Shown here piece by piece: positions 1-64,000 of a stretch of DNA of 64,000 nucleotides. The position numbers and the translations under genes were made by a program. Source of the DNA: Opisthocomus hoazin (lineage: Eukaryota > Chordata > Aves > Opisthocomiformes > Opisthocomidae); assembly GCF_030867145.1 (NCBI RefSeq), contig NC_134434.1:9052001-9116000 (forward strand). The letters are read 5' to 3'. Below the pieces are notes generated by a model that was given only the letters and a program-made list of their open reading frames with translations, had not been told where the DNA came from and did no database searches. How positions within the stretch are numbered: the first letter of the stretch is position 1; each line of letters opens with the position of its first letter.

Positions 1-28
1 GCATTTTGTTCTAGGAGGGAAATCTTCC
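1..28 (-). CDS. FASN: FASN exon 19, partial at window edge
   Basis: 28 bp after acceptor TATCAG|GG reads KISLLEQNA, continuing the dehydratase in phase with exon 18. It runs off position 1, and the remaining FASN exons lie outside the window. Confidence 0.88.
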
Positions 29-3000
29 CTGATAGGCACAGTGGCAAGAATAAGCATCATCAGTGTCCATAAATAATGCATTTTAGTAGGACAGTGCATA
101 TACTTACACTTCGTTCACTTACCACTCACAGCCAGATTCCCATTCCCTGACACCTCAAAGCAGTGGGAAGCAGGCATGAGTCTTACTTCCAGCTGTACTG
201 ATCCTACAAGAAATATTGAGCAAGACGGGACTGTGAGGTCATTCATTGCCACCATCCTCAAGCAGAGCTTTCTCTTTCACCATCTCCAGACTCACTGCGT
301 GCAACATCTAATAAAGACGACCATAACATGTGCTACTTGATGGTATGAATTCACTTCTTTGTTCGGTCATGTTGCACTCTTCTTTACATTCTTCCTCCTC
401 ACTTTCCCCTTGTATTTCTTCCTCCCACTCCCTTCGTCTTCATGACACAGTTTTGCAGTTGTACCAGCATTCCTCACTCACCTTTTTTGGGAAGGATAGT
501 CGCCTGATGAATTGTGACTTCTTCAAACATAACAGCCACTTGCTCCACAGCCATCCCAAGAGACCGTGCCAGAGTTCGCCAAGCCAGTACTAGGTACCCA
601 GCTGCTGGGTACAGAACTCTGCCATCAATGCAGTGACCAACCAAGTAGTGGTCAGGAGAGTCAGGACTCACATCTGCCAAAGAATAAGAAGTGCAATAAA
701 AATAAGAACAGCCCAATAAAGAGGTCTTTTCCTCCCCTCAATGTCTGTAAGAGGTTCTAGCTGTTTCCCTAACTATCCTTGCCTTGCAACATGCAGCTCT
801 TAAAACAACCATGAGTCTGAATCAAGCGAGTTTCCTGCTCTATTCATATTCTTTCATCCCATTTCAGAAGCAGATCGAGTCTTTTTCAATCCAAACCAAA
901 TATTAAGCTTCAAGGACACTGCTTTGAATATCCTTTTCCTAGTTTTACAGAAGAAATGCAGAGGTAAAGCAGAAAAGAGACAAACAAACAAAAAAAACAA
1001 ACAGGCAAACACACCAATATTGTAGAGTGAAGCAGATGCAGAGCCTTTGGAACCTGCTGGAAAGTCTTCAGCTTTTGGAACATCCCAGTCCTGGCTATGG
1101 TCCCATTTGATGTATGGAGAAATAAGGGGTGTTCCCACAGGGACAGGGTACTCCACAAGTGGGAACAAGTTATTTCCAAGAACATTTATCCTAGGAAGAC
1201 AAAAAGGATCAAGACAATGGGGGGGAGGAGGAGAAAAAAGCGGGGTGGGGGGAAGTTCACTATAATAGAAGTCAGACAGGGTCAGACAGTAATTGGTCTT
1301 GGACTCCACATCTGAGATTTCTCCAGGTGTACCATGAACACTCACTGCGGCCAAATTTGTAATTCTATCAGTATACAAGACGCAAAATTTATTTCCAAGA
1401 GCTAGTTCCAGGTTCCTAGGTCTCTAAAATGGGACTGCTCTTTTAAAAGCATCTTCCCAGCCCAAGCAGTCTCTAACCCAAGGCAACATTTCATACGTGA
1501 CCATGTTAAATAGGTAAAGCATAGATGTAAACCCCATTTTTTCCAAGTTTCTTGAATTCTGTCCTAACTGATCCCCGACTCACCCTCCTCCCTTAGTCTC
1601 CTTACCCAGTTAAATGAATCTTTCCAGTCTGTATTAGGAAGAACTCCAAATTATTTTTGTGCTCTTTCTTCATCAAAGGTAGAATGGTGCAAGTTGGTTT
1701 CAAAGTTCTCCTCAAGATAGCCTGGTCAAGTAGAGTCCATAAATCACTGGTAGAAGGCATTACTTACTACTTTGTCTCTAAGTTTTTCTCTATAGATCTC
1801 AAACCACGCCTGTTTCTGTGCCAAGAGTTCTGTGCTAGGACGTACACCATTTTAACAGGCAAGAGGAAGAGCAGCACAATATCCTTCCAGCAACCCAAGA
1901 AGTTGCACATCTGGTAAAACAGAACCTACACAATACTCATGAACTTCTGCCAAAACACAAATCTCCCTTTCCCAAGCAGACTGTCAAGCAGAATCAAAAG
2001 CTGCACTTCAAGAACTGCAAGAAGCAGTTCATCCTCTCAAGCCTCCCACTCACACACGCACCCCACACATAGCCTAGGCCCTTGCTCCCAGGAGCAGCCC
2101 TTTTGAATCTGAAGCATCCTAGAGCATTTTCCAAGCAGCAGCTATTAAATAGAAAACCGCAGCCTTGAACATCTGACCCAGCTTGTATCTTCTCTTCAAT
2201 GTGATCCCACGGTCTTTAAGTAGGAGAAGGAAGAGGGTGGGGAGGAACCAGAACACCCTCAAACCCAGCTGATGAAGTCTTTAGTCACTTGCATTAAAAT
2301 GGTGCAACGATTTTAACATGAAGCATAAAATCTTTCTACAGAGAAAAATATCTACCTAATTTAAAGGTTCTGCTGAGTCTCCCTTCAGGTCACTTTCAAA
2401 GCATAAATAAGGCTAACATGACATAATAAACATACACTGGATTAGAACTCAGAGGCACTGTATAACTATTAAACTTGATTCACAAGTAACCATGATTCCT
2501 CTTATGACTTTTCTCCTCTTGCATGCCACAGACCAAATAAAAAAGACCAGTTCTTGAGACTTAATGGACACGCACAAGACCACAGCACTGATCTCGTGGA
2601 GCAAGAGCATCCTAACGTACCTCGTGTTCTGCATCCTCTACTATGGAGCTAATTCCACAAGATCAATTCTTACAGGGTGGGGAGGAAGGAAAAATGATCT
2701 GATCATTAAGGGAAAGGAGTTTATGAAGAAAGCAAGCTCCTGTGGTCTCAGACTACTTTGTCTAGCGAAAGAGAGGAAAACACTACTGCCAGCTACCACT
2801 TTCTAAGACAAAAACCTCAAACCAAATTCACTGTGCAGATGGTGATAACAGATTTTTCAGAGAATTTCTCCCCCCACCCCAATTTTCACACACATCCTCT
2901 GTTAGATGAAAACAATGAAATGCTTTTCTTGCTCATTGCACAGTTCAGAGAGCTGACTACCAGCTATCTGAAAGGCAAGGCAATGAATAAAGGCAACACT

Positions 3001-6000
3001 GAGTGTCTGGATAGTGAAGTGGTAGTGTGTTGGGATTTTTTTTTTTTTTTTTTTTAACATACACCACCCCCCCAAAAAACCCCAAACCAACCAAAAAAAC
3101 ACAGTAACACCAAAACTCACATTAAAAAACCCATCACGAAAATGTTAAAACTGGGACAGACTCCCAAGTACTGCAGGGAGAAAGTGTTCTCAGAACTAGG
3201 GGAAGGGGGGCCAGTATTCCCTCATCCTCAGATCCTCAATCTCCTTTCTGCAGCAGCGTATCAACATCGTGCTATACTGACAACAGTCAAATACAATACC
3301 TGTAAAAGAGCATGAGGAGCAATCTCTACTACAACAGCGTTCTCTGGAACATGCTTCAGACCTTCGTGGAACAGCACTGGATTCACTAGGTTGTTCACGT
3401 GATACTCTGCAGAGGAATTCCTAGCCAGATCACTCTGCCATTGAGATTCAGGTATAGATGTACTGATCCATCGTGCTGAACGAGGTTTAGGGTGTGGAAT
3501 AACCTAGAGACAAACAAGGAAGAGTTAATTGTCACACATAACAATCAGACAGGCAAAAGCAAGCAGCCCCTCCTTTTTACAGGCCATTTTTCTCAGCTGG
3601 ATTGCTCAGGACATCCTTCTGCTTGAGACCACAGGACTTCAAACCTTTGGTCTCAGAGGTCTATATACTCTTCAAGAGATTTCCTTCTCCTCCTAAAGAA
3701 AGGAACCCCCTTAAGCACAACATCACCTATACTCAAATCCAGGTGCCTGAGCATAAGCCATGCAAGCCGTAGTTTGGCAATATTACCTTTTTCAGGGCAC
3801 TCAGCAGCACTGGTGCAATAGATGCCATGTAATAGGAATGAAATGCAACTCCAGCACTGCGCACCTCCTTTGCGAACACACCATCCTTTTTCAGTTTGGC
3901 TACAAACTCATTCACAGAGTCCTAAGAAGAGGAATATAAGTGAACTAAAAATAAAAGCTCACAAGGTATTTGGGATCTGTATGAGTCACTGTACTCCCAC
4001 CATGCCCTCCATCCCTTGCGACTTAAGAGAAGCCATATCTGGGATGAGGTTATTGCCCTTCTCAGTCTTGTAATTTATCACTCATTATGCCCACAGCTAT
4101 AATACTATTCAGCATAACAGATCTTTTATTACTAGCTTACTAAGATACTAACATCACTTCCTCTCACAGAACATTTAAGTGTTTAAGTTTATACAAAGCA
4201 CCATGTCCCTTGCCATCACTTTAATCCAGCTCCCCTTTGCAAGCAGCTGAGCTGTAACTCAGCTAGCTTCATGCTTTCTTCAAACCAGAACTTCACAGGT
4301 CCCAATCACAACTGCGGTATGCACCATATCAGCTCCTTGCTCACCAGAGGCCCCGAAACAGTGACAGTATCTTCAGAGTTGTGACAGGCTGGTACCACAT
4401 GCGGAGGACAGCGTTGCTTACATTCCTCCCATGTCAGACCTGCAGAAGGAAGACCACAGGAGAACACAAGTGTTTCTAGCCATAAGCCTCATAAGGTGAA
4501 GCAATCTGAACTGCACAATCACTGTGCTTAATTCAGCATTTTGCAAAACTGGGAAGGATTCTTAAGAGAAAGATAGACATCCCCCTTTCCTCAAATGGGA
4601 TTCTACAAAAGCAAAGAATATTTATCTCAGGGCTTTAACATGACATTTATCACAGTGATACTGAGCACAAGAACAGAGAACTGAATCTTTGTACCATCCC
4701 ATTAAGGGATGGGGTGGGGGGGAACCCACACACTTTCAAAGAAGCTACAGAATTGTTTGTTTAGTTTCATCTTGCCCTTAGCATTCCGAGCTAGAACAGA
4801 AGAGAGAACACGTGAGCTTGACACACAGAAATGGAGAGCCACAAAACACCCATAGAAATTGACAACTGTAGTGGCTTAAATTAGCTTAACACATGCAGCA
4901 TCTGGTCATATATTACATGGATACCAGTCACAGGAAGAATGAATTCAACACCAGATTATGAAAAACATACTATATGCAGCACTCCGAGATAAGTTCTGTG
5001 ATAAGTGTCATGTATTTAATGTCAAGGGGGAAAAAAAAAAAAGCTAAATTAGGTAGGTAGTCCTTCGTAGAATTAATTAAAGTACAAAGTACAGGACTAT
5101 AACAAGTGATCTAGTGAAACATACTGCATGAGACCTGCAACAGCTCTTCTCTTGTTTCAATTTTCAATTGACCACTGCATCCAATAATAAAAAAAACAGA
5201 AGAACAGCAATGCTGCCAATAATAATTTTATTTTTAAACATGTAAGTCACCACGAAGCCACATCAAAAATTAAAACTGCTGGGCCCAAAGCTCAAACATT
5301 TCACCCAGTAGTGGGCAAATCTACGTGACTTAGGAAGAAGCTTTTTCCAGAACAAGCTTTGCTTAGTGTTTCTCTAAGTGCTGTTAGGCCTAAGTAAGTT
5401 CTAATGTCATTATGATCCACTATCCAGTTGCTTACAACGTAATAGTGGCTTACTGGTTTCACGTCTCATCATTCTTGAAGACAATCATAAATATATGGGG
5501 TTTTTTTAACAATTTAAATATATACATGTGTGCATATGTATACGCACGCACATACATATATATCAAGAGCCAAAAACCCCAGTGCCTTAGATTTTCACCT
5601 CTCTTTTCAAGGAGATTATTTATCAGGCCTCTGTCATTGGTCACCTGTCAATACCTCTCTCTATTTCCACTTAGTTTTGGATGGATTACTAAAATTCTGC
5701 TGTACTCCAGGTCAGAGATTACCACCATTATATAAACTTCAATTTTTAATAACATATTCTACATCAGAATAAAAAGAAGAGGTAACAGTAGCCAAAAATT
5801 TACAGGCATAATTGTCTCCACCAACACATTTCAGAGCCCAGTTTTATCCCAATGCCATACAACAGAGATCACATGTACTTTCCCACATCGCTCTTTTGGT
5901 AAGGGTGTACCTACCAACAGCAGCCATTCCTCCTGGGGGCAATTTGGCCTCTTTAACACATCGTCCCCGCCAATAAGCGGCAAGAACGGCTTCCTCGTGA

Positions 6001-9000
6001 CTTAAGGAGTTGTCTGCATAGCCACAAGCTAGTTCTCCCACCGAGTGGCCCAAAATCCCATCAGGTTGTAGACCTGCAGCCTTCAGCATATCAATCTGTG
6101 CAATCTGCAAGGAAAAGTAGAATTAGCGATTCCATGACAAAGCAAGCAGGTGTCAGGCCTCAAAGGCACACACCAGTAATGAGTACATTACAAAATGGCT
6201 TTTGGTACAGACATTCTTCTCAGACTCACTGCTTTTTATCCCCTCCCCCCCGTAGCTCCAGTGTCATTTCACAGCAATCGTTATGAGACTCCAGCATTGA
6301 TTTGGCCTCTCCACTACGTAGCTTTCCAAGAAGAAGCTATTTCCAACAACAGGAGGTTGCCAAGAGCATGTCTGTACAAAGAGGAAAGACCAGCTTTCCA
6401 GATCACTTTAAAATCTCTGCCTCTAACTTATTAAGAAACAATGAATCACACATTGACGCTCTGAATTAAAAGAGACTTCATTTAGCACCATTTAGTTAAT
6501 TTGCACAACAAATTTTAGATGACGTTCTATGGAACCTTGCTCCTTGGCACATATGTTCACACAAAACTTACAGACATTCTTTACTCTCTTAAAAGGGGAA
6601 ACTGTCCCACATACGCACACAGATACACACGCAAATCTGTTTAGGTCAATATTCATCCAAGTGTCTTGCAAATAGCAGAGCCCAAAACTGTCAAGGGTGC
6701 AACATGCTCCCTCCTACCAGAGAGATATTTCTAACAGCTGCCATTTGATGATTACACAAAACAAACTTCTGTTAATCAGTATAAAGTGTTACTGGCCAAA
6801 GAGACACAGTAGCAGAGCACGCTTCTGTGGATTGAGTCTATGACGCCCTCCACCAGTCATGTGAGTCTTACCTGAATAGCAGCTAGTCCAACGAACGCAT
6901 GGACGGTGTCGTCAAAAGTGTTCTCGTCTGCTTGCAGAAGCAGGTCCGAGACCTTTAGGCCTGTGTTCTTCAAAGCCTCGTCCGAGCGCCATATAGACTG
7001 GCGAAACAAATCCAACTTCATAAGGCTCAGGCCCATACCTTTCCACTGTGTTCCCATGCCTGCAGGACAGATGAGGAGAAAGCGAGCTTTAGTAATGCTC
7101 CATAACAGGAGTAAACATCACACACTTGCTCTGACAGTGAAAGAATTCTAAGAGTAAAACATTGTACGTTTCTAACATCCTCTAAATCAGGCACTGCTTT
7201 TTATTTTCCTGGACTTTGCTATCATCAGAAGACAGCAAAGTTGGAAGGATTAGATAAAACACAGGAAACATGAGTCTCCTAGACATATCACAGGCCTGCA
7301 AGATATGTCCTTATGCCAGAGTGGAAAACATAAGAGCACAGAATCAAGTTGCTCCAGCCCCACATGTATAGAGGAACGAAGTAGCCTGGACCCATTGCTG
7401 CATACCTACCTGAGCAGATGTACCAGAGAGGTCTACCAGATGCTTGAACTTGCTGAACCTCTTTTATGTCGTTCTCAGTGCCAACTAGTGTGTAGCCCCT
7501 GTAGGGCATGGAGGATACAGGAACTGCAGAGATATCGCTGAGCATGCTTACAAATGGGCTGCATCCTCCATGTTTTCTGCTCTCTTGAATAAGTATTTCC
7601 ACAGCTTCCTGCGTTCTGCCACAAATTTGAACCAGTCTTGGCATGTTACAGGTCTCCAGAGGCTGGCGTTTGTTTTCATTTGGCCTCAGAATTACATGGG
7701 CATTAGCACCTCCAAAGCCAAAAGAGTTGATACTGACAAGGCCACCTTTCACTGGCATAGGTTTACAAACTACCTTTAGAGAGCCATCTTGTAAGGCAGG
7801 AATATCTGGATTTGGGGTATTGAAATGAAGATTTGGAGCCCACAGCCCATGTTCCAGAGAGAGAATCACCTGGAAGAAAAAACAGAACATTTTGTGCTCC
7901 ACATTTTCTTCTACCAAACACTATTTTGTTGTTACTGTTTTACCATAAACAACCATGATAGCATACACTAAAGCAGCTCTCTGCTTGGATAAAGGGACAC
8001 TTCAGAGAATAGCATTACTGATGTTACTGAGGTAGTACTTAGTTCACCTAGGCAAATTTTACGTCCATGCAGGAAGTCAGCAGTGAAGGTAAAGGTGGTA
8101 GCTTTACGTTTAGCTTCCAGACCCTTTCTAAACTAGAAAGTCATGCAGTCTTGCTGGAAAAGCAACCTGGCTACTAAGAATATCACATCTTCCTCCTCCC
8201 CTTTCAGATCCTGTCCCTTCATCTTTCCCCAGTCACACATCACTACATATGCTCTTCCTTATCACTACAAATGCTTCCATTTCTGCCTTTGCTGCAAAAG
8301 AGCCAAGCTGAAGCACTGGTAAAGGAGTTTGCTTGCTGCTTTGCACCCATTTGTTGTCTTCTTGATCCAGAAAAGCAGGAACAGCAGACTGGTCAGAACT
8401 TGCAGAGCCAATGGGAAGCACAGAAACAGTGCTAGTTAGAATAGCTGTGCCAAAAAAAGCAAGTGCTCCCTTCTCTCAGCAGCATCTCTACAAACAGCCA
8501 ATGACACCAAGCCCATACTCCTCTGTGGCACAAGTCCAGCAAATCACAGACTACAAGGTCAGGTGCAAACACTCCGTGCTTTGTGTGTTTGGCAGTTCCT
8601 TGATCACCCCAAAATGGCCAGAGAAACAGATACTCATTTGGGAACTGTTCTTCCAAGTTGATTATCAGACACGGCAGCCTACCTGGGAGAACCACCAGCA
8701 TAAATGTATGGTTTCAACTCCAGTCAGCATGTTTAAAGTTGCAGTTTAAGTACTTTCATGCACACTGTCCTACACCTACCATACTACGCACTATGAACTT
8801 GCTGTTGCTTGACACAGCATACCTATTTGTACTTTTAAGTCTGCCATGATTTCCACACAAGTTTGAGAGTACAGTACAGTGAGCGTACACCACAGCCTCC
8901 AAGAAGCTTTGTCTCTGCTGCTCAGTAAGTAATTAGACAAGCCAAGTAGTTCAAAGACACATGTGAGTTTTCCCTCCCTTACCAGAATTTCACTAAAATG

Positions 9001-12000
9001 GCCTTGGCAAGTGCTAGTTTCTTTCCTACCTATCCACATAATTAATGGATTCTCTTTAAGCCTGAAATCAGACGCTTTCAAGATTTGTTTTCCAACTTAT
9101 CATATGTGACATTTCACATACAAGAGCATTTTATGGAATTCCAAAAGAAAATATTTACAGAAACTACAGACTTTCCAAGACAGTTTCTGTCCAAGAAACA
9201 GTGGCCTTAGTCTCAAGGACATCTGATCTATCATTCTGATTAACTTCCAAATCTTAAACTACCGAGTGCTGCCCAACTTTCAAAAGACAGAGCTTCCAAT
9301 ATCCTTCCAAAGCTTCAGGTGCTTTCAAGATGCCAGATCTTGAAAAAAAGACCTCACACAACTTAATAAAAGCACAGCAAACAGATATTCAGGCACGCAT
9401 GATGGGTGTCATGGGCTCTTGCCTGCAGCTGTAAGTTCTGATACAAAGTTAAATGAGAAAACTGACAAAAAAAAATAGTGAGAAACATGGTGTCAGAGAA
9501 TTCTTCCAAATGAAATTGTGGCTCTCATCTTTGCAGTTCTGCATCCTCTAAGAAACAGAGACAGGGAAACAGTAGCTCAAAGTTATGATCCTGTCCTGAC
9601 AGATCACCGCAGAACTGCACTAAACAAGCTGTTTATGTTGTCCTGGTTTCGCCTTGGATAGAGTTAATTTCCCTCCCAGTAGCTGCTGTACTTTGGATTC
9701 AGTACAAGAAGAATGTTGGTAACACTGATGTTTTCAGTTGTCGCTACTAAATCACAGACTTTTTCCAGTTTCTCATACTCAGCTAAACATCAGGTGGGCA
9801 GGAGCTTGGAGGGAGTATAGCCAGGCAGCCAGCCCAAGCTGGCCAATGGAAATATTCCATACCACAGATGGGATGCTCAGTTTATGAATGAGGGTTGGCC
9901 GGGGGGCAGTCAGGAAGCTTTCTGCTCTCCTGTTTTCTGTGAGTTCGAACCCTCTCTCATCTGGGAGTTTGAACTTTTTCAGGAAATTAGCAAAATTCAC
10001 AAGCTTGGCGTTCCGTGATTACTGCTCAAGGACTGGCTGCAGATCAGTCATCAGGTGGTAATAAAAATTATACTGTATACAGTTTGTTCTGCATATTCAT
10101 TATTATTAGTAGTATTTCCTTTGTTGTCTTATTAAGCTGTATTTAATATCAACCTATGAGTTTTCCCTTTCATTCATTTCTCCTTCCCATCCCACTGTGT
10201 GGATGGTGAGGGGTGAGTGAGCAGCCTTCTAGTGCTTAGTTGCCAGCTGCCAGGTTAAACCATGACAAAACAAACCTTTTCACCCATACTGTATTGTGAA
10301 GTTTATGACTCAGTTATCATTCCTTCTATGAAGAAGGTGTCAGTCTGAAGAGACGGAGGTGCTAAAAAAAGTAAACTTCTCTTTACAGAGAGACAGACAC
10401 TGCAGCCTCCATGTTTATTTGCAGATGAGGCTATTCAGAGTAAGTTGTATGTATTCAGGTCACAACAAGTGCTTTAAAGAGCCTAAAATTCTAGCAGTGA
10501 CAGTGTACATGACTTCAATTTGCGTGGCTCTAAAACTGTCAGTAATAGGCTTACAACCAAGTGTGAACATTAGCTAGCTCTCTGCTAAGCAGTTTAGCAG
10601 CCACAGCCAATAGATGATCATCTGCCTACAGCAGTAGTTAGTAGGCTGGTTGCTAAGACAACCAGTTATTCAAGCTGGTAGCCTCACCTGGAAGAGCTCA
10701 CCTGGCTTCTTGCCAACACAAGCGAGACAACGTGATAAATCCCTGACAAACAGCCAGAAGGAACAGATACTCTTTTGGCACCAAAAGCACATGCTGCCTC
10801 TTATCATTGGTCATTGCCAACTACTCCAAACATTTAAATCTCTCTACTCGTACACCCCTCAAACCCAAATGACTTACAGCTGAGTTCTGCTGGAAGGTCC
10901 AGTATAAGGATAACCAATAAAAAGTCATCCCAAAGTCTTTATTACAAACAGAGTTATGCTCCCGTAAAATTCAGTAGGAAGGGGGAACTAAAGTGTGTGT
11001 GCACACAGCAGAGGGCCACCTGGGCTTTCATGTCCAGCTTGCAGAATAGCCACCTGAGCTTTTAAAAGTATATGCAGGTGAAGCAAGAAGTAGATGATTA
11101 ATGAGAATCACCCGAGTTCTTCTCATTACTAGTGAACATCTTGTCCTGAATCAGAGCACACTTTCCTGAAAACAAACACTATAAAACCCACACACTGTTG
11201 TGTTCCCCCCTCCCAATTTTCCTTCTCAAGCCACCTGTTACCTTGGCTAATGCAGCAAGACCAGAGGCAGGCTCTGGATGACCCATGTTTGACTTGGTTG
11301 ATCCAATCAACAATGGCTCTCTCTCACATTGACAGAAGACATTTACAATGCCATTTACTTCCTGTGGATCTCCAACCTAGTAGGAAGAGAATCAGAATGG
11401 CTATTAGATAGCACTTCCAAAACACACCACAAGAGAGAAATCTGAAAGATAAAAGATGTTCAAGCAAAATGCAAGAGCAGTGAAGCAGTACATATTCCAG
11501 TAACTAGCAGAAGGGAGAAATAGTTCATTCTGGAAAACAACAAAGAATAGTTTGATGAAAAGAGCGTGGCAAGTGATGCGAGGGAAGAAAATAAGGGAGA
11601 AGAAAACACTCCAAACCCAGAAGGGGCCATGCTGACCTTGGTGCCCGTCCCATGAGCTTCAACATACTCCACTTCTCCAGGGTTGACACCGCTTTCTCTG
11701 TACAAAGAGCTGACCAACTGCTGCTGCATCTCTCCAGATGGGAATGTCACACCTAGGACCAAAATTGCCATCAATTCCTCCCTCCTATCAGGTGTTTCCT
11801 GTTCTGATTTTAGCACCCTTTCAACTGTCTGAGGCTACCAGGTCCAAAAAAAACAGACTTCTATCAGGATTTACACCAGTGTCCTTAGCACCAAATACAA
11901 TAAACCTCTCAGGCTCTTTGGAAGAAGAGCAGAGGAACCAGAAATGGACCTAAAGCAGTTAAGACTAGTGTGGAAAGATACTGGTTAACAGAATACTAGG

Positions 12001-15000
12001 AGATGTCTAGATCAAGCAGAAGATGTGAAACTTGGTGTCTCCACAACCGGAGAGTGGGAGAAGTGGGACAGCAGTAGGGAAGAGTGCCTTACAATCACAG
12101 CACTACCTACATTTCTACCATCAGTGCAGAAGTTACAGCAGACATGTCCTGAGGAAGGATAAACTAGCAACAGTACTTTTCTGTTACTTTGCACAGTAGA
12201 AACCACCACTTGTCCCCTTGAACTTCTTTACAAAAGAGTCCCAAACTCTGCATTACCGAAACTGAAGAAAACCCCCCCCCAACAATAAAAAAACTTCACA
12301 CTTTTAAAGAAGAACCCAGCACAGCCCATTTTTGATGGCAAAGACTCTAGACTGAACAGTTCTGTAGGTAACTTGCTTTTCAGCGGCTCAAGGCCTACCT
12401 TGCTCCTTAAAGCCATCAGTGTTACTTCCAGCATTGACTATTGTGGCATAGATCCGCTTAGCCATAGATCTCTTGGTCAAAAGAACAACAACAACAGCCT
12501 CAGAGCGACAATATCCATTTCCTGAGAGCAGATAGAGAAAAGAACAAGTCACTAATTCTGCTCTGCTTTAAAAAAAAGTTGCAAAACACCATGCAGTAAG
12601 GTCATCTCATTCCTGAGCTACCGCTTACAACAGAGTGCTTTGAGACTATGACATCTCTATTCCTTTTAAAAGAATTCATGTCCTAAAAAGGCTTGCTGCC
12701 GATCACAAATGATGATAGAAAGTCTCCATCAAGAGACAGCTATTTCCTCTCTGCTATGGCTGAGAAATGAACCATCCAGTTTCTTCCCCACAGTTAGTTT
12801 TCCAGGTTCAATGAAGCATGCAACACACATCAAGTCCAGGGCACGTTCCAAACAGCGCATCTAGGAACAACTACAAGGCCATGTCTTTGCTCTGTTTCAA
12901 GAGTATCTGATCACAGACTCCACAATAAGTTCCTCTCATACAACATGCAACCTTTTGTACTAGTGTCTTACCTGAAACATCAAATGCCTTGCAGGCACCA
13001 TCAGGACTAAGCATACCCAGTTTCATGAACTGTACAGAAGTGTTGGGTTTCAGCAAAATGTTGACCCCTCCTACTAGGGCTGCACTGCACTGTCCATGAC
13101 GAATTGCCTTATAAGCATTTTCCAGAGCAATAAGACTAGAGGAGCACGCTGTGTCAATAGTTATGCTTGGTCCTTAGGGAACAGAAAGGCAAAACAAAAA
13201 AGCTGGGTTTTACTGTTCATTTCCTAGAGTTGCTCTCCGAAGACCATAGGATGGGATCACAAGAGAAACATCTTCAAAAAAAATGTTAAGTAAGAGTTGC
13301 TTCAGAACATAACAGATAATCCTGATACAATGGCAGACAAGAATCACTATCTCTGCCTGCTTACCAGGTAACAAAGGATGAGAAAAGTGCACACAAATTG
13401 CAAACGGTTTAGCTTTAAGGGTATTTTTTTTTGTTTTAAATTCCATCTCTGTCTCCATCAAAAAGATATTGTAGCTTCACAGCCAGATGTCATCTATTTC
13501 CCCATTCTCACCAATAAAAATCCCTCCCCATTCTTACTGCTACCCTTGCCACTACCTCTGTTCTCTGCTGCTCTTCATAGCAATTCCTATGCCTCCACCC
13601 TCTTCAGTGCCACACACAGTTCAAGTCATATCTATGCCTTCAATCACATCCTTTTGGTGGCTCTCCCGCTTCACTCAAAAAAAGCCAACTGGTTCAGTCA
13701 GTTTATATCCAGGCTAGCTGACTTCTACACAGCTTGACACCAAATAGCAGTCTAAAGGCTGGAAAGGACCTAGACCTTCTTATGAAGGCCTCCTGACATC
13801 ATCATCTTTCAGATGAATGCCAGCTATGCCCGTCAGCAGCAACTGAGTTAAAGCCTTACAGCGAGTCTTATTACACACTTACAATACATTTTCTGCTTCT
13901 CATATGCCTCCTTACAGTAGCTGCATGCTACTTTCTCATCCCAAAATGTGTCTATGTCACCATAACCACCCCACTCCTCTACATAAGCTATGGTACAACC
14001 ATGCTCAAATTGGAATTGCTGATCAACATCAAGAGGTTTGGGGGCACTTACCTGTTAAGTCATAAAAGTAGGAAATCCTGTTGGCAAACATAGCACGCTG
14101 GCAGCCAGTCATACTGTATCCCAAAAGCTCTTCTGGATCTTGGCTAAGGGCTTCAGCAGCTTCTGACCCACTGGCACCAACCCATACACCTGTGTCTGTG
14201 CCACGGAGGGTGGCTGGATTAATACCTATGGGGATATTGGAAGATAGATTACAGTAGACAAACTTATAATGAGTGGCAAACTGGGGAGACATCAGATACA
14301 CTGGCACCAGTTCAAGAGCTGCTACTTACTGTCCATTTCTGGCAGGCCTGCAACATTGTTCCCTTACCTATAGCTACCTTATATCTGTTTCAATTGCAGA
14401 CCTTCACAATTCTCACTGCAAAGTCCAACAGAACTTTGGTGCTGGCTTTTGGCCAGAACACCTTGTGCATGGAGACAGCTCTTCAACTTAGCAGGACATC
14501 ACCATAGCTTTGTGTTAAAAAAAAAAAAGTGCACGGACTATGAAAGACAAACGCTGATCAGATTAGCTAACAGCTGGCTTTCATGGCAAAAAAAAGAAAC
14601 AGACCAAAGGTAAGAAAAATCACAGGACCTGGAATGTCATGTGAGCACATGATTACCTGTCTCTAGCCACACACAAAGCCCAGATCTGGAGTACAAGACA
14701 GAAAGGAAAAAATCTTCAGCACAGAAGCCAACAATCAGAACAAGAAACAACTCTTCTCTAAAACAAAAAAAAACCAAAAAAAAAAACCAAACACAGCAAG
14801 CTCATCTTGCAGCAATCTTTGCTGTTTCTTCTCTGTGCTTCAAGAGTCCTGAAGACAGGGAGAATATTCAAGCCTCCAGACTGAGGCTCAGCAGTAGAAG
14901 AGCAAGTGTTAAGTTTACTAAGTCAGTACTAGTGAGGTGGTTCCAACTTTTTCCTATACGTTTCTTATGATCAGACATGAAACTGATTAACACAAAAAAC

Positions 15001-18000
15001 AATTTTTTTGTCTTTCTGGGTAGCTCAAAAGATTAAGACACTGGCAGTGATGGAGGAAAGAGGCTCCTGTTTCTGAAAGCACACTTCCTGGGTGAGCCTT
15101 CTATAGAAGCAGATCAAGTGCCACAAATTTTCCATGAACCTGGCCAACAGACAGGAATCCATTAAGCCATCTGCCATTCCTTTAGACCACAGATAAAAAT
15201 TCTAACCAAGTCATCTTGCTGTTGCACTACAAATACACCTTTAGCGAAGGGACCTATTACAGAATATTAGGGTAGAGCAGAACATACAAAAGCTCTAGAA
15301 CTGTTGACTGTTTAAGTGTTTCTGTTGTACTGATTGTACCATATGATGCAGCTAGAGATCTGCTGGCAGTCGGTATAGATTTCTAAGTTTGAGTTCCAGA
15401 GAAAACAGCTTTGTTCTAACCCTCATATCAGTTCTTTGGTCTCCTCTCTAATGTGATGGCTTTCTCTTGCTAGAGATCTCATCACATCTGTGCATGTCTG
15501 CACCTATTGCACAGAGACAATACAGCACAATTCTCCCTCTTCAGTCATCCAGCTGCTTACCTCCATCCAAAATAGCTTCATAAGAAACTTCCAACAGCAA
15601 GCGAAGCTGAGGATCCATCGTATGAGCTTGTTTGGGGTGAACCCCAAAAAAAGATGCATCAAATTTGCTTATGTCCTTGAGCTTTCCATTTCTCTTGGGC
15701 AGTCCATAAATTCCTGACAAGAAAAGTTCAACACTGAATCACGGAATACACCAGTTTTGAGGCAGCTACCAGCTGAGACAAAGTATGGAATGACCACAGC
15801 CAACTGTCAATTACATGTGAAACCTCACTTCCCTGATGCAGTACCCACAGCGCTGCAAGAATATCTACCTACCCATCTCTCAATCTCATCTGAAAGTGAG
15901 AACACTGCATTAACAAAAACAAATGTCATTTTTAAGACTCTCCCAGATATGGCACCAAAGACATCTACCTAGTTCAAGCATTTTTGCTTTGGCAAGTGGT
16001 TCCGAACACATACAGAGTCCAAATCAGCAGTTCCAGTCAGTTGCCAGGCAGAAGAAAAACAAAGCTTTCACTTCTGCAAATCGCTAGCATGAATTGGATA
16101 GACGTGTGCCAATCACTTCAGAAAGACAGTCAGGCACAAAAGAACATTGTAAAAAGCCGTAAGTCGCAGGACTGGAGTCCCTGTGCTACTTCTGAACCCA
16201 GAAAAATGACAGAGTCGTCTTACTGCCACAGCTATCAACAGCAGAATTCATGTTGCCTAGCTGCTCTGTCAGAGTGTTCTTTTACTAGAAAGCAAGCTAT
16301 GTATTATTTATAAGCTACTACTGCATGGGACATGATATTTTATAATGGATTGCATTAGACCTTCATAAAAGTGCTCTGTTCCTGAATTTCTTTATGATGT
16401 ATCAAAAATTAATCCAGAAGCTCTGTCAGTTTTACACCTGGTAAATCCTTCACTTTCATAGGATAATTCCTCTAAAGTGCTCAGAACTCAGGGCTCCAAG
16501 AGGAGAGACAAGCAGCACTCACCTGGTTTCCACCTCCGATCATCCTCTGTGACCATATCAACTCCATTAAGCAGGTTCTCCCAAAACTCTTGCAAATTCT
16601 CTGATTCTGGCAGCTTTCCTGCTATACCTGCTATCACCACGTCCTCCATCTCTAAACTTCTCCCTGTTGCTGAGATCCACAAAGCAGTTAAGACTAGTAA
16701 GACTTCACACAGAGAAGGAAAGTATACGTGTTTCTTTTCTTCCTGACATGTGACAAACAGGCATATTTGCAGGAGAAACACCCACACAGGAACAGCCCAT
16801 GGAGTCTCTACTAAAAAAAAAAAAAAAAGACATCCCAACTAATCAAATGGACCATAAGATCCGTGGGGACAATGAGGAGCAAAAAACTGATCCTGAGGAG
16901 TGTTGGTCTCTGAGAACTGACAGTTTCTACGTGACAACTAGAAAACAAACAGGTCCAGATCTACTAAATGGCAGAGCCTCTGTGAAGTCAGCAGAGAAGA
17001 AAGATTAACATGCTGGAGCAGAGGTGGGTGGAGAAATTATGAAATACATATAGTAAAATACATAATTACAAGGCAAACCTAACAGGTAGCAAAACAAGTT
17101 CTACGATCATTCCAAAGTTAAATGCTAACTTAAGAATCAATAACAAAAAAGAGTTTGTTGGAGGGGAAAAAAAAACCCCAAACCAAAGCAACAAAAACAA
17201 ACACCCCCCCAACCTCTCAAAAAAAAAACCCCAAAACATACACACAGGACAAAACCCATACAAAAACACAAAGATTACAATACAACTTTGCATCAATTTA
17301 AATACCCAAAGCAAGAAGTACGTTTTACCAACGAAGTGTTTCCCAACTGGACCCTGCACTGCCACATGCTTAGAGGCCTGGGAATGGGGCACTGAGTACA
17401 TGTGATAGAGAGTGGTGCTTTAAAATAAAAGTTGGCAGAACAGATCTGGATTCCGAATGGGATGAAAAACCTTAGCTGTTGTCTCAAGAAACTTGCATTC
17501 TAAGACCCCAATCTCAAACACCACAAGATGGCATCACGCTATATAACGCAGCATGGCAGGCCATCTACACAGATCACACCACCAGATGACAGCTATATAT
17601 TACAGTCACACTAATTCAATTTATTCTCTATTACACTAAAAATATATTAACAACTAAGCAGAGAGAAGACAAGTTAACCTGATGTTTCAGTTAGGATTGA
17701 CAAACTGTAACTTGAACTTTAGTAGGCAAGTTAAAGGAGAGAGGGGGAAAAACCCCATACATATATGGGTTATTTTTATATACATGAAAACAAATAAAAG
17801 TGTGGTTGTATGAACAAAAGAGGTAGTAAACATTCACAGTACTTCCTTAAATAATCCTTCCAGTAAGCAGAGGCAAAATATTCTTTAGAGCTGATGTGTG
17901 GGATTTTAACAAGTAAAAACCACAAAGAAAACTGGGTATTCAAATAGCTAGAAGTCTGCCTTAACTTTGAAGGAAAGACTTTGCAACAGAAGACCTAAAG

Positions 18001-21000
18001 TCTGACTTCCATCACAGATTATGCTCCGTAGTGCCATGAAGGCACTTTGCTTAAGTGCTGCTGGTGCTCGATCGTCTTCTCCATAAAACAGCACTAGTGG
18101 GTAGTCTTAGACAAGCACGTCATAGCTGTTTTTTCCAACCCAAGACATTTCATTTAGGCATGGTTTTGCAGCCTCTTTCAGGAGTTCCTGATGCTTCTGA
18201 GCAAGAAACAGGCCTCTTCCATGCACATACTGCTCAGGTGTAAACACATTCCTGCAGCTGAAAGAGGCTGGGGTGCACACACGGAAAGCAAAGCCCTCTG
18301 GTTAGCTGAGGTGTAGCCCAGCCAGAACACACCACCACCGGGGTTGCCCGATTTCTTTTACCCTTCTTTCCTTCAGCAATTATCTTGATTCAGATCTATG
18401 GAGTAACTGTGGAATTACACAACATTGAAGTAGAAGAGATGATTACCTCATCCAGTCCATCCCTTCTGGGAGCAGAAACAGAAGTGCTCCCAAAAGGACA
18501 TCTTGGACTTTTTCACTCTTATGCTAAACACCCAGACAACAGAAGTTCCATTCCACTCTTGTTTTTCATTTACAAAGGGAAACACTAAGGGCCAAATGTG
18601 CAAGGCCCTTACTGACAAACTATTCCCCAAAACCAAAGCTGGTAGCAATAGGCCCAGTCCACTCCAGGCTGAAGAGAAGCCTTTCAGTTTCACCACTCAC
18701 ACAAATCTGTTAAGTTAGTTTTATTGCTGGTGTAACCAACTGTACCTGGAAAACCTGGTCAAGGGCCACAACTCTGCTATTCTTGCAGCAGTTCTGCACT
18801 AGGGGCAGAGGAAGAATGGATCTCAGGCACAAAGCTTACAGTCTAAGCATAAGGCAAGAGACATATGAGATGATAATGTGATTATAATTCAATCTTATGC
18901 TGCAGCTTGTTGGGCAGTGATCTCTAGGGAGAAAAATAACGTGTATTTCAGGGGACTGAAACATCACTTCTGGGCTTATTTCTTCCCATCCCAGATCTCT
19001 TTCCCTAGAGTATCAGAAAAACTCCATCCAGGTACAGCCAATCTGGATAAAATGTTCTTCTAAGACAGTGAAGTAATGGAATTTATCAGCGAAACTATTT
19101 TTGCCAACATATTATGAATGTAGTTGAGCGAGACTGTGTCAAAGGTGGAGAAAAAGATGCTGCAGTAATCAAAATGTAGAAGAATAAGAGCCAAGAAGTT
19201 AATTTTAGCTGGGTGAATGGATACAAAGAGTCACAACTGAAAGACTTTTTACACACAAAGAACTGGAAATATTTAGACTCAGCACAAAGAGTTCCAAATG
19301 CCTATGTCTAAAATAACATACAAATTACGGATTTAGCAACAAACAGTAGAGATGATTTGCTGTGGAAAACAAGAGTGGGAAGAGGAAAAGTTATGAATAT
19401 TAAGTCATGCCTAATTAAACAGTGATTAAAGTAGATGTTAAGGCTACCAGAAATGTCTTTGGTCTTCCCTGACAGATAATAAGCAGGTACACCATTGTAA
19501 AGTTGATTGACTCTACTCCCAAATGGTGCACTATTTTACTATATTAGACACTCATTTTTGTCTGTAGAGAATTTTTAGACTATGCACAGTATGTTGACAG
19601 TTTTTGAAGTATAGGACATAGCACAGATGAAGAAAGAAAATTCTTTCTACAGCCTTTTTAAAAGAGATTGGAATACAGTAAATATACAGGTTCCTACTAC
19701 ATTTGATGAGCAAGATGATCAAAAGCAACAGGTCAAAAAAGAAGACAAAGAAGATAATGGTACAAACAGGATTCTCACATTTCTTACGGCTGTATTTTGC
19801 TGGATCTAACCAGTCATCTAACATCCTTTTTCCTGTTTACCCTTCGGTTTTGCTTGAATTGAATTACGTGAATTCTTCCCAGACAGCCTGTATTTTTAAC
19901 TGAGGGGAGAGGAGGGAGAAGCAAACACCCCCACCTCCCACAACGCATCAGTCCGACAGACACCTCAGTTAAGCATAAACTACCACCTCACTGGATTTAC
20001 ACAACATTTTCTGGCAATGATGTTGCACTGCTGACTCATTCAGTTTGTGACTGGTAGTAACTAACAATCCCTTCTGGTATTATTGACCAGTAACAACTTT
20101 CATCACTTTATACCTGTGCTCTGGTTATCTACCTCCCACATAAGCTATTTGACAAGGCTGGTCTGTTTATTGATGCCAGTTCCTTTCTCCAATCATGTTA
20201 TACCTTCTTAACCTTGTTCTCTATGTATTGGATACCTCCTGGTATCATGTTAGCTTAATGCTATTATCAAACTTACTTTCAAGTTGGAATACTTTTCTCC
20301 ACTGCATTTAAAATATTTGATTTTTAGCACCTCACTAATCCAGCACCAAAAATGAATCAAGAAGAAAAGTATCAATCATAGTTTTCCACCATCCCTCACA
20401 GCTGTACTTTTTTTTTTTTTTTTTTTACTTTTTCAAACACTTTTATCTACTGTTTCCCTACAAAAATATCTGTGTCCATTAAGCCTGTAAGCCTTTAGAG
20501 GAGGTAAGAAAGACACCCCCCCCCCAAAAAAAAAAAAAAAGCAAAGGTAAAATTTTATTTCTTCTCCCACTCACACCTGACTTGCCAACTACTGAAGAGA
20601 ATACTTTTCTTATTCTGTTATACCTGTGTCCACCTACGGTTCAGTGCGGAAAGAAGCGGGAGAGGTAGAGCAGAAGAAACAACAAATAAAACCCAAATCT
20701 TGTTTGGCCTGATGCACAGTTCTCTTTCCTAGACAGAAGCACAATATTTATTTCACTGTTATTTTGATGGTTGTTATCACATTGGGACAGAATCAATTAC
20801 TGTTACTGTTTCTAGGCAGTCTAAATCCTGATCTTTTTTCGAGCTCCCATTACTGTAAAATGAAACATCCATGACTCCTCCATAGCTTCCTTCAGCACAG
20901 ATATTGACAAAAGAATTGCTTTCTAAGTTTTATTTAGAGATTTGGAAACCTGGATTATGATGTCGCCATACTGAAAAACTGTCATTACATAGAAACTTCA

Positions 21001-22917
21001 TTTGCGAAGAGCTACGTCTGCCTCCAAAAAACCTTTTACAAAATAGAGGGAAACACAGCTTGGTGTAGCACTTGGCTACATCAATCTGTGTGCTACAGCT
21101 TTGGTTTAACAAAGACCTTTTAACTGTCTCTTTCCGTTTCGAGACTGGATTTGTCCCACTGACCACAAGACAAGTGAAAAAATGGTACAAAGACAAATTT
21201 AAAATGCACTATTTAACAAGAAATTTTGTTCAGAGCTGTTATTTGAGAAAAGTAGGTTAGATTTCACCCATGGAATCAACACAGCTGATTCCCGAATGGT
21301 CAGAATTGATTTGTACAAAAATTTAAGTCCCCAGTATCACTAGATCATGTTTGTAAAATATTTGTTCATAACAGGCCTCCACGTAGGGCCCTCATCATCT
21401 GAATTCATCCATAAAATGCAGCTTTTCACAACGTACTATTATTTTCAGTTTGACTCAAGAACCATGCACACTGAAGGAAAATGTGAACTCTTTGCTCATG
21501 TACCTTGAGGCTTTTCCTGCCTTTCATTTTTTCTTCCCCCCCCCCCCCCCCCCCCCCCAAGGCAAGACACGCTTTAAAGCCCCCAACGCTGCTCTGTAAA
21601 GGAGTATGGGAGTTAACGTACACAGTCTAAACATTGCCTGTTTCAGTTTATTCAGCCAAATAAAGCCTTTAGCTAGGAAAATATGCAGTCAGTATCTCCA
21701 AGCGCCCTATGCTGGGGAAGGAATGGGGAATAAAAATCCAACAGGAGCAAAAACAGCAGAAGAGAGAAGAGCATCATCACGTTCCTGACAGAATCGTATC
21801 ATCAAATCCAGACTGATGTACAATCAATGGGTTATTCTGTCTGGGCGGTAGGCTTATATCGAAGTGGAAAGTAGTTCAGCAGTATATATGAGGCACCTTT
21901 TTTTGAGACGGTTTCCTAGTACCTACGGACAAGTCACCTTTCGCAACAGCGAACGCTGAATCTCCTCCCTCACGAGCTTCCTCACCCTGCCACGCCAGTG
22001 CTCCTGCGCTACCGACCCGCGGCACCGCGCCGCGCTGCCGCCCCGCGGCCAGGACACAGCGGCCCATTCAGCCCCGGCGCCCGCCCGGGGCCGCCCGCTG
22101 CTCCGCGCCGCTCGCTCGGCGCCCGAGCCGCGGCAGTGCGGGACAGCCCAGGCCGCCCAGCCCCGCGGCGCACGCTGCTCGCCCCGCACCGGGCGCGGCC
22201 CCTCGCCGCCGCTGCGGAACGGCGCGCCGAAACTCGGAGGAACGGCAGGAAAGCTCCCGCCGCCGGGCGCGCGCGAGGGCCGCGGGCAGCGGTGCCCCCG
22301 GCCACGTCCCCGAGCCCGCCCGGCACGGCGGCGAGGGGTCGCGGCGGAATGGTCCCCGCCCGCCGCCAAGATGGCCGAGCGCCGGCACCACAATGCAGCC
22401 GCTCAGCCTCCCTCCGCGCCTCCTCGTCGGGCGGGCGGGCGGGCAGGCTGCGGCTCGGTAACCAGCCGCCGAGCTGGGGGGGACTCTCCTCGGCACGGCC
22501 GCGCTGGACCACGGCAGAGCGGCCCGCGGCAATAGGCCGCGGCGACCACGGCGCTGGGGCGCAGAACCTTCTGGTCGTGCGGGACGGGCCCGCGGACCTC
22601 GGCCGAACCCGCGGAGCCCCCACCACTCGCCCAGCGAGGCATGGGCGCAGCTCTCCGGCGCAGAAGGCAATATGGAGCCCCCCACCCCCCCCGCCGCGCC
22701 CGCCGGGCGCAGTGGCTCGCCGAGGCCGTCGCTCTCCCGGCCGCGCCGCATCCGCTGTCCCGCCCGTACCTGCACAGGGGCGGAAGGTTTCGCGCCGGGA
22801 AAAATCTGGCGGCAGCTCAGCGCCGGACCAGACTGCTGCGGGACAGGCGCTGCGGGTGCACGCGGGCTGTGCGGCGGCCGGTGCCGGGCTGCGCACGGCC
22901 GATGCTCCGCGCCCTCC
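1..22917 (-). CDS. FASN: Fatty acid synthase, gene span (5' part, truncated by window edge)
   Basis: Cytosolic homodimeric enzyme that builds palmitate from acetyl-CoA, malonyl-CoA and NADPH. Exons 2-19 on the minus strand join in phase into about 965 codons starting [16 protein letters not shown]. Domain order by my residue count: ketosynthase 1-405 (Cys161 in TACSS, His293 in EAHGTGT, His331 in [14 protein letters not shown] at 394-401), linker to about 490, malonyl/acetyltransferase about 490-820 (Ser580 in GHSVG, His682 in VAFHSYY), then the dehydratase with His878 in [10 protein letters not shown]. Vertebrate FASN is about 2,500 residues, so about 60% lies beyond position 1. Every internal exon has AG/GT borders and matching phases, so this part looks intact. 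Promoter elements upstream of 22,917 point to SREBP/NF-Y/USF control. The upstream neighbour is CCDC57 on the same strand, as in mammals. Confidence 0.98.
123..203 (-). CDS. FASN: FASN exon 18, dehydratase
   Basis: 81 bp, residues 929-956, [17 protein letters not shown] to NLAVSG. Found from peptide similarity and phase; it is too short to show as an open frame. Acceptor TTGTAG|GATCAG, donor GAGTG|GTAAGT. Confidence 0.92.
482..673 (-). CDS. FASN: FASN exon 17, dehydratase catalytic His878
   Basis: 192 bp, residues 865-929, [13 protein letters not shown] to TILPKKG. The HxxxGxxxxP motif appears as [10 protein letters not shown] with histidine at residue 878, the human number. Acceptor TGGCAG|ATGTG, donor AAAAAG|GTGAGT. 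Confidence 0.96.
1015..1190 (-). CDS. FASN: FASN exon 16, start of dehydratase region
   Basis: 176 bp, residues 806-865, [19 protein letters not shown] to SASASLYNI. Acceptor TTCCTAG|GATAAA, donor ATTG|GTGTGT, phase 2 in and 1 out. A long C/T-rich tract lies on the minus strand just upstream of this acceptor. Confidence 0.95.
1606..1721 (-). CDS. FASN: FASN exon 15, MAT-dehydratase junction
   Basis: 116 bp, residues 768-806, [19 protein letters not shown] to TGKIHLTG. No long open frame marks this exon; I found it by its conserved peptide and by phase. Acceptor GACCAG|GCTATC, donor ACTGG|GTAAGG, phase 0 in and 2 out, which matches exon 16. Confidence 0.93.
3300..3503 (-). CDS. FASN: FASN exon 14, end of malonyl/acetyltransferase
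   Basis: 204 bp, residues 700-767, [14 protein letters not shown] to EIAPHALLQ. Acceptor TCTCTAG|GTTATT, donor TTACAG|GTATTG, phase 0 at both ends. [10 protein letters not shown] and EIAPHALLQ are conserved transferase elements. Confidence 0.95.
3787..3921 (-). CDS. FASN: FASN exon 13, malonyl/acetyltransferase catalytic His
   Basis: 135 bp, residues 655-699, starting [25 protein letters not shown] carries the catalytic histidine (682 here, 683 in human). Acceptor TCTTAG|GACT, donor AAAAAG|GTAATA, phase 0 at both ends. Confidence 0.95.
4345..4439 (-). CDS. FASN: FASN exon 12, malonyl/acetyltransferase
   Basis: 95 bp, residues 623-654, [13 protein letters not shown] to DTVTVSGPL. Acceptor CTGCAG|GTCT, donor CTCTG|GTGAGC, phase 1 in and 0 out. 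Confidence 0.94.
5915..6104 (-). CDS. FASN: FASN exon 11, malonyl/acetyltransferase nucleophile
   Basis: 190 bp, residues 560-623. [15 protein letters not shown] holds the acyl-serine nucleophile, residue 580 by my count and 581 in human numbering. The arginine of AAYWRGRC that binds the malonyl carboxylate is present. Acceptor TTGCAG|ATTG, donor GTTG|GTAGGT. Confidence 0.95.
6872..7059 (-). CDS. FASN: FASN exon 10, malonyl/acetyltransferase
   Basis: 188 bp, residues 497-559, from [14 protein letters not shown] to FVGLAAIQ. Acceptor CTGCAG|GC, donor [21 protein letters not shown] is the glycine-rich start of the transferase fold. Confidence 0.95.
7410..7869 (-). CDS. FASN: FASN exon 9, end of ketosynthase, linker, start of MAT
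   Basis: 460 bp, the largest FASN exon in the window, residues 344-497. It carries the end of the ketosynthase ([10 protein letters not shown] at 394-403), the linker domain, and the opening of the malonyl/acetyltransferase ([10 protein letters not shown]). Acceptor CTTCCAG|GTGATT, donor GCTCAG|GTAGGT, phase 0 in and 1 out. Confidence 0.96.
7870..11241 (-). other. FASN intron 8 (about 3.4 kb)
   Basis: The largest intron between coding exons in the FASN part of the window. It contains a solo LTR at 9639-10267; the rest shows no exon or element I can name. Confidence 0.75.
9639..10267 (+). mobile_element. Solo LTR of an avian endogenous retrovirus
   Basis: Starts TGTCCTGGTTTCGCCTTGG and ends AAACCATGACA, so it has TG...CA ends. 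It contains a TATTAAGCTGTATTTA poly(A)-type region followed by a C/T-rich stretch and a G-rich end, in the order of a well-known avian LTR family starting TGTCCTGG. About 629 bp, no internal region, and no clear target-site duplication, so it is old. Lies in FASN intron 8, antisense to the gene. Confidence 0.82.
11242..11376 (-). CDS. FASN: FASN exon 8, ketosynthase with catalytic His331
   Basis: 135 bp, residues 299-343, from [10 protein letters not shown] to GLAALAK. His331 in [12 protein letters not shown] is the second catalytic histidine used for malonyl decarboxylation. Acceptor ACTAG|GTTGG, donor CCAAG|GTAACA, phase 0 at both ends. Confidence 0.95.
11637..11752 (-). CDS. FASN: FASN exon 7, ketosynthase with catalytic His293
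   Basis: 116 bp, residues 260-298, ending [12 protein letters not shown]. His293 in EAHGTGT is the first histidine of the Cys-His-His triad. Acceptor CCTAG|GT, donor ACCAAG|GTCAGC; the phase changes from 1 to 0. Confidence 0.95.
11753..12971 (-). other. FASN introns 5 and 6, flanking exon 6
   Basis: Intron 6 is 11753-12398 and intron 5 is 12522-12971, either side of exon 6. Nothing recognisable in either beyond short A/C tracts. Confidence 0.7.
12399..12521 (-). CDS. FASN: FASN exon 6, ketosynthase
   Basis: 123 bp, residues 219-260: [20 protein letters not shown] followed by the [18 protein letters not shown] segment typical of the ketosynthase core. Acceptor CTCAG|GA, donor CAAG|GTAGGC, phase 1 at both ends. 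Confidence 0.95.
12972..13172 (-). CDS. FASN: FASN exon 5, ketosynthase with nucleophile Cys161
   Basis: 201 bp, residues 152-219. It starts [14 protein letters not shown], placing the acyl-accepting cysteine at residue 161, the number used for animal FASN. Acceptor CCTAAG|GA, donor TTCAG|GTAAGA, phase 1 at both ends. Confidence 0.96.
13173..14051 (-). other. FASN intron 4
   Basis: 879 bp; the plus-strand open frames here (13378-13737) look like chance C/T-rich frames with no family resemblance. Confidence 0.7.
14052..14225 (-). CDS. FASN: FASN exon 4, ketosynthase
   Basis: 174 bp, residues 94-152, including [17 protein letters not shown] and the [13 protein letters not shown] stretch just before the active-site cysteine. 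Acceptor CATAG|GT, donor ACAG|GTAAGT, phase 1 at both ends. Where I recall DFKG in chicken, this sequence reads DLTG, a minor lineage difference. Confidence 0.95.
14226..15560 (-). other. FASN intron 3
   Basis: 1.3 kb. Apart from A/C-rich tracts near 14518-14530 and 14762-14796 I see nothing in it. Confidence 0.75.
15561..15713 (-). CDS. FASN: FASN exon 3, ketosynthase
   Basis: 153 bp encoding residues 43-94 (about [14 protein letters not shown] through LDGG). Acceptor TGTCAG|GA, donor GGAG|GTAAGC, phase 1 at both ends. It contains the [13 protein letters not shown] segment of the condensing-enzyme fold. Confidence 0.95.
15714..16522 (-). other. FASN intron 2
   Basis: 809 bp; no exon, repeat or regulatory motif that I can name. 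Confidence 0.75.
16523..16669 (-). CDS. FASN: FASN exon 2, start codon, N-terminus of ketosynthase
   Basis: The ATG is at 16647-16649 and the first residues are [16 protein letters not shown], the conserved FASN N-terminus. Coding continues through residue 42 plus one base to donor CCAG|GTGAGT. The acceptor is CTCAG at 16670; an alternative CAG lies six bases further in and changes only the 5' UTR. The open frame extends upstream of this ATG into intron 1, but only this start matches the family. Confidence 0.95.
16670..22769 (-). other. FASN intron 1 (about 6.1 kb)
   Basis: No exon or recognisable mobile element seen. It holds low-complexity tracts: A/C-rich 17165-17235, T19 at 20408-20426, C10-A15 near 20516-20540 and C23 at 21536-21558. 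Its 5' ~800 bp lie in the CpG island. It separates the 5' UTR exon from the coding exons. Confidence 0.75.
21536..21558. repeat. Poly-C tract (C23 on plus)
   Basis: Uninterrupted run of 23 C; G23 on the FASN sense strand, about 1.4 kb into the transcript (intron 1). Confidence 0.95.
22770..22917 (-). other. FASN: FASN exon 1, 5' UTR (non-coding)
   Basis: The donor is inferred at CAG|GTACGG (exon end 22770), inside the CpG island. The 5' end is placed about 30 bp downstream of the TATA-like TTAAATA at 22945-22951, so the start site is approximate. No start codon joins in frame to exon 2; the first ATG of the protein is in exon 2, as is usual for FASN. Confidence 0.65.
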
Positions 22918-22944
22918 TCACTGTCTCCCTCTAGCTCCCACCGC

Positions 22945-22951
22945 TATTTAA
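22945..22951 (-). promoter_or_regulatory. FASN: FASN TATA-like box
   Basis: TTAAATA on the minus strand within GCTTAAATAGCG. It predicts a start site near 22,917. FASN promoters in mammals and birds have a similar AT-rich box at about -30. Confidence 0.8.
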
Positions 22952-22975
22952 GCAGCCGCCACCTCCGGCGGCCAC

Positions 22976-22990
22976 GCCACATGGGCTGAC
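22976..22990 (-). promoter_or_regulatory. FASN: E-box and overlapping SREBP site, about -65
   Basis: The minus strand reads GTCAGCCCATGTGGC, with E-box CATGTG at 22978-22983, about 63 bp upstream of the predicted TSS. This corresponds to the known -65 E-box of FASN, bound by USF and overlapping tandem SREBP sites that confer the insulin/feeding response. Confidence 0.75.
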
Positions 22991-23010
22991 GGTTTACTCC
23001 TCGCCGCAGT

Positions 23011-23015
23011 CCAAT
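23011..23015 (-). promoter_or_regulatory. FASN: Inverted CCAAT box (NF-Y), about -96
   Basis: ATTGG on the minus strand (CCAAT on plus), within CTCATTGGACTG. It lies between the SRE and the E-box at the spacing of the FASN inverted CCAAT box, where NF-Y cooperates with SREBP. Confidence 0.75.
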
Positions 23016-23030
23016 GAGAGTCGGGGCAGG

Positions 23031-23060
23031 GCCGCCCCGAGCCGGCCCCGGGGTGATGCC
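23031..23060 (-). promoter_or_regulatory. FASN: GC box and sterol regulatory element, about -115 to -140
   Basis: The minus strand carries GGCATCACCCCGGGG, containing the SREBP core ATCACCCC (revcomp of 23050-23057), followed by a GGGGCGG Sp1-type box (23032-23038). The order SRE, GC box, inverted CCAAT, E-box, TATA matches the known FASN promoter. Confidence 0.7.
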
Positions 23061-25638
23061 ACCCCCTGCCCGCCGGAGCCGCTTCAGAGTAACTACAAGA
23101 GCATAGCTGGGGCGGACCCAGGCGGGCCCCCGTGCCCGCGGCACTGGGCCAAGCTCTCGCGCTCCGCCCCGTGCTGGAGGCCGTGGAAGGCCGGGCGCTG
23201 CGGGGGGCGCCTGGCTTCAGGCGGGCCTGGCCGGGGCCGAGACAGAACCGACCCACCGCGGCCGCGGGCCTCTTCGTGTCCCTCTCCCACCTCCCCGCGG
23301 GTGTGCACGCTGTGGGGCTACTGCCACGCCGGCCCCACGGCTCGGCGGGCGCCAGGCCAGGCTCGGCCGGACTGCGGAGATCCCGCGCGCGCCCGCGGCG
23401 CACAAAGGGAAGAGACACTGGGCTGGACGCGCAATCCCGGGCCGGCACCCAATCCGGAGGCGGGAGCGTGTGGGCGGGGGCGCGGCCCTGCCAATCGCGG
23501 GGCCCGTGGGGTGTTGCTAGGCGATAAGGCGATGTGATGACGGCTGAGGGGACGGCCGGGGCCGCCGGCGGAGCGAGCAGCAGCCGCCACTTTCCAGCGG
23601 CGGCGGTCGTTCACCCCGGCGGAGCGCGGTCCCGGGGTTACCACAGGGCAGCGGGCACGCCGGCCAGGGATGCGCAGCCCCGTGCCCGGGCCCGTCGCGC
23701 CGCCGTGACTGGCGGCGGCGGAGCAGGTCCGAAGGCGGGGGGCAGGCCGCCGCGCTCCCGCGGGCGCCAGGGCCTCGCTCCCGCCGCGCCCACCTCTCCA
23801 AAGGCGGAGAAGGGGACCATGGCTTTGCGCGCAGGCACCCTTGATCCACTTTCTATATAACTTCTAGTCCTTAAATTAAAGCAAAATAGTAAACAAATTT
23901 AAATTACCTGCGACTGCTGCTCCAAACCACAAAAAGCCATCCTGCCTTTCGGGCGGCAGGCGTGGGCCCGAATGCCGGGATGCAGAAAGCCCTGACCTCG
24001 TCTCTTGACTCGGGGGTAGAAAACGCGTCGGTCAGAAGCCCCGTTTCCAGCAGCGCTTTGCACCGCTGCCGGAGCTGCGCTGCGCAGTACAGCTCGAGTG
24101 CTATCACCTTCTCTGGGCAGACCTTTTGCCTGTATCCATATATTCCTCAGTACTACTATAATTTCTTAACCCTTTGATAACAAGTCAGCAGTTTACTCTG
24201 TTTTACCTTTTCGATACTCTATGATCGGCTGGAATTCTCTTTTTTACAGGCTCTCCTTTCTTTGTACAATTCAGTAGCATCCACAGTGCCACCTTGTCAC
24301 CACTCTCTCATTTGGTTTTTAAGAATCAATGCCCAATTTGTTAAATATTTTGGTCATAAGAGAAATCTATGAGAATGTTCCCCTTGTGTTAGGTACACAC
24401 TTAGCACAACCTCCCCCCCAGTAGCCAAGCAATATGTTCATGTTATTTATTCTTATTATGCAAACCTTGTTCATTTTAAGCATATGGATACACTATGCTC
24501 TTATAGTTACTCTGAAGCAAATGTACAATAATTGAACTACTTTTTTTCTATCACAAGTAAAACAAAATTAAACAATCAAGAGCTATAATTTTCCCATACC
24601 TACAGTTGCCTTAAGGAAACCTGTTTCTCAGGTAAACTGAATAAATTAAAGTTGCATTTCTGGCAAGATGTCTGCATGACCAGGCATGCCAGGTGACATA
24701 CTTGGGATGGGGGGAGGGGACGGGACTAAACAACCACAAAAAAACTCCCAAACCCCTCAAACCAGCAAACAGAAAACCTAAAAACCTGCAAAGAAACCTA
24801 TGCAAAGGCATTTCTGAAGTCTGCAGCCCATGAGCTTACATCCATAATGTAAGGAACAAAAAGGGATGTTTCCCAGGCTCAGGTGCAGTGTTAAAAAGAT
24901 TATGGAACAAACTGCTCTTTTTCTAAGGGCACACTGCTTTAAACATCCATAAATGCACGGAATCTCATAGCACTGAAAACCTGCACATCTCCACAGTTCA
25001 ATATGAAACATGAAGTTGGAAATTAAAGAAATGTTTTTCAGCATAATCCACAGCTATTAAAAATTTTGGAATTTATACATTGTGTTCTAGAAATAACCAG
25101 TGTGAGCTGTGTCTGGTGTGATCTGGCCAAACTTCCTGTACTTGTTAGAAACCACTATACTTCGAGCTACAGAAAGGGCTCATTCAGGGTCTGGTTGAAG
25201 GGAATGCATCATGTTCTGGCTCAAGAACAATGTTAAATGCTGAATCCAATGACAGGATTTTCAAGTAATTAAACAATTTGGAAAGAAGCTCACAAGGTCT
25301 CTAGGGCATCATAATGGCTTGGTGACATCTCAATGAAATTTATTACAGGTTTAATATCTGACTATAATAACATAGCACCTTTGCACTAAAGCAAAAGATT
25401 TTCAGCAGGGAGTAGAAAAATTATTATTCAAACTCTCAAAATGATTGCTACCACACTGTCAGATGCCACAGAGAGCAGCTGTTTGCAAAGAGTACCAGGA
25501 ATGCATTTCTGAAAAGAAAAGCGCTACAGGAAAAAAGCGCTCGTCGGCAAGTAGCTCTCCTCCTTCATTCATCCTGTTTAGATTTTGTATGTTTTTAGTA
25601 GCAACTGGGAAGTATTATTCACTTCAGTGATACCACGC

Positions 25639-25860
25639 ACAGAATCACAGAAAGGCTCGGGTTGGAAGGGAAGTCTTGAGATCACCTACTTCAATCCCTC
25701 TACTCAAGGAGGGTCAGCTGGAAAAAGGTTGTCCGGGACCACGTCTAGTTGGGTTTTTATTATCTGCACAGCTGGAGAGTCCCTAACCTCTCTGGGCAAT
25801 CTGTCCCAGTGCTTGACCATCCTCACAGTAAAAAAAGTTTTTCTTAGTTTTTCATGTGTA
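25639..25860 (-). mobile_element. CR1 LINE fragment
   Basis: Begins with the reversed CR1 3' end (AGAATCACAGAAAGGCTCGG) followed by GGTTGGAAGGGA, and continues as the CR1 3' region to CAGTAAAAAAAGTTTTTC. 5'-truncated, minus orientation, intergenic. Confidence 0.85.
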
Positions 25861-26529
25861 ATTTCCTTTACTTACAGTGAAGTTCATCACTGTAATATCC
25901 CAAGACAGCTCAGCATTACTGGAAATGTTACAAAAATACACTGATTACTTGTTTCAACGTCCTGGCGTGTTCACAACTACATAAATATCCCTCATTACAT
26001 CACAACTCCTTCAAGTTTTCTTTTAGTTTCATCTGTTGTAAGACTTATTTCTTACAATGCTTCTGTACAATTTCAAGTGTTGCTAACGAACATGTTTTTC
26101 ACTGCTTTAAACTCTATGCAATCTCTTGTTAAAGATAAATATAATTACTGGTGTGACAATCGAAGTTTAATTTTATACTCTTTCATGCTGTCTGAACAAG
26201 TGAAAAGAGCTACAAAAGATGAGAAACAATACAGATTCAGGTATAATCTTTTCAGCTCCCTTTCTTTCAGGTAGAAAGATAGCTGCACAGGATTAACGGT
26301 TGCACTGTTAATTATAAGAAAACAAGTAGGTCGAGGCATCCCACTTGTAAGCTTGAATCACATCTACAGTTTCTCAACAAAATATTTGCTAATGACCTGC
26401 AAGCCCTGCCTAAAGGCACAAAGCTTTACATATGTATTAACTGGCCATTTCTAAATCCATGATGCAAGCAATATTTAGCATATATAATTAAAATAAATTA
26501 GCATTAACACTGAAGATTGTGATCACATA

Positions 26530-29500
26530 ATGTACACAGATTAACCCTTTATTTTAGGGTTCACAGCATGAAACAGAGTATTTGTTCTCTTTTCTGGCTG
26601 CAAACATCACAACTCGACATACAAAAAGGAGGCTGACATTTATATCTGTTTTACAGATTTCAAAGTTAATAGTAAGTGTGGACCTGGGACTTGCCACCGG
26701 CAAAGAAATCAGTCTTTAATATTATAGTTGCGGATTTTTGCCATGTTAGAAGAGATTTTTGGTTTTATGGGATGAGCACAAGATAAATTCCTGGATTTTA
26801 ACTTCTGCCGAACTTCCAGTCTGGTTCCTCTGACTGTCAGATCTGCTGCTGGCATTTCCGGTTTATCCCTTGCTTTGATATTTTGCTGAGATTCTTCCGA
26901 TTTCTCAGTTGAATGTGCCACTTCAAACTCCACTGCTCAAAAAAAGAAAGAAAAATACTTTGTAGTTATGTTTGTATTTAATTATGAGACTGGATAGTTG
27001 AAGAGAACTGGTTTACTCTTTTTCTCCAAATATACTGCTGCCATAGTGCCATACTGTTGATGTCTTATATTGAGTAACAGAAGCATTTCTGTACATAGGA
27101 GGCACACAATTGTCCTTTGAGGTTTGCTATGCTGATGACATAATACATCAGTATCTCCTGCTCAATCCTTGCTTCATCTGTAGCTGTTCATTCTTCATCA
27201 GACTGCTTAAGAGAGGAGAAAGGAAGACAGCTGGAAGGTCACTGTAACTGTTGAAGTCAAGCACTACCTATCTGTTCAGTTGTTTTTAAACATCCTATTT
27301 TACAAGTTTACCCTTCTCTCCATTGTGAGAGAACATATGTATCAATAAAGGCAATACCAACACACTGGACAACACAACACAAAGACCTACCTACCTGTGC
27401 CCATATTGTGAAATGGTGATAAAGTAGTTGGCTGCAACAGTTTGATCTGTTTCAAGAAATCACCAGCAGCCATAAAAGCTGGAGCAAAACGTGTTTGGAT
27501 ATGCACAATCCAAAGGGCTCAAAGGCAATTCTGTGTGCTTCACAAAGCTGCACTACTACCACTATCTTTTGGGATTGTTTTCATCTTTTCTCATGGAAGA
27601 AGGCGTTTACTGTGGAATTCTTTGTTTTCCTTGTTTGAAGTACTGTGTGTACTAGAGAGTGTACTGTATGTACTAGAGAGGACTAACTCAAAAAGTAACA
27701 TCTTTGGTTGGCAAGCAGGGAGACTGGTCTTAACATCAATTGGAGTCCATTCTGCAGCCTCTCGCATAATTCTCTGAAAACTACTATCTCGAACCAACTG
27801 AACTTCAGTCTTATCACAGGTTTCATTAGGTAAGACAAGTGGAATTGGTCCATCACAGTATCCATTGTAAGCTGTAGATAATATTTACAGCTGCTTGGCT
27901 CTAGTCACTTAATCCTTATTTTTCAAGGCACTGAGATTTTAACTTTAGATTTGCTATGAAGAGCCAAAGCAGGCAGCAGAAGTAGTCACAATATACTCGC
28001 AATAACACACGCTACAACATTCTGTACTAGATGATTTTTTTTGATCATGGTAGGCTTCAGCGACAGGTACTATTCAATCACAGAGAAAGAATAAGAGGCT
28101 CACAAATTGATGAAGATAAGTTATTAATAGGATAAGGTAAATTTTCATAGTCAACAGAACATGGTAGAAAGTCCAAACAAAATTCTACATGGAAGGAAAT
28201 AAAAAATATTATTGAATTGTGGAATGAATTAATCTATTGAGGGCTTATAGCTCTATGCAAAGCATGACACTCTGGCTAGTGTCAAAACACACCACTTTTC
28301 ACAGTAACTTTTATGTTCAGGCTTAGGCCGAGCCAGCTGTTCACTCGTGTGTGTGCAATCTCTGCACTGAGTCAGCTTGGTGGCGTTTGTTGTTATAGGC
28401 AGCAAGAGCCCAGTGGACTCTTGTGCTATTGATGCAAAATCACCTTGCCACCTAGTGGTTACCTACAGATGTAGAAGATATGAAAGAGGATGCTTGAGTC
28501 CATGGAAGACCTTTGGGTGTATTTTCCTGCCTGGAAAAAGGACTTTCATCCTTATAGTTCATTACCCTAGACCTCTACCACATCTGGCAGATGATAAAGC
28601 AGAATTTTACAACACCAACAGTTAAGAACAGTGCAGGCAGCGGTGTCTGAAAGGTACCGGATACAGCTTCAAAGATTATTTTGCTTCAACAGGAGCTGCA
28701 GCAGAATGAGAATATGTCTTGTTTGTGGTCTAAATAACAGCAATGAGCAGATCCACAAATAGCACACAGTCAACACTGCTTACGGTAAGTCTGTTATTTT
28801 GAATACTCCCTCAGTTTTGAAGGGTCTTTTGTATTCAACCAAGGGTATAACTTTCAGAAATAATGTGGGAGGCCCCAATACTGTAGATCCAAAGGAAAAG
28901 TAACCGAGCACCAATGCATCACATGCATCCCTTCCTCTGAAGTCTTCTGTATGCTTGTCTCTTGACATTAGCAGAGACATTACAGTTGTAACTAGCAAAA
29001 GCTACTTGCTTAGGTGTTTGGAACAACACAGAACACAAGCATTCTATATGGCTATTGTAAAGTTTTGGACTGTCAAAAATTCTTGTTAACACAGAAATTT
29101 AAAACCCTGCAAACTTGTAAGGTTAGTTCTACAAAACAGAAAAAGACAAAGAGCAATAGCCCAGAATTAGAAATGCTATTTAAAGTGAAATATCCTAAAG
29201 GAACACTGAATAAGGACCTGCATATGTTACTGGTTCTGCCTGGGACTGTTCACGTGTGAAGGACCTTGACAAAATCAGCATGAATGCGCACTGTGCAGTA
29301 AAATTTTAATGCAAGTAGCTCAGTTTTCACAAACCAACAATGAAAAGGCACACCACGTTTACAAGCCTGTAACTTACTTTCAGCAGGGACCTTGGCAACA
29401 AGAGCGAGTAAGATCATTGTTAAGAGCCTAGACTGCCTGTGAAAATGGACCCAAATGTTTAGTGTATTGAAATGCTTAACATATCTTCTATTTGATGTGT

Positions 29501-32500
29501 GTCAACTACAGTCTGAAATTAATATTCACAGATTTTTTCTCAGAACTAAAGAGATACAGGTAGACATGTTGCATGAGCAAAGTGAAATTTCCCCAGATGG
29601 AAAATTTCACTTAAGAAACTTGGCACTAGATATTTGCTTATGGCTAGCAGTGTTTCTGAAGGAACACCAACTCAAACAAGTTCCTATTCAGGAGAAGAAC
29701 ATTTAAGTGAAGAAAATGTAACTAGAGGATTAGTTAATATTTGCGAAACACTCCAAAGATGAAGTTTTGTGTAATGCAGAAAAGAAATGGTGAGTCCTTC
29801 TCTGATTGGAGCCAGAATGAAGCCAGAGCCTGAGCGCTCTTTCTGTTTGTTAATATTTTACCAGATTCTTTCTCTGGCCAGCTTTTTACCCACATGGATT
29901 GCTCTTAGAACTGTCAGTGATGCCAAAGCTGTTGAAATTCTGTCTAGTGTGGAAACACTTAAGATAACTTTTGATCCATAAAGTGCAGAATTTCAGACAA
30001 CAGAGCTTTGCAAATAACAGTAACAATGTGAACTATAGTAAAAGAAACTCCCCTAAGTTCAAGTGGTAAACCAGAAAAGTTACTTTGCTTCAAAGCAGCT
30101 CAATCTCATTGTTTGCTAGGCTACAATGTAAACCCAAATTAATAGGCCGAGGACCCAGTTCTGAGTATCTGTGGCAGTGGGGTTTCTCAAAATGTGCAGT
30201 GGGACCATCCACCACAACTGGAGCCCTCCTCTGGCATGAAAAACACGAAGCTTCACCTTCCCCAAAAGCGTGCAAAACAAGAGACTAGGGGGGACATTCC
30301 AAGTGCAGATAGAGCTTGCCTTATGCTCTGATTGCCTCTGCACTGACCCCGGCTTCTGTTGACCCAAGGTGACACAGATGATCAGGAGCTTTTCACATGG
30401 TACCAGAAAGCCTGCTTCACAGTACTGGCTTCACTCTAAATGCAGTCTTTCAGTCAACCTTTAACAGGTGATGTTTGACTTTCTTTCCAGAAAAACTAGT
30501 AAGTGTCTCCAATAGCAAGTAAAAACTTTATTAAGCTAAACTACTTGAAAAAAATAAATTCCAGTTTTCTAAAGGTTTTACAAAGCTTCCCCTCCTCCTG
30601 CCAAACATTTATTCTAAAATCATAAAAGGCCCTACGGCCCACAGATGGATAGAGAAATCTTGCAGCATGTACAGAAGCTAATCACACGGTTGTATACATG
30701 TGATGATTTTCTGAGGAAACCATACAGCTCTTCTGACAAGCAACTTTCCTTTGAGGATGACCTGTCATCAGCTTTATGACACATATGATATGGATTACGA
30801 GCCAAAGTCTCCCACTTGCTCTCAACCTCTGTGACAGGGCATATAAAAAGGAAAGAAATACAGAAGCATATTTCTTACTAGTATCATCCATGTATGTAAC
30901 ACTGATGCTTTTAATATCATCGTGGCTTGTACCCGTCTACCTCTGTAGCAGGATCTTTTTCTTTCAATGATACAGAACAACAAAAACACCTGAACAAGGA
31001 CGATGTGTTCCTTCTAAACCTTTTCTTTCTATTTATCTGCAGAATTAACACAGAAATTATTAAATCCATCTCATTCCTACAGTACAAACTAAAAATCAGC
31101 AGGTAGAGTAAGGAGAGAGAAAATTAAAATATCTCATAGCCTCCTGACTTGCTTGGAAGCTTCCACAGGTTCTGAATTCCATAGTGAAAGGAATAAAATA
31201 TGTAACAGTCCACTTCAGTAATTCAATGTTAACATGTAGCCATAAACACTCAAAAACACATTGAGTCATTGAGTTGTATCATATGCTGGAAATACAGCAA
31301 ATTGCAGGGCTTACCTGACATGTCAACCATTTTAAGTCCCAACAGGCAGTTTTGTACATGAAAAAAATAAATTAATCTGTTCAACAGGTTCAGAAAATCA
31401 TTCTCACACTACAATTGTTTCTGTACAGAAAATGCCCAGAAATGCCCATAAAACACAGCTACTGGTGTGACAGATTTGTTCAGAGTTGAACTTTTAAAAG
31501 AAATGTTTGAATAAGCAAACTAACTTGCTTGCTTTGTTGCAAATAATTTTTTGCTACTAAGCTTTCATGTCGGTGTGTGTGTCACGTATCTGAAAGCCCA
31601 GTACCGAGTCATTCCATCTTAATGATGGTTCTATCCACTGTAGCCTTGTGTTTGATGAATGTATTAATTTCAAATGAGTGGTTTCAAACAGGAAAGATTG
31701 AATGAATTTTCCATAGCTCAGTCATGAAAAATCATAGAATCATGGGTTGGAAAAGACCTCTAAGCTCATCAAGTCCAACCATCCACCTAACACCACCATG
31801 CCTAGTAAACCATATCCCAAAGTGCCATATCCACACGTTTTTTAAACACCTCCAGGGATGGGGACTCAGCCACCTCCCTGGGCAGCCTATTCCAATATCT
31901 GACCACTCTTTCAGTAAAGAAGTTTTTCCTAACATCTAATCTAAACCTCCCCTCACGCAACTTGAGGCCATTGCCTCTCGTCCGATCGCTGGTTACCTGG
32001 GAGAAGAGACCAACACCTGCCTCACTACAACCTCCTTTCAGGTAGTTGTAGAGAGCAATAAGGTCTACCCTCAGCTTCCTCTTCTCCAGACTAAACAGCC
32101 CCAGCTCCCTCAGTCGCTCCTCGTAGGACTTGTTCTCTTGACCCCTCGCCAGCCGTGTTGCCCTTCTCTGGACACACTCCAGTAACTCAATAATAATAAT
32201 GCAAGTCTCTGCTAAATATCAGAAGCAGAACTCCTTGAAAATTTTGTATATTCTGCTCTGAGGTGACATTCTTCCAAAAAAGAAAGATTTTGCCTTCACA
32301 GTCTTGTTTTCTGAAATGCAGAATTCAGTCTAGTATAACTAAGCATACCATTTGGATGGTTTCCTGGGCGAGAAAGCTAAGCAACATAAAGGGGTTTCTA
32401 AAAGTCCTATTCTTGCAGTGCAATTTTTCAGGGCCTGCATGTTTGAGTAAGCAGCTCTGCTCATGTTCTTAGGGTAAATCTGGATGCAGAGATCAAATTA

Positions 32501-35500
32501 CGGTTGTTCTCAGGAAAAGATCACCCCTGACTGATGTTTCACTTGTTTCGTGTTGGCAGTATCATCTTTCCGTTTTGCTACTCTCTAGATCCCCAAAAAT
32601 CTACAATAAGTTTTGCAATGGTGGCTGGAAATTTCTAGACATTAAGAAACTGATGTCCTTGTAAGGCTGCCAGTGGTGTTGCATCATACACACAGCAGCG
32701 TGAAAACTGCATGGCACTATCAGTAATGTTTCAAAGACATCCTTTTGCTTATCCTGTCAATATAGGCCTGACCTGAAATACTCTTCCTATTTCAGTCCCA
32801 GCCCCACAAAAAAAGCACATGAATCATGACTGTCAGCACTATGTCTGTTCCAGTCCTACAGGTCTGCCAATGCACATTACTTTGTCCCTGCAATGCACCG
32901 CTGTTGTGAATAAATACACTTATAATCCATTCTCCATTTTGAAAGCCCTTTTACATTTTTTTTTCCTTGTGTGCTGCTAAAGATGGTTCATTGCATCTAT
33001 ACACTGGTTTAAAAATAGATGTAATATAGGTTGGAAAGGACCTCTGGGTGAAATGTCACAGTGCTTATCACTCCTTGCTCAGAATGTATCTTAACACAAC
33101 TTGCGTCCATTGCTGCTTTTCTTTTCACTGTGCACCCGGAAGAGTCTGGCTCTGTCTTCTCCAAAATCTCTCACTATGTAGTTAAAAAGCAGCAATCAGA
33201 CCACCCATTGGCTCTTTCTTTTTCTACCCAGTTCTCTAAACCTCTTCTCATGTAACCTGTCTTCCAGTGCCCTAGCCATCTTAGTGGCTCTCCATTGGAG
33301 TCCAGTTTGTCAATCCTTTATACCACAGGGCCCAAAACTGGAAACAGTGCTCCAGATGTGGCCTCACAAGTATCAAATAGCAGGGAACAAATCACTTTCC
33401 TTAGTCCACGGGTTGCATACTTCCTCCTGCTGTCTGGTGTGTGGTTAATGGCACACAAGTTTCTATGTAATGGTAACAGGTCACGATTAAAATAAAGCTC
33501 ATTTGAAAAGGCTAAATGCCTGCCATGTTATGCCACAGCTGCCATCAGGTCTTGGAAATAATGATGATGATGAAAGTAATAACATCAAAACCAAAAAACC
33601 CAACAACCCCCTCAAGCCCCACAGCACTGTAAGAAATAATTCACTAAATGCTAAACCTCTTATTCAAAAATAAAAATCACCTTTACTTGGAACACTCTGG
33701 AGAGACGTTTGTCTGTCTGTTTATAAAGACCTTTAACACAGAAGAGTCTACAATTGTTCTGGGGAACATATTCCATTACTAGCTGCCATTAAAGTTTTTC
33801 TAGTATTATAATTCAGGGCCACTACTCTTTGTCCCATCCACAGCAGGCATTAGAACAGTTTTCCAAAGTTTTGCCGATAAAGGGTTACTTCATGAACAGG
33901 CCAACAGTTTGGGAGACGTAATATTCATCTGCAATGCAGTGCTCAACACAATGGCTACCATTAAAAAGTTCCTTTACAACTGGCCTGTGAAGCGGTTACA
34001 CTTCACTGCACACACCTTACAAATGGCCCTCCTGCTAAAATCTCCAAGAACATGTGGTGCTTTTTGTAGAAGTATAACACTGAGTAAGGTTCAGTTTGTG
34101 ACCTAGGTTTTACCTCCTCCTCTCATCCTAACCCTGATACTGTCTGATATGCAAGGTCAGGATGCTGTCTCACATGTAAGAATTTGTGTCTGCTTTTATT
34201 TTTTTAAGTTCCAACTTATGGCACTGGACTACAAAATTCTAGTGAATAACAATACCTAGTTCATTGTGTGCCCACAGCATATATCACGCTATGCCCATAA
34301 TCTCACTTTTGGCCTTTAGGTCTTAGCACACTAAGCAGTACTGTAGCTGTTTACTTGCCACAAAAATTATTAAGCAAGGATTTGCCAAATTACAATTTGA
34401 TCTAACAGTCACTTGGTAATGCCTGAAGTGTACAGTTTTCAGACAGACACTTTCATATCTGCCCCAGATAAGGTTTATATTATGTCAAAACAGAAGAATG
34501 TTTTCATTTTCCAGGAGTATTTAATAAAAGGGGAGAAGTATTTGCAACAATGGCATTAAAACTGAAGACCTATATAGGCATTTCTCTTCATTCTTTCTTC
34601 TGCTGGCAAGAGTGAAATGCCCTTCAAGTAACTCATTAGATCTTTGTATTCGGATTACAGGACTGTAACAACGGCAGCAGCCATGCAAAAAAATTAGTGG
34701 AAGGGGGCAGAATCCACTACTGTACTTTGATTCTTCTAGAAGAGCCAAATACTGTGACTATTTTACAACATATGCTTACCTTGGTCAGTGTTCTTTTGAT
34801 GACTGAGAATAGAAGGGCTTGATCTTATTTCTGAATTTTGCCAAATACCTCGGCAGAAATTGTGTGCTCTAGATGAAGAAAGCTCAGCGGATGGTAATTC
34901 TGTTTCTTCCCCACAGCTGCTTGGAGCTTCTTCTTCCTTTAAGCTAGGGCAGGCAACTAGAGGAGTGATCCCTGAGGGATGCTGTTCCTTTGCATACTGC
35001 AGCTCCTAATATGAAATGTTTCATTAGCACAAATAACTCATGGTCTCTAAAAATAACACATTTATAGCTCAGTTTGCTGTTACATCGCTAGGTTTAAAAT
35101 AACCAGTTATAAATAATATTAAACAAAATTATGTTCCCTTCAGATCAACAGGGCCAAACAATCCTCCTAATACACCTCTTTCTAAATATGTTCAAAATCT
35201 ACATTTCTTGCTGCTGTTACTATCATCCTTCTTGTTACTCAAGTTTATATTGCCAGTGTCGTTCTTCACTTTTGTCTTTTCCCATTACTAAATTACAGAA
35301 GAGAAACTCCCAAAGAAGTCCTAAAAAACCAAATAGAATAAAGCAGCTATGGAAAAGTGGTTTGTCAGCAACTAAGAAAACCTGATTATCCCACAAAGTT
35401 TAACCACCTTTCAACATGTAGCAATTAAAGTGAGATTTGATGAAAAGCAAACTGCTTCAGCCCTGTTGAAGGAAATGAAAATAACCATCAAAGTCTTATG

Positions 35501-38500
35501 CTAAATATTTAAGACTAAAGAAACAAAACATGAGCCCATCATATAAAGTAACTGACACCAAAATTCCTGTAGGTGCGATAGTAATAAATTATCTCAGATT
35601 TTCTTGAACACAGAAGCAAATGTAGCCTGGCTAGTAAGAGTGATTACCTAGAAGAAAAACACCCAAACTAGAGTAGTAGTGTTTGGAAGCTCAACCTGGA
35701 GCTCAGCTTCAGTGCAGGAGCTGAAGCCTCAGCAGGTGTGTTCTGGGTAAGAGCAGCCTGGAATTTGACTACTGAAGATCAGCAGCTTGGATACGAGAAG
35801 GACTGTCCTTTCTAGTCTGGACAAATTCCAGCAGTAATAGAGACGATCCCAAAGGTTCCAGAGCTGGAAAGATTCTCAGGGATAGCCACTTCAACCATGA
35901 CCTCCAAGCAACCCATGAGCTGAAGAGGTTGACTACCACTCCTGGAGTTTAGTACACCATCTGGAAACTCACAGTCAAATGCTACCTCTCCAAGAGCCAT
36001 GGACATACTGTATTTTTAAAATCTATCTGTTCTTAAAAAAGCAAGAAGAATCTTTAGTGATTCTGAAAAGAACACGGGAGACACAAGCTGTCAGAAAAAC
36101 AGCAAACAGTACCCAGCTCATTAAAAATAAGGTAAGGGAAGATCAGGATAGATGGGCAATGAATATTCATTGGTGTCAACTTAGAAGTCAGCTAAGTTCT
36201 AAGATGAGTTGTGAAAGAAAAAAAATTAAAGAGGTGGAGAAGAAAAAAAAAAAGTAAAAAAATGTAGTTTGAATTGTGGTAATTTTGCACAGATCTGGAA
36301 ATCGCTTTTACATACATTTAGTATAAACATTTAGCTACTCTTTTTCAGATCTTGATCCAAGAAGTGCACAGATGAAACAAGCAGGCTATAAAAAGTCTAC
36401 TCAAATGTTTTGCTGGACCTTAATCTCCTTGGTAAAAATTATTCCTGGTGTTAGAGTTTAAGAAACAGTTCACTGAACTGAAAGTTCAAGTGAACAAATG
36501 ATGCCAAGCTTGTGACTTCAAGTTAATAAGACATTCATAAGCATCCTGAACATATTATACATCCACAAGCACACTGAGGCATTCCACAGTAAGTTCACCT
36601 GTTGACAGACCACTTTCCAGGCTTCCTGCACACTTTCGCAGTTGCCTCACCTATTTCCTTCTGAAACCTGACAAGAGGGAGATCAGAATCATATGCTCAG
36701 GATTGCCATCTAGGACCAGAGTTGACCTTTTCACCTTGGAGTTTTACCAGAAGCTTAAGATCTCCTGCTTCAGAAGTAGCCCATACCACTGTCCTATAAC
36801 ATGTGTCATTGATACGCCAGTGAGGCTATTTATTTTGTGCTCCCTGATCCTTTTCTCTGAGGACTTCCCTTATGCTACAAGATGCTAATACTTCTTGTGA
36901 CAGTGCTGCTGTGACAGCTCTTGATCAGGTCATCAGACTGTTAATGAAGAGTTGCAAAAGAGTGCTGCATTCCCAGACCTGTTCTCACAGAGCTCAAATA
37001 ATTTGAGCCTTCCCAGTCTCGGAACCCAGATGGCTTTCACTATGCTATGCCCTAACTAGTATTTCAGATGCTCTCACTAATACTTTTGATGTCAAAAGAA
37101 CTTGATTAGATTAATTTGATAATATATACCAAATTCTCCAGCCAATGTTGCACTTACCTGACTAACCTGTTACAGTTCTTGATTTCTGTTATCTAAGACT
37201 ATCTGCTATATCTAAAGAAGAACAAGTATCCATTAGCTCTGTAAAGGTACACCAGATGGCATTCTCAGTTTATCATTGTCTGATGGATGGTTTACAATGT
37301 TTGCTCACACTGCAACCTTTAAAACTTCTTCATTGACTAATGGGCAGTAAAGAAGAACAGGTGCTTATTTTCACTCAAGCAACCTGTTCAAATTTGGTTC
37401 TAATTGACTCCAACAGCACAGCCTTTTGGACTTTAGGCAACCTTTCTCCATCTCACAGGAGCACCCCTCCCTTTGGATATATTCTGCTAGGAAGAAGCTA
37501 AGAGAAATTCAGGAACCTGTGATAGGACGTCCAAACACAGACCTCTTCCCTGCCAGGTTCCCTTAGAACATATTCCAAAATGTTGCTCTAGATTCAGTCT
37601 GATAGATACACCTTAGCCAAGAAACGTGTGCCCATTTTCTCCCCCAAATATATGTCTTTCCTGGCTGAAATACTGCTGCTTATTTTGGATGTTTGGACAG
37701 CCTTTTCCTTTCATATCCAAATGTTTGAGTCCTCCAAACGATTACTACCTGTTTTTACTACTATTCTTTATCCCAGAGATTAGCAACACTGTGCAGAAGC
37801 TGGAGAACTGTCTGCCTAAAGACCTGACAGCAGAACACTGAACTTGATGCTGTCAACACCTGTTCTCAAATTTAATTGTCGGATGATCTTTGCACTTCAA
37901 CTTTTTACACTGTTTTCTTAAATCTACTAACCCAGAAGTTTTTGTAATTGGTCCAGCTAACATCCCTCAAGGGTAGAATTACACAGCTGATCTGCAAGAC
38001 CGTTTTACTTCACAGGAAAAAAAAATCTATTTTCAGCAGAACTACATTGCAAATTGAAAGTGCATCATCCCCAGATATACAACTGGCTAAATTGTTACCA
38101 GCTGAGTCACTTAACTTTTATTTACCTAATTTGTAACATTTATTCTAAGCAACTACAGAGGCTAATATGTGGGTTTTCTTTTTTCTTTAACACCATTCTT
38201 AACTGTAAGAAAAATCAAACATTAATTAGAATTTACTTCCACTGGCTTTTTTAAGAAACTCGTCTTTGTCATTCAAACTGTCTGGCCAGATGGTTCACAT
38301 ACTTTGTAATACACCTAGGCCAACCAGATAACACCTAAAGAAATTAGTGATAACTTCAGGCTCAGAAAAACACAGAATGGCATGCTCAAAACGAATACGT
38401 GGTTATTCTGTCTTCTCTTTTTAGAATGTGTCTAGGTGTTAAAGCATTTAAGATGTGTTTAGAATGTGTTCAGGTGGTAAAAATTTCAAGTAAATGACTG

Positions 38501-41500
38501 ACAGCTGTGATTTCTTAGTGCAATCTGACGATATGATAGGATTCTTTCTTGTGTAGTTTCACATTATCACAGAGACCTTAGCATGCAAAAAAAGAAATGT
38601 TAAACCTCAGTCTCCTACATAGTCCTGGATTAACCATACTGATCCTCAAAACAGCTCTCAATCTTTTCTTGATTTCAGTTAAGAGAAATAAGAATGTATG
38701 AAGAGAGAATTAAAAATGAACAGTATCCTCCAGAGGACATTAGCTTTAACTCAGTTGATTTTTTTCGCCAAAGGGAGAGGAGATTGCAGTTTCAATCTAA
38801 TAGGCTGGAGGCTGACTGCTCGGAAAGCAGCTCAGCAGAAAAGAAACAGGAAACCTGGTGGACTACAAGTTGAACATGAGGCAGCAATGCATTCTTGAGG
38901 CCTTCAGCCTACAGCATGCTGGGTTGCATCAAGACAAGCACTGCTAGCAGGTCAAGGGAGGTGATTATTTCCCTCTGCCAAGCACTGCTGCAACTACATT
39001 TAGAATATTGTGTCCACTTTTGGGCTCCCCATTGCAAGAAAGACATGGACATACTGGAGCAAGTCCATCAAACAGCCACAGAGATGATCAGCGAATTGGA
39101 GCATATGACATACAAGGAGACATTGGAGAAGCTGGCCTTGTTTAGCCTCCAGAAGAGATAGGTCAGGAGTGATCTTTTCAACATGTACAAGCACCTGATG
39201 GGGATGGTGGGAGGAGGTAAAGGTGACTGAGCCACACTTTTCTCAGCAGTATACGGTGGAAGAAGGAGAGGCAATGGGCAGAAAGTAAAGTACAGAACAC
39301 TCCGCTTAAGCATAAGGGGGCAAAAAATCCTCAAACCCCAACCTTCTTTCCTGGGATGGCGATCAAACACTGGAATAAGTTGCCCAGAGGGGTTCCCAGA
39401 GGAAGTATTTCCCCAGTTGAACTTGGTTAATAATTCTACTGGAGTTTATACCTCAGAGCAACAACCTCACCCTTTCTGAAAGAACATTGTTTACTGCCCT
39501 CAAAACTACAACGACAATCAGCTGCTCTGACTCAATCCTCACAGGAACAAATCTGCTGATCAATTAAGTAAAGTACATAGTGAAATCCTGACTACTGAAG
39601 CCACTGGGAGGTCTGCCACTAACTACTAGGACAGCCAGGATTTATCCATTTGTCTCTCTGATGAAAGCCGCAATCTAACGATAAAAAGTTGTGTTTTAAT
39701 TACAAACAATTAGAGACAGGTTAATTATATATCCTGCATTCATATATGGAAAATGTGCTATTACGATAATTTGAACAAAGGTGCTTTAAAATCCCACCAC
39801 TGTGGATATTTGGAAATATGTTCACTGATTAATCATTCTCAAGTTTATCTTAGAACATGCTGCAAATCCTTCAAATGGCCTATCTTACTTCTTTAAAACA
39901 AAGCTTTATGAAGTTCATACTTATAATTCAGATTGCATTTATGCTGCATTAACACAGGTGTTTCTGACATTCCTTGGATGAAAATAATGTTTAAAAGTTT
40001 AATTCTGAAGTCCCGAATATAACCCTTTAAGTAAAGGGGGTAACATCTGGCTGGCGGCCAGTCACTAGTGGTGTTCCCCAGGGCTCAGTTTTATGGCCTG
40101 TTCCCTCCAATGTTTTTATCAATGACCTGGACACAGGAGTTGAATGCACACTCAGTAAGTTTGCCAATGATACTAAATTAGGAGGACTGATTGATTCCCT
40201 TGAGGGTAGAGAGACCTTATAGAGAGATCTTGGTAGACTGGTGCACTTGGCAATCACCAACCATATGAAATTCCACAAGAGCAAATGCTGGATTCTGCAC
40301 CTGGGACAGTGTAATCCTGGATGCCCATATAGACTGTGGGACAAGAGGCTAGAAGAAAAGAATCTGGGGGTTTTGGTTGATGGTAAGCTCAATATGAGCC
40401 AACAATGTGCCCTGGCAGCCCAAATGGCCAGCCGTCTCCTGGGGTTCATGAGTCACAGTGTGGCTAACAGGTTGAATTGGTGTGGTCTCACCTCGAGTAC
40501 TGCGTGTAGTTTTGGGCTGCACAATATGAGAAGGATATAGAAATATTAGAATGTGTCCAGAGGAGGGCAACAGTGATGGTGAAAGGACTAGAGGGCAAGA
40601 CTTATGAGGAGCAGCTAAGAGAACTTGGCTTGTTCAGGTTAGGAAGGAGAAGACCTCATTGCTGTCTACAACTTCCTCACCAGGGGGAGCAGAGCGGCAG
40701 GTGCTGATCTTTCTGCTGTCCAGAGATAGCATGCAAGAGAATGGTTTAAAGCTGCATCAGGGGAAGTTCAGACTGGGTATTAGGAAGAAGCTCTTCCCTG
40801 AGCTGGGGTTCAAGCACTGGAACAACACTCCCCAGGGAGTGGTTGTGGCCCCAAGCCTGTCGGTGTTCAAGAAGCATTTGGACAATGCTCTTAGATACAC
40901 GGTTTAACTTCTGTGTTGCCCTGTGTGGAGTCAGGACTCGAAGATCCTCATGAGTCCCTTCCAGCTCAGGATATTCGATGATTCTGTAAAATCTACCAAG
41001 GTACCAAAGGAAGATTTGAGCTAGAATCCGTTAAAGACACTTCAATGCAGATTTTTAAGGAAAGTTATATTCATGGAATTAGAACTGACTTAACTGCTCA
41101 TTATCACTAGATTTCAGAAAACATATCATTACCTGTGTTGTAAGCCTGTGCTGTAGATGCTTTAAAGCTGATAGCTGACACTGTGTTCTTTTGACAAGCT
41201 CTCTTGGAAAAAGACTACCAGAGGCAATACAAACTGTGCAGCACTTAGAGCTAACAGGATGCCAAAGTCCTAGAAATGAGAGAAAATACTGAGGAAGGAT
41301 TTCTCTGTTGTTATTTTGTCACCAATATTACATTCCCAGCAAGTGTTTACAGTGGATACAAACGAACTACAGAACACAGGCCTTTTCATTGCAGCTGGAT
41401 TCAATGCTATGTGGAAACAGGCCTCATGTTTTTCTCCTTTGCTTCATTATCAGAACAGTTGTTGCATGGAACTTCAATGTCCACAGTGAAATCTTCTTAG

Positions 41501-44500
41501 ACTATATATACTCTTGATTCAAGTTTACTCTATAGTAAGCTTATTCTGCTTTCTCTTCCACTTTCATAAAGCATTAGTTTTTATTCCAAGAGATAAACTA
41601 CCTCTTTTTCTCCTCTTAAAAGAAGTCTTAGTTCAACTTCCAGTTCCCACACTAACATCTAAGCACCGGGGAGTCCTTCGTCTAAGATGTTCATCAACAA
41701 AAAGTTACTGCCTACATACTCTTAGTGTTCTATGCTAGCACCTCCCATCACAGGATAATCTTATTTGCAACAATTAGCACAGCAGCCTCACACAAACTGT
41801 GCAGATCAAGAATCTGTCAGGTCCAGCACTTTGTTTTCATATTAAAGCCTAGCTGTCTCCAGCTCGAAGAAGGAACTGATTCCCATGTTTTATTCTAAAC
41901 ATATAAGCTAGCACCCTGCTGTAGAATAAGTTTACCTTCCTTTAATACCATTCCAAGTTCTGCCCTGAGTCTGTTTCCCATTTCAATCAGCTGCTGCTTC
42001 TCTTGGCTCAGAACTGCGATTTTTCTTGCTGCTTCCTTCAGTGCATTTTGTGTTCCTTGTGGAGTGCAGCTGACATCATATTGAAGACCAACACCAGGAC
42101 CTATATCAGGTAACTCTTGTCCAAGATCTACCATCTTTTCTTCAAGAACTTTGGGTTTCGGCCCCTGAAAAAAAAAACAGATAGTGCTTGTAATGAATAT
42201 TTTGAAAGTGTGGTCTGTGGATTTAGAGATTTTGTACAAATGTGCATTAGAACCCAGTTGAAAAAAAAGTGTAAAGTTGAAGTCTACAGCCCATTTTTGA
42301 GGGCCCATTTTCAATACTTTGTTATCAATATAGGGCAAATTAAACTGTGGAGAAAATGCTATAACAGCCTGAGACATTCTCACAGATACTGCTAACTGTG
42401 TGTAAAATAATACCACATAGGATAAACACCGTGTAACTGTAAACTAGAAAGCAGTTAATTTTAAGTTAAAATGTGGAAAAAAAATTTTACAGCAGATCGC
42501 AAGCTACCACAAACCCTTCTTTGTGTAATCATCACGTGCATACACACATATGGGGTAGAATGACTTAAAACACTGTTTTCAAGAGAAAGGCTGCAGAGTG
42601 AAAAGTACAAATTCTACAATCGGAAAGCATGCAGGTCCGCAAACAGTATTGGAGAGAAAGCTGGAGAAATTAGTGCAGGACTAGAATATAAAAATATGAA
42701 GAAAGACACCAAAGTGAAAGAAAAAAAGAAACACCACTTTGGCATAACATATAGCAATTTATATCAAGGCAATTACTATAAGCAGCCACAAATTATTACA
42801 TTCTGCCCTCATCATATGAACAATGAAATTAACACACCGAAGCTTAACATACAGAGAGGTCAAGGTGATGACCAATTACCCCACCAGTGGCTGTCACACT
42901 ATGTACCACCTTCATTGTACCAAGAGGCAAAAGCACATCACATGGCTGGGGCATGAATATCATTTGCTTAAATTTCTATTTTTCCTGAACTTTTCATAAA
43001 AACTTTCAACAGTGTTACCCAGAATAATTTTTTTTTTAGGTAACAGATTGTAAGCTGTAGAGTTAGGAGTGGAACTCAGAAATCTTTTTATCTCTAGATC
43101 CATGTCCAGAGTAAAACTCTGCAATACAAAAAAGAGAAAACATGGGAAAGATGGGTACTAAAAAAAGTGGGAGGACAAACTCTGCTCAGAGCTGATATGA
43201 AGAGAAAAGAAGAAGGATATATATACACGCAGAAGTCTACATGCCTATTTTACCAGTTTCCACAATAAACTTTCCTCTGTAGCTAAATTTTAGCTCTGGA
43301 GTCTATAATTTTGAGATTATGGTCCCAGAACCTCTGTTATATTAAATGGAAACAAGAAAACTATCACTATGGCTCACAGTATTGACTTCACATCAGCACC
43401 CTCATGTTTAGTTACCATTATTGCTCAACAGATTATAAACTCCCCAAGGTAGAAATATTTTTGCCTGTAATTCATCACAGCCTTAAGTACATCCTTAGCA
43501 AGCAATTAATAAACGTAAGAAGTGCAGAGACAATGTAGAAGAATATTAAAAAATAAGCACTTCTAAAATCCAGTAAGGAATTCTAATGAAGTTTTGCCCA
43601 TTGTTTGTAAGATATTCTCAGGACTGTTTCCAGCTGCCAGTCTATGCCTAAGAAGGCTTATTATGCACTAAGGAAGAAGAAATAAAGCAGACGGCACAAA
43701 TAGACAGGAAATGATAGTTCAACTTCAGTGAAGACAATATTAACTGCAATTCTAGCATTTAGTTCACTTCCAGTTTTGGCCTGCACATCTGCTGTTTACT
43801 ACTTGCCTATACGTACAAAGCACAAAGTAATTCAGCATTTCACACTGAAGATGCACATGGCTGCCTGAAAAATGTTCTTTTTCAATTATAGTTTAGCATC
43901 ATGAAGCAAAGGATTCATCTCTGGCACAGAGAATGTTCAGTTCCTATCTTACTGTCTCCATGAAAGCCATTCTCCACTTTTAAAGCTCTATCCCTACCTA
44001 AAGAAATGCAAAGAAAATGCAAATGCATCTTGAATGGTAGTTTGTAAAACATTTTCTGCAACAGACAGAATAGTTGGTATACAGATTAATTGAAAATTAG
44101 AAAACCGTTAATTTTTATTTATATTTTCACCTATCTTACTTTAGACTCTGTTTACTACACCATGAAATTGCTGGGAGACAGGAAGGGGAGAACAGACAGT
44201 GACTTACTCCTTATGTAGTATTAGATCTTTGTCACAGTTTTCAATTCCTTTATTATTTTCCTGAGAGATTGCCTCTGTCACACTTTAATGCTGATATTGT
44301 TCCTACCCTTTAAAATAACACAATGGGAATAACATTTGTAAACCCTAGCACTGAGTAAAAATGCTCCCAGAGCCTTTGTGGGTGGTGAGAGAATCGATCC
44401 AAATCGATGTTGGTGCTCAGTTATTTCTCCTGGTCATACTGAGTCATTCCACAGCAGCCTGCAGGGCATGCACAAGAGCCCACTGCAGCTGGACATCCCG

Positions 44501-47500
44501 CTGGTGCGGCACGGGAGCTGGTGAGTGGGAGGTGGCGGCCACTGGCCCCACCAGCACTGCCACGTTGCACCCTAGCATGGGACTGGCAGAAGCGAGCCCC
44601 ACGAGCCGGCAGTGACGAGGTTCTCCCAGGAAAAGCCACCCACATCCCTGACGGAGTATGCAATGCCATTTGCATATCTATCTCCAACCAAGGCTTCACA
44701 GGACCCTCTCGTCAGAGTCCAGTAGTCACACAGTATCTACAGTTTCATCTCTGTTCACCTTATTACAAGGCATATTGAAAGATTTTCAGTATTTTAAAAA
44801 AAGGCTAAAATACGGATTTACAATGGAACCCAAACTACTCTATGATTCTCTGATTCTGTGAAAACTTGAGGTGATACACAGTAGTGTAAGAATTTGCAAG
44901 TGGAAAAAAAACAATAGCAAGAAGGGCTTGAAAGACCAGGAGTGACTTGTGCCAGGGAACGACTAGTCAAAATCTATTCCCTAGAAAGAATGAGCATAAG
45001 TTTGGCTGAAAAAATCATTGCTGGCTCTCATCTAACTTACATTTATCACTAACTGACCACATAAGCATATACTGCTTCAGTTTTTAATATTAATTCAAGC
45101 AAAAATAATATGCTATATATTTAATTACACACACATACGGATATTTTAGGTAGTTTAAACTTCATACCTTTTCTGTGTCTGGGCTTACTATACCATCCAG
45201 GTTAGTTGAGCTGACTTTAATATTGCTCAAAGTAGTTCCAGCTGAAGTTTTGTTTGTGCACAATGAACCTAATCAAGAAGAGGAGTAGATATACTGTAAA
45301 CAGAGCTGAAGAAACATAAAAAATAGCACAGTCTCACAATGCACAAAGATCAGTCAGCTACAAAATACAGAAGTCACTACAGATGACACATTAGAAAGGT
45401 CAATTTGTGGCTAAGGAGAACAGAGAAGTTTTTATTTCTTCCTGTACTGCATAATTTAATCTTTCTTGCGAAACTGGCAATACTGAGTATAACAAGAATA
45501 ATTAAGACACAGCAGATTCTTTCAATCACAGTTGGAAAAAATTGGCAATAAATGGAAGTTAATCCCCAAAATCTCTTCTTTTAGTTCCAGTAAAAAAGTG
45601 AGTCTGAACGTATTGATGTATATGGACAAGTCAGGGGAAAGAACAGATGACTTTCCGGAAACTAGAAGCGCCCCTCTAAGTTACTCTCCCACTTCCTTAA
45701 AAAATTCAGATTTAACATTATCATCTCTTTCAGTGATTGAATATAATCTCCAAACATTTTTAAAAGGGATATAAGAAAGATTATTTTAGTTGAACGAAGT
45801 ATTTCAGCCATAATGGAAACAGATAATACATATCTGAAAATTTACATGTATCACCTGACAAACATTATTGCTTCTCTTGGACACTGCTAAACTCTAGCAG
45901 TGGTGAATCTTTTACATATTGGACTACACCATCTTCAAAAAGCAGTGGACTAACTTTAGTTGCCTGTGATGAAAAACTATGCTTGGATTTGGTTTTTTTA
46001 TTTAAAATTGACAGAGGTTTTGCTTTAATTGGTTATTTATGTCTCATTATTAACAAAGCTAGAATACGTTTATCTTTATTAAAAGTGCCTGCGCACTTAA
46101 TTAGCTCATGATTTCGTTATACTGTACAAACGACAGTTAAAACTAATTCTGCAAACTGGTAACACACAGATCCAGTCTTACTGCAAAATTACAACAGAGA
46201 AGCATAACAACAGCAAAACGGTACAACGAAATACCTTTCATTAATCCCATCTTATTTTTTCTGAAATACAGAAAAGAAGGCATGGTGGCTCTGGAATAGT
46301 TTGAAGCAATTAGACATGAAAAGTTTACGTAGATGAGACACAAATGTATGAAGCAGCTATTTACGTATTTACACTTACATAACGAGTAAAAGGTGCTAAA
46401 CACAGGGCTACTTATTCCACAGAAGTAAAAGATGTCCTTTAAAAAATTATACCTTGCCTATTCTTTTTTAAAAAACAAAACAAATCAGAGCTGGTTATTC
46501 CAGTATCAAGTTACAGTTGATTTCCTTTTCTCTTTTCTGCAGACTTCCAAAAGTCACAAGAATGTTTATGAAGAAAAAATCCAGTTTTGTTTCTGAACAG
46601 GCCTGCATGAGAGCCAATCAAGACCAAATGTAACAAATTTTCAGAAATTTACTGCAAAATGTATGTAGTTGTAGTGGACATACCTTCTGCAGGTTTGGTG
46701 GTTTGTTTTTTTTAATGTTATCAGCTTTGACTTTCCCATGAAGGATGATGAGAAAAAGTAAAAATGAAAGTGTAAGACATGATATACTGAAATGTTTCTG
46801 AGAGATGCTAAAAATAATGCAACTAATGTGTGACAGTATCTGGTAAAATAATGCATTTGAAAGTACTACATATTTTTAATATTGAGATGTTTAAAAATCT
46901 TCAGCTTCCTGATAGAGCCACTAAAAAGGCCACCTGGTAAACATACTGAAAAGAAGGGTAAACATACGGAAAAGAAGGGTGTTTCCTTAGCGCTCAGCCA
47001 TAGTAAGCAGGACAAAGAAAGCTTGCTGGGTGCAGGACAAAGAAGCTGTGATAATGAACTGACCTTCCAGAAAAACAGGACTCTGCAACAACTATACCTG
47101 GAACTGATGCCCTATGCCCATTTACATATCTACACCAAAAAGGTATAAAAAGTAACTCACTACCTACCCAAAATGAGTCTCTCTGCAAGACCCTCTCTGC
47201 AAAAGCTCCCCTGCATGCAATCTCCCGGACAAACTGGACCCTCACTGATGACGCCTGGCTGACTCCAGACTCTGTGATGTGGATCATCTTTGAAGTGAGA
47301 GTCTTTTTTTTTCCATCATCACTTAGCCCCACTCTTGGGAGAGGTTTTGTGAGTATCATACCAGTAACATCTCATATAATATATTTACAGGCACGTGCCC
47401 AGGTAAAGGTCTGTAAGAAAGACATAGACCTGTTAAAGCGGGGGCCCATGAAAATTAGCAGAGGGCTAGAACACTTCTCCTATGAAGAATTTTTTTACAA

Positions 47501-50500
47501 TGAGGGTGGTGAGACACTGCAACAGGTTGCCCAGGGAAGCTGTGGATGCCCCATCATTGTAAGTGTTCAAGGTCAGGTTGGACAGGGCTTTCAGCAATCT
47601 GATCTAGTGAAAGATGTCCCTGCCCATGGCAGGGGGGTTTGAACTAGGTGTTCTTTAAAGGTCCTTTCCAACCCAAACCATCCTATGATTCTATATACTT
47701 GCTTCACTGGTTGCAATTCTGTAATAACTTGTAATATACATATATTTGCTTTACTCTTGCAATATACATATGCATTTGCTTTCCTAGTAGTAATTGTGTA
47801 GTGACTTCTAGTGTGTGTGTATATTTGTTGTTACTTATAACAGTTTTGTAATGATTTTTAATAAAGAAATTCTCAGAATCTCGGACCTCTGTGTGCTTGT
47901 GTATTGTGGAATCCTGAGAACCCCATGGTCAGGATTTTACACACCCGTGGGTCAAGTAGCTCTCATGGGTCGTGACTGTGACCTTAAATGAATTTAGAGT
48001 TCTGTGGCAAAAGTTGTCACCTTGCTCTGCAAGCTGTCTGTTTTCTGCCAGAGGAAGAGAGAACAACATCTGCTCATCAAGACTCTCCATTTCTTTCCTC
48101 ATTTGTGCAACAGCAGCCCGAAGGCTGGCATTCTGCTCCTGCAGCTTTTTTATTTTCAAGGCAGAAATATCTTTGCTCAGAGAACTTTTAACATAATATT
48201 GAAATACCTGTAAAATAAAAGTACAACACAGTAACAGTGTTTCATTAATGAGCAACACATATCCTCTCCACAACACCACATACAGAGATCCTAATACTTT
48301 CAGTCCATGAACAGACTTGGCAGAAAGGAACCACAGGAAGAAAAGAAACAGATCTGGTTATTATGGGGGTTTGCTAGGGAAAAAAAGTGCTATGATGAGA
48401 ACCTGAGATAGAGGAGGAGGCATAGATGGTCAGCAGGATGGCCACAGAGGTGGCTCTGTCTTATCACTGTTGTTCTTTGAAGAGTGCTATCTCTTATCTC
48501 TTCTGTGTATGGGTAACCTACCTCCTTAAAGAACTTACTGGCTCAACAGCAGTCCCCTTTCTGACTTGTTGAATTCTTGGAAGTGTAATTGGACATCATT
48601 TGTTCACAAGAACATAAAGAGGCTGGACATCCTTTGCTAAACTGGAAAAGGGGAAGCAGTATATGGATTACTTCTAGGCAACCTGGACAACTGACAACTT
48701 CTAGAAAACCTCTAGGCACTTCAATTCTGAAATAAGTACCAATGTCTTCGTTGTGCGCATTAGTTATAGACAAGCTAACAGTGAATGATGTAAAAGGAAT
48801 ATTTGTCAGATAGCGATTTAAGCTCTGCCTTCACAAAGGCCTTGACGCTGACTTTTGGAATTATACTTGGTGGAAGTATGAATTGATGAGCAAATGTCGT
48901 TCTTACAGACTTTCAGAACTGAAGAGGCTGACAAAACCCAGGTTGCCAAAGCTGCTTTAACTACTGTAAAAAAAAGTAATTTATGTTAGTAAAATATGAG
49001 CAGCTTGCTTAGAGAGTAATACATCCCTGAATAATTCTATTTCTTAAACTTTTGAAGGGGCATTGCTCAGTGTTTTCTTCATGAGCTGCACACAGCCTTA
49101 AAGATTATCTTAAGAGATTTGGTTTGGAAAGCTAGTCCTGTGCAAAACTTGCTAGATCACTCTAAGAACCGCTTTACTCTGTTACGCTGAAAGTTGCTAG
49201 CTCCAGAATCCAATTCTTGACAAGTCAGCAACATATGTTTATGAAAAATACAGGAAAAAGGACAAGTATGGAAACTTCTTCATCAATGACCTGGATGAAG
49301 AGTTAGAATGTACCCTCAGCAAGTTTACTGATGACACAAAACTGGGAGGAGTGGTGGATACAGTAGCAGGCTGTGCTGCCATTCAGCGAGACCTGGACAG
49401 GCTGGAAAGTTGGGCAGAGAGGAACCTTATGAAGTTCAACGAGGGCAAGTGCAGGGTCCTGCACCTGGGAAGGAACAACCCCATGCACCAGTACAGGCTT
49501 GGGCTGGACCTGCTGGAGTGCAGCTCTGTGGAGAGGGACCTGGGAATGCTAGTGGACGACAGGTTGACCAGGGATCAACCTGACCAGGGATCCTGGGTGC
49601 ATTCAGAGGAGTGTGGGAGGTTCTCCTTCCCCTCTACACTGCCCTGGTGAGGCCCCATCTGCATTCTTCTGTCCAGTTCTGGGCTCCCCAGTTCAAGAAA
49701 GATGAGGAGCTACTGGAGAGAGTCCAGCGGAGGGCTATGAGGATGATGAGGGGACAAGAGCATCTGTCCTATGAGGAAAGGCTGAGGGAGCTGGGCTTGT
49801 TCAGCCTGGAGAAGAGAAGGCTGCGAGGGGACCTAATAAATGCTTATAAATACCTGCAGGGTGGGTGTCAGGAGGATGGGGCCAAACTCTTTCCAGTGGT
49901 GCCCAGTGACAGGACAAGGGGCAATGGGCACAAACTGAAGCAGAGGAAGTTCCAGCTGAACCCGAGGAAGAACTTCTTCACTCTGAGGGTGATGGAGCAC
50001 TGGAACAGGCTGCTCAGGGAGTTTGTGGAGTCTCCTTCTCTGGAGATATTCAAGACCCGCCTGGACAAGGTCCTGTGCAGCCTGCTGTAGGTGACCCTGC
50101 TTCAGCAGGGGGGTTGGACTAGATGACCCACAGAGGTCCCTTCCAACCCTGAACATTCTGTGATTCTGTGAAATGCTTCGTCTCACATGTCTCCTCAATT
50201 TCCAAATCTGCAACTTTGGGTGAGGGAAGAAAAAGGAAAAGCAGATGTGACAAAAAAAGCCAAAGACACAGAGAATGATTGGAAAATACATTTTCTAGTC
50301 ACTTGAAATTCCAGCACAATCTTCAGGAAAAAATTCTAGTACGAGCAATGGGATATAAGGACCAGGATATTAGGGGCCTGATAGGATTGACTTCTGCTGT
50401 TTCTTCATTCAAAGTGTGACTGCAAACATTTTTAAAGATGTTACATTAGATGAATGGCAGTGTATTCTAACTGTGGTTTCAACCAAACAAAGGATGCAGA

Positions 50501-53500
50501 ATTGAGATTTCACCCCTGTAAAATCTTTCTAGATGATGGAAACATTTGTCATCAGCCATTTAAGAAATGCAGATACTGTTTGGTACAGGAGTATTAGAAA
50601 GGCCTGCAGCTGTGGAACACACACTCCTACAGTCACTAAATGAATCCTGATTCGCAGACTAGGTGTTTTTGAAAAGGTAAAGACCGTCTAATATGTTTGG
50701 AAAGTTTGTATCAAATGCTGCTAATCTATGTTTCTGAGCCCAAAAAATATTTTGTTGTATTCAACCCTAACCTTAAATTGTTGCAAAACAGCAGTTCTGC
50801 CTCTTGAGAGGGAAAGGCAATTCATGAGGCCCTGCACATAGGACACGTGTCAGCAAAATACTTAAATCTCAACATTTATGCCTTGCACAGCCTCAAACAC
50901 TACTCCTTCTCTGTCTTCTCCATCATTCCCCACTTCCTTCAGTCCCCTTATTTCTACAGTCATAAGTCTGTTCGGTCAGTGTGATCTGAAAGTGTGATTT
51001 GGAATGCTAATAGCCTTCAGATTACGTTTCCCTGTTGTAAAGACAACGGCTGCCCTACAGCCTCTTTCTCACGTGGCTCTTTCTGCCCTAACAGTACAGA
51101 GTACCCAGAAGATGAGGATAATCTCTATTCTGCTTTTACAATCTCTCCAAGGCTGTTAACGTGAGGGGAAAGGGAGTTATTTTTATAAAAAGTCACAAAG
51201 GGAAAGGCACCAGTAGGTACCAATATATCACCCAGGTGTGTTCTGAATTTTGGGGCCCAGAACTTCATCCCAACCTGCAACCTACACAAGAACCATCACA
51301 GTTTGAATCAGAAATACAACTGTTCCAGATTTTTGCTAGTGGAAAAGGGTCTAGACAGAAGACCACATAATCATCCAGAATTACTGTAAGCAATCTTTTC
51401 TTATCTGTGCACTTGTATGGTATTATTAGCATGCTCCAGCTAGGCAGACATGACCTAAGTCATACTCAAAATCAGTTACGAGCAAGATTCTCCAGGCTGG
51501 TGTGTTTCACATCTCTGATGCTTAATTAAAGGCCAAGAATGACTACTGCAGTATTTCTAGCACCCTCATGGGGTCTCAGATCAATCTGAAAAAAGGACCT
51601 GTATGCTGAAGATACTGCACTAGGGTGTATTTAATCTTTCTTGCCGCAGCCGCCTGAACCAGAGGCTAGCCAACATACTATTCCTTCTTTAAGAAGACTC
51701 ATTGACACAAATGCTAGAAATTTTAAACTTCTAATCATTTTTCACCCTCTGTTTGTTTACAATTCATTGTGCACACAAAACTTAAGGGAAAGGGTTCTAG
51801 TTCAGAATAACAGATTTTTTTTGTTGTTGTTGTTGTTCATTTGTTTTATTGGGCCCAAACTCTTTTCAGTGGTGCCCAGTGACAGGACAAGAGGCAAGGA
51901 GGACAAACTGAAACATAGGATGTTCCATCTGAACACGAGGAAAAACTTCTTTACTTTGAGGGTGACAGAGCACTGGATCAAGCTGCCCAGAGAGGTTATG
52001 GAGTCTCCTTCTTTAGAGATATTCAAAACCCACTTGGACACAGTCCTGTGCAACCTGCTCTAGGTGAACCTGCTTTAGCAGGGGTGTTGGACTAGATGAT
52101 CTCCAGAGGTCCCTTCCAATCCCTACCATTCTGTGATTCTGTGATTTTGTGGTTTGTTTTTTAAACAATGGCCCTTCACATAAATCAGAGACAAAAATGG
52201 TTTTGCTGAGATGGATACTGCTTATCCTACAGACAAAAAATGCAAAACAGAGTATGTTAACAACTGAAAGAAATGTGTGACAATGAAAACAAAGTCTTGC
52301 CAACAACAGTAGTAGTCAGTTACAGTGGAAGACAACAGTGAAGGTGAACAGTAAAAGAAGAATCCTTCTCCAACCCTGAGTCTTTTGGTATTTTAACGAT
52401 TAATGATTAATTTTCAAATCAGTCCAGTTTGAAATGAAATTGAAAAGACAACTTGCCCCATAGTAAGCTTTTGTTAGCAGTCTGCTTTTGTCTAATTTAT
52501 TATTAAAATTGTTTTCAGGAAGTATCTTTCTGAGTACAACAATATATGCACGCAGAAACCACTACGCTTGCTTAACATTGCTTTTTCTTATCAGCAAGCT
52601 CTGATAATACACTCTTAACCGCTCTCTGTTGAGCATCTGTAGCTGCCCAGCAGGGCGCACTGCAGCACACTCTTTACTTCCAATCTTTTACAAAAGACAG
52701 TTCCCTACTTGTAATGCATTATCCTTCAGCGCAGCTTCAAACCAGCATTATGTCTGCAATTTTGAATGGCTTTTTCTAATATAGGTACTTTAATAAGTAG
52801 CAATGAAAGGAAAACTAGTTTGTGATACTAAAATAAAAGACATTATTTTAAACAGCTGGCAAGTTAGTATGTTGAAACATTGCCTTCAAATTTTAACTTT
52901 ACTACTTTAAAATCTACCCTGAATTGCAACTAACACAGAGCCTCAGAACATTTCAGAACTAATTCTTCCCTTTCTGATGTGCCATGATGGTACAGTACAT
53001 TGTCTTGTTTTGGAGCAACTGTCTACATCAAGCTTGCTCCTTTTGCCAGTGAGTAATGTATCAGACCCATAACGAAGCCTGTGACACCTAATCTATTTGT
53101 ATTCCAGGCTAGATATACCCGTATTTTTAGTTAAACATATGAAACAGATGAACTGCTTACAAGAAGTCCAGTGGAAACAAGCCCCATAAGGAATAAATTC
53201 ATCCAAGTCAAGACATTAAGCGTTGTCTAACCTGTTTCTCCCCTTCAGGTGAAATACTGTGATTAAAAGATGCTTTTGTTGGCTGTTCTCTCTCAACAGT
53301 CAAAGCAGAAAGCACAGTCTTCACTTCCTGCAACCTGCAATCTGTTTTCTGTAGATCAGCTTCAACCTAGGAGGGATGGGAGGGAAGGGAGGGAAAGCAG
53401 AGGACATCAGTATCTTGAGGACAAAGGGTGTAAAGGGTTTAAAAAAAAAAAAAAAAGGAAATCAAAGAAAAAGATGTTTTAAATCACAGGGCAGGGACCT

Positions 53501-56500
53501 AAAGCGTATTGCTTTTGGCTTAGTCAAAAAATGCCTTCACAGAAAAATAATTTGGCTTCATTGTCTTATCTTCTGTATGTAAAATGGACAATGCTGATTC
53601 ATATCTCAGATGTATTTCTATGCTACACCTGTTGATGCCTATGAATCATTTTGGGAAGACAATGGTAAAATAAAACGCCAGGGTAAATGCCTGCATTCTA
53701 AGCTTTGTAAAAGAGTGTTTCCTCTGTACCCACAAGTTTACCAGGCAACCGGTCACTGAGAATTATTGTTAGTCCATTGTGTAAACAATAAACATGTATT
53801 TCATATTTCAGAAACACAAGCTTGTACACTTCATAAAATAGGATTTTTTTTTCCTCACACAAAAATACTCTGAATTTTCCAGGACTAATATTGTTCCCTT
53901 GATAGAGTTCAAGATGTATTATGATATGAAACTCTTTTTTGGCCTAGGGCTGCTCGAACTAAAAGCGATCTTTCTTCTGATACAATGCCAAGAGAAAAGC
54001 AGTGGCATCTCTCCAGCTGACAACTTCATTACAAGGGAGAAAAGGTTGCTATTAGAGATTGTCCATGAAAATTAATCTGGTCTCTGATCAAAAATACCTG
54101 ATGAACTGCTGTGTACAGAATTAGTTTTACAGATTGTTGAAAGAAGACCAAAGTTGCGGCTCCCCTGAGCAACGCCATGATGGAACAACTCCATAGCTCT
54201 CTATGTAACAGATGGTTCGTAAGTGGTGTTAATTTGAGATTCTCACCTGCTCTCTTGCTGAAGACAGGGTCTGTGTTAGATCCTCTGATTTCTGGCAATG
54301 ATTACTTTGAGCATTCTCACAGAGCTGCTGCCAGTCCAGTTCTGCTTTCATTTTACTCTGTTCCAGAATCCATTCTTGCTCAGCTGCCAGAGACAGTTGT
54401 TGTTTATACCTAACACACAGAGCAAAACTGTTGATTTCAGAAGGATGTTTTGTGTTTGCTTTTTGGTTTTGTTTTGGTTCATTTTTTTTTTAATTTCACA
54501 CTTTTTGGCTGACCTTATCTTCTTTCCTTTTTCTGTTTTCCAATGTATCTATTTTATTCTATTTCACTCTAAGTATTTTACTGGACAAAAGCATTTTAAT
54601 TGTTTAGAGCTCAGCAGCCTTCTAGAGTCCATCTGTACAGATATTTAGAATCAGCTTTGGAGGTCATCTCAGCTTAAGAGGCATAAACTGCTCTTCAACA
54701 CCAATACTGCTCTTGGCAATACCATACACAGCATGTGTCCCATTTGTAATAATGGAAATGAGATACAAAAGAGCTAGGAATTAAAGCTGTTGGATTCTCG
54801 GGATAAAATTCCTACGCTCAAAGGCTGCTGCATATACATACATTGAAAACGCACTGCAGAAAGAGAAGAGATAGGAGGAGCACAAAATGAGACAAACGTC
54901 ATATTCAGAATTTAAGGGCTTTCAAGACAGGTTCAATTGTCCTATGGCCGAGCTTTTATAACACCAAGCTATCAAGACTTCAGGGCATTGTTATGACTGG
55001 TTGGAAATACCACTTTAGACAAAATCTTAGTCTTCTTTACCACTCTGCATATTTCTGGAATTTGACCAACTGCGCCCTCAACTTCTCTTCCTGTCCATGC
55101 ATTGACTGAATTTGGAATTCTTTAGAGGCAGACTCCTTAGAAATCTCAAATCAGATGAGAATCTTGGCCTGGTTTTAGCGCTACAATTTCTTCTTGAAGT
55201 CTACATACAAGAACAGCTTCCCTCCCATATTAATATATACTTGCTTAAGACAATTAACAAAACATGTGATGCAATCTTGGATATAAAACTGTTCAATGAC
55301 TTTTTTTTTTTGTTTTTTTTTTTAATTAGCTCAGAGGGACTTTTTCATGAGCCAAAGTCATATTGTAAACCATGCATTTCCAGTCACACAAAATGCAGGC
55401 CATCTAAGCAACTCCTTAGTTTCCAGTGGCCTTCTTGGATTGGCAATTATCACAGAATCATAGGATCACAGGTTGGAAAAGACCTCTAAGATTATGAAGT
55501 CCAACCATCAACCCAACACCACCGTGCCTACTAAACCATATCCTGAAGTGCCACATCTACACATTTTTTAAACACCTCCAGGGATGGTGACTCTACCACC
55601 TCCCTGGGCAGCCTATTCCAATGCCTCTTTCCAGGCTGGTTATGAAAGAAATTCTTTTCTTCTGGTGTGTTGTTCCTTCTCTAGGTTCCCAGATACTTTC
55701 TTTTCCATGTAACCTCCTTTACTTGCTAAACTCTGAGGAGATGTTTCCTGATTATGTCAATCACACAACCAATGTTTATATCGAAATTTTGCTACAAATT
55801 TTGTTGCAATAGTATAGAAAGAGCATAGAACAGATTGGGTTGGAAAGATCATCTGGTCCAACTTTTCACAGGAAAGGGAGTCTAGATGAGATTATCAAGT
55901 ACCCTGTCCAATTGTGTCTTGAAAACCTCTAGTGATGAGGACTCTACCACATCCCTGGGGCAGTTGTTCCAGGGACTGATTGTTCTCACTGTAAAAATAA
56001 TTTATTTTAACACTGAAATGAAACCTCTCCCAGTGCAACTGGTACCCGTGGCCCCTTGTCTTCTCCATGCGGCTTGTGAAAAGAAAGCCTCGATCCTCTT
56101 TGCAGCTGCCCTTTATGTACTAGAAAACTGTAATGAGGTCCCCCCAAGCCTTCTCCAGATAGAAAAGATCCAACTCCTTCAGTTTTTCTTCACAGGGACG
56201 GTTCTCCAGAACGTTGATCATCTTTGTGGCCCTCTCCAGTCCATCTGTGTCTTTTTTCAACTGGGGACCAAAACTGGGCACAGTACTCCAGGTGTGGTAT
56301 CCGTTTAACCATGAATTACTGTGAGCTTTTCACATAAGTTGGGCACAAAACTGGTAGGTATGCTGTTTGGAGTTTCTTTCATCACCGCTTGTGAAACAAG
56401 ATAAATCAAGTCACTCACTTTCTAATAAGAGCATCTTTCTCTCTTAAGCAAGCACAGTGGCTCCATTCTCTTCTGCACAGCTCAGTTTCCAGACTTTTAT

Positions 56501-59500
56501 ATCTCATCTGAAGTTCTCTAAGCTGCTGCTTCAACTTTTTAAACTGTTTCACTTGGGCTTCTTTCCCTGAAGCTGGCATTGGATCCATTTCCTTGGTGGT
56601 AGCATGAGCTAGTTCTTCATGCCTAGAAGATGTAGAAAAACAGAATAAAGTGAGGTGTCTAGCAATACAAGCACATTATTTTTTATTGCTGTTGATTTAC
56701 TTTCTTATTAATTTAGTTCAAGCAAATTCAAAGAATCATTGTCGGAAGCAGTGGAAGCTGCAATCAATATCTGCTTGACAGTGGAACAGGTTGTAAGGAG
56801 GTCTTTTGCGGTTGTTTTTTCAAGAATGCCACTACTCCACTACTTGGTTGGACTTAGGACAAGGACTGAGTCCTCCTTATACCACTGCAGAGAGTTTAAC
56901 TCCAATTTATCACAGAACTTTAAGTTTGTGATTAGCACAAAGAACAGTTTCACTTAATTATGGGCTCAGGGTGATTCTATAAATTACGTGGTTGGGTTTT
57001 TTTAAGGTGACTCATAGAGAAGATATTTCAACAGGTGAACTATTTCATTCAGCATACTCTTTTACCATACTGAAAACATTCTTCCTAGTAAGAATAATTG
57101 AAACACAGCTATGATCAGGTGGCCCAAATAAGAGACTGTAGGAATTCATGGAGCAAAAATTAATTTCCTGAGCATGCGCTCACACAAAAATAGGGATCAG
57201 GTTTAAAATGAGAAAAAGGTGAGTTATTAGAAGAAAAGGCCACAGATTAGTGCCTATAGAAAACTTGAATCTAACAGTAAACAAAAAATGAGACATGCAA
57301 GTAATAGTTGTGTAATGTTCTTATCCTCAGAAATTGACCTGCATATAAATTTTAAATCATATACAAAATTTTGGATACAAATGATTAAAGCAAGACAGAA
57401 GGAACAAAAATTGAACTATGAGCAAATCTTATTTCTTAAGTTTTAACTAGTGAAGAGTAAAACATAAAAGATAAACCCCCCAATAATACTCTGGTTACTC
57501 TCTCTGTATATATCACACTGTCACTATATTCACAATCTGTCTGTAGCTGCTTGAGAAAGTATAAGTTGTGACTGAACACAACTAGACTTACTGGATTCAG
57601 ATCAAGTGTATGAAATACAAGACACTAAAACTAGCCACACACTCTAGAAGTGGGAAGAACTAAGCTTTTTAATTATATTTACTGCTTGGGAGAGGTACTC
57701 CTTTTTGCAGTAAAGGCAGAAGGTACCATTGAACCATTAAAACTTCTAAGATAAAATGTTATTTTTAAAGTGAGACAGTTTACATCCAGGAAGAATGTAG
57801 CAGAATTAACCTGAATCCATGCGACTTGGCAAATACGTCATACTAAGGGCTACTTCTTTCTGTTGTAACAATATACATTACTAGATCAATTAATTCATGT
57901 ACACAATTCCAAGTGGTTGCTAAAATAAGAGTATATGAAGAAGAATAAGCTGGAAGTGTTGTGGAGTTGTAGAGTTCGTGAAAAGCAGTTTATTTTGATC
58001 ATAATAAAAATTGTAAGATAACAAGCATCTTTCACAGCAACAAAATCATTGAACTGGTTTTCTTTCTCCAGTTTTAAATCAAACATTTCTGCTGTTTGCA
58101 GTGATTCTAGTGTTTGCATTCCAGTGTCTCTGAGGGCCTCCAGTTCTCTGGTGAGCAGCTTCACCATAGAAAGGCGGAGAATAAGACTTAGGAATTCTAA
58201 TGGGAGCCTGATATAACCTGATTTTTTTAAGAGGTCCAGAGCCCTTATACAGTTGAAGCATTAGCATCAGCTACAGAAACAAAACAGTATAGAATGTTGT
58301 AGGGTGTTTTTTTGGGAGTATGCTTCTGTTGTTTGTTCGTGGTTTTTTTTTTAATTTGTAAGTAACATTTGCATGGTATAAGGATTAGATCAACAAAGAA
58401 CTTTTAAACACCTTCCCCATAAGCTATAACCTCTGCTGTTATCTAGATTTCTACTTCCATATTACTGCAAAATACCCATTTTGTATCCTCTTCCTAAACC
58501 TATTACCTACATTAACATTAATCCTGCATAGTACCCCCACCTATCTCTGCCTAAAGTTCCTTTTACAGTTTTTTATTCAGTGACTCCTTGGCTTCCCCTG
58601 CAGCTGGCCTCACTAATACATGGGTGAAATAACTGTGGATGACCTCTCCTTCCCTTGCTTAATGCTTCCACCACCAATTTAGGTGTAAATAATAGATAGA
58701 TATAAAAAAATATATATAAAATACATAACTCAGTATAGACAATATGTTTCATAAAAAAGATATAATGGCACACGAGGCCTACTGAGAGCTATTACATTCA
58801 GATGCAGCTGCAAGCAGTATTAGAAACTGAAACAGTATTATAGATATCTAATCAAGCACGTAAGTCTGAAAATGGCAAAGATTAAAGGTTTCTTCTGAAG
58901 TACTGTCAGAGTTACACTGCAAATCACAGAGTGAGAAATATATGCAAATTTACATTTAGTAAGTATACATGCAGTTGCAGCTCCTTTGTTCATACTGAGT
59001 AAACAGCAGTTGGTCATGCAATCTTTATAGTCAAGACTGCAGTAAGACAAAGTGTTTTTAGGTCCGGTACTACAGCAGTGTCCTTTAAAAAAGGCCCAGG
59101 ACAAGGTGTGTTGAGTTTGCTGTGTAGGGCTCTAGGCCGGAGAGAACAAATCCTGCAAAACACCCATTTTGAGACGCAGGCATTGCACTTTGGAAACTTC
59201 CGCATCTTGATAAGGGACTGTGGCAGGCGACTGGAACCCTGCGGAGGCAGGGTGCCAGCTTGCAAAGCCCACCTCTCTCCCTCTGAGATGTCATGTAGGC
59301 AAGGAATTTAAGCGCTTGCACAAGGCAGCGATCATCCTTGCTCCCCACCTCATTTCAAGAACTTTTGGGAAGCACAACAGTATCCCTCCCCTGAGGAGGG
59401 ACAACCGCTACCCGAAGCTGGAGTAACTGGACCTTGAAAAGGATGGTTAATTACAATGTTCTATGTATGCTGCAAACTTGGCAGAAGAACTGAGAATTCA

Positions 59501-62500
59501 TGTATCCTTAGTTGAACTACCCTCATTATAATACTAAAAATCACACCCCCTGAGCTAGAGACCCCGGCCCAGGCAAAGGCCCTTCCTCACTGAACATAAC
59601 TAGTGAATTCCAGAAGCATTATATCTTTAAACCGAAGTGAGAAGGGAACAAACCAGTCCGAGTTAGGAGGGTATGGCTAGTAAGCAGTACTAACATTTTT
59701 AACTGTACAACATGCAATGTGATTGTAAGTGGGTGTGCTTGATTGATGGGAAATCACCAAGCACCCAGGCTTGCGAAACCTTGCGATGAATGACCCCGAC
59801 CACCAGCAGAGACCATCGCTGAATCCAAGGGTGGTGATATCTTTTATCTTTCATTTTGTTTTCCTCTCTTTCTCTATCTCTGACTTTCTAGGCACATAAG
59901 GGTAATGTTGCTGTAAGTTTGTCAATCTGTTGTATTTTGGGGTTTTGTAAAATCAGACATTATGCGGTTCTAAGCTTTGCCAAGTCAATATCCGTTCTAA
60001 CATCACTGTGCTAAAGGTAATGTTCCAAAGTTGTGAAGTTACCCTCTTTTGTAATTCCACTGAACTCCAAGTAAAGCTTCATTTGTAGCTGAGCCTCTTG
60101 GGTCATTGTCGTGACTCCTAGGAACCACACAGAGAATTAAAAAGCTCACCTCCACCTTACTCGCTGAGTAGGACTGGACAGCATAGCAAGATTTTGGTAG
60201 CAGGGAGCCTACAGGGGTGGCTTCTGTGAGAAGCTGCTGGAAGCTTCCCTCCATGTCCAATAGAGCCAGGGCCAGCCAGCTCCCAGACAGACCGGCTGCT
60301 GGCCAAGGCCGAGCCCATCAGCAATGGTGGCAGCACCTCTGGGATAATGTATTTAGGAAGGAAAAAAAAAATTCCTGCATATCGGCAATGGCAGCCGACC
60401 AGAGGAGTGAGACCAAGCGAGATAAACAATTCAAACAATTCCACAGATACCAAGCTCAGTGAAGAAGGAGGGGGAGGACGTGCTCCAGGTGCCAGAGCAG
60501 ACATTCCTCTGCAGCACGTGGAGGAAGACCATGGTGAGGCAGGCTGTTCCTCTGCAGCCCATGGAGGTCCACAGCGGAGCAGATATCCACTTGCAGACTG
60601 TGGAGGACCACATGTCGGAGCAGGGGGATGCCCAAAGCAGGCTGTGACCCTGTGGAGAACCCACTCTGGAGCAGGCTCCTGGCAGGACCTGTGGGCCTGT
60701 GAAGGGAGGACCCCACACAGGAGCAGGTTTGCTGGCAGGACTTGTGACCCTGTGGGGGACCCATACTGGAGCAGTCTGTTCCTGAGGGCCTGCGCCCCAT
60801 GGAAAGGACACACTCTGGAGCAGTTCGTGAAAAACTGCAGCCCGTGGGAAGGACCCACATTGGAGCAGTTAATGCAGAACTGTGTCCTGTGGGAGGGACC
60901 TCACGCTGGAGCAGGGCAGGAAGCAGCAGCAGAGACAATGTGCGAAGAACTGACTGCAACCCCCATTTCCCGTCCCCCTGTGCCGCTCAGGGGGAGGAGG
61001 TAGAGAAAACTGGGAGTAAAGTTAAGTCCAGGGAGAAGGGAAGGGTGAGGAGAAGGTGTTATTAAGATTTAGATTTTATTTCTTATTATCCTACTTGGAT
61101 TTGATTGGTGATAAGTTAAACTAATTTCCCCAAGCTGAGTCTGTTTTGCCCATGATGGTAATTGGTGAGTGATCTCTCCCTGTCCTTATCTTGACCCACG
61201 AGCCTTTCATTGTATTTTTTCTCCCCTGTCCAGCTGAGGAGTGGGAGTGATAGAGTGGTTTTGGTGGGCACCTGGTGTCCAGCCAGGCTAAACTACAACA
61301 CAAGGCAACAAAAACAGAAACTAAATTCCAATAGTGTCAACATGCAAGATGTAGGAATCCATGGATACCACTAACAGCCAGGCAACCTTGTGTTACCCTA
61401 ATAAGCCTTCGGCAAGGTAAAGTTTGTAGGAAGAAGTAATTTATTTTATTAGACAAATACAAACACAGATAGACAAAGCTGGCAATATTTTAGGCATACA
61501 AGCCCTCTTTCCGAAAACTTACCTGCTTTTCCCAATGCTATCAGCTAGTTTAACGTGAGGGTTTTTTTCTCCCTCTACCGATACACCTTGGTTTGTTGAC
61601 TCATTAAGCTACCATTTAAACCACCACTGAACCAAGTGAACACAGGCACTACAGAACCATCCAAGTAATGTTGGTTGATGATTAGTGAAGACTGCACATG
61701 CAGAAAATACAGATTTTGGAAAAGTGAATTCCTCATTACTAGCCTGAGAAGGGTGAGACAGGCCTTTCAAAGACCTATATATAGTTCTTTGTTGTGTAGG
61801 AAAAAGCCCAGTCCCTACGAATGAAGTTAAGATGCATACCACAAATCGCCCGGCTTCCTGCTATCCAGGAAAGAATCAATTCAATACATAGGTGGAGGAA
61901 AACCAGCAACAACAACAGAGTCCTCTTTTCATGCATTTCATACAGGAATGACTTGAGATTATAATAAACGCATTCATTCTGTGAGTAAAGGTTAACAGCT
62001 TAAAAATAAATTACCTTAACTTCACAGGACAGAACTAAGGTACTCATTTCAAACGTCTGCTTTTGAAATTCTCGTTCTCTCTTTTTCAGTTCTGCATCAA
62101 ATTCAGCCAGCAGTTCCTACAAGCAGAGCAACAGATAGGTAACACTAGTACAATGGTACTGCTGGAAACACCATATTGTCATAGGCTTTTTTAAACACTG
62201 TACAAGGGGTTTAATCATTGCATAATCTTTCTCTGCTCTGATGAGAATGAGAATGTGTTGAATGAAGCCTATCATCTGGCCTATGGTAGGTCCCCTAACA
62301 CGACTTGTATAGCAAAGGGGAATTTGAAGAAACATATCAGCCAAATGGCATTTTTGTCAAAAAAAGATCAGATTCCATAACCACAGGGGAAAAGGAAAAA
62401 AAAAAGAAAAAAAGGTTATTTTAAGAAAAGAACACCAATACCTTACAGACATTAAAGTTCAACTCCTTACAGACATCTGAGCATTATTATGGAAACAACT

Positions 62501-64000
62501 GAACATTCTTCTAACTTCTAAAGGAGCAGAAATGTGCTGTATCTCCCCAGTGCTAAAAGTCATGGGTTTTTTGGTTTGGTTTTTGTTGTTGTTGCTGTTT
62601 TTTTGTTTTTTTAAACTGGACACTTTACTTAGCAAACTGAACCAAACAGTCTTGAGCTATACAAAAAGAAACCAAATTAAGTTATTTCAGCCTTTTTTGC
62701 CACAACTTAAAGTAAAATTTTAAATCTAAAATAAAAAATATTAACAGAAGTGACATTTATTTTATAAACACACAAATAAAGGGATAGTGATTATTATGTA
62801 CAATCTAGTACAAGCAGTTAGAACACTCATCTTCTTATACACACAAACATATATATTTGGAATTAATGGTGATAAACATTTAACTGTTTCCCTCTATTTT
62901 TGCAGAACAACAATAGAAATAGTATTAAAGAACCAACAGTGGTCACTAACAAACCACAAGAAAAAAAGACTTTAAAAGTACATCACAGAGACTTGTAATC
63001 ACTACTCTACGCTTTTTGTTTAAGTTAAGCAAAACAATTCACTACTATTACAAGGGAAAATTTTGGCTGCAGTCAAGAGGCTTTCAAAGTGAATACTTGT
63101 AGAACTACTAAAAAGCTAAGAAATTATAGCCTTATGGAAAAGTTGTCAGAAAAATACTACCATGTTTTCCACTCTGGAGATGCAGAGACAAGAGGCCTGC
63201 TGGAAGATCAGAAGCTATGGGAAAAACTTTTTTTTCCCCCCTGTATAGCTATTGAATTTTAATTTAAAGGAAAATAGTCAAAACAGTCATATTGTTTGTC
63301 ATACTTGGTAAAAACAAGAAAAATCTGTTGTTAGAGGACTTTATGTTTCAGTCCCAAGTAAGAACAGTACTACAGACTGGTCATTCTGGTGTGAAATTCC
63401 TCCAGAGTAACACTGCAAGTTATTCAGAGTCCAGTACGGAAATTACAGACACCAGGGATGACACCACTGAAGAAGTGTGAAACTCATTCTTCACAACACC
63501 TATGTTTCATAAGCTTCTGAAAACCAGGAACTATTGATTTTCCAGAAATTGAACAGTTGCAGTGAGCAGCCACTCAGGTACTTAGACTGATAAAATATTT
63601 TTAAAAAGTGTTTAGGAGATACTACTTTGAGGAGGTAAATTGATAAATCACAACTGAAACTTGAAAACAAGAAGATGATGTCACAAAGGATTTTGGATAA
63701 TTGATGCAATATCATGTGTTAGGTTAAGGGGAATTATAAAGAGACCCAATGACAAGCACGTAAGATGGGCTTCTTTAGTTGTAAGTCATAAAGAATGGTA
63801 ATACCACACTGGAGAAAAAAAAAAAAGTTAAGAGAAATAGTGTATATTAGATGTTGTTCCCTTATGCTTGCAGAGCAGCAGTTAGTCAGCTTTATCATTA
63901 CAGTTTAACCACACAACACACAAAGATAACTTCTAAATCAAGCCTGTTATCAAATGTGGTTCAAGTGAGAAGTGCTCTTACTCCTTTGGGTAAGTTCATA
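26530..64000 (-). CDS. CCDC57: Coiled-coil domain protein 57, gene span (3' part)
   Basis: Twelve exons on the minus strand encode a Glu/Lys/Gln-rich coiled-coil protein. Recognition rests on [33 protein letters not shown]-like [20 protein letters not shown], and the C-terminus [10 protein letters not shown], all close to human CCDC57 as I remember it. Its position directly upstream of FASN on the same strand agrees. CCDC57 is a centrosome/centriolar-satellite and microtubule-associated protein in human cells. The N-terminal ~200 residues and promoter lie beyond 64,000. About 670 codons are visible. Odd points: an exon with a one-base frameshift (55,041-55,200), an exon with degraded splice sites (58,022-58,164), and no visible counterpart of the short segment expected between 58,022 and 56,622. 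Confidence 0.9.
26548..26553 (-). terminator. CCDC57: CCDC57 poly(A) signal
   Basis: AATAAA on the minus strand (within CTAAAATAAAGGG), about 155 bp after the stop codon. Cleavage is expected near 26,530. It is the first canonical signal I see after the stop. Confidence 0.65.
26709..26932 (-). CDS. CCDC57: CCDC57 terminal coding exon with stop
   Basis: 224 bp, [20 protein letters not shown] to [14 protein letters not shown], then TGA at 26709-26711. The C-terminus is nearly identical to human PKIRNYNIMD, which fixes the gene identity. Acceptor TTGAGCAG|TGGAG behind a long T-rich tract; phase 1 in. A poly(A) signal follows about 155 bp downstream. Confidence 0.95.
31731..32190 (-). mobile_element. 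CR1 LINE fragment, well preserved
   Basis: Starts ATCATAGAATCATGGGTTGG and runs through AGACCTCTAAGCTCATCAAG and CCTCCAGGGATGGGGACTC to CCTTCTCTGGACACACTCC, the typical CR1 3' UTR and ORF2 end in reverse. An (AAT)n stretch marks its truncated 5' side. Confidence 0.93.
33026..33450 (-). mobile_element. Diverged CR1 LINE fragment
   Basis: ATAGGTTGGAAAGGACCTCTG at one side and GCCCAAAACTGGAAACAGTG/CTCCAGATGTGGCCTCACAAG at the other match reversed CR1, with many differences between. An older copy. Confidence 0.8.
34780..35005 (-). CDS. CCDC57: CCDC57 exon, Ser/Glu-rich
   Basis: 226 bp, [19 protein letters not shown] to [11 protein letters not shown], a low-complexity polar segment like the unstructured tail before the human C-terminus. 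Acceptor TATTAG|GAGCTG, donor CCAAG|GTAAGC, phase 0 in and 1 out, matching the terminal exon. Confidence 0.82.
38795..39435 (+). mobile_element. Diverged CR1 LINE fragment
   Basis: Reverse-transcriptase 3' region in sense orientation: TTGTGTCCACTTTTGGGCTC, GGAGCAAGTCCATCAAACAG, CTTGTTTAGCCTCCAGAAG, then CACTGGAATAAGTTGCCCAG. Several frameshifts; no octamer tail visible. Confidence 0.83.
40030..40988 (+). mobile_element. CR1 LINE fragment, about 0.96 kb
   Basis: Codes remnants of the CR1 reverse transcriptase ([24 protein letters not shown], then [12 protein letters not shown]), then the 3' region ending CCCTTCCAGCTCAGG and ATTCGATGATTCTGTAA. Frames are broken; the palm motif reads FANDT instead of FADDT. 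Confidence 0.9.
41133..41269 (-). CDS. CCDC57: CCDC57 exon
   Basis: 137 bp, [19 protein letters not shown] to [11 protein letters not shown]. Acceptor TTCTAG|GACTTT, donor CACAG|GTAATG, phase 1 in and 0 out. Supported by phase and splice sites; similarity is weak. Confidence 0.78.
41936..42164 (-). CDS. CCDC57: CCDC57 coiled-coil exon
   Basis: 229 bp, [20 protein letters not shown] to [13 protein letters not shown], including a heptad-like stretch [19 protein letters not shown]. Acceptor TTTTTTCAG|GGGCC, donor GGAAG|GTAAAC, phase 0 in and 1 out. Confidence 0.88.
42165..45167 (-). other. CCDC57 intron (about 3.0 kb)
   Basis: AT-rich; holds the GC-rich unclassified block 44,345-44,862. The small intron 41,270-41,935 on the other side of the 42 kb exon shows nothing. 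Confidence 0.7.
44345..44862. repeat. Unclassified GC-rich block ending in CR1-type octamers
   Basis: A GC-rich ~250 bp stretch (44,390-44,650) in AT-rich intron, followed by AT-rich sequence ending CTATGATTCTCTGATTCTGTG, which resembles the CR1 3' tail. The body does not read as CR1 to me. Possibly a chimeric or diverged repeat. Confidence 0.4.
45168..45268 (-). CDS. CCDC57: CCDC57 exon
   Basis: 101 bp coding [20 protein letters not shown] to GIVSPDTEK. Low similarity to anything I know. The exon is supported by acceptor GATTAG|GTTCAT, donor AAAAG|GTATGA and phase 1 in, 0 out, which exactly bridges its neighbours. Confidence 0.75.
46936..46977. repeat. 21-bp tandem duplication
   Basis: Two adjacent copies of ggtaaacatactgaaaagaag differing at one base (T versus G), immediately before the LTR-like element. 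Confidence 0.9.
46980..47941 (+). mobile_element. LTR-like element interrupted by CR1
   Basis: Outer parts look like one LTR: starts TGTTTCCTTAGCGC, has TATAAAA at 47144-47150, an AATAAAG poly(A) signal at 47860-47866, and a U5-like end CTGAGAACCCCATGG...TTTTACA. A CR1 copy sits inside. The ends are my best guess and I see no target-site duplication. Confidence 0.55.
47398..47698 (+). mobile_element. CR1 LINE 3' fragment inserted in an LTR
   Basis: AGGTTGCCCAGGGAAGCTGTG, GGTCAGGTTGGACAGGGC and TCCTTTCCAACCCAAACC followed by CTATGATTCTAT are typical of the CR1 3' end. 5'-truncated, about 300 bp. Confidence 0.9.
48021..48207 (-). CDS. CCDC57: CCDC57 coiled-coil exon
   Basis: 187 bp, [19 protein letters not shown] then [20 protein letters not shown] and onward to [10 protein letters not shown]. 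Acceptor TTACAG|GTATTT, donor GCAAG|GTGACA, phase 0 in and 1 out. The AQMRKEME motif is conserved with human. A putative LTR ends only about 80 bp from its donor side. Confidence 0.92.
49270..50171 (+). mobile_element. CR1 LINE fragment with reverse-transcriptase remnant
   Basis: Translates [20 protein letters not shown] then KLGG, holding the FxDD catalytic motif of the reverse transcriptase, then [20 protein letters not shown] and [16 protein letters not shown]. Ends CCTTCCAACCCTGAACATTC and TGTGATTCTGTGA. A short internal duplication near 49,567-49,594 (gaccagggatc twice) and a frameshift break the frame. The best preserved CR1 here. Confidence 0.95.
51852..52152 (+). mobile_element. CR1 LINE 3' fragment
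   Basis: GGTGCCCAGTGACAGGACAAG, GACAGAGCACTGGATCAAGC and CCCTTCCAATCCCTACCATT, then TCTGTGATTCTGTGATTTTG. A T-rich (TTG)n stretch at 51,817-51,851 marks the truncated 5' side. Confidence 0.93.
53232..53366 (-). CDS. CCDC57: CCDC57 exon
   Basis: 135 bp, 45 codons: [20 protein letters not shown] to SISPEGEKQ. Acceptor TCCTAG|GTTGAA, donor AACAG|GTTAGA, phase 0 at both ends. Resembles the human LQETEQALQEQEVVLKAVT segment. Confidence 0.9.
54247..54409 (-). CDS. CCDC57: CCDC57 coiled-coil exon
   Basis: 163 bp starting [18 protein letters not shown] and ending [11 protein letters not shown]. Acceptor TGTTAG|GTATAA, donor AGCAG|GTGAGA, phase 2 in and 0 out. YKQQLSLA is identical to human CCDC57 as I recall it. 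Confidence 0.92.
55041..55200 (-). CDS. CCDC57: CCDC57 coiled-coil exon with a one-base frameshift
   Basis: 160 bp between acceptor ATGTAG|ACTTCA and donor GAGTG|GTAAAG. The first part reads [17 protein letters not shown] and then hits TGA at 55146-55148. One base later in frame it resumes [20 protein letters not shown], matching the human order of this region. Upstream and downstream exon phases (2 in, 2 out) fit 159 bp, not 160, so one extra base, in the A-run at 55148-55150 on the plus strand, breaks the gene. It could be a real mutation or an assembly indel. Confidence 0.85.
55449..55628 (-). mobile_element. CR1 LINE 3' fragment
   Basis: CACAGAATCATAGGATCACAGG, GGTTGGAAAAGACCTCTAAG and CCTCCAGGGATGGTGACTC are the reversed CR1 3' end. 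Very close in type to the copy at 31.7 kb. Lies about 250 bp upstream of the frameshifted CCDC57 exon. Confidence 0.9.
55816..56315 (-). mobile_element. CR1 LINE fragment, older subtype
   Basis: GATTGGGTTGGAAAGATCATC near its 3' end, through CCTCTAGTGATGAGGACTC to GGGCACAGTACTCCAGGTGTG, all in reverse. A second copy head-to-tail with the 55.4 kb one. Confidence 0.88.
56419..56622 (-). CDS. CCDC57: CCDC57 coiled-coil exon
   Basis: 204 bp, [16 protein letters not shown] to [11 protein letters not shown]. Acceptor TTCTAG|GCATGA, donor AGAAA|GTGAGT, phase 2 at both ends. HEEL and EKDA align with human HEELD and EKDAA. Confidence 0.88.
58022..58164 (-). CDS. CCDC57: CCDC57 coiled-coil exon with abnormal splice sites
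   Basis: Codes [20 protein letters not shown] through [13 protein letters not shown] with no stop, very close to human VKLLHKELEALKEAG. The base pair before GTGAAG is TG, not AG: TTTCTATG|GTGAAG looks like TTTCTAG with an inserted T. At the other end the frame expected from the next exon (143 bp, phase 2) would need a donor at TTATCT, not GT. An in-frame AG six bases inside (GTGAAG|CTG) could serve as a replacement acceptor. Exon limits are therefore inferred. Confidence 0.65.
59090..60163. repeat. Unclassified repeat-like block
   Basis: Less AT-rich than its surroundings and directly next to the LTR-like element. Carries runs such as GGACTGTGGCAGGCGACTGG and GACCCCGACCACCAGCAGAG that look like retroviral leader/LTR-type sequence. 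I cannot name it or fix its ends. Confidence 0.35.
60164..61300 (-). mobile_element. LTR-like element with internal repeated modules
   Basis: On the minus strand it starts TGTTGTAGTTTAGCCTGGC, continues GGACACCAGGTGCCCACC, and ends near CAGTCCTACTCA, so it has TG...CA ends. It resembles an abundant avian LTR family beginning TGTGGTGGGTTGACCCTGGC that I recall from bird genomes. From about 60,570 to 60,920 it holds eight GGAGCAG-centred modules spaced roughly 40-60 bp. The open frames it contains on both strands (up to 233 codons) are repeat artefacts. Confidence 0.65.
62015..62116 (-). CDS. CCDC57: CCDC57 coiled-coil exon (first in window)
   Basis: 102 bp, 34 codons: [20 protein letters not shown] then [14 protein letters not shown]. 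Acceptor TTGTAG|GAACTG, donor TTAAG|GTAATT, phase 0 at both ends. It resembles the human segment ELLLEFESEMRKREHEF. Confidence 0.9.
62117..64000. other. CCDC57 intron, upstream end of window
   Basis: AT-rich; I see no convincing coding exon. Earlier CCDC57 exons must lie beyond 64,000. Confidence 0.65.

Follow-up and report, generated by a model that had tools for sequence, protein, structure and literature searches.

CCDC57 exons in the window

The window, the whole 64,000-nt stretch of hoazin (Opisthocomus hoazin) DNA that was analyzed, carries CCDC57 on the minus strand from exon A to the last exon, N; the N-terminal exons would fall past window position 64000. The collinear exons match CCDC57 proteins of other birds and turtles, which identifies the gene as their orthologue. 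The features used below are as follows.

62015..62116, minus strand: CCDC57 exon A, intact (102 nt, phase 0 to 0)
58022..58164, minus strand: exon B, an open frame ending FVAVKDA (143 nt), with TG in place of the AG acceptor and TT in place of the GT donor
56419..56622, minus strand: exon C (204 nt, phase 2 to 2), containing the internal Met that starts the annotated protein P0001
55041..55200, minus strand: exon D, frameshifted (160 nt against the 159 nt needed), with TGA in frame
55148..55150, minus strand: TTT run at the frameshift on the coding strand (AAA on the plus strand), with one surplus base within or beside it
54247..54409, minus strand: exon E (163 nt, phase 2 to 0), spliced straight to C in P0001
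53232..53366, minus strand: exon F (135 nt)
48021..48207, minus strand: exon G (187 nt)
45168..45268, minus strand: exon H (101 nt)
41936..42164, minus strand: exon I (229 nt)
41133..41269, minus strand: exon J (137 nt)
34780..35005, minus strand: exon K (226 nt), with an in-frame absence of 40 residues compared to Morus
26709..26932, minus strand: last exon N, with the stop, an AG acceptor and the C-terminal IRNYN

Exons A and C through K all have an AG acceptor and a GT donor. The annotated hoazin CCDC57 protein (P0001, 523 residues) was the top match among 349 database hits, obtained with a 702-residue query that included a putative exon L; this exon was omitted from a later query. Exons L (30828-30698) and M (27871-27684) had both been proposed by eye and were dropped, as P0001 splices K to N. 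Over all 523 residues, P0001 is identical to the translated window exons C, E through K, and N, which agrees with the hoazin origin of the window. It lacks exon D, begins at the internal Met in exon C, and includes no upstream exons. Compared to sauropsid orthologues of this centriolar satellite and basal body protein, the hoazin gene shares the exon order and the C-terminal IRNYN, with per-exon identity to the listed relatives ranging from ~47% (alligator) to 98% (Harpia, Mycteria, and Buteo). It differs in the frameshift of exon D, the loss of the original splice sites of exon B, the 40 residues gone from exon K relative to Morus, and an annotated start in exon C.

In the Apteryx and Dromaius models, a splice junction leads straight into the piece that is missing from hoazin exon K, indicating that these 40 residues start an exon of their own. 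In hoazin, two exons may have become one through a genomic deletion. Elsewhere in the window, a tandem array (period 45, 2.6 copies) lies at 60796-60914 within the A-B intron. Past the 3′ end of CCDC57, positions 20001-24000 reach a G+C content of 0.573 and resemble a CpG island, perhaps the FASN promoter judging by gene order.

Disrupted exons D and B

Exon D is bounded by an acceptor ending ..ttcttgtatgtag| at 55202-55201, with the AG present, and by a donor (GTG|gtaaag) starting at 55040, with the GT present. Because exon C ends with two spare bases and exon E opens with one, the length of exon D must be a multiple of three, and 160 nt is not. The exon reads 17 residues into a TGA, and the frame used by relatives picks up one base later and runs for 35 residues to the donor. 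Translation of C, D, and E joined together therefore hits the TGA, while C joined to E is free of stops. The Apteryx protein P0018 matches exon D as two pieces, 55211-55149 and 55147-55040, that lie one base apart, and alignments of the exon to proteins of kestrel, Apteryx, Dromaius, Struthio, alligator, and turtle span ~50 residues. Together, the split match and these alignments argue that exon D is not a chance reading. A preliminary description of this DNA had named the gene, strand, exon limits, required 159 nt, and one-base disruption. All of these were borne out by the exon phases, the splice sites, and the split Apteryx match, now with retrieved sauropsid proteins in place of the human protein used earlier. 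The assembled sequence thus contains a real one-base frameshift, sitting in an exon that is probably out of use.

Several properties of exon D bear on its use. It is symmetric (phase 2 to 2), so its omission preserves the reading frame. Its donor fits only five of nine consensus positions, the poorest score, compared to seven or eight of nine in the nine other intact exons having a donor. Its pyrimidine tract (9 of 14) is the second lowest, with only exon K lower. The codon that straddles the D-E border specifies R in turtles, alligator, and emu; in hoazin, kiwi, ostrich, and buzzard, it specifies W. Rescue of the exon through other splice sites was also considered: the range tried held four open in-phase AG/GT segments, of which two use a different frame and two retain only the last ~eleven codons, and we do not favor this explanation.

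A further lesion, absent from the preliminary description, affects exon B, which is open but has lost both original splice sites (TG before it and TT after it). At the corresponding place, the kestrel read-through model P0080 reads ..LLSK and then VKLL, and the peregrine model splices at the same place; an AG is therefore expected there. This lesion is potentially more harmful than the frameshift in exon D. Joining A to C gives an immediate stop (EVKA, then the stop codon), and joining A to F stays in frame. Scanning 30 AG against 14 GT dinucleotides for a rescue of exon B yielded ten open in-phase segments. The best cryptic acceptor, an AG, lies six bases into the exon, after the old pyrimidine tract, and the donors that pair with it fit three, four, or five of nine consensus positions by manual count. 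With the original sites gone, exon B could stay in frame only through cryptic ones. Rescue through these cryptic sites, giving a shorter in-frame exon, is unlikely, and P0001 does not employ the cryptic AG.

Distribution of exon D and origin of the frameshift

To follow exon D across species, we surveyed the best 120 of the 349 hits, calling exons by score cut-offs. Among these, C and E occur together in 43 neognath models (42 named, with isoforms counted separately, and the galliform-like P0097). The hoazin model lacks exon D, as do nearly all of the other neognath models surveyed: C is spliced straight to E in 41 of the 43, and seven of these, all from hawks and eagles, have a slightly altered start of E. 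The exceptions were kestrel P0080, which holds a full exon D with an abnormal end, and buzzard P0068, which holds only its 3′ part, about half; the falcon models P0014 and P0021 omit the exon, unlike that of the kestrel. By contrast, among the same 120 hits, all 19 models from turtles and alligator kept exon D, as did four of six palaeognath models, the two omissions being the Apteryx rowi predicted isoform X2 and the Rhea model. Whole-database searches with exon D alone recovered kestrel P0080 (7 candidates) or kestrel and emu P0024 (18 candidates), although such searches are insensitive to relatives sharing few exact words and missed kiwi, ostrich, and buzzard despite their full or partial exon D.

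We consider it likely that exon D is a weakly spliced symmetric exon that neognaths omit from the mRNA and that hoazin retains, with a +1 insertion, as a relict. Turtles, alligator, and most palaeognath models retain the exon, and neognath mRNA would leave it out; the copy surviving in hoazin DNA would later have gained one base. A change from R to W at the D-E border would alter the base two positions ahead of the donor and may thereby have weakened that site. On this reading, hoazin mRNA would skip the exon, the skipping would be older than the insertion, and the insertion would be a true genomic change. Because the C-to-E junction is in frame, the insertion leaves the annotated product untouched. 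Exon D resembles symmetric exons lost through skipping in its 53 codons in relatives, its equal phases on both sides, its poor donor, and its absence from the annotated products of hoazin and its relatives (41 of 43 neognath models). It differs from them in that its splice dinucleotides are intact, its conservation equals that of its neighbors, and its skipping is read from gene models.

The level of conservation is a point against a relict. A relict exon would be expected to diverge faster than retained exons, yet hoazin and kestrel are identical at 43 of 49 residues in exon D, compared to 78-83% in C (55/66), E (43/54), and F (35/45). A translated 20-residue intron stretch used as a yardstick gave 15 of 20, inseparable from exon D (Fisher P 0.28). 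This suggests either that exon D became unconstrained only lately or that the region evolves slowly. The intact AG and GT also weigh against a relict, as does the kestrel model with its full in-frame exon, and gene models are predictions that may omit an exon merely because its frame is broken. We also considered whether the insertion is common to all Neoaves. The kestrel model speaks against this, reading HLIKISTES in frame at the site, although frameshifts may be concealed in automatic models and the buzzard model is missing the 5′ part of the exon.

The disruption had earlier been presented as a choice between a disabling mutation and an assembly indel. The disruption itself is present, but this choice was incomplete and missed the possibility of a skipped exon: omission of exon D keeps the frame, and the hoazin model and 40 of the 42 other neognath models omit it. 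The earlier suggestion that in-frame skipping would remove the functional impact agrees with the gene models, in which hoazin P0001 omits exon D, these being predicted models rather than transcripts.

An assembly or base-calling error seems very improbable. Single-base errors in runs are common, but the run here is just three bases long and not a typical error-prone homopolymer. Furthermore, P0001 does not bear the LOW QUALITY label that some other models do, a weak argument since this protein excludes exon D. Continued use of exon D in a minor or tissue-limited isoform, with its inclusion in hoazin now yielding a premature stop, is also quite improbable. The intact AG and GT, the conservation equal to that of flanking exons, the full frame in the kestrel model, and the Apteryx rowi models both with and without the exon would all fit such an isoform. 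However, of the 43 neognath models that contain C and E within the best 120 of 349 hits, just one, from the kestrel, holds a full exon D, which ends abnormally (..KFQKDLCSVYYR).

Decay of CCDC57 as a whole in hoazin, with the frameshift as one among several disabling lesions, is unlikely. The lost splice sites of exon B, the immediate stop at an A-C junction, and the absence of any exon upstream of the internal Met in P0001 are what such decay could produce. Three lesions (the exon B acceptor, the exon B donor, and the exon D insertion) fall in A through D and none in E through N, a split with a probability of 0.028 if lesions were distributed by length, for blocks picked after the data were seen and with the in-frame gap of exon K uncounted. 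Unitary pseudogenes share with the hoazin gene a frameshift and lost splice sites (here two), but their lesions would be spread across the whole coding sequence, and we found lesions only in B and D. Instead, the eight hoazin downstream exons, E through K and N (1402 nt), are open, have canonical splice sites, and are annotated as coding, with exon N sharing 82-90% identity with the six neoavian models it was aligned to. In-frame detours are also available, either from A to F or through exon B by way of the cryptic AG and a weak cryptic donor. The skipped relict exon thus remains our preferred explanation. Taken alone, the frameshift is a minor relic and most likely a harmless scar, ordinary in kind, and the accompanying pattern of exon loss is moderately interesting.

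Apparent exon loss in the middle of CCDC57 across birds

Other neognath models lack more of this region than exon D. The exon before A is spliced to F in the models of Aegotheles (owlet-nightjar), Nyctibius (potoo), Cygnus olor, and Anas platyrhynchos, and to G in that of Chlamydotis (bustard). By score cut-offs among the best 120 of 349 hits, E is present and A through D are all absent in 33 of 35 passerine and 6 of 8 parrot models; several passerines, among 16 such model starts inspected, splice the exon before A to E. Gene models in this pattern can be incomplete. We give about even chances to the idea that exons A-E, which form the central coiled-coil block of CCDC57, are being repeatedly dismantled across neognaths along routes permitted by exon phase, with hoazin midway: exon B has lost both original splice sites and exon D is frameshifted, and the C-terminal half is intact. 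These routes would comprise the omission of D nearly everywhere, the bypass of A through E to F or G, and the absence of A through D in most passerine and parrot models.

No description of CCDC57 exon loss in birds was found among the titles and abstract openings returned by a literature search. If the idea is true, bird centrioles and cilia would require only part of CCDC57, a gene that, judging from gene models, is apparently losing its middle and keeping its end in one large vertebrate group. The case also illustrates how a protein can be spared a frameshift that lies in a genomic exon. Stepwise exon loss of this kind would make a testable case that could show which part of CCDC57 is needed. 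The protein is described as acting in centriole duplication via CEP63 targeting (PMC7348975) and, in zebrafish, in basal body positioning and ependymal polarity, where a mutant without the last 407 residues is reported to develop scoliosis (PMC10013924).
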